Virus record (IMG/VR): IMGVR_UViG_3300045125_000169
Location: 1 to 64,000 of that record
Strand: one strand, 5' to 3'
Length of the DNA stretch: 64,000 bases
Source of the DNA: a virus
A program made the position numbers and the translations under genes. Below the pieces are notes generated by a model. The model was not told the origin of the DNA. It made no database searches and saw only the letters and a program-made list of their open reading frames with translations. Of the stretch, positions 1-64,000 are shown piece by piece (position 1 is the stretch's first letter; each line of letters starts with the position of its first letter).

Positions 1-492
1 ATGGGGTTTTTGCATCGTCTTTTAGCAGCACCGCAGAGAGGCCGAGATCGGGCTTCAAAAGCCTTGCATAGTGAATTGATCGCCACAATCGCAGATCATT
101 TGGTGAAAATCATGATCTACGGCCAGTATGCAGACCACCGCGCAAAGTGGGTGAAAGACATAGCAAGACAACTACGTGAACTGACTTTTTTGGTCAGCAA
201 ATTCTCTGTGCGCAAAAACCCAGACAATCCTGCGGATAGGACACGAGTGATTAAAGAAATGCACTTTAAATCCAAAGACGTCATGAAAGCACTCGATGAC
301 GAAACTTCAGATGCTTACTGGCGAGTTATAGAAGATGCAAGTTATGCTAACCTTAATATTCAAGACCCAAAAGGCATCGAACGCGGCGTTTTTTCTAAAC
401 TTGGTTTCTCAATCAAAGATGCAGAAGGGCCTCTTGGTAAAGGTTTTCGTCTGTACTATCAAGGTGAGCTTTTAGTCGATTCGTCAAACTGA
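1..492 (+). CDS. hypothetical protein, 163 aa
   Basis: Open reading frame starting with ATG at the first base of the window, so the true start could lie further upstream. I do not recognise the family. The N-terminus (MGFLHRLLAAP) resembles the short hydrophobic leader seen on many small proteins in this window. The protein is mostly helical-looking and charged, with no signal peptide or membrane segment. It ends just before a strong bidirectional terminator, so it closes a plus-strand transcription unit that begins outside the window. Confidence 0.55.
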   Translation: MGFLHRLLAAPQRGRDRASKALHSELIATIADHLVKIMIYGQYADHRAKWVKDIARQLRELTFLVSKFSVRKNPDNPADRTRVIKEMHFKSKDVMKALDDETSDAYWRVIEDASYANLNIQDPKGIERGVFSKLGFSIKDAEGPLGKGFRLYYQGELLVDSSN

Positions 493-511
493 ATTTTAGC
501 TCAAAAAAGAA

Positions 512-540
512 AGAGGACACTCACGGGTGTCCTCTTTTTT
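512..540. terminator. bidirectional intrinsic terminator
   Basis: Nine-base perfect stem AGAGGACAC / GTGTCCTCT with a 6-nt loop. A T-run follows on the plus strand and an A-run precedes it, which becomes a T-run on the minus strand. It lies between the convergent genes 1..492 (+) and 540..899 (-) and should stop transcription from both sides. Confidence 0.9.
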
Positions 541-899
541 CAGGGCTGAAAGAATCGTTTAGTGACCACAGGCTTCAAGTCAACATGAACCCAGTTCGAG
601 TTTGGCAAGTCTTCCATCCGACACTTCCAACCTTCGAGCTTGGGCAACAGCAGTTTGCGCACGTCGTCACAATCCATCCCTTTCACACTAAAGTCACACG
701 CCAAACCCTCAAGATGGGCCGATTGAGGTCTACCACCTATTTGCTTATTGTATTCTGAAGGGCGTATCATACAATGAACAACAATCTCTTTATTGCCCAA
801 AAAAGCCCTGATCTTTTCCATGAGCTGACACGTCAGAATTAAGTTAGCCTGTTCCTGGGTAGAAGGGCTATGCAACTTCCCCAAGACGGTAACCAACAA
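540..899 (-). CDS. peptidase M15 family protein, probable endolysin
   Basis: A 119-aa protein with the zinc-peptidase signature of the M15 (D-Ala-D-Ala carboxypeptidase / VanY-like) family: SAHLEGLACDF supplies the H-x(6)-D metal-binding pair and WVHVDL supplies the C-terminal metal histidine. Family members cleave the peptide part of peptidoglycan and are common phage lysins. The start shown is TTG with AAGGA just upstream. No ATG is available before an in-frame stop, so the start is uncertain. A small two-helix membrane protein lies directly upstream on the same strand, which fits a compact lysis cassette. There is no signal peptide, so release would depend on a holin. Confidence 0.8.
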   Translation of the reverse strand: MLVTVLGKLHSPSTQEQANLILTCQLMEKIRAFLGNKEIVVHCMIRPSEYNKQIGGRPQSAHLEGLACDFSVKGMDCDDVRKLLLPKLEGWKCRMEDLPNSNWVHVDLKPVVTKRFFQP

Positions 900-984
900 G
901 CGTCCTTCACCGTAAAATTTGTGGTGACTTTGCTTTTAGCGTCCTGCCAGTTGATCGGCATATTCTTGCCCCTTTGTTTGGTTT

Positions 985-1185
985 TTAAGCATTAACCAAG
1001 AGGACAAAAAACGGATAAAGAACAACGTAAGCCGCAAACCCAAGGCAAAGAGTCAACACAAAAAAGCAAAGAGCCAGACCGGGATAAAACCTCCAATCCA
1101 AGGTTTTCTGATCCAAGCGGTAGATGCAGTAGGTCACGTAAGCCAACAAGATGCCCAGCCACGCAAAAAACGATATTTGCGCCAT
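985..1185 (-). CDS. small two-helix membrane protein, holin candidate
   Basis: A 66-aa protein with two hydrophobic segments (about residues 5-22 and 34-63) around a short polar stretch. It lies immediately upstream of the M15 peptidase on the same strand, the usual place for a holin. It is clearly similar to the 71-aa protein at 44144..44359: both share a C-(I/V)-x2-L stretch, a W followed by YPGL, and a C-terminus with YP-[FL]-F followed by hydrophobics and N. The holin role is inferred from size, topology and position only. Confidence 0.6.
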   Translation of the reverse strand: MAQISFFAWLGILLAYVTYCIYRLDQKTLDWRFYPGLALCFFVLTLCLGFAAYVVLYPFFVLLVNA

Positions 1186-1268
1186 GTGCTATCCTCAGCC
1201 ATAATGTAAAAAAACCAAGCCGCCTCTTACCAAATCTTTCAAAGACCGCACAAAATCTGGGGGTACTC

Positions 1269-3827
1269 ATGTCTCGACCTAAGGACAACTCTTTCGACCC
1301 ACTGGCACTGATCGAAAACTCGATCAGCCAAGGGCTCGATCCCTCAGTCGTCCAAGAAATTGACGAGCGAGATCTTAACTGGTGCCCGAACGTCGCCCGC
1401 TGGGTCCTAGACCACGACTACCTCGGAGCCGAAACAATTTATCCCCTTCAGCTTCAAGTCATGCTCAGACTCTTCGGAGATGTCTGCCCCTATTGCTCGG
1501 ACTGGGAGTTCTACTCCAAAGATTGGGACGTGCTCATGCCCGTGGGCAACGCACTCGACAAACTACAACTCCTAGAGTTCGGTGTGTGCCCTAAGTGTCA
1601 CACCAATAGGACCGAACATTACAAGGAAGGATTCTGGTTTTTCCCTGAAGAATTAGACCTTTGCTGGGGCATGCGATGCCAGCCAAGTACCTGGATTTAT
1701 TCGGAAAAAGGACTTCTTAGGCTTGAAAAAGTGGGGGTCGGCGACATACTTACACATGGTTCTGTTTCGGAAACTTTTCAGTCTGGTCTTCTTGACTGCT
1801 TAATCTTTACGACTGACATGAACTGGGTCGTCAAAGGTTCTAAAAAATCGCACATTCTACCTGTTCTGAACGAGAATTTCGACTTTGAGCACAAGAAAAT
1901 GCACGACTGTAAAGTCGGCGACGTGCTCATTATGTATTTGCCAAATTTGTGGCCTAAAAAGACTTTTCAACTGGTTCCGTTCGTTCAAGAAAGCGGCAAT
2001 AAAACATTTACCTACCCTACTGAAGTTACCGCACCGTTGGCTCGTATATTGGGCTATCTGGTATCAAATGGATGCTACACAAAAGATACTGGTGTCCGGT
2101 TTATGACCAACGATGTTGTGGTTGCTCAAGACTTTACGGAGTGCTGCCTAGCTGCCTTTGGTGACGCACCTAGACTGAGTAAGTCTTACGAATGTAAGGA
2201 CGGTAAGCTCTACCAAGAGTTTGCCTTGAACGGCAAGGGACTTGTGGAATATTTGCGACACATCGGCCTCTCGCCAGCCACGGCTCATACTAAGGTTATT
2301 CCTGACTGTATCCTTCAGTCGCCTAAAGAGATTGTTTGCGAGTTTCTGGCGGGTCTTTTCGGTGGTGACGGTGGTGTTTATGCTGAGGTGATGCCTAATG
2401 GCCGTAGAAAGGTTCTCCTCTACTACACGACGGTCTCGAAGGAGTTGATGGAGCAGGTTCGTTTGTTACTTTTGAACCTTGGGATTGTAACTCGTTGTGC
2501 CAAGATGAAGTCCAAGGGTTTTGGCATTGCGAATGAGTATGTCCAGGACTTTAGTGGGGATAATGAGGAGCGTGTTAGTTACACGATTTCGACCAAGAGT
2601 TCTGAGTACGTTAAGATATTCAGGGATCATGTCAGGCTTGCCTCAAAAGAGAAAAACGACGTCCTTGCTTCTGTCACGGCTTCTGGCCGCACGAAGTACG
2701 TGACTCCTGTGGGAGAGTTCACGAGAAAGAATGCTCCTGCCAAGCTCCGGGCTTTGATTGACCAGGGTTACTTCTTCGTCAAGATCAAGGACATTAAAGA
2801 GGGTGAGCCCGAGGAGATGATGGACGTTCATATCCCTGGCACCAACATTTATACGGGTGGCGGTTTTGTCCACCACAACTCGGGGAAATCAGCCGTAGTT
2901 GGTATGATTGCAAGCTACGTTTTGCATCGTTATTTAAAGATTCCTGATCCTGCTGCCTACTTCAACTTGCTCAAAGGCTCTCTCTTGGTGATGCGGTTTG
3001 TGGCGTTGACGGCGGGGCAGGCGAGTGAGTCGATTTGGCATCAGTTTGTCCGGTCGGTTGAGAACTGTACTTGGTTCAATCAATATCATGACTTTTTAAA
3101 AGGTCATGAAAAGAGGCTTGGGATAGAGCTTGTGAAAGTCATGACGCAGTACATTGCTTATCCGCATAAGAAGCTCACGGCTTATTATCTAGGAGCGTCG
3201 ATTGATAGCTCACGGGGTCGAACGGCGTTCTTTACCGCGTTTGACGAAATTGGCTGGTGGTTAGGTAATGAGGCCGCGAAAAGAGCGAACGCGAGCGAGA
3301 CGTATGCTGCATATGAGAAAGCCTCTCGAACGGTGCGCAACAATGCCATGTCGAAGTTCAAGCGTGGGTATTGTGACGTTCCGACTGCGATCTTAGCGTG
3401 TGTGTCTTCGACGTCATCAAAGACGGACTTTATTATGCGTCTTATTCGCCAGTCGAAGACGGACAAAAAGAAGGTTGGTTCGCACAAGGCTTCTTGGGAG
3501 GTCAACCCTGAGTTTGCGATCAATCCTGAGGAGCTTCAGACGGAGCGGGAGAGAAACCCTAAGACGTTCCATCGGGACTATGGGTCGGTGCCGCCTTTTG
3601 CCGATGATCCGTTTTTCGACAATGAGGAGACGATTCAGAAGATTGTCAAATTAGAGGTTCCGAGTTGGCCTGTGTACCGTGAGAGCAGTGCGGTTGGGGC
3701 TTTTCTGAATGCGACGGAGTTGGACCGGAATGACTCTGTTCCTTATCTTTTGGCGATTGACCTTGGCAAAAGTTACTCGGGTTATGCTGCGGCTTTGCTC
3801 AAGTTGAGGAGAGTGACTTCTCGGTAG
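1269..3827 (+). CDS. terminase large subunit, N-terminal ATPase part with intein
   Basis: DNA-packaging motor protein. After intein removal the Walker A reads GMR/SGKS, Walker B is FTAFDEIGWW, and the start of the nuclease domain is LLAIDLGKSYSG, whose first Asp is the expected metal ligand. CPYC (near residue 73) and CPKC (near residue 105) before Walker A suggest a small zinc-binding insertion that is unusual for TerL. The reading frame is lost near 3802, where one missing base would restore continuity into 3833..4483, so the full protein spans 1269..4483. No good slippery heptamer is visible there, so I read the break as a sequence error. The ATG start is preceded by GGGGGT. Confidence 0.93.
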   Translation: MSRPKDNSFDPLALIENSISQGLDPSVVQEIDERDLNWCPNVARWVLDHDYLGAETIYPLQLQVMLRLFGDVCPYCSDWEFYSKDWDVLMPVGNALDKLQLLEFGVCPKCHTNRTEHYKEGFWFFPEELDLCWGMRCQPSTWIYSEKGLLRLEKVGVGDILTHGSVSETFQSGLLDCLIFTTDMNWVVKGSKKSHILPVLNENFDFEHKKMHDCKVGDVLIMYLPNLWPKKTFQLVPFVQESGNKTFTYPTEVTAPLARILGYLVSNGCYTKDTGVRFMTNDVVVAQDFTECCLAAFGDAPRLSKSYECKDGKLYQEFALNGKGLVEYLRHIGLSPATAHTKVIPDCILQSPKEIVCEFLAGLFGGDGGVYAEVMPNGRRKVLLYYTTVSKELMEQVRLLLLNLGIVTRCAKMKSKGFGIANEYVQDFSGDNEERVSYTISTKSSEYVKIFRDHVRLASKEKNDVLASVTASGRTKYVTPVGEFTRKNAPAKLRALIDQGYFFVKIKDIKEGEPEEMMDVHIPGTNIYTGGGFVHHNSGKSAVVGMIASYVLHRYLKIPDPAAYFNLLKGSLLVMRFVALTAGQASESIWHQFVRSVENCTWFNQYHDFLKGHEKRLGIELVKVMTQYIAYPHKKLTAYYLGASIDSSRGRTAFFTAFDEIGWWLGNEAAKRANASETYAAYEKASRTVRNNAMSKFKRGYCDVPTAILACVSSTSSKTDFIMRLIRQSKTDKKKVGSHKASWEVNPEFAINPEELQTERERNPKTFHRDYGSVPPFADDPFFDNEETIQKIVKLEVPSWPVYRESSAVGAFLNATELDRNDSVPYLLAIDLGKSYSGYAAALLKLRRVTSR
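1677..2879 (+). other. intein with LAGLIDADG endonuclease in TerL Walker A
   Basis: About 401 residues (137-537 of the ORF) inserted between Arg and Ser of the Walker A loop. It begins with Cys (CQPSTWIYSEKG, splicing block A) and ends in VHHN, followed by Ser as the +1 nucleophile, which is the canonical His-Asn/Ser end. LGYLVSNGCY and FLAGLFGGDGG are the two LAGLIDADG-type helices of a homing endonuclease. Its position in the ATP-binding loop should leave the unspliced terminase without ATPase activity. Confidence 0.93.
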
Positions 3828-3832
3828 CTCAG

Positions 3833-4483
3833 GTGGCTGGGTTATTTGCTTTGTATCCGAATAAAGCCCAGACCATCGACTTAAGTTCGATGTTTACGAT
3901 GTTTATCAAGAAGCTCTGTGAGAAACTTCGGATTGTGATGGTTGTCTACGACCAGTGGCAATCGAAGACGCAGATTGATGAGTTAAAAAATTTAGGGATT
4001 CGTGCTGAGTCGTATTCTTTGACCTATGCGAACTTTCAGACGTTCAGGACGCAGGTGGGTCAGCAGAAACTAGAGATTTGTTCCCCTGAGATGTCGATGT
4101 CTCAGGCGGAAGCATCGTCGGAAGCCTTGGAGGACATTTTATTTACGCGGCCCTACTTGCACTTGATTTGGCAGATGCTTTCGGTCTCTGAGGTTGGCAA
4201 CAAGGTGACGAAAGGCGAGGGTCACGACGACTTGTTCAGGGCGGTTGTTCTTGGTTGTCATTACCTATGGAACGAAAAGTACCGACCTCTTTTCGAGTAC
4301 AAGTCGGGGATGGCCTATTCAAGGCGTGATGGTGCGGGGGCTCATAAGGGGCGGCTTGCGCTTGCGGGTGGCTCGCGGGGTTCGGGTCAAATGTATTCGA
4401 GCACGGGTGTGACCGCTGGGGTGAGTTCAGCCACGTCACCGAAAGGTAGACCTTTGGGGGTAGTCATCCCTCGGTCGAAATAA
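3833..4483 (+). CDS. terminase large subunit, C-terminal nuclease part (frameshifted)
   Basis: Continuation of the terminase in the -1 frame. In this frame the sequence runs in from about 3802 as VEESDFSVAQVAG. It carries the remaining RNase-H-like nuclease landmarks: MVVYDQWQS with the second acidic residue and GHDDLFRAV with the third acidic pair. The GTG marked as start is probably only an internal codon. The tail after residue 150 is Gly/Ser/Arg-rich, as in many TerL C-termini. Confidence 0.88.
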   Translation: MAGLFALYPNKAQTIDLSSMFTMFIKKLCEKLRIVMVVYDQWQSKTQIDELKNLGIRAESYSLTYANFQTFRTQVGQQKLEICSPEMSMSQAEASSEALEDILFTRPYLHLIWQMLSVSEVGNKVTKGEGHDDLFRAVVLGCHYLWNEKYRPLFEYKSGMAYSRRDGAGAHKGRLALAGGSRGSGQMYSSTGVTAGVSSATSPKGRPLGVVIPRSK

Positions 4484-4523
4484 AACAAGCGGTTAGATTT
4501 AATAAAAATCAGGGGTAGGGTCC

Positions 4524-4844
4524 ATGACCAAAGATGAATTATTAGTCAAAGTGAAAGCGGCTCGTCCGAATAAAACGGAAGCAGCTTGTCGCGCCGTGGC
4601 TTCCGACCTGTACTACAGTGGTGAGTACACGGATGCTTCTAGCTTTGAGCGCGACGACGTGGTTTTAGATCGGCTGTTTTTGGCTTACTCCGAGAAAGCC
4701 AAGTTCCAAAAACAGAAGGTTGCGGCTGACGATCCTGCCCTGTGTCCTCTGTGCAAACGCAGGTTAACTCCTGTCAAACTTGATCCAGATCGTAAGGCTG
4801 TTTGGTGCTCCACTCATTTTGTTGTCTATCCTTATAAGGACTAA
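4524..4844 (+). CDS. small putative zinc-binding protein
   Basis: A 106-aa protein of unknown family, with ATG after AGGGGTAGGG. The N-terminal 70 residues are helical and charged. The C-terminus has CPLC followed 24 residues later by CSTH, a likely single zinc ribbon. It lies between terminase and portal, where small terminase-associated or head-completion proteins can occur, but nothing in the sequence shows such a role. Confidence 0.6.
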   Translation: MTKDELLVKVKAARPNKTEAACRAVASDLYYSGEYTDASSFERDDVVLDRLFLAYSEKAKFQKQKVAADDPALCPLCKRRLTPVKLDPDRKAVWCSTHFVVYPYKD

Positions 4845-4847
4845 GGG

Positions 4848-5180
4848 ATGAGCTTTCTGCAATCTTTGGAAAAGAGATATGCTGAGTGCCAAGCTGGTGT
4901 TTATAAAGCTCGTTCCGTCAAAAAGCGGGATGAGCCTCAGGAAGCACCTAAGGGTTCGTCACAATTTGCTGCCCTTCAGACCACGTTATCGTCTAAGATA
5001 GTTGCAGATCTTTTCAAGAAGATAAAAAGCAAGGGTAATTTGAGTTCTAAGGACTTGCAGGCTTTAGCTAACGTGAGTCCTAAGATTCTTGGTGCTTTGC
5101 TTTTAGATATGCGGGTTTTGACCAAGGCCAAGCAAGCGAGTTTTGTTCGCAAGCTCTCGGAAGCGATGCTTAAAAAATAG
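4848..5180 (+). CDS. hypothetical protein with MSFL-type N-terminal tag
   Basis: A 110-aa basic helical protein preceded by GGG 3 nt after the stop of the upstream gene. It begins MSFLQSLEKRYAECQAG, one of the clearest examples of the leader shared by many proteins in this window (see the finding on the N-terminal tag). The rest, with a Lys-rich linker and a helical C-terminus, is not recognised. Its place directly before the portal gene suggests a head-associated or internal protein. Confidence 0.65.
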   Translation: MSFLQSLEKRYAECQAGVYKARSVKKRDEPQEAPKGSSQFAALQTTLSSKIVADLFKKIKSKGNLSSKDLQALANVSPKILGALLLDMRVLTKAKQASFVRKLSEAMLKK

Positions 5181-5191
5181 AGGTACGAGCT

Positions 5192-8100
5192 TTGGGTTAT
5201 TTTGACTTTAAAAAGACTGTCGCTGGAAATTATCTCGATAGGCGTAATCCTCCTTATCGTGCGGCTACGGCTGGTCTTGCCAGTAAACAGTCCTTAGCAA
5301 ACTTCGATCAAAGCCGTTTCAATCCGCAAAAAGACCGCTTGGAAGAGGGGTCGATTATCGAGGATTGGATCCCAAGGCAACCGACAAACCTGCATCTTCT
5401 GTTCCGAAAAATTTATCTGCGCGATGCGATTTCAGGTTCTGTTGTGGACATTTTTTCCTCTTTGCCTTGGGGGAAAATTTACGAGCTTATCGGGATCGAC
5501 GACCCCAAAGTGATGCAGATGTATCACGACATGCTTGAGGCTTTGGAGATTTGGAACGATCTCTCCATGATCTCAAGGGAGCTTTTGATTATCGGTCGTA
5601 TGGTTGGTTCCATGGTTTTTAATGAGCAAAAGGGGCTTTGGGACTCGCTGGTTCCGATCGACCCCGATCAGGCTCGGTTGACGCCTGTTCCGACAGACAC
5701 AAAGCCTTTGGTGGATGTGTTGTCGAGCCCAGCGTGGCGTGAGTTTTCACGGTCTACCGACCCGCGTTTGGTTGAGGTTAAAGAGAAGCTACCAAAAAAT
5801 GTGCTAGAAATGTTGCAAAACACTTCGGGCTATCTGCCTCTTGACCCTCTGAATACTCTCTTCCTGGCGCGAAGGGTGAATCAGTACGATAAAATCGGCA
5901 CCTCTCTTTATACACGGGTTCTTCCTGCGTGGGCTTATGAAACGGCTCTTTGGAACGCCTCTCTTACGGGTGTTCGTCGTCGCAATCGCAGCATTTTGCT
6001 TTTAACGGCTGGTATTCAAGATCAGTGGGAACCAAATGACGACGAGCTAGGGGCTTTGACGCAGCTATTTATGCAAGCCGACGAAGACCCAACGGGTGCG
6101 GTGATTGCGGTGCGGCAAGGGGTTGATGCTTCGGAGATTCGTGACCCTTCGAGCATTTGGGGAATTTCCCAGGAGTATGACTTTTTAACAACTTTGAAAA
6201 TGCGGGCGCTTGGGGTTTCCGAGGCGTATCTCTCGGGTGAAGTGAACGTCTCGACCATGGAAGCTGCACGGACCTCTTTGGGCAAACAGCTTGCGACCTT
6301 TCGGGACATGGTTATCACCGAGATCTTTCAGCGTCAGCTTTTCCCGACGTTTGCTCGTATTCACAATTTTCAAAAACGGACCAAGGCGGAACTAGACCAT
6401 GGGATTCGTTTGACCCCAGGTTCTCGCGCTGATCGAGAAGCCGAGTATGAGCGCAGGATGCGCGAGAACGACCGTTTGTCGCAGTGGGGCTTTCCTGTTG
6501 TTTCTGCAAAAATGTCTCTTGACATTCCCACGGAAGCTCTTTTGCTGCCTCGCCTTATCACTGAGGACACTTTGCGCCCTGAGCAGGACGTAGCTTACCT
6601 CGAAATGCTCGACAAGATCGCAGAGAAGGGGGTGCCTGTCCCGCTGCGCATTTGGGCCTCTGCCGCAGGTTATGACTTGGATAAAGCCATGGCTATGATG
6701 GAAGAGGATGCCGTTCTCAAAAAGCGCATGGCTCAGTTGACCACGAACAGTGAGCAAGCGGGTGCTCCTGCGGGTGGTGATGGGGGAGGTGGGGACGAAG
6801 AAGATCTATTCGGTGGTGGTGGACCTGACGAGGCAGGAGTTGGCCGAACTGCGACCATTCCTCCCAAGTGGGATTTTACAGGAGTGCAAAAACTTGATCG
6901 GATCAAACCCATGAACAACTTCCGCCCTGTTGAAGCCAATTTTGAGAGCAATCCCTATCACAAGATCTATGCGAAAATAAATCCAAGGTATCTCTCTGAG
7001 CTTAACGTCCCCTCTGACCGCATCTTGGTGCCGTATCAGCCCACGGAACAGATTATGGATAAAAGAGTTGAGGAAAGCACCATGAAGTGGAAGGCAAAAG
7101 TTGATGGCCGTTGGTATGAGGTGGTAGACGTCGAAGACCAAGGAGACGGTCTTCCCAATTTATATCATTTAAGAAATCGCGCACCTGTCAACCAAGACGA
7201 AGTTGAAGACTTGGATGTTGCGGCCAGTGTGTCGTTTATTCCGCAGTTGGAGGTTCTTGCTCGTAAAAAAGACCGTAGACGTGAGATGATCCAAAAAGAA
7301 CTTCGTCAGCGCGATAAAATCAAAAAAAATAAAAATCAAAAACAGACACCACCAACTCAAAAAATACAGCCAAAAAAAGTAAAAAAACCAAAAGATCCAC
7401 AACAACAAACTCAGCAAGAAAAAATGGGTTTGAATAAATACGGTAACCTCCCTGCGACGAGAGAAGAAAAAAAAGTTGTTGAACCTGAGCTTCTTGATGA
7501 GAACAATCAGCCTATTGTAGACAAAAATGAAAATGAATCCCAAATAGATGATAGTCACAATGATTCACGCGGAGCACAAGATCACGCCTCTCTGCAAAAG
7601 ATCCGCTCCATGGAGAATCCAAAGTTATTTGTGGTTATTTTTAGAAATAATCGCGACGGCGAATCTAAATTCCTGAATATGACGAAGAGCTTGACAGACA
7701 CACAACATTCGATGCTCTTTTTCAAAGGGGATCGCGGCGATCTGCAAGGTCTGTACGCCTTTTTCATGTCTGGGTCTAAAGAACCTGAATTTGAACGTGT
7801 AGCCAAGCCTCTTGGTAGTCCCTATATGTTTGTAGAATTACCAGAAGACTTCTTTGCGCAGGACTCTCCTTTTGATAACATTTCTTTCACTGAACTAAAT
7901 CAGGCTTTAGCTGGTGATGAAACACGGCTTAAGCGAGAGTTGAACGAGATCATGCACCGCATCAGTGACGTTGGTCCTGGAGGACAGATCTCGGCGATTC
8001 GCATGTCTTCGGAAATCCCCTTAGATTATTCTCGATTTATTAGTATCGAACATCGACCGATTGAATATTACCTTGGGGGCCATCCATCTAACGCTGGTAC

Positions 8101-8632
8101 TCCAGGAACGCAATTCGTCTTAGCAACAGAGGCTGAAAGCCGTATGTTCATCAAGACGATGAACGGGTTCAAACCTCTAGCCTCGTTCTTCAATGACTTG
8201 TACTACGTTTCAGATATTGATCCTGACTTCAAGGATTATAATCCCCTGAAGATTAGCCCATGTCGTGCTTTGATTTTACAAGCGAAGCAAAAGTTCGACA
8301 TGCAGGGGAAAGTCACTATTGATGCTGGTTCACGATGGCTTATGGACGAAAGCGATAAGATAGCACCTGGGAAACCTTTTAAAGATATTGTAACGCAGCA
8401 GGAACTTTTAGAAGCCTTCGTTCGAGTATTTATGGAAAGAACTCAGGGATCTAAACCTGGAAAATTTGTTAAAAGACGATATTACATTGGCAATGATTGG
8501 GTGCATATCAATAGAGATGGGAGTGTCGCCATTTTATGGGGTGCTCGGACCAGTGCCATATCCTTGGATAAGCAAAAAGTTTTAAAACATCTGCCCTTTG
8601 TAAAAGATGCGCTTCTCACATTCTTAAAGTAG
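5192..8632 (+). CDS. portal protein with long C-terminal extension, 1146 aa
   Basis: The first ~500 residues look like a myovirus portal: an N-terminal segment with IEDWIPRQPTNLHLLFRKIY, then alternating wing and stem-like segments (LALRxRVN-type loop, LKMRALGVSEAYLSGEVN). It follows terminase, the normal gene order. After an acidic Gly-rich linker (about 6771-6835), another ~600 residues follow, including a Lys/Gln/Pro-rich low-complexity stretch (about 7267-7440) and a folded-looking AT-richer domain to the end. Typical portals are 450-600 aa, so the protein is about twice the expected length. The start is TTG after AGGTACGAGC. I do not recognise the extension and see no protease or scaffold motif in it. 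Confidence 0.8.
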   Translation: MGYFDFKKTVAGNYLDRRNPPYRAATAGLASKQSLANFDQSRFNPQKDRLEEGSIIEDWIPRQPTNLHLLFRKIYLRDAISGSVVDIFSSLPWGKIYELIGIDDPKVMQMYHDMLEALEIWNDLSMISRELLIIGRMVGSMVFNEQKGLWDSLVPIDPDQARLTPVPTDTKPLVDVLSSPAWREFSRSTDPRLVEVKEKLPKNVLEMLQNTSGYLPLDPLNTLFLARRVNQYDKIGTSLYTRVLPAWAYETALWNASLTGVRRRNRSILLLTAGIQDQWEPNDDELGALTQLFMQADEDPTGAVIAVRQGVDASEIRDPSSIWGISQEYDFLTTLKMRALGVSEAYLSGEVNVSTMEAARTSLGKQLATFRDMVITEIFQRQLFPTFARIHNFQKRTKAELDHGIRLTPGSRADREAEYERRMRENDRLSQWGFPVVSAKMSLDIPTEALLLPRLITEDTLRPEQDVAYLEMLDKIAEKGVPVPLRIWASAAGYDLDKAMAMMEEDAVLKKRMAQLTTNSEQAGAPAGGDGGGGDEEDLFGGGGPDEAGVGRTATIPPKWDFTGVQKLDRIKPMNNFRPVEANFESNPYHKIYAKINPRYLSELNVPSDRILVPYQPTEQIMDKRVEESTMKWKAKVDGRWYEVVDVEDQGDGLPNLYHLRNRAPVNQDEVEDLDVAASVSFIPQLEVLARKKDRRREMIQKELRQRDKIKKNKNQKQTPPTQKIQPKKVKKPKDPQQQTQQEKMGLNKYGNLPATREEKKVVEPELLDENNQPIVDKNENESQIDDSHNDSRGAQDHASLQKIRSMENPKLFVVIFRNNRDGESKFLNMTKSLTDTQHSMLFFKGDRGDLQGLYAFFMSGSKEPEFERVAKPLGSPYMFVELPEDFFAQDSPFDNISFTELNQALAGDETRLKRELNEIMHRISDVGPGGQISAIRMSSEIPLDYSRFISIEHRPIEYYLGGHPSNAGTPGTQFVLATEAESRMFIKTMNGFKPLASFFNDLYYVSDIDPDFKDYNPLKISPCRALILQAKQKFDMQGKVTIDAGSRWLMDESDKIAPGKPFKDIVTQQELLEAFVRVFMERTQGSKPGKFVKRRYYIGNDWVHINRDGSVAILWGARTSAISLDKQKVLKHLPFVKDALLTFLK

Positions 8633-8644
8633 TGGATTCAAAAA

Positions 8645-9946
8645 ATGTCGAAAATTCTGAATCAACAGCTTTATTCTAGGACGGTGTACGGTAGCGAGAA
8701 CGCTAACGGTACTCTCCGATTGGAAGCCACATCGAGTGCGAACAAAGGGACTGTTCAAGTTGTCAGTGCTGCCCTTGATTTAATCATCGCCTCCTTCACG
8801 GCTCGTGTGTCGCACTCAATTACGGCCAACAGAGACTATACTCTCCCAGACGTTTCGGGTGAAATTTTAGTTTCTGGTCGTTTTCTTTCGACAGGAGATA
8901 TGTTTTACGGGGGCACAACTCCCGGCACCGCTGAAGTGGTATATGGGACACCTGGGGGAGCTATGACTAGCGACCTCGCAGGTGTTCCCACCTGGGCGAC
9001 TGGTGCTCCTGGTCAAGTGCTGACGATAGACCCAGCCACGCTACAACCGATTTTCTTGGACGTTCCCGACGACCCTTCGATCGCTTCGGGAGCTTCCAAC
9101 AGTTTACCCATCTATATTGGTGAGAATAATAACCTTGCTCCCCTCACGACGGTAGGTAACCGCGTTTTCTTGTCTCCCAGTGGCACACCAGCCTGGGACT
9201 ATTTAACCGCAACCTATCTCAAAGCCAGTACCAATACGGCTCTCGATGTCGGGACTCCAGGGTATCTTTTGACCGCAAGCGGGGAAGGGGGCTTCGTTTG
9301 GCAGAAGCCAAACCCCTCTTGGATTCACCCAGGCCCCCAGTTCGCAATCCCTTTCTATTCAAATAATGGTATTGATACCGTTGTCTCCGCTTCAAACTTT
9401 TTTACAACCACACCATCCCAAAGGTCGATCGAGCTTCGCAACAACGGCAAGCTGCGTTTTTATGAAGCCTCGCTCAATGGGTCTAACTACCTAGAGTTTC
9501 GCGCCCCTGCTTCGATCGGTCCAGACACCGTTTGGATTTTACCGAATGCGGATGGGTCTGCGGGCTCGCAACTGCAAACCGATGGGGCTGGAAACCTTGC
9601 CTTTGTCGATAACGGGTCGGTAGCTTACGCTCAAGCCAACCAGCTTGCCTACTATGCGGTAACTGGAAACGATGTCGTTGGTTTGAGCACCACGCCCAGT
9701 CGCATTATGCTCTCGACATCCTCGGCGGCTCTTTCTTGGAGTCTTTTGAGCGCACAATATCTTTCGACCGCAGGTGGTTCTGCGCTAAGTAATGGTCTTC
9801 TGAACCAAGTGCTGGTTTCTAACGCAGATGGGTCTTTCTCCTGGGTCACGGCTACCGATCTCACGGGGGAAGTGAAGACCGGGAATGAAAACTATCTGGC
9901 CTTCTACCCTGCAACAGGTCGAGCCGTTCAAGGCAACACCTTTTAA
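8645..9946 (+). CDS. tail fibre-like virion protein A, N-terminal part
   Basis: A 433-aa Ser/Thr/Gly-rich beta protein. It contains the fibre-type repeat in which a ...FRAP... strand is followed by LP-x2-DG, then G-x2-L-x-TDG-x-GNL (for example LPNADGSAGSQLQTDG). The same repeat recurs in later frames at about 10060, 10600 and 13200. The frame breaks at 9946 (CCTTTTAAAG) and again near 10015 (G-rich run) and 10240, so this is the first piece of one gene running 8645..12438. Such repeats are found in phage fibre and adaptor proteins. The exact role is unknown. Confidence 0.7.
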   Translation: MSKILNQQLYSRTVYGSENANGTLRLEATSSANKGTVQVVSAALDLIIASFTARVSHSITANRDYTLPDVSGEILVSGRFLSTGDMFYGGTTPGTAEVVYGTPGGAMTSDLAGVPTWATGAPGQVLTIDPATLQPIFLDVPDDPSIASGASNSLPIYIGENNNLAPLTTVGNRVFLSPSGTPAWDYLTATYLKASTNTALDVGTPGYLLTASGEGGFVWQKPNPSWIHPGPQFAIPFYSNNGIDTVVSASNFFTTTPSQRSIELRNNGKLRFYEASLNGSNYLEFRAPASIGPDTVWILPNADGSAGSQLQTDGAGNLAFVDNGSVAYAQANQLAYYAVTGNDVVGLSTTPSRIMLSTSSAALSWSLLSAQYLSTAGGSALSNGLLNQVLVSNADGSFSWVTATDLTGEVKTGNENYLAFYPATGRAVQGNTF

Positions 9947-10022
9947 AGATTGACCCGCTTGGCAAAAAACTAATTCTTGACCCCACGGCTCTTCTTTCGT
10001 TTGCAGCAGTGGGGGTGGGGCG

Positions 10023-10262
10023 GTGTCTTTGGCCGCTAGGGCGAATGCCAACGTCGCCTTTACGCTTCCTGAGGTTGACGGACTTTTGGGCCATGCGGTT
10101 GTCACCGATGGGTCTGGCAATCTCTCCCTGACGGAAGTGGGCCGTGGTAATGTCGTAGCGTCCACTGTAAGCCGAAGCCTTGCCTTTTACACAGGTGTGG
10201 TGACGCCAGGGGATTTGGGCAAGTCCAATCCTTCGCCAATATTCAAGACCGGGTTTTACTGA
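10023..10262 (+). CDS. tail fibre-like protein A, second fragment
   Basis: A short in-frame piece carrying another copy of the fibre repeat (FTLPEVDGLLGHAVVTDGSG). It connects 8645..9946 to 10403..12070 once single-base indels near 10015 and 10240 are repaired. It is not an independent gene. Confidence 0.55.
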   Translation: MSLAARANANVAFTLPEVDGLLGHAVVTDGSGNLSLTEVGRGNVVASTVSRSLAFYTGVVTPGDLGKSNPSPIFKTGFY

Positions 10263-10402
10263 CAAACCCTGACAATGAAATTGAATGGCGGCTCTTAGAG
10301 CCTAAGCATCTTGACTCCACGGGGGCAGCAGACCCCACTAAGCTCTTAGGCACAGATGCTTCAGGCTTTGCGTGGATTGATCCGATCGATCTGACAGGTA
10401 AA

Positions 10403-12070
10403 GTGCGCGAGGGGCAAGCAACCTTTCTTGCCTACTACCCTGAAGACGGTCATGAAGTGGAATCCTCATCGTTTATAAAAATTGATGACGAGGGACACAC
10501 ACTCGATCTTTTGGCAAATGGCACGGCTCGTTTATTCGATTCCACCGATGAAAAATTCGTCGGGTTTAAATCACCGTCAAATCTTGCCCTCTCGACGACC
10601 TATACCGTTCCCGAAGTGGACGGTTATTCGGGGGATGTGCTTATCACCGATGGTAGCGGCAATTTACATTTTAGAACTTTAGAAACAGACTTAATTGGTC
10701 CTCCTGAGGACGGTACATACACCGATGGCTTATTTACAGACTTTACGAACACCACGAAAATTGGCGTTGTCGTCGATAGGTTCAATGAAGTTTTGAAAGC
10801 TCTAGCCCCACCTCCAGCCTCGAATCTGTCAAAAATATCTTTTTCGACGGCAACCGGAGCACCTGGGAAGTTGTCGTTCGGGACCACCAATGTCATCTCT
10901 GGCTATTCCAACGTCGGGACGGACCTTGGTGCAACGGCCATCAATGTCAACGGCCTTTTTGGGACGGGCTCGCAGCTTAAGGGTATTTATGCACCGATCA
11001 GCATCTCTGGTGTTGTCGCAGGTGGTGCCCCTGCCCATGCCTATGCCTATCCAGAGGCCGCTTTTGGTGATGGGGACAAGGGAACTCTACAACTGGAGGT
11101 CAACGGCACGGTAGTTCATACCGTAGACCTCACAAGTTTTGTGTCTGGTTCCTCTGGGAATAGCAACGGATCAGGGTTTTTCCTGTCTGCTCCTCAAGCG
11201 GTGACATTTCAAGATGGGACTCCTCTTGACCTTTTCAAATATCGTACTGGCCTCTGGTCCGTGTCTGTGTTGGACCAAAGAAATGGTTGGAACTACATTC
11301 GAGTGACTCATCAGGTTTACCCAACTGTCAGTCGAACAACCAACTACTTTGAATGGGTGAATGACGCGGACACAACACCCGTTAGTTTCAGTTCGGCAAC
11401 CCTTCGCAGCTTGACGTTGACGGGCAGTCGCTACCTGTCGGGTGTACGGTATTACACTGGTGGTACGGCTCTATACGATATTTCCTTCTCCAACGCTTAC
11501 CGAGACACTTATAGTCCATCGTCGTCGGCGATCTCCCATCCTACCTCGATTAACTGTAGTCTTGCGAGCGAGCCACTGCCAAGTACAACAAACGAAACCA
11601 AAGTCGTATCGATTGCTGGAAAACTGATAAACATCTCCCCCGAAGCAGACAACCGCATCCTTGGTGGTGACATAGCCGTTTCCACGCAGGTGTTGAGGAC
11701 CGTACAAGGTGCGGCCACGAGCGATATTGCCTACGCGGGATGGAAGATTCTCCTAGACAGTAACACTCCTAGTGCGACTGCTTTAGTCGAAGATTTTGAA
11801 GGTGAAGCCTACAGGCAGCAATCCTCTTTGGATCTTACGGCTTTGGGTTATAGCTCTTCACCGAATAGTGGTCCTGCAAATTGGGACTCTACCGCACCGC
11901 TTACCGATGGTCTTCTCGTCTATGATGGAACGCTTCGCTATCCCTTGCAGGGGCTTTCGGCTGGGGACTTCAGAAACAAGCCTGATGGCAATTTGAATGG
12001 GCCGACTTCCCCAGGTGGTTACAGTGGCAACCCCAATTATGGGTCGATGACAGGGAAAAAGTTTATCTAA
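10403..12070 (+). CDS. tail fibre-like protein A, third fragment (module X1)
   Basis: A 555-aa piece with a fibre repeat (YTVPEVDGYSGDVLITDGSG) followed by a ~500-residue module beginning GPPEDGTYTDGLFTD. The whole module is repeated in the next gene (13160..15037). The true upstream frame runs in from about 10245 (FQDRVLLTNPDNEIEW). The frame breaks at 12058 on an A5 run and continues -1 into 12115..12438. Confidence 0.65.
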   Translation: MREGQATFLAYYPEDGHEVESSSFIKIDDEGHTLDLLANGTARLFDSTDEKFVGFKSPSNLALSTTYTVPEVDGYSGDVLITDGSGNLHFRTLETDLIGPPEDGTYTDGLFTDFTNTTKIGVVVDRFNEVLKALAPPPASNLSKISFSTATGAPGKLSFGTTNVISGYSNVGTDLGATAINVNGLFGTGSQLKGIYAPISISGVVAGGAPAHAYAYPEAAFGDGDKGTLQLEVNGTVVHTVDLTSFVSGSSGNSNGSGFFLSAPQAVTFQDGTPLDLFKYRTGLWSVSVLDQRNGWNYIRVTHQVYPTVSRTTNYFEWVNDADTTPVSFSSATLRSLTLTGSRYLSGVRYYTGGTALYDISFSNAYRDTYSPSSSAISHPTSINCSLASEPLPSTTNETKVVSIAGKLINISPEADNRILGGDIAVSTQVLRTVQGAATSDIAYAGWKILLDSNTPSATALVEDFEGEAYRQQSSLDLTALGYSSSPNSGPANWDSTAPLTDGLLVYDGTLRYPLQGLSAGDFRNKPDGNLNGPTSPGGYSGNPNYGSMTGKKFI

Positions 12071-12438
12071 GATACTTCCATACAGGCGATGCAAAGCAGA
12101 ACTTTATTCTAAATGTGACCTGTACGGACACAACCTTTGTTGCGGCCTCGAATCGTGGCTCTCTGATAGGCAATAACGTGACTCTGGAAATTGTTGCTCC
12201 CAACATCACAGTCAATGATTCTAACATCGTAGAATGGAAGGATTGTGTAACACCCTATACAATCGATGCGGATATTGGTGCTTATGCCGCAACGTATGGT
12301 GAGGTCATCCCGACAAATTGGGGGATCACTCTTGGAACGAAATCTACGGCCAATTCTTCTTATGTAGTCGTCATTCGCATCACGGCCCCTGCTACCTGGA
12401 CTGGAAACATCAGTAACATAACCTTGAGCCCCATTTGA
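10550..12438 (+). repeat. fibre module X, copy 1 (direct repeat with 13160..15037)
   Basis: About 1.9 kb coding for one fibre repeat plus a ~600-residue module. Protein landmarks occur in the same order in copy 2: GTYTDGLFTD, VDRFNEVLKALAPP, GSRYLSGVRYYT, EDFEGEAYRQQSSL, PTSPGGYSGNP and YLRYFHT. Identity is partial, indicating an older duplication followed by divergence. Confidence 0.8.
12115..12438 (+). CDS. tail fibre-like protein A, C-terminal fragment
   Basis: Continues fragment 10403..12070 after a -1 shift in GGGAAAAAG: the joined reading is GKK-VYLRYFHTGDAKQNF. It contains ASNRGSL-x2-NNVTLEI and a C-terminal GTKSTANS / RITAPATWTGN motif, repeated almost unchanged at 14708..15037. It ends gene A. 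Confidence 0.6.
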   Translation: MTCTDTTFVAASNRGSLIGNNVTLEIVAPNITVNDSNIVEWKDCVTPYTIDADIGAYAATYGEVIPTNWGITLGTKSTANSSYVVVIRITAPATWTGNISNITLSPI

Positions 12439-12451
12439 TTTGAGGTCATAA

Positions 12452-13735
12452 ATGTCCTTTCTAACAACGACTCTAGCTAAGGCAGCGTTTAAAAAATCGT
12501 TGGGTAAGGCGCACACCTCTAATGAGAAAGACCTTGCTAACGAGGCGTTACCGTCGTCTTTCACCTTAAGTTCTAAGGATATTTTTGCCGACGATATTCC
12601 CAAGCTCCCTTCTATCGCAGTCAGCCAGGGCATCGCGTTAGAGTGTAAAGACACCTATCCGTTGAACCTATCTTTGGACGAGACCTCAAACGGTAACGCC
12701 TACTTTGTCGTTGTTCCTGATGATCCTGCTCATCCTTTGAAAACAAAAGACAATCCCCTGACGGGTCTAAAATACAAAACAGGTGATCGGGTCACCCGCA
12801 TTATTCCTCAATTTTACGGTGATCGCTATCGCCCTGTGCTGAAAAAAAGTGGTTTTGAAATTCCACCTTTGGCTTCTGAAAATTGGTTTCTTGATTCGTT
12901 CGCTGGTGTTTTGAACAGCGAGGTGGATCTCAACCTCGGGACTGTTGGGACCCTGGAGTGCTATGTCTATATCGGGACCATGCTCAATAATGCGGTCAAC
13001 GACATCATTCTAGGTGGAGGAAGCCCAGGAGATCTTGCAGTATATCACGCCGACCGCCAAGTGGGGCCTGAGCACAACGTCACCTATACATCAGTATCCT
13101 CTGCTTCAAAACTCAGTCTAAGAAATAATACAGCACTTACGTTTCTGCCCACATCATCGAGTCTCAGCGTAAGTCTGAACGTCAGTACGTCTCTATCGAA
13201 TAATGTAGCTTTTGTTCTCCCAACGTCGGACGGTGACTCTGGGTCTGTTCTGAAAACGGATGGTAGCGGTCAACTCTATTTTGGTTCGATGAGCATCGGC
13301 CCCGCAGAAGATGGTTCCTACACAGATGGGCTTTTCACCGATATCACCTCAGATACAGGGATAGGTACGGTAGTTGACCGCTTTAATGAAGTCCTGAAAG
13401 CCTTAGCCCCACCCCTGCGTCGTCTCTCTCGGCTATCACCGATTTCAAACGCTGCTGGAGCTTCGGCCAAATTATCTTTCGGATCAACCAACACGATCGC
13501 TGGATATGCCAACGTCGGTGCGGATGCAGGTCAAAGCTCCCTAGATATCAATGCGAACATTCCCTGCATCAGGCCAAAGGCGCGGTATTTACACTCGCCA
13601 GACTCATTTCGGGAGTTGTCGCAGGGGGAGTTGCGGCTCACTCGTATTCATACCCGGCAAACGCTTTTGGCGATGCCGACCAGGGAACTTTGCAACTTGA
13701 AATTAACGGAAGCCTTGCTCACAGTGTCAACCTAG
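12452..13735 (+). CDS. tail fibre-like virion protein B, N-terminal part (modules Y1 + X2)
   Basis: Starts MSFLTTTLAKAAFKKSLGKAHTSN 14 nt after gene A. Residues 1-185 form module Y, which recurs at the start of the next gene (15050). Landmarks are KTGDRVTRIIPQ and SEVDLNLGTVGTLECYV. A fibre repeat (FVLPTSDGDSGSVLKTDGSG) and module X2 follow. The printed frame is wrong after about 13560: the correct frame is HQAKGAVFTLARLISGVVAG, continuing into 13690..13932. The gene as a whole spans 12452..15037 with several single-base breaks. Confidence 0.65.
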   Translation: MSFLTTTLAKAAFKKSLGKAHTSNEKDLANEALPSSFTLSSKDIFADDIPKLPSIAVSQGIALECKDTYPLNLSLDETSNGNAYFVVVPDDPAHPLKTKDNPLTGLKYKTGDRVTRIIPQFYGDRYRPVLKKSGFEIPPLASENWFLDSFAGVLNSEVDLNLGTVGTLECYVYIGTMLNNAVNDIILGGGSPGDLAVYHADRQVGPEHNVTYTSVSSASKLSLRNNTALTFLPTSSSLSVSLNVSTSLSNNVAFVLPTSDGDSGSVLKTDGSGQLYFGSMSIGPAEDGSYTDGLFTDITSDTGIGTVVDRFNEVLKALAPPLRRLSRLSPISNAAGASAKLSFGSTNTIAGYANVGADAGQSSLDINANIPCIRPKARYLHSPDSFRELSQGELRLTRIHTRQTLLAMPTRELCNLKLTEALLTVST

Positions 13736-13932
13736 CAACTTTCACATCAGGTTCCTCACTCGCGGCTTCAGGTTCGGGTTTCACGTTGAGTGCTGCGACC
13801 TCGGTTAAATTTCAGGACGGCACGTCTTTAGACCTTTTAAATATCGTACAGGAACATGGACCATCAGTGGGTCTAGTCAAAGGGCTGGTTGGAACTATGC
13901 CCGCGTCAAACATATTATCGGCACCAATGTAA
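13690..13932 (+). CDS. fibre-like protein B, fragment 2
   Basis: Piece of module X2 (LEINGSLAHSVNLATFTSGS), matching LEVNGTVVHTVDLTSFVSGS of copy 1. The frame is lost at about 13850. It is not a separate gene. Confidence 0.5.
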   Translation: MQLEINGSLAHSVNLATFTSGSSLAASGSGFTLSAATSVKFQDGTSLDLLNIVQEHGPSVGLVKGLVGTMPASNILSAPM

Positions 13933-14009
13933 GAACCACAAATTATTTTGAATGGATTATCGACGATGAGACCACTGCGACATCGTTCACGGGTGCCTCT
14001 CTTACTAAC

Positions 14010-14321
14010 TTGACTTTGAGTGGTAGCCGCTATCTCAGCGGTGTGCGGTATTATACTGCGGGCTCGGCTCAATACAGTGTGACGATTCAAAACGCTTACC
14101 GAAACACGTATTCGACTTCCTCGACCGCGATCTCTCATACAGGCACAAATTGTACGCTATCGGCCCAAGCCTTGCCCAACATGGCTTTGGAAAGTGATAC
14201 CGTTCCGATTGTGAATAAAACGGCGACGATCTCGCCTTCGTCTAATAATCAGGATTCTTGGGGCGGATCTTTCGGTTTCGACTACGGTGCAGCGATCGAT
14301 TCAAGCGGCAGTCACCAGTAG
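14010..14321 (+). CDS. fibre-like protein B, fragment 3
   Basis: Piece of module X2 containing GSRYLSGVRYYTAGSAQYS, matching copy 1. The frame is lost again near 14250-14330. It is not a separate gene. Confidence 0.5.
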   Translation: MTLSGSRYLSGVRYYTAGSAQYSVTIQNAYRNTYSTSSTAISHTGTNCTLSAQALPNMALESDTVPIVNKTATISPSSNNQDSWGGSFGFDYGAAIDSSGSHQ

Positions 14322-14336
14322 CCTTGCGACAGGTGG

Positions 14337-14669
14337 ATGGCGCGATCTTATTGGACGCCAAATACCACCAGTGCCACCGATCTTTATGAGGATTTTAAAG
14401 GCGAAGGTTATCGGCAACAATCCTCGTTGTCGCTATCTAGCCTTTCTTACGGTTCGGGAGCGAACAACGGCCCTGCGAACTGGGATTCGACCCAGGCTCT
14501 CACCGATGGTCTTCTGATCTATGCGGGCGGTTTGCGCTACCCGAGAACAGGTCTGAATAACGGTAATTTCAAACGGGTGGATGAGGGCAACACCTTCGGC
14601 CCGACTAACCCTGGGGGTTATGCCGGAAACCCAGACTATTCAACCGTTACAGGCGAAAAACCTATCTGA
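14337..14669 (+). CDS. fibre-like protein B, fragment 4
   Basis: Piece of module X2 (YEDFKGEGYRQQSSLSLSSL, NNGPANWDSTQALTDGLLIY). It stops at TGEKPI on an A5 run, the same place where copy 1 stops (TGKKFI). The -1 frame continues TYLRYFYTTTPRQNF into the last fragment. Confidence 0.5.
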   Translation: MARSYWTPNTTSATDLYEDFKGEGYRQQSSLSLSSLSYGSGANNGPANWDSTQALTDGLLIYAGGLRYPRTGLNNGNFKRVDEGNTFGPTNPGGYAGNPDYSTVTGEKPI

Positions 14670-14707
14670 GGTATTTCTACACCACAACTCCCAGGCAGAA
14701 CTTTGTC

Positions 14708-15037
14708 TTGAATGTGACGTCCTCCTCGACAAATTTTGTCGCGTCATCCAACCGTGGTTCTTTATCGTCGAACAACGTCACCTTAGAAATCCTGGCCCCA
14801 GGTATTACACTCGATGGAAGCGGAAATGTAGTTTGGAAGGATTGTGTCACCGCGTATACCACGGATGCTGCCGTGGGTGCCTATGCCGCAACCTTTGGTA
14901 ATACCATTCCGACAAACTGGGGTCTTACCTTGGGCACCAAATCAACAGCGAACTCTGGGTTTGCTATCGTCTTGCGCATCACGGCCCCTGCCTCTTGGAC
15001 GGGGAATATCAGCGCCCTCACATTGACACTGCTCTAA
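14708..15037 (+). CDS. fibre-like protein B, C-terminal fragment
   Basis: C-terminal part of module X2, close to 12115..12438 (ASSNRGSLSSNNVTLEI, GTKSTANSGF, RITAPASWTGN). It ends gene B, 12 nt before the next ATG. Confidence 0.55.
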   Translation: MNVTSSSTNFVASSNRGSLSSNNVTLEILAPGITLDGSGNVVWKDCVTAYTTDAAVGAYAATFGNTIPTNWGLTLGTKSTANSGFAIVLRITAPASWTGNISALTLTLL

Positions 15038-15049
15038 GGAGTCTCTGTT

Positions 15050-15241
15050 ATGGCTTTTAGTGTAACGACGTTGGCAAAAGCAGCTTTTAAAAAGGCTTTC
15101 GGAAAAGCTCATACGTCCAATAGTAAAGAGATTGGTAACGAGTCGATTCCCTCGTCCTTGCCCTTAGGGACCAAGGATATTTTTGGGCAAAACATTGCGC
15201 AAGATCCCAGTAGTGCCGTGGCACAAGGGGTCGCAGCTTGA
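15050..15241 (+). CDS. virion protein C, N-terminal part (module Y2)
   Basis: Begins MAFSVTTLAKAAFKKAFGKA after AAGGAG, a second copy of module Y from the start of gene B. The frame is lost at about 15230, and after repair the protein continues through 15183..15476 and 15509..15994. Gene C as a whole spans 15050..16686. Confidence 0.6.
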   Translation: MAFSVTTLAKAAFKKAFGKAHTSNSKEIGNESIPSSLPLGTKDIFGQNIAQDPSSAVAQGVAA

Positions 15242-15476
15242 TTGTCGTGGGGCCAACGGTCTCAGTCTGACACTAGACGCGACCTCGACGGGGAAAGCCT
15301 ATTTTGCCGTAGTCCCATCGTCGCCAACGCATCCTCTCAAAGGACTATATCAACCCGACCACCGGAAAAAATATCAAACGGGTGATCGGGTCACCCGCAT
15401 CATCCCGCAGACCTTCGGTGATGATTATCGTCCCATCATCCTTAAAGGGGCGACGGAAGTTACACCTTCGCCATAG
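15183..15476 (+). CDS. virion protein C, module Y2 continuation
   Basis: Carries SLTLDATSTGKAYFAVV and YQTGDRVTRIIPQ, aligning with module Y1. Between them a short stretch is out of frame: the expected KDYINPTTGKKYQTGD lies in another frame, so two compensating indels are present. It is not an independent gene. Confidence 0.5.
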   Translation: MGKTLRKIPVVPWHKGSQLDCRGANGLSLTLDATSTGKAYFAVVPSSPTHPLKGLYQPDHRKKYQTGDRVTRIIPQTFGDDYRPIILKGATEVTPSP

Positions 15477-15508
15477 AAAATTGGGTTTTTGACACGGTAG
15501 CTGGTGTT

Positions 15509-15994
15509 TTGACCAGCGAAGTTGATCTTAACTTAGGCGCTACTGGGAAAGTAGAGTGTTACGTTTTTGTCGGGCAAATGCTCAACGAATCGATTGGCAA
15601 GCAAGGGGCTGTTGCCTTAAGCGAAGGTGCCAAAACGGTCACCGTTATTTTTGATGAACCCTTCGATCAAACTCCTGGTGTGGTCCAGGTTCAATGGTGC
15701 TTTGCCCCGACTCTGACAACTCCGGGAATTATTCCAACGGTCACCGTCGATCAAATTACCCGCGAGGGTTTTGTGGCGCGGTGGAGTCATGCCGTTGGCT
15801 TAGGCTATATCATTCGCTGGGAGGCGGCTGTTTTAGCAGGAGATGACTTAGACACCATCGCTCTCAAAGCCTTTTTGTCTCCTAAAGACTATGGAGCACA
15901 GATCTTGGCAGTGCCTCTCGACGTTCTTACCAGTGCCGTGTCGCCAACGTCTTTAGGTTACACGGCATCCTATGTCCATAAGTCATTCGTCTAA
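15509..15994 (+). CDS. virion protein C, middle part
   Basis: Starts with the end of module Y (SEVDLNLGATGKVECYV), then a beta-rich domain not present in gene B. After 15960 the true frame reads HGYFAGGLNTSSGPK and joins the propeller-like part at 16045. Confidence 0.6.
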   Translation: MTSEVDLNLGATGKVECYVFVGQMLNESIGKQGAVALSEGAKTVTVIFDEPFDQTPGVVQVQWCFAPTLTTPGIIPTVTVDQITREGFVARWSHAVGLGYIIRWEAAVLAGDDLDTIALKAFLSPKDYGAQILAVPLDVLTSAVSPTSLGYTASYVHKSFV

Positions 15995-16044
15995 AACCCA
16001 CGGTTATTTTGCAGGTGGATTGAATACCTCTTCTGGGCCCAAAA

Positions 16045-16686
16045 TTGGATAGTATTCAGAAATTTTCTTATAGCACAGAGTCGATATCGTCTATGTCCAA
16101 CACTTTGCCAACAGCCAGGGCTAAAGGTGCGTCTACGGGCTATCGCTTGAAAACCTTTATCGCAGGCGGTCAAACGAGCAATCCTTCCGACTTAGGTATT
16201 GTATCTTTTTCATCTTCTACTGACAGTGCTCAAAACCTTTCTGTTAGTTTGCCTTCAGCTTCGGTTGCTAAAGGTTCTAGTAATGATTATGGCAGTGGTT
16301 ATGTTGCTTTAAATACAGGATCGACTTCCGTGATTGACTTTATGAGCGAAACTGTCAGCGTTGGTCCTAATTTAGGTTTCACTGATGTCTCTACTGGTTG
16401 CAACGACACCAGTTCGGGAGTAGCCTATTTCGGAAGAGACACTACAAATACCGTTACAACTTTGGAATATGCCACGAGCACCGTCTCGGAATTGGCATCC
16501 TCACTGACAGCTTCTTCCGTAGGTCAAAGCTGTAGTTTTAACAGTCTCACCCAAGGTTTTTTTGTAGGGTCTGAAGGCGTAGATCAACTTGATTTTTCAA
16601 CAGGCACGATCACCGCAGTGAGCTTAGGTTTAAGTGCAGCAAATTCGGCTGAATGTACCGCAGTCCAATCACAAGGTCTACTCTAA
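16045..16686 (+). CDS. virion protein C, kelch/propeller-like C-terminal domain
   Basis: About 210 residues of repeating units of the form GYFAGG / I-x-K-F-x-[YF]-x-T-x-[ST] / L-x2-A-R (DSIQKFSYSTESIS, LEYATSTVSELA, LDFSTGTITAV). This repeat class is frequent in phage tail-fibre and receptor-contact proteins and resembles kelch-like beta-propeller blades. The TTG shown is internal, because the domain belongs to the gene starting at 15050. The stop overlaps the next start (TAATG). Confidence 0.65.
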   Translation: MDSIQKFSYSTESISSMSNTLPTARAKGASTGYRLKTFIAGGQTSNPSDLGIVSFSSSTDSAQNLSVSLPSASVAKGSSNDYGSGYVALNTGSTSVIDFMSETVSVGPNLGFTDVSTGCNDTSSGVAYFGRDTTNTVTTLEYATSTVSELASSLTASSVGQSCSFNSLTQGFFVGSEGVDQLDFSTGTITAVSLGLSAANSAECTAVQSQGLL

Positions 16687-17291
16687 TGCTCGATATTGAT
16701 GATCTCATCGCAAAGCTCGATCAGTATAAGCCTCTGCAAACTTATGCCTTTGGTCATACTCCCGTGCAGATTACCCATTTCAAGACGATGCAGCAAAATG
16801 GGTCCGAACTCTTTGAGTATTGGCACCATGTCCTACAGCTTCGCACTCTGCGTGATTCGTTAGAGGAGATGGAACTGCAAAGAGATGATATCCAGCATGA
16901 GATCACGGTCTGCGAAAAAATATGGCCTTTTTGGAACTTTTCAGAAAGGCAACGAAAGATTCCTCGTTTAATATTTCAGCTTCGCAAGATCAACCGCACT
17001 TTAGTTGAGAAAGCTAGGGAAGCTAAGACTCATTACGATATTTTGAAAACCCAATACAGTAAGTTTGAAGATTTGCGAGAAGAAGAGATTTTAGAGCAAG
17101 ACAAAGAATACTGGGCTCATCGCTTAGGTAAGCAACTTGCCACAAGTCGGATGAGCCGAGCTTTAGGTGTTGGCGAAGGCGAGCTTGCAGCAGTGTTATC
17201 GCTCCCAAAAGAAGAGCAGCAAAAGATATTACAATCCATGGCTCATTCAATAGAAGACAGTATGCTTTTACCCTCTAATAAGAGTGTATAG
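16686..17291 (+). CDS. coiled-coil virion-associated protein (hypothetical)
   Basis: About 201 aa from the ATG at 16686, which overlaps the stop of the upstream gene (TAATG, translational coupling). Strongly helical with heptad-like stretches around residues 50-140 rich in Glu, Lys, Arg and Leu. No known family recognised. Its position in the structural operon before the sheath suggests a tail or neck role. Confidence 0.65.
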   Translation: MLDIDDLIAKLDQYKPLQTYAFGHTPVQITHFKTMQQNGSELFEYWHHVLQLRTLRDSLEEMELQRDDIQHEITVCEKIWPFWNFSERQRKIPRLIFQLRKINRTLVEKAREAKTHYDILKTQYSKFEDLREEEILEQDKEYWAHRLGKQLATSRMSRALGVGEGELAAVLSLPKEEQQKILQSMAHSIEDSMLLPSNKSV

Positions 17292-17294
17292 ATT

Positions 17295-18317
17295 TTGAGT
17301 AAAAAGGCCACACCTCTTGGTTATATCAAAGCAACGGACCCACAAACCACACGGGAAGCGTTTTCCGATTGGCGTGTCGCAGACCGCGCTTTAAGCATTT
17401 CCAAATCAGCGATCCAAAACTATCTATGGTCGTTCTTGTCTCCCGATGGGCCTTATCGAAAATTTATTACCTCGTCGATGTCTCCGGTAGGGATTCAGTT
17501 TGTTACGGATCTATCCTATGACGAAGAGATGCAAGCGAACCCCAATCAAAGAAAGGTGTATCTCGCACGTTTCTTTGCTGAGAACACCGGGCGTCTGCCT
17601 TCCATTTTGATTATCGATACGGGTGTCGAATATCAAGATATGGGTGTTGCAGACTTGGTGGGTTCGTCGGTTCGAGACGGTCGGTGGGAAGGAGAGCTTC
17701 TTTTCTTTCTCAAAATCAATCTCTCGATCATGGTCGCGACGACATCGGAAGAGGACACTGGGATTTTATCGTCTCTTGTTCTTGCGATCTTGGGTCCGAT
17801 GTCTAACGCTCTCAATAACTACATCATTCGGGAACCAGGATCGAAATGGGAGATTAGATTACCTTTAGCTGCGCTGCATATTGGGCAAGCATCGAATATC
17901 CCTCTTGAGGGTGACAATAAAACAACGATTTGGACGCGATCCCTAGATTTTACGATTGATTTCGAGTCTTTTGTGACTTTAGTCCAGGATATGCCCACGG
18001 TAAACGTGGATGCAAACCTCGATCTTGAACTCATACAAAAACCTTTTTTTATGAACTTTGCTGAAAATCAAAATATCCCCCTTGGGACACCGTATCAGAT
18101 TTTGGTCCATAACATGCGCAAGGACTATTACCTTGCAGTATCAAATCCTGATATCGCACTTGTGACCATGGACCCGCCCTACATCCTGCAACCTCGACGT
18201 CAAGGAACAGCTTTACTGCTCGTGATGGATCGTCGTGGTCCCAAAGGGAGGGGTACTGACTTAGAGCCCGTGAACGAAAGTCTAGTGATGGATATCCCGT
18301 TTCGAGTAACAATATAG
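17295..18317 (+). CDS. hypothetical virion structural protein, 340 aa
   Basis: Begins at TTG just after the stop of the coiled-coil gene (no in-frame ATG nearby). Mixed alpha/beta protein without signal peptide or membrane segment. I do not recognise the family. Its place between fibre genes and sheath suggests a tail-completion, neck or baseplate component, but this is inference from position. Confidence 0.65.
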   Translation: MSKKATPLGYIKATDPQTTREAFSDWRVADRALSISKSAIQNYLWSFLSPDGPYRKFITSSMSPVGIQFVTDLSYDEEMQANPNQRKVYLARFFAENTGRLPSILIIDTGVEYQDMGVADLVGSSVRDGRWEGELLFFLKINLSIMVATTSEEDTGILSSLVLAILGPMSNALNNYIIREPGSKWEIRLPLAALHIGQASNIPLEGDNKTTIWTRSLDFTIDFESFVTLVQDMPTVNVDANLDLELIQKPFFMNFAENQNIPLGTPYQILVHNMRKDYYLAVSNPDIALVTMDPPYILQPRRQGTALLLVMDRRGPKGRGTDLEPVNESLVMDIPFRVTI

Positions 18318-18417
18318 GTCATCAAATAATGCTACTAAGATTTAATCGTTGGATTTCACCAACACGGGCTTCTAATTGAACTTTCACTCTATATAGAACA
18401 CTGAGAGGACTCGCAAC

Positions 18418-19383
18418 ATGGCAATCGCAACGCTCGCCACAACCCGCTATGTTGAGGTCGGCACCTACATCGGGCAATTTTTTCTTCCAGGTGCAGGATC
18501 TCTTCCTAACGAAGCTCGTGTAGTGTGTCTTGTTGGTAAAGGTGATCGTCTAATCGTCATCCGAAACCAACAATTTCTGCGTTCTTTCGTCTTTAAAGAG
18601 CAACTCGAATTTTCAACCATCGCACCGTTTAAGGCAACTCTTGCCTATCCTGCTGATGGTAATCAAAGTGCTCCCGTCAAACTCTATACCTCTGACGGTA
18701 TTGAGGTTACGGCCAACAAATGGCAATTCGTCGAAGAAGACGGTGCCTTTACAAAAGTTCAGCTTTTGGACACTGCCTTCGATCCGATGGCCACATATTA
18801 TTTCGACTATCAGTCTGTGTCTCGCGAAGTTCGCGATGTGATTCCTGACATCAGCATTTCCAATCTCAGTGCCACGGCACAGATTCGGGAAATCATGGCC
18901 GCAGGCGTCACTCAAGATCAAGACGAGTTTCGCGAGTACACCGATTATTTCGTAGACTTCGAGCTTGATGCTCTTGAAGCCTCTGAAGAAAATTCTGTCA
19001 ATGAAACATCTTTCACCGCAGTCAACTCGACTGGTGCTCACGGCACGGGAACAGTCGCCATTTCAGGTTCGGCCTTTTACTCTGGCAAGTACAACAGGGT
19101 TTACAGGCTTGAAGTTTTGAGTGCCAGTGGTACTGGTGGTACTCGTACCGCTTCGCTCAAGTGGTCGGCGACCCCTGTGAGCCTCGGTAACGAAATGGAC
19201 CCTCCCACACCCATCAGCCCGAACTGCGACCCCAAAACTTTGACCTTGAGCGCAGCTTCGCCCCTGAGCCTACAGAATCAGGCTTTGGAGCATGGAGTGG
19301 TGCTAGACTTTGATTTTGGTGCATCCAACTACCAAGTTGGGAGATGTGTTCTACCTGCAAGCCAACGGCAAAGGTCTGATTGA
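18418..19383 (+). CDS. tail sheath protein, N-terminal part
   Basis: First piece of a contractile tail sheath spanning 18418..21459. It starts with ATG after GAGAGGAC. Residues 1-170 resemble the sheath N-terminal and wrapping region. From about residue 197 an inserted beta domain appears (SGKYNRVYRLEVLSASGTGG, then DFDFGASNYQVGD). The frame breaks near 19345 and continues in 19310..20611 as NYQVGDVFYLQANGKG. Together with the downstream tube gene it defines a contractile-tailed phage. Confidence 0.75.
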   Translation: MAIATLATTRYVEVGTYIGQFFLPGAGSLPNEARVVCLVGKGDRLIVIRNQQFLRSFVFKEQLEFSTIAPFKATLAYPADGNQSAPVKLYTSDGIEVTANKWQFVEEDGAFTKVQLLDTAFDPMATYYFDYQSVSREVRDVIPDISISNLSATAQIREIMAAGVTQDQDEFREYTDYFVDFELDALEASEENSVNETSFTAVNSTGAHGTGTVAISGSAFYSGKYNRVYRLEVLSASGTGGTRTASLKWSATPVSLGNEMDPPTPISPNCDPKTLTLSAASPLSLQNQALEHGVVLDFDFGASNYQVGRCVLPASQRQRSD

Positions 19384-20611
19384 ACTAGACCCGCTTCTAT
19401 CCAATACCAATCAGTTCACCACCATGTCTGCGGTTACCTCTGAGTTGATCTCGGGTTCTACTGGAACTATGAGTATCACGTCTCTGCCATCCGAATACAC
19501 AATGACCAGCCACAACTTGAAATTCAAGCTGGAGTGTATTGCGGCTTCGGGCTTGAGCCCCTCAAGAACTGCGACCTTCGTTTGGGTGGCTTACGGCTCA
19601 AAAATGCTTTCGGGGTCTTTTGTTATCAACCAAGGAACCCCAACATCTTTGATGCAAACTCTTGGGGCTACGGGTATCGAGCTAACTCTGGCTTTCGGGG
19701 CAACGCACTTCAAAAAAGGCGACGTGTTCGACTTTGAAGTGATGGCACCCAGAACTTTCTACAAAGGCAAAGAGTCTGTTCGCAATCTCTCGCTCAAAGT
19801 CGGTTCGGCTCTCAACCCTGCCAACAATTCTGGCCTTCTGTCTGGCTCTTACCTTGCAGACACTCCAGAAGGACGTTATGGTGAATGGGTTGCTACAGTA
19901 AGTGATACGGAAGACGGTCTGTTTGAAATTCAAGACGGTCTGCGTTTTTACGCCAGGAACATGTACGTTCATTCCAGCGTACACTCTTCGCCCTCGGGGA
20001 TCTGCTATGGTGTTGGCGATGAGTTCATGACCCAAGCAAGATCTCTTGGGACGTTCAACTTTTCTCTCTTGAGAGAAGAGGGGCAAATCTTCCGCAATCC
20101 GTCTGAGATCGCTCTCGACGTGACGGGCGCTATCACGGGTGTTGCTGGTGCTCGCTACATCACCGTGCGCCATCTGCCCGAAGAAATCCTTTATGTTCGT
20201 CAGATCAGTGATTCCAGTGCGGTTTCTTATGTGCAAGTCGCAGGCACTCCGTTCCTGAGGCTCACGCAGACTGTGGTTGGCGACCTTGAAATCGCCTTCC
20301 GTTGGCGCGGAGCGGAACCGAACCCTGGTCAATTCTATTACGTTTCGGCCAAATACCTGCGACCAGACTCTTTCTACAATCGTCCTCTGCTCTTCTTGAC
20401 CCAGGGAGACGCTGAGAAGTTCCTTGCGCCCAGCACTGTGCGCAATGACCTTTACATCGGTGCTCAGATTGTTTTCGATAACGCGGTTCCTGGTTTGTTT
20501 GTGATTCAAGTGAAAGACGCAGACCAAGACGGTGTGTACCTCGCACCGACTACCGCACCGCTATTCAGGCTTTCATGCAAGACAAAAGAGCCACCGATCT
20601 CGTGGTTCTGA
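19310..20611 (+). CDS. tail sheath protein, middle part
   Basis: Continues the sheath after an indel near 19345. It carries a second inserted domain similar to the first (NLKFKLECIAASGLSPSRTA, then LAFGATHFKKGDVFDFEV), then sheath-like sequence. The frame breaks near 20545 (CGCACCGACTACCGCACCG): the correct frame reads TDYRTAIQAFMQDKRATDL and enters 20575..21459. The long minus-strand ORF overlapping it is a shadow. Confidence 0.72.
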   Translation: MILVHPTTKLGDVFYLQANGKGLIELDPLLSNTNQFTTMSAVTSELISGSTGTMSITSLPSEYTMTSHNLKFKLECIAASGLSPSRTATFVWVAYGSKMLSGSFVINQGTPTSLMQTLGATGIELTLAFGATHFKKGDVFDFEVMAPRTFYKGKESVRNLSLKVGSALNPANNSGLLSGSYLADTPEGRYGEWVATVSDTEDGLFEIQDGLRFYARNMYVHSSVHSSPSGICYGVGDEFMTQARSLGTFNFSLLREEGQIFRNPSEIALDVTGAITGVAGARYITVRHLPEEILYVRQISDSSAVSYVQVAGTPFLRLTQTVVGDLEIAFRWRGAEPNPGQFYYVSAKYLRPDSFYNRPLLFLTQGDAEKFLAPSTVRNDLYIGAQIVFDNAVPGLFVIQVKDADQDGVYLAPTTAPLFRLSCKTKEPPISWF

Positions 20612-21459
20612 ACTTCTTCCAAGGCTTGCCCGATCAGTTGAATGTCATCAATCGTGCCAATGACCCCTTTGAGCAGCATGAGTCCTTGACTTATGTGGGT
20701 GCTCCGATCAACACCCCGATTGGTTCTGAAATCGAGCCAAACTCTCTGGTGTTCTTGGCGAAGAAGTCTTTGGCCGTTTTCGGCAATAGCCCTGCCCATG
20801 GCACCCGCGTTATGGTTGCACACACCAGGGCAACTCGCACGATTCAGCTTGAAGACGGGTCCGTGACCGAAGTGACCCTAGACGGTTCCTTCGTCGCTGC
20901 TGCGATTGCAAGCCTTGTCTCTTCCTTTGCGTCTCCGACTGAGACCATTTTGCAAAAGCAGGTGACGAGCTTCACTACGGTTGATGCTTACACCGACCAA
21001 GAAAACGCCATCCTCGGTGGCGCTGGTTTGGTTTTCTTCCGTGACGAAGGTAATGGGATCTACCGTATCCGCGAAGACATCACGACCGACACTTTTTCAG
21101 CAGATACCAAGAACATCAATCACATGACACAAAAACAATTTGTGACTCGTGATATTCGTCGCACTATGAACAGTGCCGTGATTGCGACGGTGTTCCCAAG
21201 TGCAGGGGCAGGGGTCGCGTTGATTCAGTCGGTTCTGGTTGGACGTTTGATGTCGCTCGAAACCAGTGGTCTGATTGGTCGCTATCAGGATGAAACGGGT
21301 AACGTCCGTTCCTTGAATCCTGCGAAGGATGCTCTTGTCTTCCGTGACCCTAATGATCCTACGTTGTACCACATGGCCTATAATTATTTCTTAGCAACAG
21401 CGGCAAAGCGTATCTTTGGTCTCTACACTGTAAACCTATCAGCAGGTTTCCCTACTTAA
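20575..21459 (+). CDS. tail sheath protein, C-terminal part
   Basis: Contains the conserved sheath core and C-terminus: TTVDAYTDQENAILGGAGL, GIYRIREDITTD and KQFVTRDIRRTMNSAV correspond to the gp18-like region where the strand-exchange C-terminus meets neighbouring subunits. The whole sheath would be about 1000 residues, larger than T4 gp18 (659 aa), because of the two inserted domains. Confidence 0.8.
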   Translation: MQDKRATDLVVLNFFQGLPDQLNVINRANDPFEQHESLTYVGAPINTPIGSEIEPNSLVFLAKKSLAVFGNSPAHGTRVMVAHTRATRTIQLEDGSVTEVTLDGSFVAAAIASLVSSFASPTETILQKQVTSFTTVDAYTDQENAILGGAGLVFFRDEGNGIYRIREDITTDTFSADTKNINHMTQKQFVTRDIRRTMNSAVIATVFPSAGAGVALIQSVLVGRLMSLETSGLIGRYQDETGNVRSLNPAKDALVFRDPNDPTLYHMAYNYFLATAAKRIFGLYTVNLSAGFPT

Positions 21460-21486
21460 TTTGATTTTATAGAAGGAGCTTCATAT

Positions 21487-22035
21487 ATGCTTACCGCTAA
21501 AGCAGCCCCTCGGGGCAGTAAGAATAATTATGGGATTAACGATGTCAGCCCTCTGGAGTTTGGGGACTCCGACTCTCAGTTGACCACCAAGGTCTACCAC
21601 GGGGTTAGTATCTGTGCAGGTGAGACCGATGAAATCGTCGGTCGCATCCAGTCCTGGCAACCTGATGCTTACACCCGTGAGGGTGTGCATCTTTATGAGG
21701 TTTCCAACCTGCACTGGGGTCGCCCTGTAGAGTACGTCCCAGGCAAAGCCACGGGCTATACGATCGCAGTCACCCGAGCCGAGGTTTGGGATGGCGAGAT
21801 GGAACGAGCTTTCGGTGCGTCCAACAGAGTCTTTGATGACTTGATGGATCAAAATAAGCCGTTCAAAATCCGCGAATTTTGGCTCAAAGGCGCTGCGAGC
21901 TATCAAGTATGGCTCTACACCGGATGCTGGTTCCAGAACAAAAACATTGACGCTGTAACTTCTGACGGTGATGGTATTACAAGGATTTCTGCAACGATTG
22001 CTTACGTCTCTCGTCGTTTGACGACTGGCGGTTAA
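21487..22035 (+). CDS. tail tube protein
   Basis: A 182-aa protein directly after the sheath, with AGAAGGAG upstream of ATG. Length, beta-rich composition and a C-terminus of the form RISATIAYVSR fit the gp19-like tail tube family. Sheath followed by tube is the standard myovirus order. It is followed by a terminator and would be the last gene of the structural operon. Confidence 0.8.
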   Translation: MLTAKAAPRGSKNNYGINDVSPLEFGDSDSQLTTKVYHGVSICAGETDEIVGRIQSWQPDAYTREGVHLYEVSNLHWGRPVEYVPGKATGYTIAVTRAEVWDGEMERAFGASNRVFDDLMDQNKPFKIREFWLKGAASYQVWLYTGCWFQNKNIDAVTSDGDGITRISATIAYVSRRLTTGG

Positions 22036-22051
22036 TAGGACACTCTAGGAT

Positions 22052-22086
22052 AAGGGGGTATAGTCAACCTCGCCCCCTTTTCTTTT
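22052..22086 (+). terminator. intrinsic terminator after tail tube gene
   Basis: AAGGGGG / CCCCCTT stem with a ~14-nt loop followed by TTTTCTTTT, 17 nt after the tube stop codon. Confidence 0.8.
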
Positions 22087-22116
22087 CCACCTTACTTTAC
22101 TTCGAGGGTCATTCCC

Positions 22117-22626
22117 ATGGTGTTGTTTCGCGAAGTTTATGCATGGATGCGGCACCTGCTCAAAAACGATCCCGAGGCACTTGCTTCTGGTTTGATGGTG
22201 CAAGAAATTACACCTATGTCTGCTTCGCACTTCGACACCAACGATGGAGCGCGAACCCTCGCGGTTTACAAGCTCGATCAGGGAATGACCTGTCGATATG
22301 AGGTGCGCTTCGCAGGGATACGGCCCCATATTGTCTGGGTCGAGGGTGATGATGAAATCCTCGTAGACATGGTAGGACAAACCGGATTTCCTGGTGACTG
22401 GTACTCTTTTGACGTATCCGATGTCTGTGAATATCTCCTGCAAATCGCCAAGAAAAAGTTTTGTGACTCCAAGGTTCTCGTGATTTTGGACACCAAAGAA
22501 GTCAACGCTGCTAGTTTCAAGCTGATGGATGGCGGTTTTGTGCTTCGCGTTCTTGATTCCTTGAAATCCGCGAAAAATAAAAATCACTCGTATGGCTTTG
22601 AACAAATGGTTCACCCAACAGGATAA
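22117..22626 (+). CDS. hypothetical protein, 169 aa
   Basis: ATG start after a pyrimidine-rich leader following the terminator. Alpha/beta protein, no recognised family and no signal peptide. Its end overlaps the start of 22592..23641 by 35 nt, so the two are probably co-transcribed and may both be tail-assembly proteins (a chaperone or tape-measure-linked gene commonly follows the tube), but no motif shows this. Confidence 0.65.
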   Translation: MVLFREVYAWMRHLLKNDPEALASGLMVQEITPMSASHFDTNDGARTLAVYKLDQGMTCRYEVRFAGIRPHIVWVEGDDEILVDMVGQTGFPGDWYSFDVSDVCEYLLQIAKKKFCDSKVLVILDTKEVNAASFKLMDGGFVLRVLDSLKSAKNKNHSYGFEQMVHPTG

Positions 22627-23641
22627 GAAGCTCACAAACGGTGGCGACTCCTTCGACTTCGCTCATTCCGTGATTCACTATTTCAAAAAAGAAATTCCCT
22701 GCAAAGGCCCGAATGGAACTCGTAAGCTCGACTGGGATGATGTAGACCTCCTCGAAGATAAGTTCGACCCAGGTCACCCGATTGTCGAGTGGAGTGCTCT
22801 TAAAAGGTGGCTTGCGGAACCAGATGTTCGAGGCAAGTTACCCCCGAATATTTTAGAGCGCGTCATTTCTTCCACGAATGCCGATAACGGCAGTCAAGAA
22901 CGCGCTCGGCAGCGTATGGACGGCTGGCTTTCCGACTATGTGCAAGGCAAAGAGCTAGAGCCCACGTCCGAGGGCACCGTGGCCCTGGGCCAAGCGATTA
23001 TCGCTGCCTTAAAAACAGGCACCATACCTCTGACGTATTTGAGCCAAATTGAGCTTGCAGACTCCTATGAGCGCATCATGCCGTGGTCTTTGGTCCGTAG
23101 AGCCGTGATCGCTTACCGGATTGAGGCCGAAGTGCAATCCGATGACATGGTGGCCTTGGTTCTCCAGTGGCTTGAGTCCAGTGATCTTCTGCTCCCCCTC
23201 TATAAAGAGAACGAAGAGGGACGAGACGCGCTGAAACGAGCCCTTGAAGCTCAAATCACCCACCACATGGACCTCACGTTGCGCAATCCTGCATGGATCG
23301 GCAAAGTTCTCGATGGTTATGTAGGGCTGATGCCGCAAGCCGATTTAATCCGCGCTGTTCAAGTAGACTTTGACCTCTGGCTTTTCAACGCCCTGAGTCC
23401 TGCGGTTGGCGAAAAGGATTTGCCTCTTTCTCCCTATTCTTTTTCAGCAGAAAGACGCGATCAAGCCCTTTACGAGAAGATGATTGGTGCGTGGCTTAAG
23501 TTCCTCAAGGAACAACAAGTCGCCCAGCAAGCCAACTTCATCGAATGGCTGACGGTCCAACTCGAAAGTTTCTACGCTCATGTCAAAGCCCTTTGGGGTA
23601 AAGAGGAGTCTCCGATTACACCCCCAGGATGCCTAGCGTAG
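22592..23641 (+). CDS. hypothetical protein, 349 aa
   Basis: Helical acidic protein starting MALNKWFTQQDKK. No known domain recognised. It overlaps the preceding gene by 35 nt and the next by 13 nt, so it is part of a tight operon downstream of the tail genes. Function unknown. Confidence 0.7.
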   Translation: MALNKWFTQQDKKLTNGGDSFDFAHSVIHYFKKEIPCKGPNGTRKLDWDDVDLLEDKFDPGHPIVEWSALKRWLAEPDVRGKLPPNILERVISSTNADNGSQERARQRMDGWLSDYVQGKELEPTSEGTVALGQAIIAALKTGTIPLTYLSQIELADSYERIMPWSLVRRAVIAYRIEAEVQSDDMVALVLQWLESSDLLLPLYKENEEGRDALKRALEAQITHHMDLTLRNPAWIGKVLDGYVGLMPQADLIRAVQVDFDLWLFNALSPAVGEKDLPLSPYSFSAERRDQALYEKMIGAWLKFLKEQQVAQQANFIEWLTVQLESFYAHVKALWGKEESPITPPGCLA

Positions 23642-23823
23642 CCAGGATTCTTGAGGCCGTGAAGACAGGCGATAAGTGTGAGCTTTTGTGTCTTCTCGTC
23701 GAGGACATGGAAGCGGAAGCAGGAGCGGGCCTACCGGACGCCATCCGTCAAGAGCTTTTGCTCAACCCATTTTTCAACTCCATTTACGACGCCGTGCGCA
23801 TTCAAAGCGTTGAACTACCCTGA
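23629..23823 (+). CDS. small hypothetical protein, 64 aa
   Basis: Short acidic helical protein overlapping the end of the preceding gene (ATG inside CCAGGATGCC, where AGG can act as a ribosome-binding site). Family unknown. Confidence 0.5.
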   Translation: MPSVARILEAVKTGDKCELLCLLVEDMEAEAGAGLPDAIRQELLLNPFFNSIYDAVRIQSVELP

Positions 23824-23837
23824 GGAGGAAATATAAA

Positions 23838-24113
23838 ATGTCTTTTATTAAGAAAGTAGAAGCGGCTGCCAAAGGCCAAAAAACGTATGAATTTATCGTT
23901 GATTTGGATGAGCGCGGAATATTCAGTTGTCATGTGGATGATCCAGAAGGAAAAGATGTTTGGTCGGCCTCAACTGAGGACGAGGTGGAAGGCGAATTTT
24001 GGCCTGTAAGGGATGGCTTTATGAAGCATACGGAGGATATGAAGGGTCTTGAGAATTATTTAAAATCCATGAAAATCATGCCGAAAGATGCCGTTTTGAA
24101 GTATGTCGGGTAA
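23838..24113 (+). CDS. hypothetical protein with MSFI-type N-terminal tag
   Basis: A 91-aa acidic protein with an excellent ribosome-binding site (GAGGAGG) and the leader MSFIKKVEAAAKGQ. The remaining 75 residues look like a small alpha/beta domain (EFIVDLDERGIFSCHVDD). Not recognised. The tag suggests it belongs to the same delivered or packaged set as the other tagged proteins. Confidence 0.65.
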   Translation: MSFIKKVEAAAKGQKTYEFIVDLDERGIFSCHVDDPEGKDVWSASTEDEVEGEFWPVRDGFMKHTEDMKGLENYLKSMKIMPKDAVLKYVG

Positions 24114-24120
24114 AGTAATC

Positions 24121-24570
24121 ATGCGCCTCCTATCCCTTCTAATTTTCTCAACACTCAGCTTGGCTCAGGTCGAGGCACCACCGATTTCAGATCCTGTGCC
24201 GACTCCATACCCTGGCCCTTCCGCCCTGCAAGTTGAGATCAATCAGGTGCGGGTGCAATATAATCTCCCGCAAGTCGTGTCGCCTTATGGACTGGACTGT
24301 GCAGCCGTTGTCCACGCGGTAGACCTTGCGTCTCACCAGACCTGTAGTCATATCGGTTCCGATGGCTCGACTTTAGAAGACCGAGTAGCCGCTTGTCAGT
24401 CCACTGCTACGAGCGAGTGGATTGCCTGTGGCTTCCATACTTCTAAGGACGCTATGGCTTATTTTTTATCGCAACCTGAGTTCAAAAATAAGCTCATCGA
24501 CTCAAGCCTTCTAGCCGTGGGAACAGCCAGAGCAAAAGACGTGTGGGTGGTGGTATTTTTAAGTAAGTGA
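24121..24570 (+). CDS. exported CAP-domain (SCP/PR1-like) protein
   Basis: About 149 aa from the ATG at 24121, which gives a clear signal peptide (MRLLSLLIFSTLSLAQ). The mature part shows CAP-superfamily landmarks: LDCAAVVHAVDLASHQTCSH, then GSDGSTLEDRV and paired cysteines. CAP proteins are secreted, Cys-rich and functionally diverse. They are common in bacteria but unusual in phage. Export to periplasm or outside is implied. Confidence 0.75.
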   Translation: MRLLSLLIFSTLSLAQVEAPPISDPVPTPYPGPSALQVEINQVRVQYNLPQVVSPYGLDCAAVVHAVDLASHQTCSHIGSDGSTLEDRVAACQSTATSEWIACGFHTSKDAMAYFLSQPEFKNKLIDSSLLAVGTARAKDVWVVVFLSK

Positions 24571-24578
24571 GGCTTTTT

Positions 24579-24940
24579 ATGAGTTTTCTGTCAAAACTAG
24601 AAATCCTCGCAGGAAAGGTTTTGCCTTTCGACCTTAAGAAAAAACCTTTGTCTCTGAAAAAGGTCGAAAAAAATCTTAAAAAGCTGCGTCAGAACAAAAA
24701 ACAGCATTTAAGAACTGTGACTCCCGAGGAAAATCTAGCGCACGAGTTGAAAGAAGGTGACCGTGTGCGAATGATTGAAATGGGCGATGACCCGAATCCG
24801 ATAGCACCAGGAACTGAGGGTGTTGTTAGGAAGGTTAATTGGTTCAACCAAGAAAAAGCAAAGGCCAAATCTCAGTGAAGTGGGATAATGGTCGCGGTCT
24901 GATGGTGCTGGTGCCTGAAGACAAAATTGAAAAAATTTGA
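24579..24940 (+). CDS. DUF4314-like protein with MSFL tag (frameshifted)
   Basis: Start ATG at 24579 giving MSFLSKLEILAGKVLPFDLK, the shared leader. After a Lys-rich linker it carries GDRVRMIEMGDD-x4-APGTEGVV and, in the next frame after about 24860, GQISVKWDNGRGLMVLVPED. Together these are the two halves of a DUF4314-type small beta-barrel domain found in many phages. A single-base indel separates them, and the restored gene ends at 24940. The molecular function of the domain is unknown. Confidence 0.7.
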
Positions 24941-24952
24941 GAGTGAAAAATC

Positions 24953-25180
24953 GTGACAACAGACTTACAAACAACGTCCATCCCTGACCTTGAGAAGCTC
25001 TTAGCCGATCTAAGAGTTAAGTATAACAGTGGGGACAAGACGGTTGAGACTCGCTTGCGAGCCGTGGCCGCTAGGCTTGAAGTGCTGAAAGCTCAAAACC
25101 CTAAGCCGCAGCAGAATAAGATTCAGGTCATAACAAAAATTCTCAATCCGATTTTGCGCAAACGGTGCTGCGGTCGGTAG
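24953..25180 (+). CDS. small hypothetical protein, 75 aa
   Basis: GTG start 12 nt after the preceding gene. Helical, Leu/Lys/Arg-rich, with a basic Cys-Cys C-terminus. Not recognised. Confidence 0.45.
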   Translation: MTTDLQTTSIPDLEKLLADLRVKYNSGDKTVETRLRAVAARLEVLKAQNPKPQQNKIQVITKILNPILRKRCCGR

Positions 25181-25201
25181 GCTATATAGGGAGATCAAAA
25201 A

Positions 25202-25779
25202 ATGAGCTTTCTGAAAGTCCTTGCAGACCTTTTATCCGACCGTGAGCGCGTCAAAAGAAACCAGAAAAGCGCCCAGAAAATAAAAGAGGCTTTGCGCAGC
25301 AAAAGTCCGTATCCTGTTTTTAGGTCGGAGGATAAAGAAGTAAAACAGGAAGAAAAACACCTGTTCACAAAAAAGATAACGTCCTTATCCCCGAAAAATC
25401 TGCGCAGTCAAAGGAAAGAGGTGCGATTAGTATTCACCTCGACATTTTGGATGAATTTGGAAATGTTCATTCATCGAATCGACCCATTACGACAATAACT
25501 TGTAGAAAAGACGAAATAATCTCTAAATTAAAAAAGTTGGACGAAAAACTGAGGGTAAATATCGGTATTAGGATGGGGAATTGGTATGCAGGACACGATG
25601 GTAAAGATGGCATTTATACAGGCCATAGTACCAAGATAGACTTTGATGATGTCCCTTGGAATCTTTTCCCGAAAAGTACAAAAAAAGATTTCGAGGGAGA
25701 GACTAAAATTGAGGTGATGCCTGTCTTGGAATTGAAGTTCTCTAAATTGACAGGGGACGAACTTTCACAAGTAGGTTAG
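25202..25779 (+). CDS. hypothetical protein with MSFL tag (frameshifted)
   Basis: Starts MSFLKVLADLLSDRERVKR after AGGGAGATC, another copy of the leader, followed by a basic Lys-rich linker. The frame changes near 25420. In the second frame the protein reads AISIHLDILDEFGNVHSSN and continues to 25779. The C-terminal ~120 residues look like a folded alpha/beta domain that I do not recognise. Confidence 0.55.
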
Positions 25780-25791
25780 TTCGGAGATCAC

Positions 25792-26190
25792 ATGCATAAG
25801 CAAGACGTACCAACCCATAGCATCTTTGTCGGTTATATTTTGTGGATTTTCGGGTTCACAGGTTCGCATAGGTTTTACTATGGCAGGCCGATCACCGGGA
25901 CCATTTGGTTTTTCACCTTTGGTCTTTGCGGTCTCGGTTGGCTGTTCGATCTTTTCCTGATTCCGAGTATGGACGACAAGGCCAACCGAACCTATGTCCG
26001 AGGAAAACTGGACTACAACCTTGCGTGGCTTTTTCTCACATTCTTCGGAATGTTTGGTCTACACCGCATGTACATGGGAAAATGGATCTCCGGCCTGATC
26101 TGGGCTTTGACCGGAGGATTTTTTCTCCTTGGTTGGATATACGACTATTGGACCCTGAACAGCCAAATTGATGAGATCAACGCTGGGTGA
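25792..26190 (+). CDS. tandem TM2-domain membrane protein
   Basis: A 132-aa protein with two successive TM2 units, each two hydrophobic helices with the GxxGxHRFYxG signature: GFTGSHRFYYG / GLGWLFDLF and GMFGLHRMYMG / LLGWIYDYW. TM2 proteins are inner-membrane proteins of unclear function in bacteria. Two units in one chain plus a phage location are uncommon. The last 14 nt overlap the convergent glycosyltransferase gene. Confidence 0.85.
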   Translation: MHKQDVPTHSIFVGYILWIFGFTGSHRFYYGRPITGTIWFFTFGLCGLGWLFDLFLIPSMDDKANRTYVRGKLDYNLAWLFLTFFGMFGLHRMYMGKWISGLIWALTGGFFLLGWIYDYWTLNSQIDEINAG

Positions 26191-27013
26191 TTTTCTCATC
26201 CTCTGACTGAAAGTCCGAAAGACGCCCCTCTTGCAGATCTTGCAAACCACGATCGACTCTGGCTCTTGTTTCCTCTGACATGGGCACAAGAGACTCCCAA
26301 TCGACCAAGGGTGTCATCGCCCCAACGTGCATGTGGGTGGCAAGTCCCGGCATAGGACTCAGACAAACTTCTTGGGTGTAAATTCTCTGGCTGAGAAGTC
26401 GGTCGTTCCAGTTGGGAGCACTGGCCCAAAGGGTTTCCCTGTGCTTCAGATAGGCTTCCTTGGAGCACAAAAAGGTATAGGTCGTGCTCGGGATTTGCCG
26501 CCAGTGGCAGTGGTCCGAGATCAAGATCAGGTAGCCGTTCAAGACCTTGCCTGTGTGCGGGTCTGGCCACATATAGCGGTCGGGATAATCCGGGGGATGA
26601 ATAAAAAGGTGGTTTTCTCTCAACGGCCCCAGGTAGCGGGCTTTGTTCTCGTACATGTCCATCATGTAGGGAAGGGCCTGCGGGACAAACAGGTAGTCGT
26701 CTTCGCAAAAGAAAAGAATCGTGCCCTCAGGCTTACTGTCGGCAACCTCGAAGGTCTTTTCAATCGAGGGTCCGTTGCCAAAAGAACCGACGATGATTTC
26801 ATCGACGTGGGGGCGAAAGAACTCTTGCCTCTCTTGGGAGAGACGGTCACCCACGACAATAATTTCTGTTTCCCCTTGGTACTCAGCCTTGGTCTTTAGG
26901 AGAGACTGAAAGCAGGTGTCGATTACCTGCTTTTTGGTCATCCCAAAAGGTCTAGGAGTACCGTGTACGGCTTCGACCACTTCACAGGTTCGGAAGATGA
27001 TGCAGAGTTTCAA
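26177..27013 (-). CDS. putative glycosyltransferase
   Basis: A 278-aa cytoplasmic protein. Landmarks are an N-terminal segment ending in ETEIIVVGD, an acidic FFCEDDYLF motif about residue 102 suitable for nucleotide-sugar/metal binding, and a histidine/tryptophan-rich C-terminal half. This pattern fits a GT-A-type glycosyltransferase. The start is TTG with AAGGAG upstream; that site is formed where a TAAG tetranucleotide repeat ends. With RmlB at 37.5 kb it suggests glycan modification. Donor and acceptor cannot be told. Confidence 0.65.
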   Translation of the reverse strand: MKLCIIFRTCEVVEAVHGTPRPFGMTKKQVIDTCFQSLLKTKAEYQGETEIIVVGDRLSQERQEFFRPHVDEIIVGSFGNGPSIEKTFEVADSKPEGTILFFCEDDYLFVPQALPYMMDMYENKARYLGPLRENHLFIHPPDYPDRYMWPDPHTGKVLNGYLILISDHCHWRQIPSTTYTFLCSKEAYLKHRETLWASAPNWNDRLLSQRIYTQEVCLSPMPGLATHMHVGAMTPLVDWESLVPMSEETRARVDRGLQDLQEGRLSDFQSEDEKITQR

Positions 27014-27021
27014 GAGTGCTC

Positions 27022-27045
27022 CTTACTTACTTACTTACTTACTTA
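27022..27045. repeat. tetranucleotide repeat, six copies of CTTA
   Basis: Six perfect CTTA units (TAAG on the minus strand). The last minus-strand unit runs into GAG and forms the Shine-Dalgarno AAGGAG of the glycosyltransferase, 8 nt before its TTG start. Confidence 0.95.
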
Positions 27046-27063
27046 GAAAAAGGATACACCTAG

Positions 27064-27294
27064 CTAGGTATGTTTTTCTTTCATTTTTTCTAAAAACGAC
27101 CCAGCTATCCGATATTTATTTGCAAGTTTTTTTAACACTTCAGGATTTTTCAGTATCGCAAAATAATCCTCTTTGCTTATACCAAGGTAATCCTCTACTG
27201 ATTCTGATGACGCAGATTTATGCCACGCATTAACTGCATCCTCAAAATCATCAAAGGTTGCCGTGCCTTTTTTTATTTTTTCTATCAACTTCAT
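27064..27294 (-). CDS. small protein partner of the E3-type toxin, putative antitoxin/immunity
   Basis: A 76-aa acidic helical protein whose ATG overlaps the stop of the upstream nuclease-domain gene (4-nt overlap), so the two are translationally coupled. It has the pattern IEKIKKGTATFDDF, then W-x5-S, then YLGISKEDY. This resembles a family of small proteins that ends in LGM-x2-EEY-x-W and is often found beside toxin genes, as I recall it. The antitoxin or immunity role is inferred from this pairing. Confidence 0.6.
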   Translation of the reverse strand: MKLIEKIKKGTATFDDFEDAVNAWHKSASSESVEDYLGISKEDYFAILKNPEVLKKLANKYRIAGSFLEKMKEKHT

Positions 27295-27572
27295 CTAAAC
27301 TCCAAATATCTACCTTTTACAGGACCATTTTTTACATCACCATTTGCATGGTATACGGCATAATGAGCTAAAGTCTTCACAGAAAACGCCTCAATTTCGC
27401 CATGTAATTCATCCCAAACAAGATAATAGGGATGAGCTTTTGATTTGTGTTTCCATACCTTTCTACCATGAGTGTCAAATTTACCTGTGAATGTTGATGT
27501 TTTTACAATATAGGAATCTGTAGGCATCGGTATTGTTGCTTCAATTTTCGTGCCAAGGTTACGCATTCTCAA
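27291..27572 (-). CDS. colicin E3-type ribonuclease-domain protein
   Basis: A 93-aa protein (TTG at 27572 or, more likely, ATG at 27566). The core YLVWDELHGEIEAF aligns with the colicin E3 active site YEWDSQHGELEGY: Asp, His (+3) and Glu (+7) are all present, as is a preceding R-x-W-K and a C-terminal basic stretch (KNGPVKGRYLEF). Colicin E3 cleaves 16S rRNA in the decoding centre and stops translation. Here the domain stands alone without translocation or receptor domains, so it would act inside the producing cell, held by its coupled partner downstream. Confidence 0.72.
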   Translation of the reverse strand: MRMRNLGTKIEATIPMPTDSYIVKTSTFTGKFDTHGRKVWKHKSKAHPYYLVWDELHGEIEAFSVKTLAHYAVYHANGDVKNGPVKGRYLEFR

Positions 27573-27606
27573 TTACCCCAATACCCTAGAATCATATCGG
27601 AATTTT

Positions 27607-27630
27607 ACCGAAAAATCGTGAATTTTCGGT
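27607..27630. promoter_or_regulatory. inverted repeat upstream of toxin pair
   Basis: Perfect 8-bp arms ACCGAAAA / TTTTCGGT separated by 8 nt, 35-65 nt upstream of the nuclease-domain gene. No T-run follows on either strand, so a terminator is less likely than an operator for autoregulation of the pair. Confidence 0.4.
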
Positions 27631-27645
27631 TATGTGTCTACTTTT

Positions 27646-28401
27646 TTACACTTCCATATCAACTTCTACTTCACCCTCATCCGTCATCACCTTGGTCTTG
27701 GTGGACTCTGGCTTGTAATAGGTGAGAGTCAGGTGGTTAGCGTCTTCTCCGATGGTGAAGTCCATCGACGACCCATCAGGGAAGTCCAGGGGCGCAATCG
27801 CCACACCGTCCATCTCCCGGTGCGTCCACTCTAGCTCGGGAAAGCGAATTTTGAGGTTATTTTTGATCTTCATGATATCGAGTTTTTCGTTCTCGTCTTT
27901 CGGGTTCCAGATATAAGTGGGCGGTTCGGGAAAGACCATTTTGATATCAGGATAGACTTGCTTGACGGTGGACACTACGTCTTTAAAGAAAAGGTTTCTG
28001 GCAGAGACTTTGTAGGCCCGCATAACTTTCGTCAAAAAACTTGAGCCCTCCGTGGGCTGTTTCTCGAAGGGACGCCTCTGCAAGTTCGTGATCTGGTCTA
28101 GGTTCGGGATGTCTAAAGCAGAGGGTTGAGAACCGCTATCGTAAAGACCACCCTTGCCCTTAGGTTCATCTTTGGGGACTGTCTTGGGAAAGTTCAGCCC
28201 TTTATGAAAAAGGAGAACGGGGCGACCATCCTCTGTGAACTCCACTTCATCGGTTCTTCCTGCGGGACCAGCGAAGCCAGAGGGTTCTCCAGCGGCCTGA
28301 GCCAACCGCGCTTTGGCTTGTTCGAGGGCCAGCCCAGGGTCGTCGGTGTGTTCAAGCTCTTCTGCGAGAGCTTGTGCCAGTTGGTCGAGATCTTCTAGCA
28401 T
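27646..28401 (-). CDS. hypothetical protein, about 251 aa
   Basis: Start chosen at the ATG at 28401 (MLEDLDQLAQALAEEL), since the longer form adds only six residues from a weak start. Acidic, Ala/Glu-rich helical N-terminus, Pro/Gly-rich middle, and a C-terminal alpha/beta part. Not recognised. It follows the tagged protein 28416..29823 on the same strand by about 15 nt and is likely co-transcribed. Confidence 0.6.
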   Translation of the reverse strand: MLEDLDQLAQALAEELEHTDDPGLALEQAKARLAQAAGEPSGFAGPAGRTDEVEFTEDGRPVLLFHKGLNFPKTVPKDEPKGKGGLYDSGSQPSALDIPNLDQITNLQRRPFEKQPTEGSSFLTKVMRAYKVSARNLFFKDVVSTVKQVYPDIKMVFPEPPTYIWNPKDENEKLDIMKIKNNLKIRFPELEWTHREMDGVAIAPLDFPDGSSMDFTIGEDANHLTLTYYKPESTKTKVMTDEGEVEVDMEV

Positions 28402-28415
28402 GGTCAATCCCCCGA

Positions 28416-29823
28416 TCAAATTAAATCAAAAAAGCTATCGATGGCATATTCACGATTAAAGTCGGTTGCTATACGCGGCCATTTGAAGGTGGGTTTATCA
28501 TGGCGAACCATAACTTCATATACGTCTTTGTCTTCCTCTATAATCTCGGGCACAAAAGGTAGAATCACTTTGAAAGGGAGAGCCAGCTTGATTTTGCTAT
28601 CAGGCCAAAAACCCTCTTCATCGATTATGAAGAAGCAATCGTCGTGAGGGGTGTCCGTGAAAAAATATTTAATATTCGCCCAGGCGTTAGCCTCAGTTCC
28701 TGCTTGCCAACCGTCATAAATCGCTTGGGACAATGCGGAATCAAGCTCCTCCACGGCCTCTGTACTAAATTGGTGACTGAGCATATCCCGTACAACAGCC
28801 GCAGGTTCTGATTCAAATTTTGTTTTTACTTCGTCAACGTCTAGGTCCCATTGTTCGGCAAAGTTCTGAAGATCGTCCTGGGTAAATTTCTTGAATACAT
28901 TTGCCATTTCTTTCTTGTCTGATACATCATCAAAAAAGTAAAGAATTTCATCTTGGTCTCTCGATTCAAAATTCGCCAATTCACTGTCATCAATAGTCGC
29001 TAAGAGGCTTTCGAGATCCGAGCTTTCATGTTTCGCATAGTCGGCAAGGTTATCCCACACCTGTAGAACAGCATCATCTCCAACCCACTCTTTCACGCCA
29101 TGCTGCAAGAGCGTTTCTTTTGTGGCTTGTGGATTGCTTGTTAATTCCTCGATAAAGTCCACAAGGTCTTTACGAACACCTTTTGCGTTGAGCACCCCTG
29201 TTTTCGGTGTATCCCACTTGAATTTTGGCAACATGACATCGCCACCGATCACAGGATCGTCCTCGATGTAGTTGACAGAGTAATGCCTGTCGGTAGCACT
29301 CCACGCCTGGACCTTACCTGCGGTGGACACTTCAAGAGCAACTTTGTAAAATGGATCATTAGGCTTACGAGTTTTCGAGATTAAAAAATAAAAGTGCGAG
29401 TCTCGGTTGTAGCGTCTCCAGTTGGACATGTCGTCTCGTGCCGAGATACACCATTTGGTGCCTGAGCCGTAGAGCTTCGATGCCTCGTAGCTCGTGATAT
29501 GATAGACAACCCAGTTGTCGTCCTCGAACACTTGCTTGGCACCTTCCGTGCGAGCGAGTTTCTTTTGCGCTGTTTTAGACGTATTCTGGGATTGACTATC
29601 CATGAAGTCTTTGAACTCCTCCCAGGACTTTTTACCCCAACTATCGATGTCGCGGTCGTCACCTTCAAGTTGATTGCGATCCCGTAAGGACTTGAATTTT
29701 TCCAGGTAGTCCTTCAGCACTTCGGGCGCTACCCCTTGGTCGAGAAATTTCTTCTCGACCGTCTTGAAGATCCGAGGTGACGAGAGTGTATTTGACTAAG
29801 ACTTGGCTCAAGAACTTATACAT
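28416..29823 (-). CDS. large tagged protein with GTKWC domain (frameshifted)
   Basis: The real start is the ATG at 29823 giving MYKFLSQVLVKYTLVTSDL. The frame changes at about 29770, where this copy has an extra base compared with its paralogue (GAAGATCCG against GAAGTCCG). After that it reads LKDYLEKFKSLRDRN and continues to 28416. The first ~200 residues are paralogous to 29816..30975: leader, K-x-F-x-x-LRDRN-x-L-x-GD helix, and a domain with ITSYEAS and GSGTKWCIS. The C-terminal ~230 residues are unique and acidic. This domain type occurs in other phages, and its function is unknown to me. Confidence 0.65.
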
Positions 29824-30975
29824 ACACTTTGCCTCCAACTTTACATACCGCACGGACTTCTTCTTCAGTGAATTTTTTGGCGTTGTTCCTGCAATAAAAA
29901 TCCCCACCAACCGTTTGAGGCGCTCCCTCAAGAGAGGTGAGGTTGTTGACGCTGCAATAAAAATCCCGACCAACCGTTTGAGGCGCTCCCTCAAGAGAGG
30001 TGAGGTTGTTGTTCCTGCAAGAAAAACCCCCACCAACCGTTTGAGGCGCACCCTCAAGAGATGTGAGTTTGTTGTCGCTGCAATAAAATCCCCACCAACC
30101 TTCGGAGGCGCTCCCTCAAGAGATGTGAGGTTGTTGTTGTTGCACTCAAAATCCCGACCAACCGTTTGAGGCGCTCCCTCAAGAGATGTGAGGTTGTTGT
30201 TGTTGCACTCAAAATCCCGACCAACCGTTTGAGGCGCACCCTCAAGAGAGGTGAGGTTGTTGTCGCTGCAATCAAAACCCTCATCAACTTTTTGAGGCGC
30301 TCCCTTAAGAGAGGTGAGACCTTTCTCCGAGACATTAATATTTCCGCTACTATCGGCTTTCCACATCGGAGGTATTTTTAATTTAAAACTTGGTAGTTTT
30401 AAGTTGTTCGGTACGCTCTTATGATCCTTATCCGCTCGGTCCCAATATGTTTTATGTCCTTTTTTATTAACAAGAAGAGCTGTTTTAGACCAAGGGTCTT
30501 TCTGGTCTCTCGTCTTTGAGATTAGAAAATAAATCGTATTATCGCTGTCATAGATATTCCAATGTTCACTTTTCTCATGTTTAATACACCACTCTGTTCC
30601 TTGACCGAGCTTATGAGATGCTTCGTTGGTCGTGATCTCGTACACCGTCCACTCGTCGTTCTCAGTAATAAATTCTGCTCCTGGGATGTTTTCTCTGAGA
30701 TCAACTTTACCTTTTTTCTTTTCGGTAGAAGTCTTGGTTTTTTCCAAGTCCTCAATTCTTTCCTTAAACTCTTTAAAAGGCTTAGAGCCCCAAAAGTCGA
30801 TATTTTTTTCATCGCCTTTAAGCTTATTGCGGTCTCTAAGCTTTTTGAACCGCTCTAAAGCATCCTTGACCTTTGACTTTTCAATCCCTTTGTCGAGAAA
30901 TTTCTTCTCGACCGTCTTGAAGTCCGAGGTGACCAAAGTGTATTTGGCTAAGACTTGGCTCAAGAACTTATACAT
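29816..30975 (-). CDS. tagged protein with GTEWC domain and LRR-like repeats (frameshifted)
   Basis: Starts MYKFLSQVLAKYTLVTSDF, then the same ~200-residue region as 28416..29823 (ITTNEAS, GQGTEWCIK). It ends with seven 21-residue repeats of the type LTSLEGAPQTVGRDFECNNN. One T is missing from a T5 run near 30085, which throws the later repeats out of frame. In the right frame the protein ends ...FTEEEVRAVCKVGGKVYV at 29816, overlapping the ATG of the next paralogue (GTATGTATAA). LRR-like repeats usually mediate protein binding. Confidence 0.7.
29885..30325 (-). repeat. seven tandem 63-bp coding repeats (LRR-like)
   Basis: Tandem units of 63 bp encoding 21-residue repeats with core LTSLEGAP and CxNN. 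Units differ at a few positions. One unit lacks a base in its T-run. Confidence 0.9.
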
Positions 30976-30986
30976 TTCGGGCTCCT

Positions 30987-31322
30987 CTAAAATTTTTTAC
31001 CATGCTTTGGTGGTCGCGTTTTGTTGAAAGCAATCTTGGCAACAATCGCCTCGGCAATTCGCCACTTTTGATTTTGCGACACATCCATGATGCGAATGAT
31101 GCAATCGGCAAGCTCTTCTTCAACGCCTAAGAAACCTTCAATCTTGTCGGAGGGTGTTTCGGCACCAGCCCGGAGCGCCTCAAGAGCTTCCGACAACTCG
31201 GAGTGCATCAGCGCAACGGCTTCACCCAGGTTTCTCTCGCCTGAGTCGTACCACCCTTTGGACAAAGCGGTTTGATAAACATCCTCGGCAATCTTTTGAA
31301 AAGCTCTTATAAAGTCGTCCAT
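30987..31322 (-). CDS. MazG-like nucleotide pyrophosphohydrolase
   Basis: A 111-aa all-helical protein with MazG-family landmarks: LMHSELSEALEALR supplies the E-x2-E metal motif, EEELADCIIRIMD supplies the E-x2-x-D motif, and the C-terminus NKTRPPKHGKKF is typical of phage MazG-like proteins. Enzymes of this family hydrolyse (d)NTPs to monophosphates. In phages this may tune nucleotide pools or lower (p)ppGpp. The start lies 1 nt from the stop of the DHH gene. Confidence 0.88.
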   Translation of the reverse strand: MDDFIRAFQKIAEDVYQTALSKGWYDSGERNLGEAVALMHSELSEALEALRAGAETPSDKIEGFLGVEEELADCIIRIMDVSQNQKWRIAEAIVAKIAFNKTRPPKHGKKF

Positions 31323-31323
31323 C

Positions 31324-32153
31324 TTAGTTCTCCGAAGCCTGCATTTGGTGACTTAAATCTTCAATAAAGCCTGCGGCCTGTCGATGGCCGCCACCCCAAA
31401 CAATCTTGCGACGACGGAGACATCATAGTCTTGTCTGCTCCGAAGACCCCATTGACGCACCCAACCTCCAGTCTTCTTATTCAAAAGATCATAGTAGTAG
31501 GCGGCATAGGGTGCGGTTGGGTGTAACTCTAATAAGCGGCTTGGAACTTCAGAAAAATAGACGGAAGTATTGGCGACTGGAATGATTTCAGGCCCAACCT
31601 TCATCAAAACCGCTTTTAAACAGATGTTTTCCACTTGCTGTCTTTGAAACTTGGCTAGAGTCTGACCCGAAGTCATCAATGAAGGAACGTCCAGAGTATC
31701 CCAAACTTGAAAATCAAAAGGCTCGGCAAGTAGGGCTAGGTGGACGTAGTGGGTGCCTACGAGCTTAAACCGCCAAAGGTCACGATCTTGAATATGCTCA
31801 ATCAAGAGTGGGGCCTTGTTACCTGGATGAAAATAGTCCCAAGCAATCATTGCGCCCGAGCGATTCATATCGAAGACACAAAAATCTAACCCCCTAAGGT
31901 TTTCTTCCGCCGTTGCGTGATGATCGAGAACAACAAGAGTTTTAAACCTGGGGCGTTTTCTGAGTAGATCTTCTCTTGGAAAACTATAGTCCACAACATA
32001 GACCTCTGAACCATCGGGAACTTGGTCTAAGGGTAAAGATCCTTCGTTATAGGCACACGGAATATATTCGGCGTTGTCGCCAAAGGCTTTCCAAGCAGCA
32101 TACGCTGCCCCAAAGCCATCATAACAATTTCCATGGTACAAAACTTTTATCAC
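31324..32153 (-). CDS. DHH/DHHA1 phosphoesterase
   Basis: Contains HGNCYDGFGAA, VVDYSFPR and LDHHATAEENL, the DHH motifs that bind the metals in oligoribonuclease/nanoRNase-type phosphoesterases. The DHHA1 signature FGGGGHRQAAGF near the C-terminus appears only if a fifth G is restored to the G4 run near 31395. The protein then ends ...LSHQMQASEN at 31324, one base before MazG. Likely role: degradation of short oligonucleotides or cyclic dinucleotides. Confidence 0.82.
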
Positions 32154-32179
32154 AAGAGGCTCTCCTATCGCGATCCCCG

Positions 32180-33169
32180 TTACCGGATAATTTCCACACG
32201 AGGAGAGATAAGTTTTTTGAACTCATTCAGCCAGACTTCGGGTATTTTTTGACCGTAAATGATCTTCAAAAGGTAAGTGTCTTCTTTTTGAATGACCTCT
32301 ACTATGCACTCAATTCTATTACGTCCTGAAAAGCCTACAGGGCTTAGAATCCGTAAAGTTTTATTCCAGTGGGTGTGCTTAACATACCGACGTGCGTGAT
32401 TCAGAACCGTGTTGAGAGCATCGCGGTAGAGCCTTTCACCCTCTGCGGCTGTTTGTTTTCTCAATTCTTCAGGGATATCCTCACCTTTTGGTAGGTGCTC
32501 GTTTATAAGCCGATCATAGTCCTCTTTCCAATACTCGTGGGATAAAATCCTTATCACCGAGGCGAGAAGAAGCTCGTGGAGTGCTTTGACAAATTTTGCA
32601 CTCATGATCTTGGGAGCTAAGGAATCAGGGTTATTTCCGCCCAACTCCTCTCGGAAATTTTTTACAAAGGTATCTTGGATCTTTTTTCCTTCCGCGTCTC
32701 CCTTATAGAGGGAGAGCAAAACACCAGCCAAGACTGTGCGACTCCGACTGACGCGATACTCTGGCCCATAGAGGCCATCGAGGCAGCGTGTAATAATTCC
32801 CGTAAAGTCATCTTCATCGGGTACAGCGGTTTGTAGCTGAAGACGCGCCATCACGACGATCGGATTTCCACCGAATTTTCGGGATGTAGAGTTTGAGTAA
32901 GATATGCTCGTCATCACATTATTCGAGAAGTATACCCCACCGTAGGACTTTCGTGATGGAGTCGTCGGACTCGCATCAGGATCTTCCTCTTTCCAAACTC
33001 CTTGTTTGGTCTGGGGTTGCAATCCTACTTTCAGAATTTTTTTGAGAAACGTCGAAGACGTACCGTGATAAAAGAGTTCCAAGGAAGACCTTGCAATCAC
33101 CTTATACTTTTGGAAAGTATGCTGGTAAAATGCGCGTAAAGAATCCACCTTAGACTCCCATCCCGTCAA
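32180..33169 (-). CDS. ADP-ribosyltransferase-like protein
   Basis: About 329 aa (ATG at 33169; a GTG start 39 nt downstream would give MDSLRAFYQHTFQKY, closer to the shared leader). FYHGTSSTFLKKILKVGL followed by GGVYFSNNVMTSISYS matches the H-G-T-S and YFS motifs of PARP-like and related ADP-ribosyltransferase folds. No obvious catalytic Glu motif could be pinned down. T4 Alt is a precedent for a virion-delivered ADP-ribosyltransferase. The C-terminal 200 residues are helical and not recognised. Confidence 0.62.
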   Translation of the reverse strand: MTGWESKVDSLRAFYQHTFQKYKVIARSSLELFYHGTSSTFLKKILKVGLQPQTKQGVWKEEDPDASPTTPSRKSYGGVYFSNNVMTSISYSNSTSRKFGGNPIVVMARLQLQTAVPDEDDFTGIITRCLDGLYGPEYRVSRSRTVLAGVLLSLYKGDAEGKKIQDTFVKNFREELGGNNPDSLAPKIMSAKFVKALHELLLASVIRILSHEYWKEDYDRLINEHLPKGEDIPEELRKQTAAEGERLYRDALNTVLNHARRYVKHTHWNKTLRILSPVGFSGRNRIECIVEVIQKEDTYLLKIIYGQKIPEVWLNEFKKLISPRVEIIR

Positions 33170-33905
33170 ATTCGCTCAAGTCAAGACCCCTAAAGGAAAC
33201 CTTGGCTTTTTCTTTGAATGCTTCCCACTCGGCAATTTTGAGCTTGGGATTCAGCGACTGAATTTTGCGCAGGAGATTGACCAGTTGTCCTCGGGTCACC
33301 TCACGCTGCCAACACGCAGGTTCGGCGATAAAGCCGTGGCCCTTGAGAACCCGCACCTCCATGTCCGATTCAATCAGGGTATCGACGTAGAGGACGGGAG
33401 CACCATCAAGTGTTGCGAAGTCAATCGCAACAGCACCTTTAACCGCAGACAGGACGGCTTTCTTGTCGCTTTTGGCTTTTTTGGTGACACCTTGCTGAAC
33501 CCCAGGGGACGTAACGCGAATCCCACGCAGCGACTCCTCTAGTTCGTCCAGGTTGGTGATGTCCAAGTCCTGCTTGATCTTTTGAACCGCTTGGATCGCT
33601 GCCGTTTTATTGCGCGTTTGCAGATAGTAGTAGTCCCGCATCAGGTTAAAACCAAAGCGTCTCAGGTAGCCCTGCGGGTCCACGGATCTAAAGCAGACCA
33701 AGTGCCAACCTTCGTTCCAGTTCTTAAGGTGGAAGATCACCTTTTGCCCTGAGGGCAGAACAGGCTCAGGGGGTAGGTCGCTCAGTTCTTTCTCAACCAT
33801 TTCCTCTTTGTCGCGCAGACGACCCGAGAAAATCCCAGCACCTGGGACATGGGCCAAGATACGAGCGTCCTTGAAGACGGTATCGATACTTTCATAGCCG
33901 CGCAA
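33150..33905 (-). CDS. hypothetical protein, 251 aa or more
   Basis: The frame is open upstream of the TTG shown, through AFSYLDRRQAIDDQIAAKAD, to the end of the helicase gene. So it either starts inside the helicase 3' end (for example at an ATG giving MTDFRKDEQ plus one indel) or is the frameshifted C-terminus of the helicase. Alpha/beta protein with Lys-rich middle. No family recognised. It overlaps the ADP-ribosyltransferase-like gene by 20 nt. Confidence 0.6.
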   Translation of the reverse strand: MRGYESIDTVFKDARILAHVPGAGIFSGRLRDKEEMVEKELSDLPPEPVLPSGQKVIFHLKNWNEGWHLVCFRSVDPQGYLRRFGFNLMRDYYYLQTRNKTAAIQAVQKIKQDLDITNLDELEESLRGIRVTSPGVQQGVTKKAKSDKKAVLSAVKGAVAIDFATLDGAPVLYVDTLIESDMEVRVLKGHGFIAEPACWQREVTRGQLVNLLRKIQSLNPKLKIAEWEAFKEKAKVSFRGLDLSEFDGMGV

Positions 33906-33985
33906 CTTGAGCAGCTTCTTACCGAAAAAGGCCGCTTCCTGATCGGCTTTTGCAGCAATCTGATCGTCGATCGCTTGGCGACGGT

Positions 33986-35683
33986 CTAGGTAGGAGAAAG
34001 CTGCTCGTCCTTGCGGAAGTCGGTCATGTTGCTGAGACTCATGGCCACAGGTTGCAACATGATCGTGTCTTCAAAATCGCTGTTAGCCTTGGCAATCAAA
34101 TGCTCGGCAGAGGCAATCCTGGCCATCTTGAGCATTTCGGCAGTCCCCGACGCGAGCACTTGATGGACGTAGACATCACGCTTTTGCCCGATCCGCACGG
34201 CACGTCCTTCCCGCTGCGTCATATCTCCACTCATCCATGTAAGGTCACCGTGGATGATGCAGTTGGCAGACTGAAGGTTGTGGCCAGTCCTTAGGGTCTT
34301 ATCCACGGCCACGAGGATTTGCACACCCTTATCGTTCGGGTCTTTGAAACGAGCTAGGGCATCAATCTTGCCACCCTCATAGTAGGCCGCGATCTCCTGC
34401 AAGTGCTCAGGGAAGTTTTCCAGGATGTTTTTTGCGCCATCCTTAAACTGGACTAGAACCAAAACTTTGCCTGCGTCCGCTTTGGTCAAATGGTCTTGGG
34501 CGATCTCCGCAATCCTTTTAGCCTTGGGGCTCACCGCATCATGAGTCTCTTTCAACAAAGCGTTGACCCAATCCTTCGAGGCCGAAGGAGAGTTGAGAAA
34601 GACATCGAGCGGCACAAAGCGGGCCAGGAGAGAGCCCATGCCCTGAAGCTCTTCCTCATCGGAGTCCGCCTGAAACTTAGCAAGCAGCTTACCGAGTTTC
34701 GGATCGTTTTGAATTTCATCGAGGATGTTGCGCAGAATGGCATCGTAGGCTTTCTGCTGGTTTGGGCTCAGTTTGACGTAATGATATTTGCGGTGGACTT
34801 TTGGAAGAAGATGAGCCCAGGCTGATTTGCGCAACGAGCGCATCCCAAAGGACCGGAGAAGATCACGGATTTCTTTTGGAGCGTCCTCACGGTAGGCCGA
34901 GGGTGTCCCGTTGAGCGTAAAGCGGTTGAGAAATTCCTCCTGCATCCCGAAGACACCGGAATGGATCACGTCCATCGGCCCCATGACGTCGGCTGGGTTC
35001 CCTGGCATAATCGTTCCCGTCAACCCACGGACGACAGGGAGCTTGCCCAGGGCACTGGCCGCTGCACTTTGGTTGGACGTATTTTTCAGCGCGTGAACCT
35101 CGTCCATCCACACACCGTCGAGACTAAGCGTTGACATCAAAAGCTCAGGTCGGGTGAAGACCTTGATGGTCTTATAGTGGTCTTGAGCTTTCGAGAAGTC
35201 TCCCGTGGCCATTTCCTGGTAGTCGCGGGCAAGCCAATTATACGACGTGAGAAATACGGTATTTTTCGGGGTCGCGGCAGCGTCTTTTAAAAAGGTTTCT
35301 AATTCACCGTCCTGCCAATTCCCGACCGACTTCGTGCTGATAATCCAAGGATTCAGTTCTGAGAAAAGCCTGACTTCGGCAGCAAACTGCCCAAGCAAAG
35401 ACTCGGGCATCACGACGATTGGTCGTTTGACCCGACCCTTTTTCATGTTTCTTAGGATGTCGCAGATAATAATCAGGGTCTTCCCGGCTCCTGGGTCGGC
35501 ATCGATCAACATACGCTCACGCTCTTCGAGCGAGCCGAGCAGCATGGATTGGTGCGGGAAAAGCTCAACACTGGGTTTCAGTCCAGGCAGATCCCCTGCC
35601 CCGAGCGGCCCTTTGGCTGGTGTGAGCTTTTTTGAGCAGCTTGGCGGTCGAGGACTCTTTTCTCCACCTCTTTTTTTCTGCAA
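33986..35683 (-). CDS. SNF2-type DEAD/DEAH helicase, core
   Basis: Superfamily 2 helicase core. Motif I is DADPGAGKTLI, Ia is VVMPESLL, II is MDEVHALKN, III is GLTGTIMPG, IV is VLVLVQFKDG and V/VI is QREGRAVRIGQKRDVYVHQ; the last is characteristic of SNF2/Rad54-like translocases. It should hydrolyse ATP and translocate on DNA. The first ~35 residues of this ORF are out of frame: the true N-terminal sequence comes from 35565..36698. The C-terminus may also be frameshifted into 33150..33905. Confidence 0.88.
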   Translation of the reverse strand: MQKKRGGEKSPRPPSCSKKLTPAKGPLGAGDLPGLKPSVELFPHQSMLLGSLEERERMLIDADPGAGKTLIIICDILRNMKKGRVKRPIVVMPESLLGQFAAEVRLFSELNPWIISTKSVGNWQDGELETFLKDAAATPKNTVFLTSYNWLARDYQEMATGDFSKAQDHYKTIKVFTRPELLMSTLSLDGVWMDEVHALKNTSNQSAAASALGKLPVVRGLTGTIMPGNPADVMGPMDVIHSGVFGMQEEFLNRFTLNGTPSAYREDAPKEIRDLLRSFGMRSLRKSAWAHLLPKVHRKYHYVKLSPNQQKAYDAILRNILDEIQNDPKLGKLLAKFQADSDEEELQGMGSLLARFVPLDVFLNSPSASKDWVNALLKETHDAVSPKAKRIAEIAQDHLTKADAGKVLVLVQFKDGAKNILENFPEHLQEIAAYYEGGKIDALARFKDPNDKGVQILVAVDKTLRTGHNLQSANCIIHGDLTWMSGDMTQREGRAVRIGQKRDVYVHQVLASGTAEMLKMARIASAEHLIAKANSDFEDTIMLQPVAMSLSNMTDFRKDEQLSPT

Positions 35684-36086
35684 GCAGGCTTGGAGCTAGG
35701 ACCGCAGTGATCGGAACCCCTCCCAGTTCAGGGGTCACTTCCATGCGGAAGACGAAGGATTGCTGGGCATACTCCTCGCGGTCTTGGTCAAGACGCTCAG
35801 GAAATTCCTCGTACTGCTCCACCATCTTTAGCAGGCGTTTTTTATCGTCGTCGTCCAGAGGTCGCATCCCTGGAAAATGCTCAGTCTGCCACTGGCCGCT
35901 AGACCCAATAAAGGACACCAGACCATCGGCTGTCACGTCATAGATATCGCCCTTGTGAGCATCGAGTAAGGTGTGCGTTTCTTGGATTGCGGCATTTATC
36001 TTTTGAGCCTTTTCAGGCAGATTGTTCTTATGTGCTTCAAAGAGCTTTTCATAAAGGCTCTTTTGCTTGGCGGCTGTTTCCTTCAA
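35565..36086 (-). CDS. helicase N-terminal region, fragment
   Basis: Reads from a helical segment (ETAAKQKSLYEKLFEAHKNN) to TAKLLKKAH, where an indel near 35630 passes into the helicase frame (TPAKGPLGAGDLPGL). It is part of the same protein as 33986..35683, adding about 150 residues before motif I. Confidence 0.65.
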   Translation of the reverse strand: MKETAAKQKSLYEKLFEAHKNNLPEKAQKINAAIQETHTLLDAHKGDIYDVTADGLVSFIGSSGQWQTEHFPGMRPLDDDDKKRLLKMVEQYEEFPERLDQDREEYAQQSFVFRMEVTPELGGVPITAVLAPSLLAEKKRWRKESSTAKLLKKAHTSQRAARGRGSAWTETQC

Positions 36087-36273
36087 GACTTTGGCAAACG
36101 GGCTCAGTTCAGGATAAAGGTAGACCCCGTGGTCAACCCCTTGACCTTCGAGGGGTCGAAGGTGCCCTTACCAAACACCGTGCTCTCGTGCGGCATGAGA
36201 TACGGGAGTCGCGGGTCGATGGCCCTGTAGACTACCCCTTTGACTACGGCTAGAGGTCGATCATAGGCATCGG

Positions 36274-36698
36274 TCATGAGTTTGACCGAACCGATCTCAA
36301 GATAGGTCGGTGAGAGACGGGTTCCACGGAGCTTGAGGGTTTCAGCTTGCAGCTTATAAAAACGCTCGTCCCTTTTACATCGTCTTGATCGACTTCATGG
36401 TTCATCAGTCGAAAGGCGAACTGCGCTTCTTCGACAAAATCGGCCTGATGCTGAAGACCTGTCATGGGCTCGTCTTTGAAGATCCCCGCTGCGGAAGAAA
36501 AAGACCCTTGGCCATCGATATAAAAGTAGAGCCTCTTCCCCTCTTTAAGGGCTTTGAGATCCTTTTGGCTTTCTCGGTTCCAGGGACTCACAACAAAGAG
36601 GGTGTTCGATACTTTAAGGTGATCGAGGCTAGGGCTTTCGTCAGCCGCAGGCTTTTGCCAGAATCAAGCGCATGATATTTGTCCTCTTTGTTAGGCAT
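36274..36698 (-). CDS. helicase N-terminus, fragment (frameshifted)
   Basis: The probable real start is the ATG at 36698 (MPNKEDKYHALDSGKSLRL), overlapping the stop of the upstream gene. Indels near 36600, 36360 and 36110 separate it from the following pieces (VSPWNRESQKDLKALKEG; FYKLQAETLKLRGTRLSP; DAYDRPLAVVKGVVYRA). The complete helicase would be about 900 residues. This ~330-residue N-terminal domain is not recognised. Confidence 0.5.
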
Positions 36699-37161
36699 CT
36701 TCTTCGGGGGCAAGGTAGGCACTCCACAAATCCATTTGGGGAAGACCTTTTTCTTGCACGAAAGAAATTAAAACCTTCGCTGTTGGTGCTCTTAGATATG
36801 GAGGCGTATAGGATTCAAAATAAGTCTGATCGAACAAAAAGGTCCAAAAGGTTTTACTTTGTTCGAGTTCTTCGAGGGTGGGCACGTCCTTCACCAGATA
36901 GCGGTGTTCCTCGTCCTCGATCAGGCTCAAGGCCGCAGAGGCCGTGAGCGGCACTCCGCTCTTTTGCATGTCTTGTAAGCCGACCACGAGACTGTCCACG
37001 TCAGCATCCGACATGCAGTGAAAAATATAGTGGTCCAAAACCTTCCAAAGCTCTTCTTTCGATAATGGCTTAAGAGCTTCGCAGAGTTTTTTATAGGCCG
37101 CTGCCGAGATGTTTCCAGTGACCTGAATCTTCGGGGAATCGTCTAATCCGAAAAATCGCAT
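36691..37161 (-). CDS. hypothetical protein, 156 aa
   Basis: Helical acidic protein starting MRFFGLDDSPKIQV, with ATG after AGGGGTGCC-type purines on the minus strand. Its stop overlaps the start of the helicase gene, so the two are coupled. Family unknown. Confidence 0.65.
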   Translation of the reverse strand: MRFFGLDDSPKIQVTGNISAAAYKKLCEALKPLSKEELWKVLDHYIFHCMSDADVDSLVVGLQDMQKSGVPLTASAALSLIEDEEHRYLVKDVPTLEELEQSKTFWTFLFDQTYFESYTPPYLRAPTAKVLISFVQEKGLPQMDLWSAYLAPEEDA

Positions 37162-37183
37162 AGGGGTGCCTCGTTAGTTTGAC

Positions 37184-37205
37184 AACTTAATCTTGAAGTT
37201 AAGTT
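37184..37205. promoter_or_regulatory. inverted repeat, possible operator
   Basis: AACTTAA / TTAAGTT with an 8-nt spacer, 23-44 nt upstream of the start of 36691..37161, the first gene of the minus-strand helicase operon. No T-run on either side. Confidence 0.3.
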
Positions 37206-37231
37206 ATCGAGGCACTTTTGGAAGTTTTGCG

Positions 37232-37450
37232 TTAGTGGAGCTTGGTAGAGTTTTTCTGATCTTGCTTATAGGCGATGAGTCGAAGTTTCTTTTCGGCTCT
37301 TGGTTCTCCGCGCATCACTCTCTGAAGAAGCCTGGGAACTTCCGCCCCGAGAGGTCCGAGGATCTCGAAAATTTGGCCGATCACTTCTGGTTTTCGAGAA
37401 GTTTGCAAAAGATGAATCACAGAGGACATTATTCCAGACCAAGACCGCAC
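37232..37450 (-). CDS. small hypothetical protein, up to 72 aa
   Basis: Helical basic protein. The likely core begins MSSVIHLLQTSRKPEVIGQ (ATG at about 37429). Composition looks protein-like (amphipathic helices) and it fills the gap between RmlB and the helicase operon on the same strand. Not recognised. Confidence 0.4.
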   Translation of the reverse strand: MRSWSGIMSSVIHLLQTSRKPEVIGQIFEILGPLGAEVPRLLQRVMRGEPRAEKKLRLIAYKQDQKNSTKLH

Positions 37451-37483
37451 AACTCTTCCCTTTTTTGATGAGCCGGGAAGGTA

Positions 37484-38474
37484 TCATGGATTTGTGGCAG
37501 ATCTCAAGTACCATTCGACGGTCTTTTTAAGACCTGTTTCGAGAGTCTCTTGAGGCGTCCACCCAAGCTCCTTTTTGATCTTGGTCGCATCGATCGCGTA
37601 CCGAAAGTCATGGCCTGGACGATCTGTGACGAAGGTGATTTGCTCTTTATAGGAGGTCGCTTTGGGTTTGAGACAATCCAAAGTGTCGCAAAGAGTTTCC
37701 ACCAACTCTAAGTTGCGACGTTCATTGTGACCACCGATATTATAGCTTTCTCCAAGTCGGCCTTTTTCAAGGACCAGAACCAAAGCCCGCACATGGTCCT
37801 CGACATAAAGCCAGTCGCGGATATTATCGCCCTTTCCATACACGGGGATTGGCTCACCGCTCAGGGCTTTATGGATAACGTGCGGTATAAGTTTTTCCCT
37901 ATTTTGATAGGGTCCATAGTTATTCGAGCAGTTGGTGATGATGCCAGGAAACCCGTAAGTATGAAACCAAGCTCGTACCATAAAGTCTGAGGCCGCTTTG
38001 CTTGCCGAGTAGGGCGAGTTGGGAGCGTAAGGTGTCGTCTCGGTAAAGTAACCAGAATCCCCGAGAGTCCCGTACACTTCATCGGTTGAGACGTGGAGAA
38101 AGCGAAAATTCTTTTTGTCTGCTTTCTTGAGGTAGGCTCTCGTCTCTTCCAACAGAGTCGTCGTTCCTACGACGTTGTTTTTCACAAAGAGCGCAGGACC
38201 AGAGATCGAGCGATCAACATGCGACTCTGCCGCGAGGTGCATGATGGCGTCAGGCTCTTCGGCCTCTAGCAAATCTCTCAAGCCAATACGGTTACAGATA
38301 TCGAGGATTTTGAGACTGTGCCGAGACGCGGGCAAACCTTCGAGCCCATCGAGATTTGCAGCATAGGTGAGCTTATCGACGTTGATGACATTGTAGTCAG
38401 TAGACTGAACTAAGTAACGCACCAGTGCCGAGCCGATAAATCCCGCACCACCTGTCACCAGTATCTTTTGCATC
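37484..38474 (-). CDS. rmlB: dTDP-glucose 4,6-dehydratase
   Basis: About 330 aa from the ATG at 38474 (GGGAG upstream). NAD-binding [15 protein letters not shown], catalytic region [16 protein letters not shown] with the Tyr-x3-Lys pair, and [10 protein letters not shown] are all present: a full-length extended SDR of the RmlB family. The reaction converts dTDP-glucose to dTDP-4-keto-6-deoxyglucose, the step that leads to rhamnose and other deoxysugars. No other Rml gene is in the window, so the product would feed host pathways or phage glycosyltransferases. It is read in frame with the upstream ORF, see 38475..38965. Confidence 0.95.
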
Positions 38475-38965
38475 TTAAACTCCCACCAACCTACAAAAAT
38501 AATCGAGGTCTGATTCTTCTTTTCTAGTGAATCTAGCACGGAAATAACTTCACATTGGAAAAGAATCGCGGCTTGTGCTGAGTTGACATTGCTCACTTGA
38601 AAATAAGACTCCTCTCGACTGTCCCCATCACCCATAGAATCATAGATCTCTGCGTCGAGGTATCTTTGTAGGCAGCTTAAAGTCCATCCATCGTGACGAT
38701 AAAAGCGTATTTTATAATTTGCACAACGAACAAACTTTTTACCCATGACAATTCTACGATATATTGTGATGTTTTCATCGATGCTATTGAGTTCTGAATC
38801 GATCTCTTCTACTCTTTTCTTTAAAGATTTTCTCCATAAGAAAAAGGGCGATCTACGAGAGTAGACCTCTCTTAGGATGATTGCCCGGTCAAAAAGGTTT
38901 TTTAAAAGTTCATCTTGGGCTTTGGTGACGCTGCGCTCATAAGAAGGAATGGCTCGATCTAACAT
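38475..38965 (-). CDS. hypothetical protein fused in frame to RmlB
   Basis: About 163 residues with no stop before the RmlB ATG (...FVGWWEF-K-M). Basic helical N-terminus ([30 protein letters not shown]), then an alpha/beta part with [11 protein letters not shown] and an IIFVGWW C-terminus. RmlB has its own ribosome-binding site inside this end. The sequence GAGTTTAAG would give a stop with one base shift, so the fusion is probably produced by an indel. Family unknown. Confidence 0.55.
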
Positions 38966-38988
38966 CTTGCTCCCCCAAAAGGTGAAGA

Positions 38989-39246
38989 ATGATCTATTTC
39001 ATTCAAGAAATTGAGCCACCCTATCGCATCAAAATAGGATACAGCGCCAACCCAAAGAAAAGAATTGCGACCCTTGCAGCGACCTTACCTCAAAGCATCA
39101 ACATCCTAATCGTCATCGAGGGGACCAAAGAGGATGAGTATTGGTTGCATGAGCGTTGGAAAGAGTTCCGTGTTGAGGGAAAGAGAGAGTGGTACTACCC
39201 CTATCCCGAGCTATTAGAAGAAATTGATAACAAAAAAGAATCCTAG
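38989..39246 (+). CDS. GIY-YIG-like (T5orf172/Mug113-type) nuclease-domain protein
   Basis: An 85-aa single-domain protein with YFIQ...[15 protein letters not shown], then a Glu in WLHERWKEF and GKREWY. This is the pattern of the T5orf172/Mug113 branch of the GIY-YIG superfamily, common in phages as free-standing domains. Tail-to-tail with nrdB, with both stop codons in a shared CTAG. A homing-type role near nrdB is possible but not shown. Confidence 0.7.
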
Positions 39247-39957
39247 AAATCTGCGTTTAAGCTCAATTCCGCATTGTCTGAGTGACTGTACTCAGAAACC
39301 TTACGCTCAAAGAAGTTCACCTTGGTTTCCATATCGTTCATGCGCATAAAATCAAATGGATTTCTCTGCGCCGTAGATAGGGTCAAACCCGAACTTCTTG
39401 GTCACAAGGTCTGCAACGAACTCAATGTATTGGCACATCAGACCTGAGTTCATACCGATCAAGTTGACAGGGAGAGCATCGCAGACAAACTCTTTTTCAA
39501 TCGCCACGGCTTCCATCATGATCTGATAGAAGTCAGCCTTGGAAATCTTAAGGCCCAACGTGTGATAGAGCATCACCGCAAACTCCCAGTGCATACCCTC
39601 ATCCCGCGAGATCCAGTTGTTGGCCGTTGCGAGTCCTGGAAGGATTCCTCGCTTACGGAACCAAAAGATCGCACAGAAGGAACCACTGAAAAACACGCCT
39701 TCAACGATTGCAAACGCAACCAGTCTTTTGACAAAATCCGCTTGCGAATCCACCCAACACAAAGCCCACTCTGCTTTGCGCTTAACCGCAGGGACATTTT
39801 CTATGGCGTTGAAGAGTCGATCTTTTTCTTCGGGATCTTTGACATAGGTGTCAATTAAAAGAGCATACGTCCAGGCGTGGACCGCTTCCCTTGGATTTGA
39901 TCGGGTAGAAGGCTCGTGCCTCTGGGATTTCAACCTCTTTATAAAACCGCACGGCAA
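39243..39957 (-). CDS. nrdB: ribonucleotide reductase small subunit, C-terminal part
   Basis: Frame with VHAWTYALLIDTY (E-x2-H metal ligands), VEGVFFSGSFCAIFWF, ISRDEGMHWEFAV (E-x2-H ligands), and after an indel near 39365 NPFDFMRMNDMETKVNFFE with the C-terminal tail. NrdB supplies the metal-radical cofactor to NrdA. The first ~25 residues of the printed ORF are out of frame. It joins 39851..40171 around 39890 through two compensating indels, where the usual FYxFQ-x4-E-x2-H motif is disturbed. Confidence 0.88.
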
Positions 39958-40171
39958 GGTTTTCGTTCACAATCCCATCAGACTGAGCAAAGAACGCCAG
40001 GACGTGGGTGATATAATGGATCTCGCCTGGAGAAAGGGTCTTGAGATGAGCTAAGTCCTGGGAGAAGTCGATATCCTTAATGGTCCAAAACATCTTGTGG
40101 TGGGTCTCGAAGGCTTCCCAGAGTCCATGGTATTTGACAGGGAACAGTGAGTATTTGTTGTTACTCGACAT
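39851..40171 (-). CDS. nrdB: ribonucleotide reductase small subunit, N-terminal part
   Basis: The real start is the ATG at 40171 (MSSNNKYSLFPVKYHGLWEA). It contains HKMFWTIKDIDFSQD (W-x-x-x-D with the first metal Asp) and ITHVLAFFAQSDGIVNENL, a standard class I NrdB N-terminus. Longer upstream extensions in this frame are not protein-like. The C-terminus is in 39243..39957. Confidence 0.88.
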   Translation of the reverse strand: MSSNNKYSLFPVKYHGLWEAFETHHKMFWTIKDIDFSQDLAHLKTLSPGEIHYITHVLAFFAQSDGIVNENLAVRFYKEVEIPEARAFYPIKSKGSGPRLDVCSFN

Positions 40172-40289
40172 AAAGGAAGACCCTCTCCAAGACAGTCCAC
40201 CAGGGAGCGAAGCCCCGAGTGGTTGAATTTTTTGGATTGTAGCTACCCTTACCGTGGCACCGAGGCACTCTTCTGTCAAGACGCAAGGA

Positions 40290-40310
40290 AAGTGCAACAG
40301 GCTGTTGCAC
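40290..40310 (-). terminator. perfect palindrome at end of 40310..40522, possible terminator
   Basis: AGTGCAACAG / CTGTTGCACT around one base, directly at the stop of the upstream minus-strand gene and followed on that strand by TTTCCTT. Probably a weak terminator or an operator in the 120-nt leader of nrdB. Confidence 0.5.
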
Positions 40311-40522
40311 TAAGTCAGGTTCTTTGCGGCTCTTAAGATGTCTTTCAACTCTTTGTCTGCACCTTGCAGCGATTGCGTGACCTTTTTAAGACGTTCGGCA
40401 AGGCTATGAAACCCGCATTCGTCTAAAGTGCTCGCAAGGCTTCGACACAGAATCACTGTGTCCGAAAGCCTCTCCGATTGGATCAAATCGATCTGCTCTT
40501 CGATCTGATCTTGGAGTTCCAA
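40310..40522 (-). CDS. small hypothetical helical protein, 70 aa
   Basis: All-helical acidic protein (MELQDQIEEQIDLIQSERL) with ATG-like start after CAAGATC. Lies upstream of nrdB on the same strand. Not recognised. Confidence 0.5.
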   Translation of the reverse strand: MELQDQIEEQIDLIQSERLSDTVILCRSLASTLDECGFHSLAERLKKVTQSLQGADKELKDILRAAKNLT

Positions 40523-40585
40523 GTTGCCGCTGATGCGGGCTTCAATTTTTTCAAAAATTCAAGGCTCCCCACCTTCGATTTTTGC

Positions 40586-40613
40586 TTGATTCGTTTTCAG
40601 AAGATTGTACACT
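40586..40613 (+). promoter_or_regulatory. possible sigma70-type promoter for tRNA
   Basis: TTGATT, 16-nt spacer, TACACT, ending 28 nt before the tRNA gene. Spacing is acceptable and the -10 is weak. Confidence 0.4.
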
Positions 40614-40641
40614 AGAATCTAATCAATCCAAAAAGCGATAA

Positions 40642-40719
40642 TGGCGAGTAGCAATTAGGGTAATTGCACCTGACTGTTAATCAGGATGGAAGCTGGTTCG
40701 ATCCCAGCCTCGCCAGCCA
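40642..40719 (+). tRNA. tRNA-Asn (anticodon GTT)
   Basis: Cloverleaf by eye: acceptor TGGCGAG / CTCGCCA, D arm GCAA/TTGC, anticodon arm CCTGA-CTGTTAA-TCAGG with anticodon GTT, and T arm GCTGG-TTCGATC-CCAGC. Discriminator G and CCA are encoded in the DNA. It is the only tRNA found in this window. Confidence 0.95.
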
Positions 40720-40773
40720 ACCTTCATATCAAAAAAACCCAGTCATTCCAGCAAGTTAAAGAATAAAAGATAA

Positions 40774-40799
40774 AAGGGTGGCCTAGTTGAGTGGACCTA
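40774..40799 (+). repeat. left terminal inverted repeat
   Basis: Begins AAGGGTGGCCTAGTTGA. 25 of 26 bases match the reverse complement of 42745..42770. Sixteen bases of it also occur at 58070..58085. Confidence 0.9.
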
Positions 40800-40914
40800 A
40801 GTTATAAGACATTGATTTCATTAACGTATAAATTTTAGAAAAATTTGAATATCGGACAATTTTTGTCTGATACCAAGCCGTTAAAGTATGTGTCAAAAAC
40901 AGGAGACACATACT

Positions 40915-41892
40915 ATGTTTATCCCACCTTTCTGCCCGAACACGGATTGCGTCAACAACATTACTCCCGAAGGTAAATGGTACAAACGCAAAGGGTACTA
41001 CCACCCGAAAACCAGTGAGACAAAAATCCCTCGGGCACAATGCTACCTCTGCAATCTCAAGTTTTCAGAGGCTACTTTCAAGGACACCTACCGTCAGAAA
41101 AGCCGCATTTAAACGCTGAAATTTACCTTTGGTATACATCAAGCGTAAGCCTTCGCAGACTAGCTAAAAATCTCAAGACCACTAGAATCACTGCGACTAC
41201 AAAGTTTCGATTGCTCGCGGACAAAGCACGAGCCATTCATGCCGTTGAAGTGGTCCAAGGCAACCTCAACACCGATGAGGTTCAATTCGACGAGCAAGAG
41301 TCCTTTGTGAAAACCAACAACCTACCTGTCTCAATCGCTATCGCTGTAGATGGCCGTAAAATCCCGCGAAAAAACGGTGGCGGCAAGATCATTGATATCA
41401 AGGTCGGCACCATGCCCGCTCGCGGGCGCAACGCCAAGAAAAGCCAAGCTCAGTACGGTTTTCAAGAAGACGAGCGTCCCTATATTTGCAGAACCGTCCT
41501 CAACAATGTGCGTATTGCTACCATGGGTGGTGACATCACGATAACGACGGATGCGAAGCCCGCCTACACAACCTATGTGCGAGATATGCTCCCGCTCGCA
41601 ACCCACCAAATTCAATCGCAGTGCGGCAATGAAAGACGACAGCTACAACCGTAAAGAGGACGATCCTCTCTGGTATATCAATCAGGCTTGCGCTGCCAAT
41701 CGGCACGATATCAGTCGCATGAGACGTAAAACCTGTGTGACTACGAAGCTCGTGTATGAATTGCAAAGGCATCTCTGGCTTTACGTTGCTCACCGCAACG
41801 GCTACGAGCGGGATCTTTTCGATCCATTCTTTGCGGTAACTACACTGAGAGAGGCACGAGAAAGATTTTCTAGGGATGTTGCAAGACCCTAA
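40915..41892 (+). CDS. IS1-like transposase (frameshifted)
   Basis: Starts at ATG 40915 with an N-terminal zinc finger (FCPNTDC ... CYLCNLKF), then a helix-turn-helix-like region (SVSLRRLAKNLKTTRITAT). The catalytic core has DEVQFDEQESF (first Asp), TITTDAKPAY (second Asp) and a C-terminal ANRHDISRMRRKTCVTTK region. This last part matches the NH-x-x-AM-x-R-x-x-x-R-R-T-x-x-TTK end of IS1-like DDE transposases. The frame breaks near 41090 and 41610, so as printed it is in three pieces. Confidence 0.78.
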
Positions 41893-42493
41893 AACAAATC
41901 TTCAGTGCTGTAAACAAACACCCTTTTTTTATAGTCGGCCTGAGAACCCCAAAAACATCAGCGGAGTTTACGACTAAAGATGGATCATTTAACTGAAAAA
42001 ACTTGTTATTTTCATCTTTAACGTACACATGAATGTTTGCAGATAGAGCATGTTTAATCTGATTTTTTGAAACCTTTCTCCGTCTGGAGAATGTTCGGAT
42101 GCGGAGACTACAACTTTGTAAGTAGGTAGCAGATATTTGAAAAGACAAAAGGCAGCAAGGGGCATCTGGTCTATTCTTATCGAGCGATAATCCTTATCAC
42201 ACCAAATATAACGAGACTCGACTCCAGGTGTCCTCACGACCATAACCGATTGCCAAACATAGAAAAATTTAATTGGAAAATTGATATCTTCAGTTAAGAA
42301 AGCAAAGAAATTCTGACATAAGAGTAGTTTTCCTTCTGGTATTTCTTTTAGAACTTGATGCTCACTGTCAGTGATATCCTGTGCGGCTTGCTTATTTAAT
42401 TCTGAATTTTCTTCAATTTTAGTGCGAGAAAAAGTTCACCCGAAAGGGAGAACTTACAACCATTTTAGCCTCTAATTTTTCAAGAAAACTCAT
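41870..42493 (-). CDS. hypothetical tagged protein inside the IS (frameshifted)
   Basis: ATG at 42493 with GAGGT upstream gives MSFLEKLEAKMVVSS, a clear copy of the leader used by other phage proteins. Indels near 42430 and 42075 break the frame. The repaired chain continues SRTKIEENSELNKQAAQD, IKFFYVWQSVMVVRTPGV and KNQIKHALSANIHVYVKDEN to 41870. About 205 residues, family unknown. It lies between the IS ends and overlaps the transposase 3' end convergently. Confidence 0.55.
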
Positions 42494-42744
42494 TAAATTT
42501 ACCTCAAATCTAATTAAAGTAACCTAAAAAGAAATTTATGTCAATATAGACAGAAATAGTCAAGGTTTGAGCCTGGTTACCAGATCCAATCAACTAGGCT
42601 CCTTGTCAGAGTTTCAGTGCGCACGGAGATCGCGCAAGAATATTTCGACCTTTCAGCAAAAGAATCAAAGAACAGTTGCAGAAAGCTGATGAGGCTCTTG
42701 ACTGGTGTACTTATGACCAAAAATAGCCATATCACTCGTAATGC

Positions 42745-42770
42745 TAGGTCCATTCAACTAGGCCACCCTT
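42745..42770 (-). repeat. right terminal inverted repeat
   Basis: Ends ACTAGGCCACCCTT. Reverse complement of the left repeat with one mismatch (A for G). Confidence 0.9.
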
Positions 42771-42810
42771 CTTTGGTATTCATAGGCCAGTGACTTGCTG
42801 CCGCATGTAG

Positions 42811-42829
42811 CTCCCTCGCTTGGGAGTTT
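42811..42829 (+). terminator. weak hairpin, possible terminator remnant
   Basis: CTCCC-TCGCTT-GGGAG followed by TTTC, between the IS and the promoter at 42843. The stem is short, so terminator activity is doubtful. Confidence 0.3.
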
Positions 42830-42842
42830 CGATATCCTAATC

Positions 42843-42871
42843 TTGACAAACACAAAATTTTGGTGTATAAA
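42843..42871 (+). promoter_or_regulatory. strong sigma70-type promoter
   Basis: TTGACA, 17-nt spacer, TATAAA: near-consensus for host sigma70, so an early promoter is likely. It lies 150 nt upstream of 43021..43506, giving a leader of about 140 nt in which I see no ORF or clear structure. Confidence 0.8.
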
Positions 42872-43020
42872 GCGCCCAGGTTCAGGGTTCCCTGCGTGTC
42901 GCGGCCTTATAGGCTATCGTAAAAACCTCAATCAAATCTTGCCATTAAATGTAGTCATCACTTACTTTTTTGGTCCTGGACAAAGCGACAAATCTAGTCA
43001 ACAAAAAGGAAGGTGTTGCT

Positions 43021-43506
43021 ATGTCCTCTGACCCCAAGTCTCTCGCTAAGAAAACCCAAGAAACCCTAAAAGATCTAGGCTACATCGTTCCTTTGGGACA
43101 CGCCTATGAGTTGCTTGCTCGCCTTGCAGGCCACAAGTCGTGGAATGTTGCGAGTACAGATCCAAACTTTGTCCCTCGGGTAGAACAAAGTTTCAAAACA
43201 GTCGAACCCGTAAAAACAGACTCCGAGGAAGATGGAAAGAAAGTCTTCAGGGTTTGTCTTACTTCGGATGCTGTAGTTGAAAAAGCGTACTTCATTCATG
43301 CGAAGGATGAAACAGAAGCCCGCAAAATTATGAGTCAGTACGCCAACGCTCAAGGCAATGATGTAGATGAGTCTAAACTTCACGAAGAAGTAAAAAAGCT
43401 CTTTGAACTAGAGGACTATCAAGCCTTCAAATACGACAACTGGCGTATTCACGATTCAATCTACTCTCCAGATATAGAGGATGTTCTTGAAATAAAAGAG
43501 TATTGA
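43021..43506 (+). CDS. hypothetical protein with glyoxalase-related helical domain
   Basis: A 161-aa protein starting at ATG 43021 (AAGGAAGGTG upstream). The N-terminal 45 residues (LAKKTQETLKDLGY..LGHAYELLARLAGHKSWN) form a small helical domain with the A-x2-LA-x3-G-x3-W signature, as in glyoxalase-related (Glyoxalase_8-type) proteins. The same pattern is in 56308..56532 and 62521..63093. The rest is acidic and not recognised. It is driven by a strong promoter and closed by its own terminator, a single-gene early unit. Confidence 0.65.
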   Translation: MSSDPKSLAKKTQETLKDLGYIVPLGHAYELLARLAGHKSWNVASTDPNFVPRVEQSFKTVEPVKTDSEEDGKKVFRVCLTSDAVVEKAYFIHAKDETEARKIMSQYANAQGNDVDESKLHEEVKKLFELEDYQAFKYDNWRIHDSIYSPDIEDVLEIKEY

Positions 43507-43520
43507 AGGCACAAAAGAAC

Positions 43521-43550
43521 GAAAGCTCCCACCTCGGGAGCTTTCTTCTT
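43521..43550 (+). terminator. intrinsic terminator
   Basis: GAAAGCTCCC-ACCTC-GGGAGCTTTC perfect 10-bp stem followed by TTCTTGTT, 15 nt after the stop of 43021..43506. The A-rich left flank could also serve the convergent gene. Confidence 0.9.
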
Positions 43551-43574
43551 GTTAGAAAAAATGTGTACTTTTTC

Positions 43575-44006
43575 TTACAAGTTGAACTGGTGGGCGGGTA
43601 CAGGGCTAAGGACAGCTTCGACAAATTTCAGTGTGGCTGCTTGCAACTTTTTAGGGTCGGGTTCGACAACAGGAAGGTTTTCTTTGAGAGCAACTTGAGC
43701 CGCAATTTCTTTTTGCTCACTAGCACCCCCCAGAGGTTCCTCCCAAAGAGCTTTCCATAGCATCGCCTTGGTGTAGTTTTTCGAGCCTTTCTTTCCTTTG
43801 TGATGCAGACGCAGATCTCCGTTCCAGGCTCGCAACTCTTGAAGCCAGTGGCTCCATGCTTCGGAGTTTTCGTAATGCACTACGAGAAAAAGATGCTTTG
43901 CAATCGAGATCTGAAGGCCCTCTAGCTTTTGAATGGCTTTCTTGCGGTTGAAAGCCATGGCGAGCATTTCAAAATACTTGGCTTGAATTGTTGTAAGAAA
44001 GCTCAT
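43575..44006 (-). CDS. hypothetical protein with MSFL tag
   Basis: Start chosen at ATG 44006 (MSFLTTIQAKYFEMLAMAF), which has the shared leader. The longer form adds nine unlikely residues. Total 143 aa: a helical N-terminal half, then WSHWLQELRAWNGDLRLHH and a Pro/Lys C-terminus. Not recognised. Confidence 0.6.
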   Translation of the reverse strand: MSFLTTIQAKYFEMLAMAFNRKKAIQKLEGLQISIAKHLFLVVHYENSEAWSHWLQELRAWNGDLRLHHKGKKGSKNYTKAMLWKALWEEPLGGASEQKEIAAQVALKENLPVVEPDPKKLQAATLKFVEAVLSPVPAHQFNL

Positions 44007-44143
44007 CCTAATCCGCTCCAACGGGTTCTCCATCAGTGTATCGGAATTTTTCCTCGGATCTTTAGCTTTTAATTTATAAATAAAAACAGAGGCTTAGAAC
44101 TACCCCTTGTCAATCACCTTCCCCTCTAGGTGGGTGGCTTTGG

Positions 44144-44359
44144 TCAATTTGTGACGACCAGAAAGAGCGGATAGAAAAGCACAAAACCCACCAAACCGAG
44201 CATCCCTATAAGGGTAAGAGCACCGATCAATAGGCCAGGGTAGTGCCACCATCTGAGGTCGGTGTGTCCCAAGGACTCGACGCAAAAGATGGTGTACACG
44301 GCAAAGACTACGACCACACAAAAAAGAAGCCTGCCAAAGGGAAGGCATGTGTTCACCAC
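44144..44359 (-). CDS. small membrane protein, paralogue of 985..1185
   Basis: A 71-aa protein with two hydrophobic helices. It shares with 985..1185 the order C-[VI]-x2-L, W-x2-YPGL, LG-x3-[YF]-V-[LF]-YP-[LF]-F and a terminal N. Either could be a holin or a superinfection-type membrane factor. It is not adjacent to a lysin. Confidence 0.55.
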   Translation of the reverse strand: MVNTCLPFGRLLFCVVVVFAVYTIFCVESLGHTDLRWWHYPGLLIGALTLIGMLGLVGFVLFYPLFLVVTN

Positions 44360-44531
44360 TAAATGAACAGTCCTCGCCGCAATCCTCTCCCTTTAGGGAG
44401 GTCAAGGCGAGCTTGACTTATTGCTTAAAAACAAGCATAATTCCTGCGTTCTTTGACAAGTTAGGTACGGGTTCCGTGCTCTAATTCATAGCACGGGTAA
44501 AAACCTAGATAACTTTTCATGACCTTTTCCC

Positions 44532-44783
44532 TCATGAGCTACAAACGTCACAAGCCTCAGGATTGTCAATCGAGCAAGCTGCGACATCGTTTGCCAACTG
44601 CTCTTGCACGGTAACTTTGACAGAATCTTTGGCAGCTTTTGTGCGCAGGTAATACATCCCTGTCTTGAGGCCGCGCTTCCAGGCGTAGAGGTGCAGAGAG
44701 GCGATTTGGTCGATGGTCGGGTTAGCCATGTGAATATTCATGGATTGGCTTTGGCAGACAAAAACCCCACGGTCGGTCGCCAT
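44532..44783 (-). CDS. nrdA: ribonucleotide reductase large subunit, C-terminal fragment
   Basis: Carries RGVFVCQSQSMNIHMANPT and LKTGMYYLRTKAAKDSVKVTV, the conserved NrdA end, and a C-terminal CDVC pair that shuttles electrons to the active site. It is the last piece of the gene 44532..48130, separated by an indel near 44787. Confidence 0.85.
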   Translation of the reverse strand: MATDRGVFVCQSQSMNIHMANPTIDQIASLHLYAWKRGLKTGMYYLRTKAAKDSVKVTVQEQLANDVAACSIDNPEACDVCSS

Positions 44784-44788
44784 GTCGA

Positions 44789-45121
44789 TTACGACTTTTG
44801 GGAAATCTCCCAGACCGTCCGGTAGATTTTGCGCACGTCCTCAGGGATTCGCAGGATTTGCTGGACCGAACCATTGTTTGAAATAATTTGGTCCATCATC
44901 CGTTTGTCCCAAAGACCAAGCTCTTGCAGGTGCTTCACGAGATGCTTATTGATGACCACAAACTCACCTGCAAGCGTTTCCCGCTTGTAGAGGTTGCTCG
45001 TGTGAATTTCAAAAGCCTCGAAGTTATCGAAGATCTGGCTTGTGGATGCGGTGGGCATTGGGGCCAGGAGCAAGCTGTTGCGAGCACCGAATTTTTTACT
45101 CGTTCGCGCAAGGCTTCCCAC
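44789..45121 (-). CDS. nrdA: ribonucleotide reductase large subunit, fragment 4
   Basis: In the true frame it runs ...[19 protein letters not shown] (the conserved [11 protein letters not shown] loop), [20 protein letters not shown] and MMDQIISNNGSVQQI. The first residues before NSLLLAPMP are out of frame, and an indel near 45090 links it to 44935..45873. Confidence 0.85.
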   Translation of the reverse strand: MGSLARTSKKFGARNSLLLAPMPTASTSQIFDNFEAFEIHTSNLYKRETLAGEFVVINKHLVKHLQELGLWDKRMMDQIISNNGSVQQILRIPEDVRKIYRTVWEISQKS

Positions 45122-45873
45122 GTCTCTTTGTGCTTCAGTGGAACCTCGTGCTCACCGTGCCAGAGGTCAAACTGGAAAAGACCTTGGGATAAAGGACTAC
45201 CCGCAAAAGACTCATACGGACCATCTTTCTCCGCGAGGTCCACGGACGCTTGCATCGCTCCAAGGTAAATGGTCTCAAAGATTTCGTGATTCAGCTTGCG
45301 GGCCTCGGGTGAGTCGTAGGGAATCCTGAGCATCATAAAGGTGTCTGCAAGACCTTGCACCCCAATCCCGATGGGACGATGCTTAAGATTTGAGTTTTCG
45401 GTCGCGGGTGTCGGGTAGAAATTTTTGTCGATGACATGGTTGAGGTTCACCGTCGCGTCGTAAGAGACCTGCCGCAAACTTTCGAGATCGTAAGTATCCC
45501 CTTGGACAAATTTGGGCAGACAGATCGACGCGAGATTGCAGACCGCAGTTTCCTCGGCGCTGCTGTATTGGCAGACTTCCGTACAAAGGTTGGAGGACTT
45601 AATCGTCCCTAAATTTTTCTGGTTTGATTTACGGTTAACGGAATCCTTGTAGAGCATGTAGGGAGTGCCTGTTTCCTTTTGCGAACTACAGATCCTTTTC
45701 ATCAGGTCGGAGGCTTTGACGACCTTGCGTCCTCGGCCTTCGGCTTCATAGCGGGTATAAAGCTCTTCAAAGGCTTCGCCGTAGCAATCAAAAAGCCCTG
45801 GAGCCTCATCAGGGAGAAGAGGGTCCAGTTGCCGCCCTCTTGTAGGCGTTTCATAAATAGGTCTGGAATCCAT
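44935..45873 (-). CDS. nrdA: ribonucleotide reductase large subunit, fragment 3
   Basis: Central alpha-subunit barrel: [32 protein letters not shown] (active-site E and C of the N-x-C-x-E loop), [13 protein letters not shown], and [16 protein letters not shown]. These are class I NrdA motifs. Joins the upstream fragment near 45860. The last ~45 residues are out of frame. Confidence 0.88.
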
Positions 45874-46154
45874 AAAGCGGTGAACAGGTCATGGCACCGT
45901 CGCTCATCGTCCCCTGTGTTTTTCCGCAGGTCTAAAAAGTCCTCGACATCAGCGTGCCAGGGTTCAAGGTAAATCGCTGCCGAACCTTTGCGCTTACCCC
46001 CTTGGTTGACGTATCGAAAGGTGGCGTTAAGGTGTCGCAGCATGGGGATGATGCCATCCGAAAATCTCTGGCTCGACTTGATGATCGCACCATCGGCCCT
46101 GACGTTATGAACCCAAAGGCCAACGCCACCGGAATTTTTGAGATAATGGCACAC
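45702..46154 (-). CDS. nrdA: ribonucleotide reductase large subunit, fragment 2
   Basis: Follows the C-extein start after an indel near 46140: [38 protein letters not shown] and [23 protein letters not shown] are standard NrdA sequence. It moves out of frame near 45860. Confidence 0.88.
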
Positions 46155-48130
46155 TCTTTATCGGTGTCGTAGATGCCATTAAGGGAATCACTGCGGGTAG
46201 CTATTAAGAAACAATTTTCTGCTAAAAGACCGACCACCGAATAAGAATGGGTTTCTTCTACCCCCAAGGTGTAGACATATTCCGGTCTGGTCGAATTTTT
46301 GACTTTCGACGAGATCCTTAAAAAATTATTCCCCTCAATTTCCAAGACTTGTCCCGATTTCGTCTCGCGTTGCCTTGCTAAGTTAATCCGATCATCCCCA
46401 TATTGCTTCAAGGGATTGAGGTCCAAGGTATGTGGTATGCCCATGTAGGCGAGCTTTGATCCTTTATCCTGAAAGGAGACGTCGATCCCGACTTGCCTTG
46501 CGACCATGTAAAATTCTTTTACTAGTTTCTTATTTGATAAGGTAACACCATATCCAGATCCATTCGCGTACACATGGCCATCACTAGAAACAAGACCTTC
46601 CAAGAGGGCAACCACGAGATCTCGGTGCCAGGAGAAGATATCTTTAAAGAGACGTTTTCCATCAAAACCTTTGCCGAACAGATGGTAGAAGATATTTGCC
46701 AAAATCGTTGAGTGAACAGTAACACTTACAACATTCGGATTTTTTGAGTGCGGAAGGTGCGTTACTTTGACATTTAAGCCAAAGGCCCGACTCATGTAAT
46801 CCTGACAAAAATCGATCAAAGGCTTATTTTCATAATGAATCGCGATATTTATATTCTTCAAGTACCGTCTACCAGAAGCATTTTTCCCTGATGCAATACT
46901 ACCGTCACCGTACCAGATACCAAGAAATTTTGCGAAATCCCGATCGATTTTGATAAAGCGATTGATCGAACTGTTCTTTCTGCACAAATAGACCTCCGAA
47001 TCGCTTGCATTCAAGCGATGTGGTCTTTGCCAGGTGCTTACCGTGTGTATCTTGTCCTCTACTACGTCAAACGTGAAGTTGACGTTGCCATTATCGGATT
47101 TTGGAAGGTATGGCAAAAAGTCCGACAAATCGACAACATAATCGTTTTTGCCAGAAAGCATTTTTGGAATAGCAATATAATCCCCTTTTCTCAGGGATTC
47201 TATGCTGTTCATTTGGGGTTGCTCACCCCAAGCGATTTGTTCCTTCGTAATTGAGAAGAATCGATGATTGCCCGTAACCGTGAAGCTAGGCGTTTTAAAA
47301 ACTTTAACATCAAAAAGCTGTCGGTCATTTAGTTTATTCTTGTGTACCTGGACTACTTTTTCAACAGTCCCCTTGTGCGTCACGACGAGATCGCCTATCT
47401 GAGTGCTCTCAATAGGTTTAATTCCATCATTAACAGTTAAGATTTCAGTTCCCTCAACAAAGCAACTTGACATTTGCGGCCTACTGGTTCCCGCGTTGAA
47501 AAGCGTAGGTGTTGCATGAGTATAGAAGCCGAGCGAAAGGTAGTCGTAGAGCTTTTTGACTTGTTCGATATTTGCTCCGCAGATCCCAACGGCGACACGG
47601 AGAAAAAGACTCTGCGGCCTTTCAACAACTTTTCGCTCGCAGGCCCAGGAGCCATCGGCAAGGCGTTTTCTGCTAGAGGTGTCGATGATCCCAAGCAGGT
47701 ATTTGCTTTCGAGGGTTTTGAAACCGAAGTACGAGAAACTGAAGTCGCGTGTGTAGTCGATGATCTGGTCCAAGCCTTCGGGTCTGAGAGCTTGAGCATC
47801 CTGCATAAAGGAGTCTGACAGGACACCCGCTTGATGCAACTGGGTCCACGCTTCCCAAAAGTCGTCGGGAGTTTCTTTGTGGAGAGCAGAGGCCGCGATG
47901 CCTGCGGCGAGTTTGTCATAGTCAGGATGCTCAGGAGCGAGCACCGCAGCAGTTTCAATGAGGAGGCGATCGAGTTCTCGGGTGGTGATCCCATCGCAAA
48001 GACCACCGACCACTTTTTGCGCTATGAGTACGGGCTCGACCTTGAGCCCAGCCGAGCGGTTTTTGACTCGGTTAAGAATTTTGTCAAAAGACACTTCCTC
48101 GCGTTGACCGTTCCGTTTCACAACCTGCAT
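45932..48130 (-). CDS. nrdA: ribonucleotide reductase large subunit, N-terminal part with intein
   Basis: Begins with an ATP-cone ([24 protein letters not shown] upstream of ATG), the allosteric activity domain. ESKYLLG and [19 protein letters not shown] follow. A 417-residue intein sits before [20 protein letters not shown]. NrdA makes dNDPs from NDPs and together with NrdB and ThyA forms the phage nucleotide supply. After the C-extein start the frame is lost near 46140. The full gene is 44532..48130 with four indels. Confidence 0.92.
46214..47464 (-). other. intein with LAGLIDADG endonuclease in NrdA
   Basis: Residues 223-639 of the ORF. Starts [18 protein letters not shown] (block A), contains [11 protein letters not shown] (T-x2-H block B), two LAGLIDADG-like helices ([23 protein letters not shown]) and ends [12 protein letters not shown] followed by Cys. 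The penultimate residue is Glu instead of the usual His. The insertion point is directly before the Cys of the SSC motif, the substrate-site redox cysteine of NrdA. Confidence 0.92.
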
Positions 48131-48259
48131 GTTGGCCCCTGTCCGAATTAGGTCGTCTTTGTCTTTTTTGGTGAATCTTTGCTTTCGACATTAGAGCGAG
48201 CATGACCACAGAGGCAATACCTTTTGACACGCAATCTAAAACAAAATTAGTTGAAATTT

Positions 48260-49147
48260 TCAGCATTTTCTTTTTTCCCAAAACATTTGTGCGTTGAAAC
48301 ATTCGTCCTCGATCTCCACTAAAAAAATGCGGCCCTGCTCAAAGCCCTCAAGGGTGTAAGTTTTCTTGGTGCTGAGAAAAAAACGTCCTTGCTCCAGGTC
48401 AAAATCAGAACCCCCTTGGTTTCGGAAAATCACTTCCGTCCCTTTGGGGGTTTTGGCAGTAACAGGCTTGGGCATCGTCCCCTCAAAAAGTGCGCGGAAC
48501 CGTGTCCACACAGTCTCGTGGTTGTCTATCTGCGTGTGACCAACACCTTCGACGTGGAAGTTTTCCGCTTGGGGAATTTCCGACGAGTGCAGATAGATTG
48601 TCGTGGTCTGGTAAAAGTTAGACCACAAATTGGTTTTTTGCGCCACCGCATCTTGGGATAGGTCTTGTGGTGCCCTTTGGCACCCCATCCACCCTGTTGG
48701 TCTGGTAAGCTCGCACTCGACGGGACTGATCGGGTCGATGGTGTAAAGGTACGACTTGGTGTGCCCTTGGAGGGTGAGCGCCATGGCAAGCCATCCACCA
48801 TACGAATGACCGATATACAGGGTGTGGTCCTTTTCTTGGCTGTTCACGAGGTTCAGAATATCTTGAGGCTTGGCTCTTTGAACGGTGTCCGTGCGGTAGA
48901 AAAGCGTACCATAAGAGTCATAGCATGTGAGTATTGTGTTCACCCGGTAGGTTTCCCGCAGGGTATCTAAAACTCTCTCGGCCTGGGGGTACATGCTCAT
49001 AGAGCGGGGGTCTCCATCCCGACCGCAGCTATTGCGTCCCCCCATGACCAAGACGAGCAGGCGCTCGTCTTTTTCAAAGGTTTTAATTTCAGATGCCTGT
49101 TGAGAGCCGCAGCCCACCAAGAGCAAGAGAAATAAAATAATGTGCAT
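48260..49147 (-). CDS. alpha/beta hydrolase lipoprotein
   Basis: A 295-aa protein with a lipoprotein signal peptide (MHIILFLLLLVGC, lipobox LVGC at residues 10-13). The mature domain has the nucleophile elbow GHSYGGW, an acidic TIDPIS segment and a late His in GVGHTQIDNH: an alpha/beta hydrolase catalytic triad, probably an esterase or lipase. The C-terminal ~70 residues form an extra beta-rich tail. It follows the GH5 lipoprotein with a 1-nt gap on the same strand. Confidence 0.8.
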   Translation of the reverse strand: MHIILFLLLLVGCGSQQASEIKTFEKDERLLVLVMGGRNSCGRDGDPRSMSMYPQAERVLDTLRETYRVNTILTCYDSYGTLFYRTDTVQRAKPQDILNLVNSQEKDHTLYIGHSYGGWLAMALTLQGHTKSYLYTIDPISPVECELTRPTGWMGCQRAPQDLSQDAVAQKTNLWSNFYQTTTIYLHSSEIPQAENFHVEGVGHTQIDNHETVWTRFRALFEGTMPKPVTAKTPKGTEVIFRNQGGSDFDLEQGRFFLSTKKTYTLEGFEQGRIFLVEIEDECFNAQMFWEKRKC

Positions 49148-49148
49148 A

Positions 49149-49553
49149 CTACTTCCAACGCAGGCGTTCGATCAGTTTGAGCTTCCTGGTATTGACGGTT
49201 TTCCAGTCATCTTCTAAAAGACCCCCTGTATCGCCTGAGTTGGGGTTCAGACTCCAGAAAAAAGTGTTAGTCAAGGACTTTTTTCGCAGATAATTCACAA
49301 AAGCCTCGCCCCAGACCTGATCGAGCCCCTCGAAGCGGCCTCCCCATTCCCCTATGACCAGGGCAAAATCCTCTTGGTCTTTGATATAACCAAAGTGCTC
49401 TTCCCAGATCGCGGGCATGTTGCTTGGAAAGTCTTGGGTGAGGAAATAGTCCTGCTTGGCTACCGAGGGGCCGTAGACGTGGGGACTAAGAACCACTTGA
49501 GTGCGGGGGAGTCGAATCGGCTTGGCAACTGCCTCGGTCAAATTTTCCCCCAA
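49149..49553 (-). CDS. GH5-type glycoside hydrolase, C-terminal fragment
   Basis: In the frame from about residue 4: ENLTEAVAKPIRLPRTQVVLSPHVYGP, then VIGEWGG with the nucleophile Glu of GH5, and TFFWSLNPNSGDTGGLL, the conserved W after the last strand. The join to 49538..49870 needs one indel near 49545 (YAFWG-ENLTE). Confidence 0.82.
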   Translation of the reverse strand: MGENLTEAVAKPIRLPRTQVVLSPHVYGPSVAKQDYFLTQDFPSNMPAIWEEHFGYIKDQEDFALVIGEWGGRFEGLDQVWGEAFVNYLRKKSLTNTFFWSLNPNSGDTGGLLEDDWKTVNTRKLKLIERLRWK

Positions 49554-49870
49554 AAGGCATACTGCTTTCCTAGGGGCGACTCATTTCCGACACCTTCCAC
49601 AAAGAGCAAAATTTTGGGGTTGATTTTTAGGATCTCTGCTCCTGCCTTTTCCACCATAAGACGCCACTGGTCCCAGGTCAGACCGTAGGGTTCATTAAAT
49701 AGATCGATGCCCATCACGTTGTCGTATGAAAGGGAAAGTTGGGCGAGGGTCTTCAGATCCTCTATCCAACGCTCAACGGAGTAGTTTGCACAACTCCCAA
49801 CCCCTGGTCCTGGCTTGTCGGTATGGGATAAGCGGTTGCTACAGGTGTGCAAGTCTAAAAGCACATACAT
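49538..49870 (-). CDS. GH5-type glycoside hydrolase, middle fragment
   Basis: Contains MYVLLDLHTCSN (conserved DLH) and MGIDLFNEPYGLTWDQW with the acid/base Glu of the NEP motif. Together with VIGEWGG in the next fragment these are the two catalytic carboxylates of the GH5 cellulase-like family. Confidence 0.82.
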   Translation of the reverse strand: MYVLLDLHTCSNRLSHTDKPGPGVGSCANYSVERWIEDLKTLAQLSLSYDNVMGIDLFNEPYGLTWDQWRLMVEKAGAEILKINPKILLFVEGVGNESPLGKQYAFWGKI

Positions 49871-50303
49871 TTCTTTTTGGAATTGGTGTAGGCCAGGAGC
49901 TTCTTTAACTGTTCGAGAGGGGAAGAGTAACCGTCTTTGCCTGGAGCTTTTCCGGCCAAAGACTCGGGTGCTAAGGGGATACGGAGCGAGTTGAAGCCGA
50001 TTTGATGGACTTGATCGACGATACTCTCCAGAGATCGTCCACTCCAGAGTCCATGCAATCCTAGATACTCGCCTTCCAGGCCGAACCAGTTGATACCTCG
50101 GACAGAGGTAGGCAGACCGTGCGCGTGAATCATGTGATTTCTTTTATCCACGTAAAAAGACTCCTTACGTCCACGCACTCACCAAACACGTCATTGCACA
50201 AAGGTCGCGGTGGCATTTGTGGGGCCTCTAGCACGGTTTCGAGCCCACATGCCTGCAAACTCAAGAGCAGAAAAAGACAAAGAAGTCCCTTAAAGTACGA
50301 CAT
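49855..50303 (-). CDS. GH5-type glycoside hydrolase lipoprotein, N-terminal fragment
   Basis: Real start at ATG 50303: MSYFKGLLCLFLLLSLQAC gives a lipoprotein signal with lipobox LQAC. An indel near 50160 leads to VDKRNHMIHAHGLPTSVRG, then INWFGLEGEYLGLHGLW and IGFNSLRIPLAPESL, the typical GH5 first strands. The whole enzyme (49149..50303) is a membrane-anchored exported endoglycanase-like protein. Substrate unknown; cellulose-like beta-glucans are the family norm. Confidence 0.78.
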
Positions 50304-50333
50304 ATATCCTTCTCCTTGGTTAGGGGAAAAGTA

Positions 50334-51065
50334 TCAGTCGAGTTTAGATTCTAGCCAAGCCTCGAAAAACGCATCGGCAATTTTCTGTTGCCCGATCTTG
50401 GATGGATGAAAACAATCGACCGTTGAAATGTCCTCGACATCATAAACTTGTGTGTCTAAGCGCGTGATGACATGGAGCTTGGCAAAGTTTTTTTCTAGGT
50501 CGATCAGTTCTGCGTTGATCTCTTTAATCTGACGCATGACGCCTGCACGATATGCATCGTCTCGTGCCATAAAGTTAGGGCAGGACACTGAAGTGGTCAC
50601 CTGACAGTAAGGTGACTCGCGGCCCACGTCATAAACCTGTTGCAGGTCGGGGAGTGTTCCCAGAAATATCCCTTTGATGTTGGGATTTTTTTCCAACCTC
50701 TCGACGAGGCGATGGATGTTTCCAGTGACCGTGTGCCCCAGCCCCCAGCACACATCGTTTGTCCCCACCAGGAGAGAGACATAATCCGCTTCGACATGCT
50801 CGGCAAAGGACACTTGATAACCAACAATGCTGCTCAACGCTCCAGGCAGCGAGACGTTGTAGGCCGAGTCAAATCCTGCTTGCTTGGCAAAGTTGCGTTC
50901 GATTTGATCGCCTGTCGCCCAAGAGTAATGAAACCCGTGCTGCATAGACGGGTTCGCATGAGTTCCTGACGTGATCGAGTCCCCTATTGCGACATAGGTC
51001 GAGGCTTGCGCGATATTAAGATCGAGCGCCCCTGATAACAGTAAACCGACGACGGTTCGCAACAT
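50334..51065 (-). CDS. exported SGNH/GDSL hydrolase
   Basis: A 243-aa protein with an N-terminal signal peptide ending near AQAS. It carries the four SGNH blocks: AIGDSITSG (nucleophile Ser), a Gly block in SLPGALSS, LVGTNDVCW (Asn) and DCFHPSKIG (Asp-x2-His). Such enzymes are esterases that remove acetyl or acyl groups from polysaccharides or lipids. It is the first of three exported hydrolases in a row on this strand, so joint action with the GH5 enzyme on a glycan is plausible. Confidence 0.88.
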   Translation of the reverse strand: MLRTVVGLLLSGALDLNIAQASTYVAIGDSITSGTHANPSMQHGFHYSWATGDQIERNFAKQAGFDSAYNVSLPGALSSIVGYQVSFAEHVEADYVSLLVGTNDVCWGLGHTVTGNIHRLVERLEKNPNIKGIFLGTLPDLQQVYDVGRESPYCQVTTSVSCPNFMARDDAYRAGVMRQIKEINAELIDLEKNFAKLHVITRLDTQVYDVEDISTVDCFHPSKIGQQKIADAFFEAWLESKLD

Positions 51066-51179
51066 ACGTTGTTTTCCTTATAGGCGGAAGGAGTTTGCGA
51101 TAACTGACACGCAAAGGTCCGAGGCACCAAAGCACCCAAGAGTTTTCCAGCTTCCACCCGCAGCGCCACATAAAAGGGT

Positions 51180-51383
51180 TCAACTCAACAAGGAGCGAAA
51201 CGCGCAGAAATAAAGGTGGCCTATTTTTCCAAGCCAACAAGTAATACAAAAAAGAAACATCAAAGTCTGAGTAAAGAGAACGACCGTCACGATCCAACTT
51301 GCAAAATGCTCAGGCCCAGGCCCTCCGATCAAGAAGCCAAGACAAGTCAAGAGGACAAACCAAGATCGTGTTCTAGGGCGCAT
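51180..51383 (-). CDS. small membrane protein (possibly frameshifted)
   Basis: A 67-aa ORF with two hydrophobic stretches (FVLLTCLGFLIGG; WIVTVVLFTQTLMFLFCITCWL). The frame may continue after about 51190 as YVALRVEAGKLLGALVPRTF to about 51083. It starts inside the end of the upstream gene 51373..52168. Function unknown. Confidence 0.4.
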   Translation of the reverse strand: MRPRTRSWFVLLTCLGFLIGGPGPEHFASWIVTVVLFTQTLMFLFCITCWLGKIGHLYFCAFRSLLS

Positions 51384-52168
51384 CTTCTTTTGGCTTTGTT
51401 AAATACACAAAACCTCTTTCTATCCAATCAGGGTCATGGAGTAGATAATCTGGTCCGCTGAGAAAAATTGCCCAGGTCAGTTCGCTGTTCTTCCGGTAGT
51501 CCGACAAGTAGTCGTGATACTTATCAATCCACTTAGACATAACCTCTTTGAGCTTATCGTGGTCTGCATGAGACACGAGGACTCTCTTATAAAACTCTTG
51601 GTGCTCTTTGCTTTGCTCCTCGTCCTTTTGAGCGATCGGCAGAGAGAAGCCTTGAGCAATCTCAGTCCAGAATTTTGTCAGGGGGCTGTTTTTAGAATTG
51701 AGGCGGTTGATCTTGCCCCAAGGGATTTTGAAGGACGTTTTCTCGTAATTCTTTTCATCAAGGCCCGAGAGGTATTTTTGGCGAGCCTCGTCCTTTTGTT
51801 CTTGAGAAGGCCCTTCCAACTCTTGCTCATAGAGCCGACCGTTTTCCGATCGGACGAAATACTCCTCGTTCCAATAGTCTTGGCCTGAGGGGTCAACGCT
51901 GTAAACCGCACGGTCGAGCTTGGGTGCATTTTCGTTTTCAAACCGAGCGTCTGTTTCATAGAGGACATAGATGCGCTCTTGTAGTTCTTTAGCAAGGTGC
52001 ATCAACTTTTCTTCCTCGACGGTGATATCGAGATCTCCGTGCCAAACTTTGCCCTGACTGGTGCAGACATTGGCGTTGAAGACCACAACATGATTGGCGT
52101 GGTCCCATCGGTATTGCCCTTTAGACCCAAAATCCGTCCTCGGTGCCCGAGGATGTCTTCGACAGACA
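51373..52168 (-). CDS. hypothetical protein, about 264 aa (frameshifted)
   Basis: The real start is probably ATG 52168 (MSVEDILGHRGRILGLKG). An indel near 52110 leads to QYRWDHANHVVVFNANVC and then the printed frame. It has a small N-terminal beta part (KVWHGDLDITVEEEKL) and an acidic helical remainder with SWGKINRLNSKNSPL-like sequence. Not recognised. Confidence 0.6.
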
Positions 52169-52336
52169 TAAGCAGAACCTCTTGGTGATGTTGTCCTATG
52201 AGAATACGCCAGGATGCTCTCATCGACAATGGGCAGAAGAAAAACCTTGCTATTTAAAAAATGTTAGTACAGTTCGCCTCGCCACTTAAGGTTGACACTC
52301 AAGGTTGAGAGCAGCCGACATATTCTGGAGAATGAC

Positions 52337-52968
52337 ATGCATTTTTTTCTAAATGGCTTCCTGAAGCCCAAGAACTTCACAAAAGAATCAAGGAACAGGA
52401 TGCCGCTCGTATCGCCGAGCAAGCCAAAGCCGCGGGAGCATCCGACCTAACATTGCTTGACCTTTTGCTCGCTGGCCCAAGGCTCAAGCCTTTCCCCGAC
52501 CCCCTTCAGTACGTCCAGTTCCGCTCGCAAGTCGTTCAAAATCTTCAGCAGGGTGGCCCAGATCTTCCAAATGTAAGTGTCTATCGTGTTTTTGCCCACA
52601 TTGATATCGCGGCCTTGAAAGCAGGGTACGCCTGGGCAAAAGATCAAGATTTAACCCAGCTTACCAACCCTAACATCAAAGCATGGGAGCTAGAAGAATT
52701 GTCACAATGTTGTGACAAACCTTCGATTCTCTTATCGATCAAATACATGTGGCTCTACCGTGGTTTTCACAATTTTCGCGGAAACCTAGCGAATACGAGC
52801 CCCGTCTGCAAAACGCTGAAACTTTTGTATGGTACTGACTTTCGGTCTGCCTACAAATCAACATGGACGCAGATTGAGTTAGCCGCGCAAATCGGAAACG
52901 AAGACATTGATCCATGGATGCTGAATACCATTCTTTGGATCTTGGGGCAGAGATTCTCGTTAGCGTAA
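52337..52968 (+). CDS. hypothetical protein, about 210 aa (frameshifted)
   Basis: ATG 52337 follows TGGAGAATGAC. One T missing from a T7 run at about 52342 hides the start: repaired, it reads MHFFSKWLPEAQELHKRIKE and continues in frame to 52968. The N-terminus is leader-like, followed by a helical protein (QDAARIAEQAKAAGA, LKLLYGTDFRSAYKS). Family unknown. The end overlaps the convergent gene 52960..53256. Confidence 0.6.
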
Positions 52969-53256
52969 CTGGTCCCAGGAGTCGATCGGAGCGACATCGC
53001 ACCATGCGGTTGGGACATAATAGAAATCAATACCCCGCAGGTGTCTGACTAGCTCCGGTTTTGCCATACAAAGAAGAGACGTGGGAACCTTCCAGTAATC
53101 TGGGAAGCGTCCTCCCACGTCTGAATCATCGTAGCTTTTAACTTCTCGCGGGAGCGCCTCGGGGCAAAAAGTCGTTAAAGGCACTTTAATGCCCTTGAGA
53201 CTGAAGCCACGATCTCCTGCATCAGGATCTTTTAAAATGAAAAGGCGAAATTTCAA
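52960..53256 (-). CDS. hypothetical protein, 99 aa
   Basis: Start TTG at 53256 (MKFRLFILKDPDAGDRG) with AAGGGG upstream, directly after the stop of 53270..53656. Small alpha/beta protein, not recognised. Confidence 0.6.
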   Translation of the reverse strand: MKFRLFILKDPDAGDRGFSLKGIKVPLTTFCPEALPREVKSYDDSDVGGRFPDYWKVPTSLLCMAKPELVRHLRGIDFYYVPTAWCDVAPIDSWDQLR

Positions 53257-53269
53257 AAGCAGTATCCCC

Positions 53270-53656
53270 TTACTGTTTTTTCTCAACGCCTTGAGCGATG
53301 GTCGAGAGGCTTTTGAGTTGAGCTTCTATTTTGGTCAAGAGTTGTTCCGAATCCAAGATATCGGCATACGGGACAAAGTAAAGTTTTTCATCGCTTTCAA
53401 ACTCTGGCATGTTGCCCGAAAGATCCAACATGCGAAGACCAATCGAAGCTCCTAAGAGAGCATCATAGCAAAAACCGTAAAAGTCCAAGTCGCTGCTTTT
53501 TTCTAAAGACGATGCTTGATACCCGTCCTCCACAAAAACCGTCAGAGACGAGAGAGCTAAAACGGCACCGCGTCTTTGCTCAGGGTCCAGGTGCATCAAG
53601 ATTGAATACAGGTGCTTTGCGACCACCTGCTGCTGAGACGTGAACAGAGCCACCAC
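53270..53656 (-). CDS. hypothetical protein, 128 aa
   Basis: Helical acidic protein (MVALFTSQQQVVAKHLYSIL) with LDPEQRRGAVLALSSL. Coupled to the downstream gene 52960..53256. Family unknown. Confidence 0.6.
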   Translation of the reverse strand: MVALFTSQQQVVAKHLYSILMHLDPEQRRGAVLALSSLTVFVEDGYQASSLEKSSDLDFYGFCYDALLGASIGLRMLDLSGNMPEFESDEKLYFVPYADILDSEQLLTKIEAQLKSLSTIAQGVEKKQ

Positions 53657-53745
53657 GTTACCCCTTTTGCTATGATATTTTTGGAGCTTTTAAAAAGACT
53701 ACCTCAAACCAACGCTCAAAGTCCAGAGAGCGACCGGAGAACAAA

Positions 53746-54108
53746 ATGTTTATCAAGAAGATTGAAAAAAAGATCAGAGTCCAAGCTACAGGTGAAATGA
53801 CGCCCGAAGACCTGAGGCCAGGGGGCGACTTTTACGAGGCGGCTCAAAAACTGGCGAAGGTTGCCAAAGAGACTAAGCTCTTTGTGGCCGTAAAACCCTT
53901 CGATGTCTACCAAGGACCGTTTGCCCTGCTCAAAACAGGTGACCGCATTTGGCTCACGGACACACCGGGGAAATACTATGTCGAACTCATGTCCAAAAAT
54001 AAGATGAAAGGACACGGCTTCGAGGGCAACGCTGCCATGATTAAAAAATTCTACCTGCATCTAAAGCCCACGAAGCCTGTCTATCAGCATTTGAGGCTGG
54101 TGAAATGA
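53746..54108 (+). CDS. hypothetical protein with FIKKIE-type N-terminal tag
   Basis: A 120-aa basic protein with GGAGAACAAAATG start. The N-terminus MFIKKIEKKIRVQATGEM resembles the shared leader. Helical middle (FYEAAQKLAKVAKETK) and beta-rich C-terminus. Not recognised. An IS605-type element begins right behind its stop codon. Confidence 0.6.
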   Translation: MFIKKIEKKIRVQATGEMTPEDLRPGGDFYEAAQKLAKVAKETKLFVAVKPFDVYQGPFALLKTGDRIWLTDTPGKYYVELMSKNKMKGHGFEGNAAMIKKFYLHLKPTKPVYQHLRLVK

Positions 54109-54125
54109 ACTACCCCGACCAATCC

Positions 54126-54428
54126 TCACGCTCTCTTACAAGAGCGTTCCGGTATGGTCAGAGTTTCGTGCTTCAGCGGGCAGGTAACCCCACCCTCCAC
54201 ACCTGAGGACGGTTCCCGTCCCGTGACAAAGCCTGTCAAAGCATAATTCAAGATCACTCGTGCAGCATTCACATCCCGATCAAGAGTGAGCCCACAACAT
54301 CCACATAAATGTGTGCGCTCTGACAAAGCCTTTTTTGAACAACTCCGCATCCGGAGCAGCTTTGCGAAGGTTTGACTTTCCTGGTTGGTATTTCGATGTA
54401 GGGAATACCAGCGTCTGCCGCTTTGCAT
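54126..54428 (-). CDS. tnpB: TnpB, C-terminal fragment
   Basis: After the indel it reads KKALSERTHLCGCCGLTLDRDVNAARVIL, giving the second half of the zinc finger (CGCC) and the third RuvC acidic residue (DRDVNAA). The first residues of this ORF are out of frame. The stop lies inside the terminal hairpin. Confidence 0.82.
   Translation of the reverse strand: MQSGRRWYSLHRNTNQESQTFAKLLRMRSCSKKALSERTHLCGCCGLTLDRDVNAARVILNYALTGFVTGREPSSGVEGGVTCPLKHETLTIPERSCKRA
54128..54147 (-). repeat. terminal hairpin at tnpB end (right end)
   Basis: ACGCTCT-CTTACA-AGAGCGT, a 7-bp stem overlapping the tnpB stop codon. In IS200/IS605 elements such hairpins mark the transposon end and, for TnpB, the 3' part of the guide (omega) RNA. 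Confidence 0.6.
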
Positions 54429-55405
54429 TCCAACAATGTGAAAAACTTGCCAGGGGACGTGTCAAGAATACTGCGATTTAAGCCTCTCTTATAAGCACCG
54501 CCGTGGACTGTCATGGCTTTGATATTTAGAGCCTCTGTGGCCACGAGCCGAGACATGCGTACAATGCGGGCACTCATTTGGTGTAAAAAGTCATCACGCT
54601 GATCAGCTAGCTTCTCATGGCATGAGACCAGCTTCAACTTGGCTTTGGCCCTATTCCTGGACCCTTTCTTTTTGCGGGATAAGCTTCGTTGCGCCTTTTT
54701 TAATTGGCCATCATACTTTTTGAAGTGGCGTGGATTTTCGATCAAATACTGCTTGTTATCTTCAGTAACCATGGTCACAAAAGTGCTAGTACCCCAATCA
54801 ATCCCAAGAGCCGCTGTGCCACTAGGGCGATGCGGCCTTAGGGTCGCAAAAGTGATGGATGCGTACCATTTCCGGCCCTTTCGCATGATCTCGACCGTCT
54901 TTGGCTTGCCTGGGTCGCGGCTACTCTTTACTTCGTCAACAAACCTCGGACGTCCACGTGCCTGCAAATTCCCAAGACCGCTTAAATGCAGTGTGCCATT
55001 CACATAATCCACATGAGGCTTGAACCTCCACCCATCCCCGTGAGCCGCATATCCCCAACCCTTAAACCGTTCAAATGCCTTGAACCTCGGAAATCCAGGC
55101 GCAGCCTCTCCCGCTCTCACTCGTCTAAAAAAGGCCTGGAACGCTCTATCCAGACGCCGCAGAGTCACTTGCTCTGACTGCGCATTGAGCGCAGCATATT
55201 CAGGAAACTCAGCCCGAAGCTGAGTGAGATCTTTAGCCTGGTCGTAGTAATTAAGACTCTTACCGCAGCGGCGGTAGGCATCAATGCGCTGCTCAAGGGC
55301 CGCATTATACAAACGTTGGTGGAGCCGCATGATCTCGACCATTTTATTGGCCTGCTTGGTCGATGGGTAAATGCGGTATGAAACTTTTCGCTTGACCTGA
55401 TCCAT
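54269..55405 (-). CDS. tnpB: TnpB RNA-guided nuclease, main part
   Basis: IS605 OrfB protein with N-terminal helix-turn-helix (YRIYPSTKQANKMVEIMRLH), a first RuvC Asp in LGIDWGTSTFVT, a catalytic Glu in VATEALNIKAM, and the first zinc-finger pair CSGCG. The frame is lost near 54328, where A6 should be A7: repaired, it runs into 54126..54428. TnpB proteins are RNA-guided DNA nucleases that help retain the element. All three catalytic residues are present after repair. Confidence 0.92.
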   Translation of the reverse strand: MDQVKRKVSYRIYPSTKQANKMVEIMRLHQRLYNAALEQRIDAYRRCGKSLNYYDQAKDLTQLRAEFPEYAALNAQSEQVTLRRLDRAFQAFFRRVRAGEAAPGFPRFKAFERFKGWGYAAHGDGWRFKPHVDYVNGTLHLSGLGNLQARGRPRFVDEVKSSRDPGKPKTVEIMRKGRKWYASITFATLRPHRPSGTAALGIDWGTSTFVTMVTEDNKQYLIENPRHFKKYDGQLKKAQRSLSRKKKGSRNRAKAKLKLVSCHEKLADQRDDFLHQMSARIVRMSRLVATEALNIKAMTVHGGAYKRGLNRSILDTSPGKFFTLLECKAADAGIPYIEIPTRKVKPSQSCSGCGVVQKRLCQSAHIYVDVVGSLLIGM

Positions 55406-55429
55406 ACCCCGAACTATGTCTTAGTTCCT

Positions 55430-55842
55430 ATGAAAACGCAATCTCTAAATACCTTGCATCACTGTGTCTACGACCTAAAATATCACTTAGTTCTGGTGAC
55501 GAAATATCGTCGCAAATGCATCAACAAGGCGATCCTCTTACGGCTTGAAGAGCACTTGGCGCGACTTCTCCAGACTTGGGATTGTCAGCTTCTCGAATTT
55601 AATGGCGAGGCTGATCACGTCCACCTTTTGATGGCGCTCAATCCGAAGGCCCAACCTTCCCGACTTATCAATAATCTCAAGACGGTCACGTCTCGCTTGA
55701 TCCGGAAAGAGTTTGCCGACCATATAAAGAAATACTACTGGAAACCGATTTTTGGAGTCGCACCTACTGTCTCCTCACTGTCGGCGGAGCACCCCTCTCA
55801 GTGCTCAAGCAATACATTGAGAATCAGACCGAGGTCGAGTAA
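55430..55842 (+). CDS. tnpA: TnpA, IS200-type Y1 transposase (frameshifted)
   Basis: Single-strand transposase: HCVYDLKYHLVLVTKYRRK start, the HUH motif in ADHVHLLMAL and, after restoring one T in the T5 run near 55752, WSRTYCLLTVGGAPLSVLKQ with the catalytic Tyr in the following YIENQTEVE, stopping at 55842. The printed frame runs on to 55915 with unrelated sequence. Length (137 aa) is normal for the family. Confidence 0.9.
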
Positions 55843-55853
55843 AGGACCGCTCA

Positions 55854-55868
55854 CTTCGCTGCGCGAAG
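55854..55868. repeat. terminal hairpin at tnpA end (left end)
   Basis: CTTCGC-TGC-GCGAAG, a perfect 6-bp stem with a 3-nt loop 11 nt after the tnpA stop. Fits the subterminal hairpin recognised by TnpA. Confidence 0.55.
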
Positions 55869-55945
55869 ATCACGGTGTCGGCCTTCACCACCAACCAAGC
55901 CTCAGACGCCTTTAGCGACTGGCCGACTTTTCGATAGGCGGGGAA

Positions 55946-56311
55946 TCACTGCCTTTGGCGATCTATCGCCCTGATCGCCGATCCAATAATTTCTTGAACG
56001 TCGCTTTCTGTCAGACCTATTTCAGCGTTCATTTGCTTACATATCAGTCGAATCTCAGCCGTGGACTTCCCCCATAGAAAAGTTGGTTGGGGCTTTGATT
56101 TTTTTGAGTAATAGTAGTAGTAGATATTTTTTCCACTATATTCTTGTGTATAAGCGTCTTTTAAACGCAACGGGAATTGAACTCCAAAATCGTCAAAAAT
56201 AATGCTTGGTATATAATAGTTGATCCCATCAATCACTTCGCACTCACCAGCCCACGCATAACAGACCCGCGGACCATTTACCCCAGGGTCGAGTTCATCG
56301 AAGATCATCAT
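55946..56311 (-). CDS. hypothetical protein, 121 aa
   Basis: ATG overlaps the stop of the upstream gene 56308..56532. Beta-rich N-terminal half (GPRVCYAWAGECEVIDGIN), a tyrosine run (YYYYY) near residue 64, and a helical C-terminus. Not recognised. Confidence 0.6.
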   Translation of the reverse strand: MMIFDELDPGVNGPRVCYAWAGECEVIDGINYYIPSIIFDDFGVQFPLRLKDAYTQEYSGKNIYYYYYSKKSKPQPTFLWGKSTAEIRLICKQMNAEIGLTESDVQEIIGSAIRAIDRQRQ

Positions 56312-56532
56312 ATCCAGGCGACTGAGTTCCCTGAGTCTATCAAGATCTTTTTGTGCGCTTTTTCGCGATCCCGCAAAACTTGCAGCGCATGGAACCAGTC
56401 GCGATACTTTAGCTCGCGGGCCACGGCTTCTTGTGCTTCGGAGAGCTTTGTGAACCTTGCAGGCTCTTTTCTAAATTTTTGTTTTGCCAGGGATTTGAGT
56501 TGCGACACTGAGGATACGGGGAACGTAGACAT
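56308..56532 (-). CDS. small protein with glyoxalase-related helical domain
   Basis: About 74 aa from ATG 56532. Pattern LKSLAKQKFRKEP..LSEAQEAVARELKYRDWFHAL matches the helical A-x2-[LV]-A-x3-[GL]-[YH]-x2-W domain also found at 43021 and 62521. Overlaps the next gene by 4 nt (ATGA type). Confidence 0.55.
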   Translation of the reverse strand: MSTFPVSSVSQLKSLAKQKFRKEPARFTKLSEAQEAVARELKYRDWFHALQVLRDREKAHKKILIDSGNSVAWI

Positions 56533-56678
56533 AAAAGCCGACACCTTTCATACCATTTGGCTGGCGTCCACTATGCAGCTAAGGTCTTGAAAAGTTTAGA
56601 CCTTTAATCTTCTTTGCGGCTGCTTGTAGGCTTTCCTTGCGTGGACCGGACGGGTGCCGTACCCGATTGGCGCGGATT

Positions 56679-57320
56679 TTAGACACATTGGATAAGCCTG
56701 TCAATATTTTTCAGACTGGTAGGTCGGATGCAAATTCTCTTAGCATCTCGTACAAGAGAAATTCCTCGTCCCAGTCCTGGTCGTGCGCCCGCCACACGCT
56801 TAAACTCATCATCGCTGACTTTTTTTGCTGCATTCAGAAAAAAATTTTTGGCCGTTGAGGTCACAGGCGAGCCGATCGCGTCACGACAGGCTTCGCGAAA
56901 AGCCTTCTTGCGGTCAAAGGTCGCTTTTGTTTTTGTGATTTTTGGGTCGAGCATCTTCCGTAGGGGGCGGAGTAGCCGTTCAATCTCGGCATCCCAAGAG
57001 TGGTCGTAATTGATGAGCCGACCATACCGTTCAAAGGCATATTCACCGAGCATACCGTGGAGACGGCTTGCGACGTTCGCCACCCAGGTATCCCTGGAAA
57101 CGGCCATGCCTGTAATTTTTTTTAAATACGACAATCTATTTCCCCAAAACTCCAGTTCATACCGATCCTCAGAGGACTCTTGCAATACCTCATCCGTGAT
57201 CGGATTTTTTCTATGCACCCAAGCAGAATATAACTTTTTTGTATTTATTTTTTGCAGGATTTTCATAGCCTCTAATAGGCCATAAAAACAATATTCTAAG
57301 TCATCATTATCTTTATTCAA
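56679..57320 (-). CDS. hypothetical protein, 213 aa or shorter
   Basis: The start is uncertain: TTG at 57320, or ATG at about 57266 giving MKILQKINTKKLYSAWVHRK, which is more leader-like. Basic helical protein with LHGMLGEYAFERYGRLINYD and a Lys/Arg-rich C-terminus. Not recognised. Confidence 0.6.
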   Translation of the reverse strand: MNKDNDDLEYCFYGLLEAMKILQKINTKKLYSAWVHRKNPITDEVLQESSEDRYELEFWGNRLSYLKKITGMAVSRDTWVANVASRLHGMLGEYAFERYGRLINYDHSWDAEIERLLRPLRKMLDPKITKTKATFDRKKAFREACRDAIGSPVTSTAKNFFLNAAKKVSDDEFKRVAGARPGLGRGISLVRDAKRICIRPTSLKNIDRLIQCV

Positions 57321-57428
57321 TTTTTTGAAGTTTTTTTAACTTTTTCGTATGTATTTGAGCCTTTTTTTGGACAAGTTCAATTACACGCTGCACCTTTTTT
57401 GTGTTTTGTCGCTCGAAGCCACGCCTTA

Positions 57429-57722
57429 TCAAAGTGTTCTTCGATCGTAAAACGCTGGCCTGCCGAGTGTGATTTCATGTAGTCCAACAAAAGCCGTCAC
57501 ATGGGAATTAAAAACATCGCAAAAATGCGATAAAAGAATGTCTGATTGCTCTACTTGTTTAAGTCTCTGTGCTTGTTTAAGTCTCTGTGATGATTTTTTT
57601 GACGTTAATAATTTTAGATTATCTTTGTATGTAATTTCAGGGCGCGACAATTTTTGATGCAACGTACTAAAGAAGCTAACTAGCAGGGCATGACAGACGG
57701 AATCTAGTGTCTTTTTCCTCAT
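57429..57722 (-). CDS. hypothetical protein (frameshifted C-terminus)
   Basis: Likely start ATG 57722 (MRKKTLDSVCHALLVSFF). A tandem duplication produces QRLKQAQRLKQV. After about 57480 the more protein-like frame reads YMKSHSAGQRFTIEEHFDKA and could continue to about 57300 (VQKKAQIHTKKLKKL). Family unknown. Confidence 0.45.
   Translation of the reverse strand: MRKKTLDSVCHALLVSFFSTLHQKLSRPEITYKDNLKLLTSKKSSQRLKQAQRLKQVEQSDILLSHFCDVFNSHVTAFVGLHEITLGRPAFYDRRTL
57554..57589. repeat. 18-bp tandem duplication
   Basis: Two exact copies of CTTGTTTAAGTCTCTGTG in frame within 57429..57722, adding six residues. Confidence 0.9.
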
Positions 57723-57735
57723 AGAGATGGACCTC

Positions 57736-58054
57736 TTAATCCAAGGTATCAATATCGACCCACTTACATTCGTTTTCCGAAAGACCTTTGATGATCTTTC
57801 GCTTCGGGTCGTAGGATAAAAGTGTTTTTTGCTCCCAGGGACCGATCACCTTGACGAGAGTTTTCATTTCCTGAAAAACAATCCGGTCGAGAACCCCCAG
57901 GTTCCTTGCTCCGTCACACGCCATGTGTTGTGGCTAAGTCTCTCGATCCTTATCGGGTCTTTGCGGTTAAGATCATGCCGCCATTTTCGCCATTTTTTCA
58001 AAAATGCTTTTTTTCTTGTGCTTTGGGTTTTGCCGTTTGACGTTGTTTTTTCAC
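57736..58054 (-). CDS. hypothetical protein, about 105 aa (frameshifted)
   Basis: GTG start at 58054 with GGAGAAGG upstream gives a basic N-terminus (KKQRQTAKPKAQEKK). Indels in A-runs near 58010 and around 57905 hide the continuous frame: KKWRKWRHDLNRKDPIRIER, then VLDRIVFQEMKTLVKVIGPW to 57736. Not recognised. Confidence 0.45.
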
Positions 58055-58069
58055 GACCTTCTCCTCTTA

Positions 58070-58085
58070 AAAAGGGTGGCCTAGT
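58070..58085. repeat. solo copy of the IS terminal repeat core
   Basis: AAAAGGGTGGCCTAGT, 16 bases identical to the outer part of the IS inverted repeat at 40772..40787, in an intergenic spot with no transposase nearby. Confidence 0.55.
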
Positions 58086-58107
58086 AAGAGCTATGTGCCG
58101 CCTTTCG

Positions 58108-58413
58108 TCAAGGCTCTTTGTCTGCAAACTCGGCGACGGCCCTGCGACCGTCCTCATAGCTCAGTAGCCGACCATCCTCGCTCACAAGGTTGCTGCCAAG
58201 GCAAAAATCCCCAGCATAAGCTCGCCATAGCTTATACTCAGGCTCTATGAAGTTAGACAGGAACACCATGGGCAGCATAAAAAACATGGGGTGGTACTGG
58301 CCTGCATACTCCCCATAAGCCTGCTTATCGAAGCGCAGTTCTTTGATAAGCTGCCCGTCTTCCATCACGTCAGCCACGGTCCAGGTGATTTCTCCATCTT
58401 GCTTTCGGATCAT
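58108..58413 (-). CDS. hypothetical protein, 101 aa
   Basis: Starts MIRKQDGEITWTVADVMEDG. Compact alpha/beta protein with HPMFFMLPMVFLSNFIEPEY in the middle and an acidic C-terminus. Not recognised. Confidence 0.6.
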   Translation of the reverse strand: MIRKQDGEITWTVADVMEDGQLIKELRFDKQAYGEYAGQYHPMFFMLPMVFLSNFIEPEYKLWRAYAGDFCLGSNLVSEDGRLLSYEDGRRAVAEFADKEP

Positions 58414-58514
58414 GTTTAACCCCCTTTTTTAGTTCTGACTCTCTTATCGGAAGGTTTTAAAAAGACTTTAGGGGTAAGATTTAAGAAAATCTGAAAAAAA
58501 TAGGATGGTGAACC

Positions 58515-58832
58515 ATGTACTCTTCTTGGCTTTCAAAGGTTTATCAGCAATATCAAGCTGTTGCAGGAAAAGAATATAAAAACCCTCTGCTTGCCTGGGA
58601 GTTTGACCCCGATATCTACCACAAAGCCTTTGGTCCGGCTCTCCAAGCCCTCAAAGATGCAGACATTCCCTACGACCTTTTGCAGCACAGGCCAGACAAC
58701 AGTTCTTTTCGGATGCAAGAACAGGGCTTTAACCTAAGTCCGAAAGCAAAAGGAAACGACTGGAGTCATGTCACTCTCGGCAGTTTTAGCCACCTTAAAG
58801 AGGAAGAATGGCCTTCAGTGTCTATAATTTAG
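58515..58832 (+). CDS. hypothetical protein with MYSSWLSKVYQQY tag
   Basis: A 105-aa protein with AGGATGGTGAACC upstream of ATG. The leader MYSSWLSKVYQQYQAVAG resembles MYKFLSQVLAKYTLV of the large paralogues. The rest is alpha/beta. Its end overlaps the next gene by 25 nt. Function unknown. Confidence 0.6.
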   Translation: MYSSWLSKVYQQYQAVAGKEYKNPLLAWEFDPDIYHKAFGPALQALKDADIPYDLLQHRPDNSSFRMQEQGFNLSPKAKGNDWSHVTLGSFSHLKEEEWPSVSII

Positions 58833-59173
58833 CCAAGACCATGGTCCCGACCTATACCGTATTAAGAGCAAAAATTCTCGACGCGCCCGCATCGGGTCTC
58901 AGCTATCTCGTTTTGAGCCTCGATCAACCGAAGCAGGAAAAGAATTTAAAAGAATTTCTTGCCTCTCGTTATCCAGATTTTTCGTCTTACGAGATGCGCG
59001 TCCACGCACCCATGCAACCGCATGTGTCGCTCTTAGGTTTTGCCAAAAAAGACGAAACTCGCGTGAAAGTCTTGCTCCCAAAAATCCAGGAAGCGGTCAT
59101 CGGTGCAAAAATGCGTCCGAGCTATCTTCAGCTTTGGGAAAACTTTGTCGTTGCGAAACACTCTAAACTTTGA
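58808..59173 (+). CDS. hypothetical protein, 121 aa
   Basis: Starts MAFSVYNLAKTMVPTYTVLR (leader-like) after GAGGAAG. A segment HVSLLGFAKKDE recalls one HxS motif of 2H phosphoesterases, but a second motif is not evident, so I do not assign it. Confidence 0.6.
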   Translation: MAFSVYNLAKTMVPTYTVLRAKILDAPASGLSYLVLSLDQPKQEKNLKEFLASRYPDFSSYEMRVHAPMQPHVSLLGFAKKDETRVKVLLPKIQEAVIGAKMRPSYLQLWENFVVAKHSKL

Positions 59174-59181
59174 GGTCTCTC

Positions 59182-59677
59182 GTGAAAATCTTCGGCGCTT
59201 TGTTAGCTTTTCTTCTGAGTGTTGTCGCCCTTGAACAATTTGCTTCGGCCTACATCTTCCCACCGACTGTTTCCCAACTGGACGTGCCGCGTTATATGGG
59301 CAAGTGGTATGAAGTGGAGTCCACCAAACCGTTCTTTCAAAACGGATGTGTCTGCAACACGGCTGAGTACAAGTTGTTAGAAGACGGTACTGTATCCGTG
59401 AAAAATTCTTGCCACTTAGAAACTCCGACTGGACCTCTGCGCGTGGTTGAGGCTATCGCTCGACCGACCTCGGAACCTGGAAAACTTTGCGTGGACTTCG
59501 GTGGTGTTCGCCTGCCTATCGCCAACTACTGGGTCATCGACCTCGCACCAGACTACAGTTATGCGGTCGTCTCTACTCTCCTAAGAAATCCTGTGTGGAT
59601 TCTTTCGAGACAAACTGGTAGGATACGGGTTCAACACGTCGAAACTTTCTGAAACGATCCAAGTCTGTACCAAATAG
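59182..59677 (+). CDS. bacterial lipocalin (Blc-like), exported
   Basis: Start GTG 59182 (MKIFGALLAFLLSVVALEQF) gives a signal peptide. The mature part has the lipocalin G-x-W motif (VPRYMGKWYEVES), CVCNTAEYKLLEDGTVSV, and YWVIDLAPDYSYAVV with VWILSR near the end, all in the order of Blc-type outer-membrane lipocalins. The frame is lost at about 59608: repaired, it ends GYGFNTSKLSETIQV at 59677. Lipocalins bind small hydrophobic ligands such as fatty acids or lysophospholipids. Confidence 0.85.
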
Positions 59678-59689
59678 GATAAGCAAAAA

Positions 59690-60098
59690 ATGGCTCTCAA
59701 AACACTCAAAGGCGTAGATGCAATCAGCGGATTTACCCTTATCGAAATGGACACCCCTACGCGAAAAGTATCCTGAAAAATTTAATGCAAGTGGAGCGAT
59801 GGATTGGCAATGGTTTGAGCAAGACATTCGCCCGAACCATTTTGTCTATGTGCGGCACGATAAAAACTCCCTTTCTTTCACACTTCAAAACGGTCCTATC
59901 CAAGAAAACGGTGTGAACGGGTGTCAGGTAGACACGCTGATCGAAGCCGCTAAATTGATTATCGAAGGACTGAACAAAGAGTTTCCCTGCCGCGAAAATT
60001 CCATGGCCATTACCAAGCTCGATGAAGCCCTTTTGTGGCTTGGAAAGCGCAAAGCAGACCGCGAGAAGAGGGGTGTTGAGGGATTGAATGAAGTCTGA
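59690..60098 (+). CDS. Acb2/Tad1-like putative cyclic-nucleotide sponge (frameshifted)
   Basis: Start ATG 59690 (MALKTLKGVDAISGFTLIEM). An indel near 59757 passes to LREKYPEKFNASGAMDWQWF. The C-terminal half, NGVNGCQVDTLIEAAKLI and FPCRENSMAITKLDEALLWL then RKADREKRGVEG, matches a widespread phage family with the Acb2/Tad1-type helical hairpin, as I recall it. Characterised members bind cyclic signals of CBASS or Thoeris defence. About 136 aa. Ligand and anti-defence role are inference. Confidence 0.6.
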
Positions 60099-60127
60099 AA
60101 TGCCGTGCCGATTAGGGGAACCAGTAT

Positions 60128-60570
60128 ATGACTTACCTTTCAAATCTAAGAAGAAAGTACATCGTAGCTGCGCCTGCGAAGCAGGAATTTATTATCAAAA
60201 AAAGCCTCTTTATAGAGGTATTAATCTCAGACCAACCATCTACGATGATTCACCCATCACGTTTGATCCTAAACGACTTGATAAGGTACGAGGTTTTTAT
60301 GGCTATGGGGTATATTTCTCCCTAACACCACGAGATGCTACAATTTGGGGGCAGCATATAGCTGAATACACCCCAGTAAGAAATCTAAAGTTGTGGAAAG
60401 AACCTAAGACTCACAAAGGATTGTCTATAAAACGTAAAGACTATCTTGAAAAATTACCAGTCGAGTACGATGGAATATTTTTCGGTAGTGGTGCAGAGGG
60501 TGCAGATCAAATTTTATTGCGCGATCCGTCACTGGTAAAGTTGACTAAGAGAAAGGTGAAATATATTTAA
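60128..60570 (+). CDS. ADP-ribosyltransferase-like protein with N-terminal tag (frameshifted)
   Basis: Start ATG 60128 gives MTYLSNLRRKYIVAAPAKQE, a leader like those of the large paralogues. A single indel near 60195 leads to KPLYRGINLRP (Arg motif), GFYGYGVYFSLTPRDATIWG (Y-F-S-x-T motif) and GIFFGSGAEGADQILL (candidate Q/E-x-E loop), arranged as in ADP-ribosyltransferase folds. The total is about 147 aa. The frame 60088..60570 shows the C-terminal part intact. Function is inferred from motifs only. Confidence 0.6.
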
Positions 60571-60571
60571 A

Positions 60572-61090
60572 ATGCTACAGACATTTCTCAATCGTATAAA
60601 ACAAAAACTTGATTTGCATAGCTTAAAAAATACTGATGAACTAAGACAAAATGCTAAAAAAGTATCCGGTGATTCAGCTAGATATAATGAAATCGAATGT
60701 TTATCCAAATTAAGAAATGTTTCTGACGCTGACGAAGAGATGGCATTGTCAATTTTATCGAGGCTTCTAGGACAACCCGAGGACGCTATTCAAGGGCGAT
60801 TCTCAAAGGCTCTCAAACTAAGTAAAAAAATTACTCTTCCCGTAGGTGAAATTCAAAAGTTAGAATTTCTACACCAAGGAACTCTTGACGACGAGTACGG
60901 AGATGAGTGGAAGAATTGGGGACAATTAGACCTACCAATAGTGGCCGAAATTGTAGACCGCCGAGTAGTTCTTGAGGGTAACCATAGGCTTAACCAAGCA
61001 ATAAAGGATAAGCGTCCTATCAAAGTCAACCTAGTGACCATTGACTGGGTTAAAAATTTACGGGGCGTACATAAAACACTTCGAGGATAA
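60572..61090 (+). CDS. ParB/sulfiredoxin-like domain protein with N-terminal tag
   Basis: A 172-aa protein 1 nt after the previous gene. The N-terminus [16 protein letters not shown] is leader-like. The C-terminal 100 residues have [33 protein letters not shown] and IKVNLVTID, the I-x-V ... G-N-H-R motif of the ParB/Srx nuclease-like fold. In phages this fold occurs in nucleases and nucleotide-modifying proteins. Activity unknown. Confidence 0.62.
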
Positions 61091-61176
61091 CACGAATAAA
61101 CAAGACCCTGATGGAAAATTGCTTTGGGCACAGAAGAATCGGAATTTTGGAAACTAAGGATGAATTGAACCACACG

Positions 61177-61521
61177 ATGCAACAATACCACGACCTCTGT
61201 AAAAAAATTCTCGCTGAAGGCATCGAAAAATCCGACCGCACGGGGACAGGCACCAAGTCGATTTTCGGGCATCAAATGCGGTTTGACCTAAGCCAAGGCT
61301 TCCCGCTGGTCACTACAAAACGAGTGCCGTTCAAAGCCGTTGTCCATGAGCTTCTGTGGTTCATCTCAGGCTCAACCAACATCCAATATTTAAAAGACCA
61401 TAACGTCACGATATGGGACGAATGGGCTGATGCAAACGGAGACCTCGGTCCGATCTACGGGCATCAGTGGAGGCACTGGGGGCAGAGACAACTAACCCCA
61501 ACCAACTCCAAGACCCTTTAG
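61177..61521 (+). CDS. thyA: thymidylate synthase, N-terminal part
   Basis: Start ATG 61177 ([20 protein letters not shown]). [35 protein letters not shown] and [21 protein letters not shown] are classic ThyA sequence. The frame breaks near 61487 (true reading [20 protein letters not shown]) and again near 61545. ThyA methylates dUMP to dTMP and completes the nucleotide set with NrdA/NrdB. Confidence 0.93.
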
Positions 61522-61546
61522 TTTATGCAGGCGTTGACCAGCTTCG

Positions 61547-62002
61547 ATGGGTCTTGGACGAGATCAAGAGAAACCCGACTCCCGTCGCCTGATAGTCTCC
61601 GCGTGGAATGTGGAAGCCCTGCCTGAGATGGCCTTAGCTCCCTGTCACACGCTGTTTCAGTTCTACGTCGTGAACGGCCATCTCTCGCTGCAACTCTACC
61701 AACGCAGTGCGGATGTTTTTTTAGGGGTTCCGTTCAACATTGGAAGCTATAGCTTGTTAGTCATGATGATGGCTCAGGTGGCGGATCTTAAGGTCGGAGA
61801 TTTCGTCCACACCTTTGGGGACGCTCACCTATACCTGAACCACATGAACCAAGTGCAAGAGATGCTTTCCCGCGAGCCACGCTCTTTGCCGCAAGTCAAA
61901 ATCAATGCTGAAGTATCGAGTCTCTTCGACTTCAAAATAAGCGATTTTGAGCTTGTCGGATATGACCCACACCCAACTATCAAAGCGCCTGTGTCCGTTT
62001 GA
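61547..62002 (+). CDS. thyA: thymidylate synthase, C-terminal part
   Basis: [24 protein letters not shown] with the catalytic Cys, [20 protein letters not shown] and [13 protein letters not shown]-type sequence confirm the ThyA C-terminal half. The first ~10 residues of this ORF are out of frame. Complete gene 61177..62002. Confidence 0.93.
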
Positions 62003-62012
62003 GTCCTAGAGT

Positions 62013-62253
62013 CTAAAAGATCAGTTTAAAAATGAAGTAGAATGGCGATATTATAAGAATAAGTAGCAAAGGAAGCTGAACTACACTAGCGACAAAATCC
62101 CATAGGGTCACACGCTCCTTTTTGGAACGGCCCTCTCTTTCAGCCGTGTCAGCTTTTCGCCGTCGCCTCGGTCTTGGACTCAGGAAATTCCCAAGTGCTC
62201 ATCCAGTACAAAGTACAAATGCAAGCCCCTAAAAAAAATAATATTGTCCCCAT
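62013..62253 (-). CDS. small two-helix membrane protein (frameshifted)
   Basis: ATG 62253: MGTILFFLGACICTLYWMST is the first helix; a charged linker follows. After an indel near 62150 a second helix (VVQLPLLLILIISPFYFIFK) ends at 62013. About 80 aa, too short and broken for standard calling. The C-terminal SPFYF-hydrophobic end recalls the other two small membrane proteins (985, 44144). Confidence 0.45.
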
Positions 62254-62520
62254 GACATTTCCCCCAAAAGCACACCCGTGGGCTTATCGGCATTTTCACA
62301 CAGAAACTTGAGCCAACAGTTTGTGCATTTGGTGCATTTGGTGCATTTGGTGCATGTATGGATCATCCTTGACTAATTTGGTTGAGTTCGTTAGGTAATC
62401 GGCTGCGCTAGAGCTTGCGCTACCGTGTCGCGTGGTTAAAAGCTACATATTTTCATCAATTTTCTTCAATGAAGTTGATAAGTTGAGCGACGAAAACTTA
62501 CGGCTTCGATTGGAGAAAAC
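62254..62520. other. intergenic regulatory region
   Basis: About 270 bp between divergent genes. It holds the 9-bp repeat array at 62324..62355 and a GGAG ribosome-binding site before the ATG at 62521. I see no convincing -35/-10 pair and no ORF. Confidence 0.5.
62324..62355. repeat. 9-bp tandem repeats (TGCATTTGG), 3.5 copies
   Basis: Three exact TGCATTTGG units plus TGCAT, about 170 bp upstream of 62521..63093 and 70 bp upstream of the divergent membrane-protein gene. Iteron-like spacing suggests a protein-binding array. Confidence 0.85.
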
Positions 62521-63093
62521 ATGTCTATCCCTACCCCCTCTCTTCGTCAGTTCCTTGCACCATACAAAATTGCATCAAAAGCTCTTAAGCGTGAGCTAGG
62601 CATTTCACTCACCGATGCGCAGCATCGTATAGCTAAGAGTTGCGGTTACGATGATTGGCAAAGTTTCAATTACTTTTTTAAAAGTCTCGCTGATCTCGAC
62701 CTGGGCCTTTCACGACAAGAATGGCTTTATTTTGCCGAGATGCTCAACGGTTTGTGGTTGCAAGACCACTTTCCCTTCACCACCGATTTTTTGCGATTCA
62801 ATGTTATTGAGTCGGACATTTGGTCGGCGTTAGGTGCTACCCGCTTTCAAGTCTTGTCGGAATACAACAAAGAGACAGGTGAATATCACCCAAGTGATCG
62901 CATGAAAGAATTGATCGCAAAAATAACCAAATTTTCAGATGTGGAAAGCCAATCTGTTCTTTTCACTTGCTTGATGTTTTGGGGTAAGCCGCATCCAAAG
63001 CTACAAGGTAGCGATGCGCTCAATCGCTGCGTCGAAGAGGCATTTTCCAGCCTCACGCCTCTAGCCTTTGAAGTGGAAAATAATTTGTCCTAA
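62521..63093 (+). CDS. hypothetical protein with glyoxalase-related helical domain
   Basis: A 190-aa protein with GGAGAAAAC before ATG. The N-terminal 50 residues (KIASKALKRELGIS..TDAQHRIAKSCGYDDWQSF) match the helical domain also at 43021 and 56308. The remainder is helical with aromatic residues. No known function. Confidence 0.65.
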   Translation: MSIPTPSLRQFLAPYKIASKALKRELGISLTDAQHRIAKSCGYDDWQSFNYFFKSLADLDLGLSRQEWLYFAEMLNGLWLQDHFPFTTDFLRFNVIESDIWSALGATRFQVLSEYNKETGEYHPSDRMKELIAKITKFSDVESQSVLFTCLMFWGKPHPKLQGSDALNRCVEEAFSSLTPLAFEVENNLS

Positions 63094-63148
63094 ATAATTT
63101 GTCTTAGAGACTTTGGCCCTTCTAGGACAAATTTTTTTATTTGTCTTA
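63083..63148. repeat. four copies of ATTTGTCYTA, one inverted; possible terminator
   Basis: Direct copies at 63083, 63097 and 63139 and an inverted copy at 63123. Copies 1 and 3 form an 11-bp stem with a T7 run behind it, overlapping the stop of 62521..63093, which could act as a terminator. Confidence 0.55.
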
Positions 63149-63231
63149 GGGGTCTTCAAAAAAAGATGTTCCTTATTACAGTGGCTTACGGCGATCTTCT
63201 CAGCGATTTTTAAAAACCTCCGATAAAGAGA

Positions 63232-63387
63232 ATGACTGTGATATATGAGATATCTCATAGAAAAGAAAAAGATATGCAAAACTGGAAAGTTATGGTTGCA
63301 ACAAAGCTTTCTGATGGGCGCGTATGTTTGCCCTTAGCAGGACTTGGATCTATTTTGAGAAAAAGTGAAAATGATGAGTTTTATTGA
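63232..63387 (+). CDS. small hypothetical protein, 51 aa
   Basis: MTVIYEISHRKEKDMQNWKV start with AAAGAGA upstream. Plausible but short, ends in the start region of the next gene. Not recognised. Confidence 0.35.
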   Translation: MTVIYEISHRKEKDMQNWKVMVATKLSDGRVCLPLAGLGSILRKSENDEFY

Positions 63388-63825
63388 AAAATCCAAGTCA
63401 CGGGGATGGCGTTCCATCGTGACGACTTTATCAAAAAGTTTCGAGAACGCTTCGAGGGTTGCCTTAAAGAGTACACAAAGTTGTGGCTCGTCGAGCAACT
63501 TGACCTCAAAGACTTTTGGTCTGACGAAGTGACTCGATTATCTAAAAGGGTCTATGGTCTCCTAGAACCTAAACAGACGAAGGTAAAAGGCTCTTGGAAT
63601 CGGTACACCGCAGCAGCAGAGGCTTTTTTGGAAGCCTCAGAAGAGCAAATCAAACTGCACCAAGGCATTTCCGAGTTCAAAAACTATAGTTTTTACTCCG
63701 CTAAGGATTTGAAAAAAATCCATACATATTGGGCTAAAAATACGCCCGACTCCAAAGATTTGGCGATGGAACTTGTCGTGAGGTTTTTCCCAGATCCTTA
63801 CAAAAAAATCTGCTCAAAACCTTAA
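63374..63825 (+). CDS. hypothetical protein with MSFI tag (frameshifted)
   Basis: ATG 63374 gives MSFIEKSKSRG. Restoring one G in the G4 run near 63400 joins it to MAFHRDDFIKKFRERFEGCL and the open frame to 63825. About 150 aa, basic and helical, ending in FFPDPYKKICSKP. Family unknown; the leader places it with the tagged set. Confidence 0.55.
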
Positions 63826-63826
63826 A

Positions 63827-63922
63827 ATGAACGGCGACTACAGGCCGAAGGTGTCCCAATTAGTCAACGATATTAGATATCTTGAAAAAAACAAGCTCCT
63901 TGAGGGTGTTTCAAGAAGCTAA
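63827..63922 (+). CDS. possible very small ORF, 31 aa
   Basis: ATG directly after the stop of the preceding gene: MNGDYRPKVSQLVNDIRYLE and a charged end. It may be a real small helical protein or chance. No ribosome-binding site is obvious. Confidence 0.2.
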   Translation: MNGDYRPKVSQLVNDIRYLEKNKLLEGVSRS

Positions 63923-64000
63923 CCATAAACCTTGCACCCGAAAATTTAATCTAGGTATCGGAGCAAACTACCCCGGCTCGGCACCGAGGTAGTGATTCTG

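Follow-up and report, generated by a model that had tools for sequence, protein, structure and literature searches.

A phage-borne cassette of three predicted exported hydrolases, among them a putative lipoprotein endoglucanase, with a possible role at the surface of the infected cell

Three adjacent genes of an uncultivated phage (IMG/VR record IMGVR_UViG_3300045125_000169) encode an SGNH/GDSL hydrolase, a GH5 glycosidase and an alpha/beta-hydrolase, all predicted to be exported. On balance we think it probable that they form a moron or auxiliary cassette of a contractile-tailed phage, derived from the host's own lineage, and that the exported enzymes would digest a surface polymer of the infected cell. 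The record comprises 109,145 bases and the stretch analysed here (the window) is its first 64,000; positions are those of the window unless stated otherwise.

The record is that of a phage, because it carries a terminase large subunit (1269-3827, plus strand; phrog_17415, 1e-92), a portal protein (5192-8632, plus strand; phrog_16240, 1e-97) and the C-terminal part of a tail sheath protein (20575-21459, plus strand; phrog_279, 1e-10). These genes belong to a structural block on the plus strand (1-24 kb), and the cassette lies on the minus strand. The closest relatives of the terminase (27-34% identity) are those of large myophages (Xanthomonas PhiXhv-12, Lu11 and PaBG). In the right arm (56-109 kb), hallmark PHROG matches were absent among ten large ORFs, and viral relatives of its 937-aa protein were not found.

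The cassette (48260-51065, minus strand) is read in the order SGNH, GH5, alpha/beta-hydrolase. The three hydrolases stand in a row on one strand, nearly gapless (gaps of 30 and 1 bases), just as the sequence-only reading had described. Their starts are preceded by Shine-Dalgarno-like motifs (AAGGA, AAGGAG and GGAAG); a sigma-70-like promoter was not found upstream of the cassette on the coding strand. On one side the cassette is adjoined by phage-type RNR genes, relatives of which are frequent among viral contigs (identities of up to 75-82%): RNR-alpha, the downstream neighbour (44789-48130, minus strand), and a frame-broken RNR-beta (39352-40297, minus strand; 69-83% identity to an intact 320-aa ORF of contig L173). 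The RNR-alpha gene contains a LAGLIDADG intein of approximately 1.2 kb, which is missing at the corresponding position in L173, the closest phage relative. Directly upstream of the SGNH gene, and overlapping its start, lies a gene for a small hydrophobic protein (51016-51383, minus strand), holin-like by eye; a frame change appears to break this gene as well. Farther upstream, a few kb from the cassette, a TnpB-like ORF (minus strand) and a divergent TnpA-like ORF (plus strand) were noted at 54269-55915 (IS605-type by eye). An NDP-sugar epimerase/GDP-mannose-dehydratase-type protein with an N-terminal extension of roughly 165 aa is encoded at 37484-38965 (minus strand).

The GH5 gene (49149-50303, minus strand) encodes a putative GH5_1-like endoglucanase of approximately 388 aa, matched by Pfam Cellulase on three segments. 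The protein begins MSYFKGLLCLFLLLSLQACG and has a basic n-region, a hydrophobic core and the lipobox LQAC with its cysteine at position 19; lipidation is predicted, and the lipobox named in the sequence-only reading is borne out. The acid/base Glu207 (NEP) and the nucleophile Glu323 (GEWGG) were both invariant in our alignment (A1); residue numbers refer to the sequence obtained by joining the frames. The best relatives in the PDB were 4tuf (3e-61), 1ece, EGPh and CelE2, of which the first three are endoglucanases; about 84% of the query was aligned with 4tuf, 1ece and EGPh (E values of 3e-61 to 7e-50). We take these four relatives to be members of GH5_1. The catalytic domains of the Xanthomonas enzyme (4tuf), Acidothermus E1 (1ece) and Pyrococcus horikoshii EGPh align with the window GH5, but the latter is a viral gene product with a short lipoprotein N-terminus and no carbohydrate-binding module.

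The SGNH/GDSL hydrolase (50334-51065, minus strand; 243 aa) was matched by Pfam PF00657 Lipase_GDSL (6e-14) and carries the N-terminal signal peptide MLRTVVGLLLSGALDLNIAQA, followed by a serine, as had been claimed. The protein has all of catalytic blocks I, II, III and V (GDS-30, Gly75, GxND with N103, D217-x-x-H220), and these were invariant in an alignment of six relatives. Sequence relatives were not found in the PDB. A structure model of medium confidence (pLDDT 64) matched GDSL-esterase folds, including the CE3, CE16 and Axe2 acetylxylan esterases as well as lipases and thioesterases (11-21% identity). The phage protein has the blocks and the predicted fold of the SGNH/GDSL carbohydrate esterases and lipases, and differs from them by this low identity.

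The putative alpha/beta-hydrolase-like lipoprotein (48260-49147, minus strand; 295 aa) begins MHIILFLLLLVGCGS and was assigned from an alignment of 12 homologues (A3) and a weak match to Pfam Abhydrolase_6, which lies below the gathering cut-off (17.8 bits versus 26.3); the same profile was matched by 10 of the 12 family members at E 0.01 (best, 1e-5). The nucleophile elbow (GHS115YGG), D138, which would serve as the acid, and H204 are conserved in A3, as are four invariant cysteines (C41, C75, C145 and C156), a pattern that fits an exported protein with disulfide bonds. A single-sequence fold of the protein was useless (pLDDT 43.5). The phage protein also has a C-terminal extension of approximately 70 aa that is missing from nearly all cellular homologues. 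Of the earlier claim of a lipobox LVGC, the lipobox itself (cysteine at position 13) and the hydrophobic core stood, and the lipobox cysteine is kept in 10 of 11 homologues in A3, but the signal peptide has no K or R in its n-region.

Lipoboxes were scanned in the whole record of 109,145 bases; as a control, the record was shuffled five times and the ORFs of 100 aa or longer were scanned likewise. Predicted lipoproteins in the record were two only, the GH5 enzyme and the alpha/beta-hydrolase, and none was found in the shuffled records. The N-termini of the GH5 enzymes of two phage relatives (contigs L011 and L013) are also lipobox-like. Other proteins with predicted export were noted in the record: a Blc-type lipocalin with a signal peptide (59182-59652, plus strand; Lipocalin_2, 1e-26), an SLT transglycosylase that has a signal peptide at its N-terminus and may be an exported endolysin (record positions 64127-64594, minus strand; L002:127-594), and a predicted exported outer-membrane beta-barrel protein (record positions 76999-77703, minus strand; L002:12999-13703) with a weak OMP_b-brl match (1e-4).

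From these features a course of events can be proposed as follows. The three cassette genes, presumably co-transcribed, would be translated as one coupled unit during infection, and the enzymes would be exported by Sec. The GH5 enzyme and the alpha/beta-hydrolase would then be lipid-anchored in the envelope, probably in the outer membrane, and the SGNH hydrolase would be released into the periplasm or beyond. The GH5 enzyme may cut beta-1,4-glucan (cellulose-like) chains, the SGNH hydrolase may strip acyl (probably acetyl) groups and the alpha/beta-hydrolase may cleave another ester, with the net effect that matrix or envelope polymer would be digested locally at the surface of the infected cell. 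The benefit could be either feeding or the clearing of the cell's own exopolysaccharide for progeny escape.

Surface clearing or exclusion assumes the same anatomy with a gain in phage spread, not in metabolism: the anchored enzymes would strip cellulose-like exopolysaccharide or its acyl groups, leaving progeny untrapped and sister phages unable to re-adsorb. We regard this as a serious but tentative possibility. A lipid anchor would confine the activity to the infected cell; Erwinia phage S6, itself a carrier of a GH5 cellulase, uses host cellulose as its first receptor (PMC9544554); and the lipocalin, the exported SLT transglycosylase and the outer-membrane barrel are encoded by the same phage. 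Against it, the host has no known receptor or exopolysaccharide, and tail-borne depolymerase genes of the window phage were not identified. Some phage morons act at the cell surface, namely superinfection-exclusion lipoproteins that go to the host envelope. Two of the cassette proteins are likewise predicted to be envelope-bound lipoproteins, but they are hydrolases with intact active-site residues, and to our knowledge the known superinfection-exclusion lipoproteins are not enzymes.

Alternatively, the genes may be nutritional auxiliary metabolic genes (AMGs), whose enzymes would break down beta-glucan or acetylated hemicellulose from the environment to nourish the infected (or lysogenic) cell, a reading that we hold to be plausible and yet doubtful. 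Free viral GH5 genes occur in soil (peat), and the enzyme of one has proven endomannanase activity (Emerson et al., 2018; PMC6786970); the bacterial homologues of the cassette enzymes are exported too, several of them with lipoprotein-like N-termini. However, a cell in lytic infection would have little time to benefit, and no transporter or sugar-catabolism gene was noticed beside the cassette in an unsystematic look. The soil viral GH5 likewise lies on a phage contig and is not known as a virion part, whereas the window GH5 is predicted to be lipid-anchored and stands in an operon with two esterase-type hydrolases; signal peptides are unmentioned in the main text of that study (PMC6786970). 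Because the lipocalin, the SLT transglycosylase and the outer-membrane-barrel protein also carry signal peptides, the envelope may be a broader target of the window phage, and remodelling is mildly favoured over feeding.

The sequence-only reading had treated GH5 as one intact ORF, which did not hold: as assembled, the gene is read in four successive frame segments (50303 to approximately 50150, 50178-49855, 49870-49538 and 49553-49149), and each of the three frame changes sits beside a run of five identical bases. In an alignment with the GH5 of phage contig L011, an unbroken protein of 393 aa, the segments were collinear. The RNR genes are broken in the same manner: RNR-alpha is split by four frame changes into five segments, most of these segments being 70-90% identical to a single 780-aa ORF of L173, and RNR-beta into three segments by two frame changes, with an intact ORF in the same contig. 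Since these conserved genes are broken likewise, the frame breaks in GH5 and in both RNR genes are very probably assembly indels and not decay, and GH5 is probably intact in nature. Homopolymer runs of the record showed only a mild deficit, at length 8 or more, and the evidence for indels is therefore the frame analysis and not the run lengths. It is very unlikely that GH5 is a decaying pseudogene and that the SGNH hydrolase and the alpha/beta-hydrolase alone are functional; its three frame changes would suit such decay, but mostly well-conserved genes of the same assembly share the damage and GH5 keeps both catalytic glutamates. Single-base frame breaks are frequent in conserved genes of the whole record, and ORF-based annotation will miss or split many of them.

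GH5 enzymes of the same broad type are carried by Erwinia phages Fifi067, Hena1 and S6, Serratia phage Parlo and Klebsiella phage LASTA, and these endoglucanases are 31-34% identical to the window GH5. In Fifi067, Hena1, Parlo and LASTA the GH5 domain lies inside a protein of 728-845 aa, mostly among structural genes, whereas the window GH5 stands alone as a predicted lipoprotein, belongs to an operon apart from the structural genes and falls in a separate clade. That the enzymes are particle parts which open the host surface on entry is suggested by the large multi-domain proteins, mostly encoded beside structural genes, that contain GH5 in all the annotated GH5 phages inspected, but it is highly improbable given the lipobox, the strand opposite to the structural block and the different clade. 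The view of these hydrolases as exported and non-virion was supported, their genes lying outside the plus-strand structural block. As a candidate phage virion depolymerase, the cassette was rejected: neither fusion to a virion module nor a location among structural genes was found. Phage GH5 genes and virion cellulases are already known; a phage cellulase with predicted surface anchoring, paired with an SGNH esterase, appears to be new.

Relatives of GH5 in viral contigs were found by an alignment-based search; single-sequence scans of viral contigs for close relatives of the SGNH hydrolase, the alpha/beta-hydrolase and the terminase gave zero matches, and annotated phages held no relatives of the SGNH hydrolase or the alpha/beta-hydrolase. 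The clearest recurrence is L011/G004, a 49-kb phage contig that encodes a terminase, a portal, a capsid and a tape measure protein of its own, in which an SGNH gene with a signal peptide (4976-5704; 43% identity to that of the window) is followed by a GH5 lipoprotein gene (5977-7158; 49% identity), in the same order and with both frames open. Structural genes common to the window phage and G004 were not detectable; among ORFs of at least 100 aa of the window phage, matches to G004 were limited to GH5, SGNH and two short ORFs without known function, and a third short ORF matched G005 weakly. Short ORFs at 24103-24570 (plus strand) and at record positions 65530-65991 (minus strand) match the otherwise unrelated G004 and G005 at 25-42% identity. 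Two further phage contigs carry GH5 enzymes that belong to this clade. In L012/G005, most structural genes of which are common to G004, GH5 is cut off by the contig end (58% identity over the remaining part); L013/G006 offers a third phage context (lysozyme, SbcC- and DnaB-like genes present) with a clear GH5 lipoprotein (42% identity), and SGNH was not found there. The alpha/beta-hydrolase was absent from all other viral contigs searched, also with an alignment as query. Judged from these comparisons, GH5, with or without SGNH, is common to phages that otherwise share almost nothing.

The prospect that host DNA had been wrongly joined to phage, raised by the sequence-only reading as what would undo its claim, can be set aside almost entirely: the cassette homologues are bacterial and none of ten large ORFs in the right half (56-109 kb) matched a hallmark phage family, but the SGNH-GH5(lipoprotein) pair recurs in an unrelated phage, in unchanged order and with both genes open, phage-type RNR adjoins the cassette on one side, and the cassette proteins are only about 30-49% identical to bacterial ones and so are not recent host DNA.

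A phylogeny of the GH5 domain, proposed earlier as the way to the donor, was run and places GH5 with proteins of one bacterial class. The nearest cellular GH5 (47% identity) is that of L041/G001, metagenome-assembled and labelled "uncultured proteobacterium". The class of G001, which by our guess is GTDB Bdellovibrionota_B, class Oligoflexia, was searched in 58 genomes (phylum and class comprise the same 58). Its closest SGNH relatives are in G022, G001, G020 and G023 (41-43%), its closest GH5s, 44-46% identical to that of L011, are in G022, G036 and G001, and 18 of the 58 genomes contain the alpha/beta-hydrolase family (up to approximately 40% identity); a search of 185 genomes from the class to which G002 (Oryzisolibacter) belongs found neither the alpha/beta-hydrolase nor SGNH. 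The GH5 tree makes the window and L011 proteins sisters (81), which group with L012 and the G001-class proteins (80); a wider group adds L013 and L043, the latter being one alphaproteobacterial MAG protein (99), and the virion-type GH5s in large proteins of other phages form a distant separate clade (99). The SGNH tree unites the window, L011 and four G001-class proteins in one clade (100/100), and the alpha/beta-hydrolase tree has long branches and no resolved branching. The cassette combines cellular homologues with a viral location, two of the features expected of a moron or auxiliary gene. The natural reading of these trees is acquisition from bacteria of the G001 lineage, which, going by the gene homologues, is probably also the host lineage.

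More speculatively, and with a good deal less than even confidence, several unrelated phages of one bacterial phylum may share a mobile surface-anchored "matrix-clearing" module (a lipoprotein cellulase, in some cases joined by an acyl esterase), which would remake the surface of the infected cell and so prevent the recapture of progeny by the cell's own exopolysaccharide; if so, it would be a bacterial-virus counterpart of influenza neuraminidase. Phage cellulases have so far been viewed either as virion entry parts or as loosely defined metabolic genes. A predicted lipid-anchored cellulase-esterase pair, present in at least two unrelated phages and with bacterial homologues in one lineage, separates these two ideas, because the cassette enzymes would act at the surface of a cell that is already infected. 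Feeding, release and exclusion can be told apart directly by experiment with three short genes, and surveys of AMGs should record signal peptides and lipoboxes before a carbon-cycling role is assigned.
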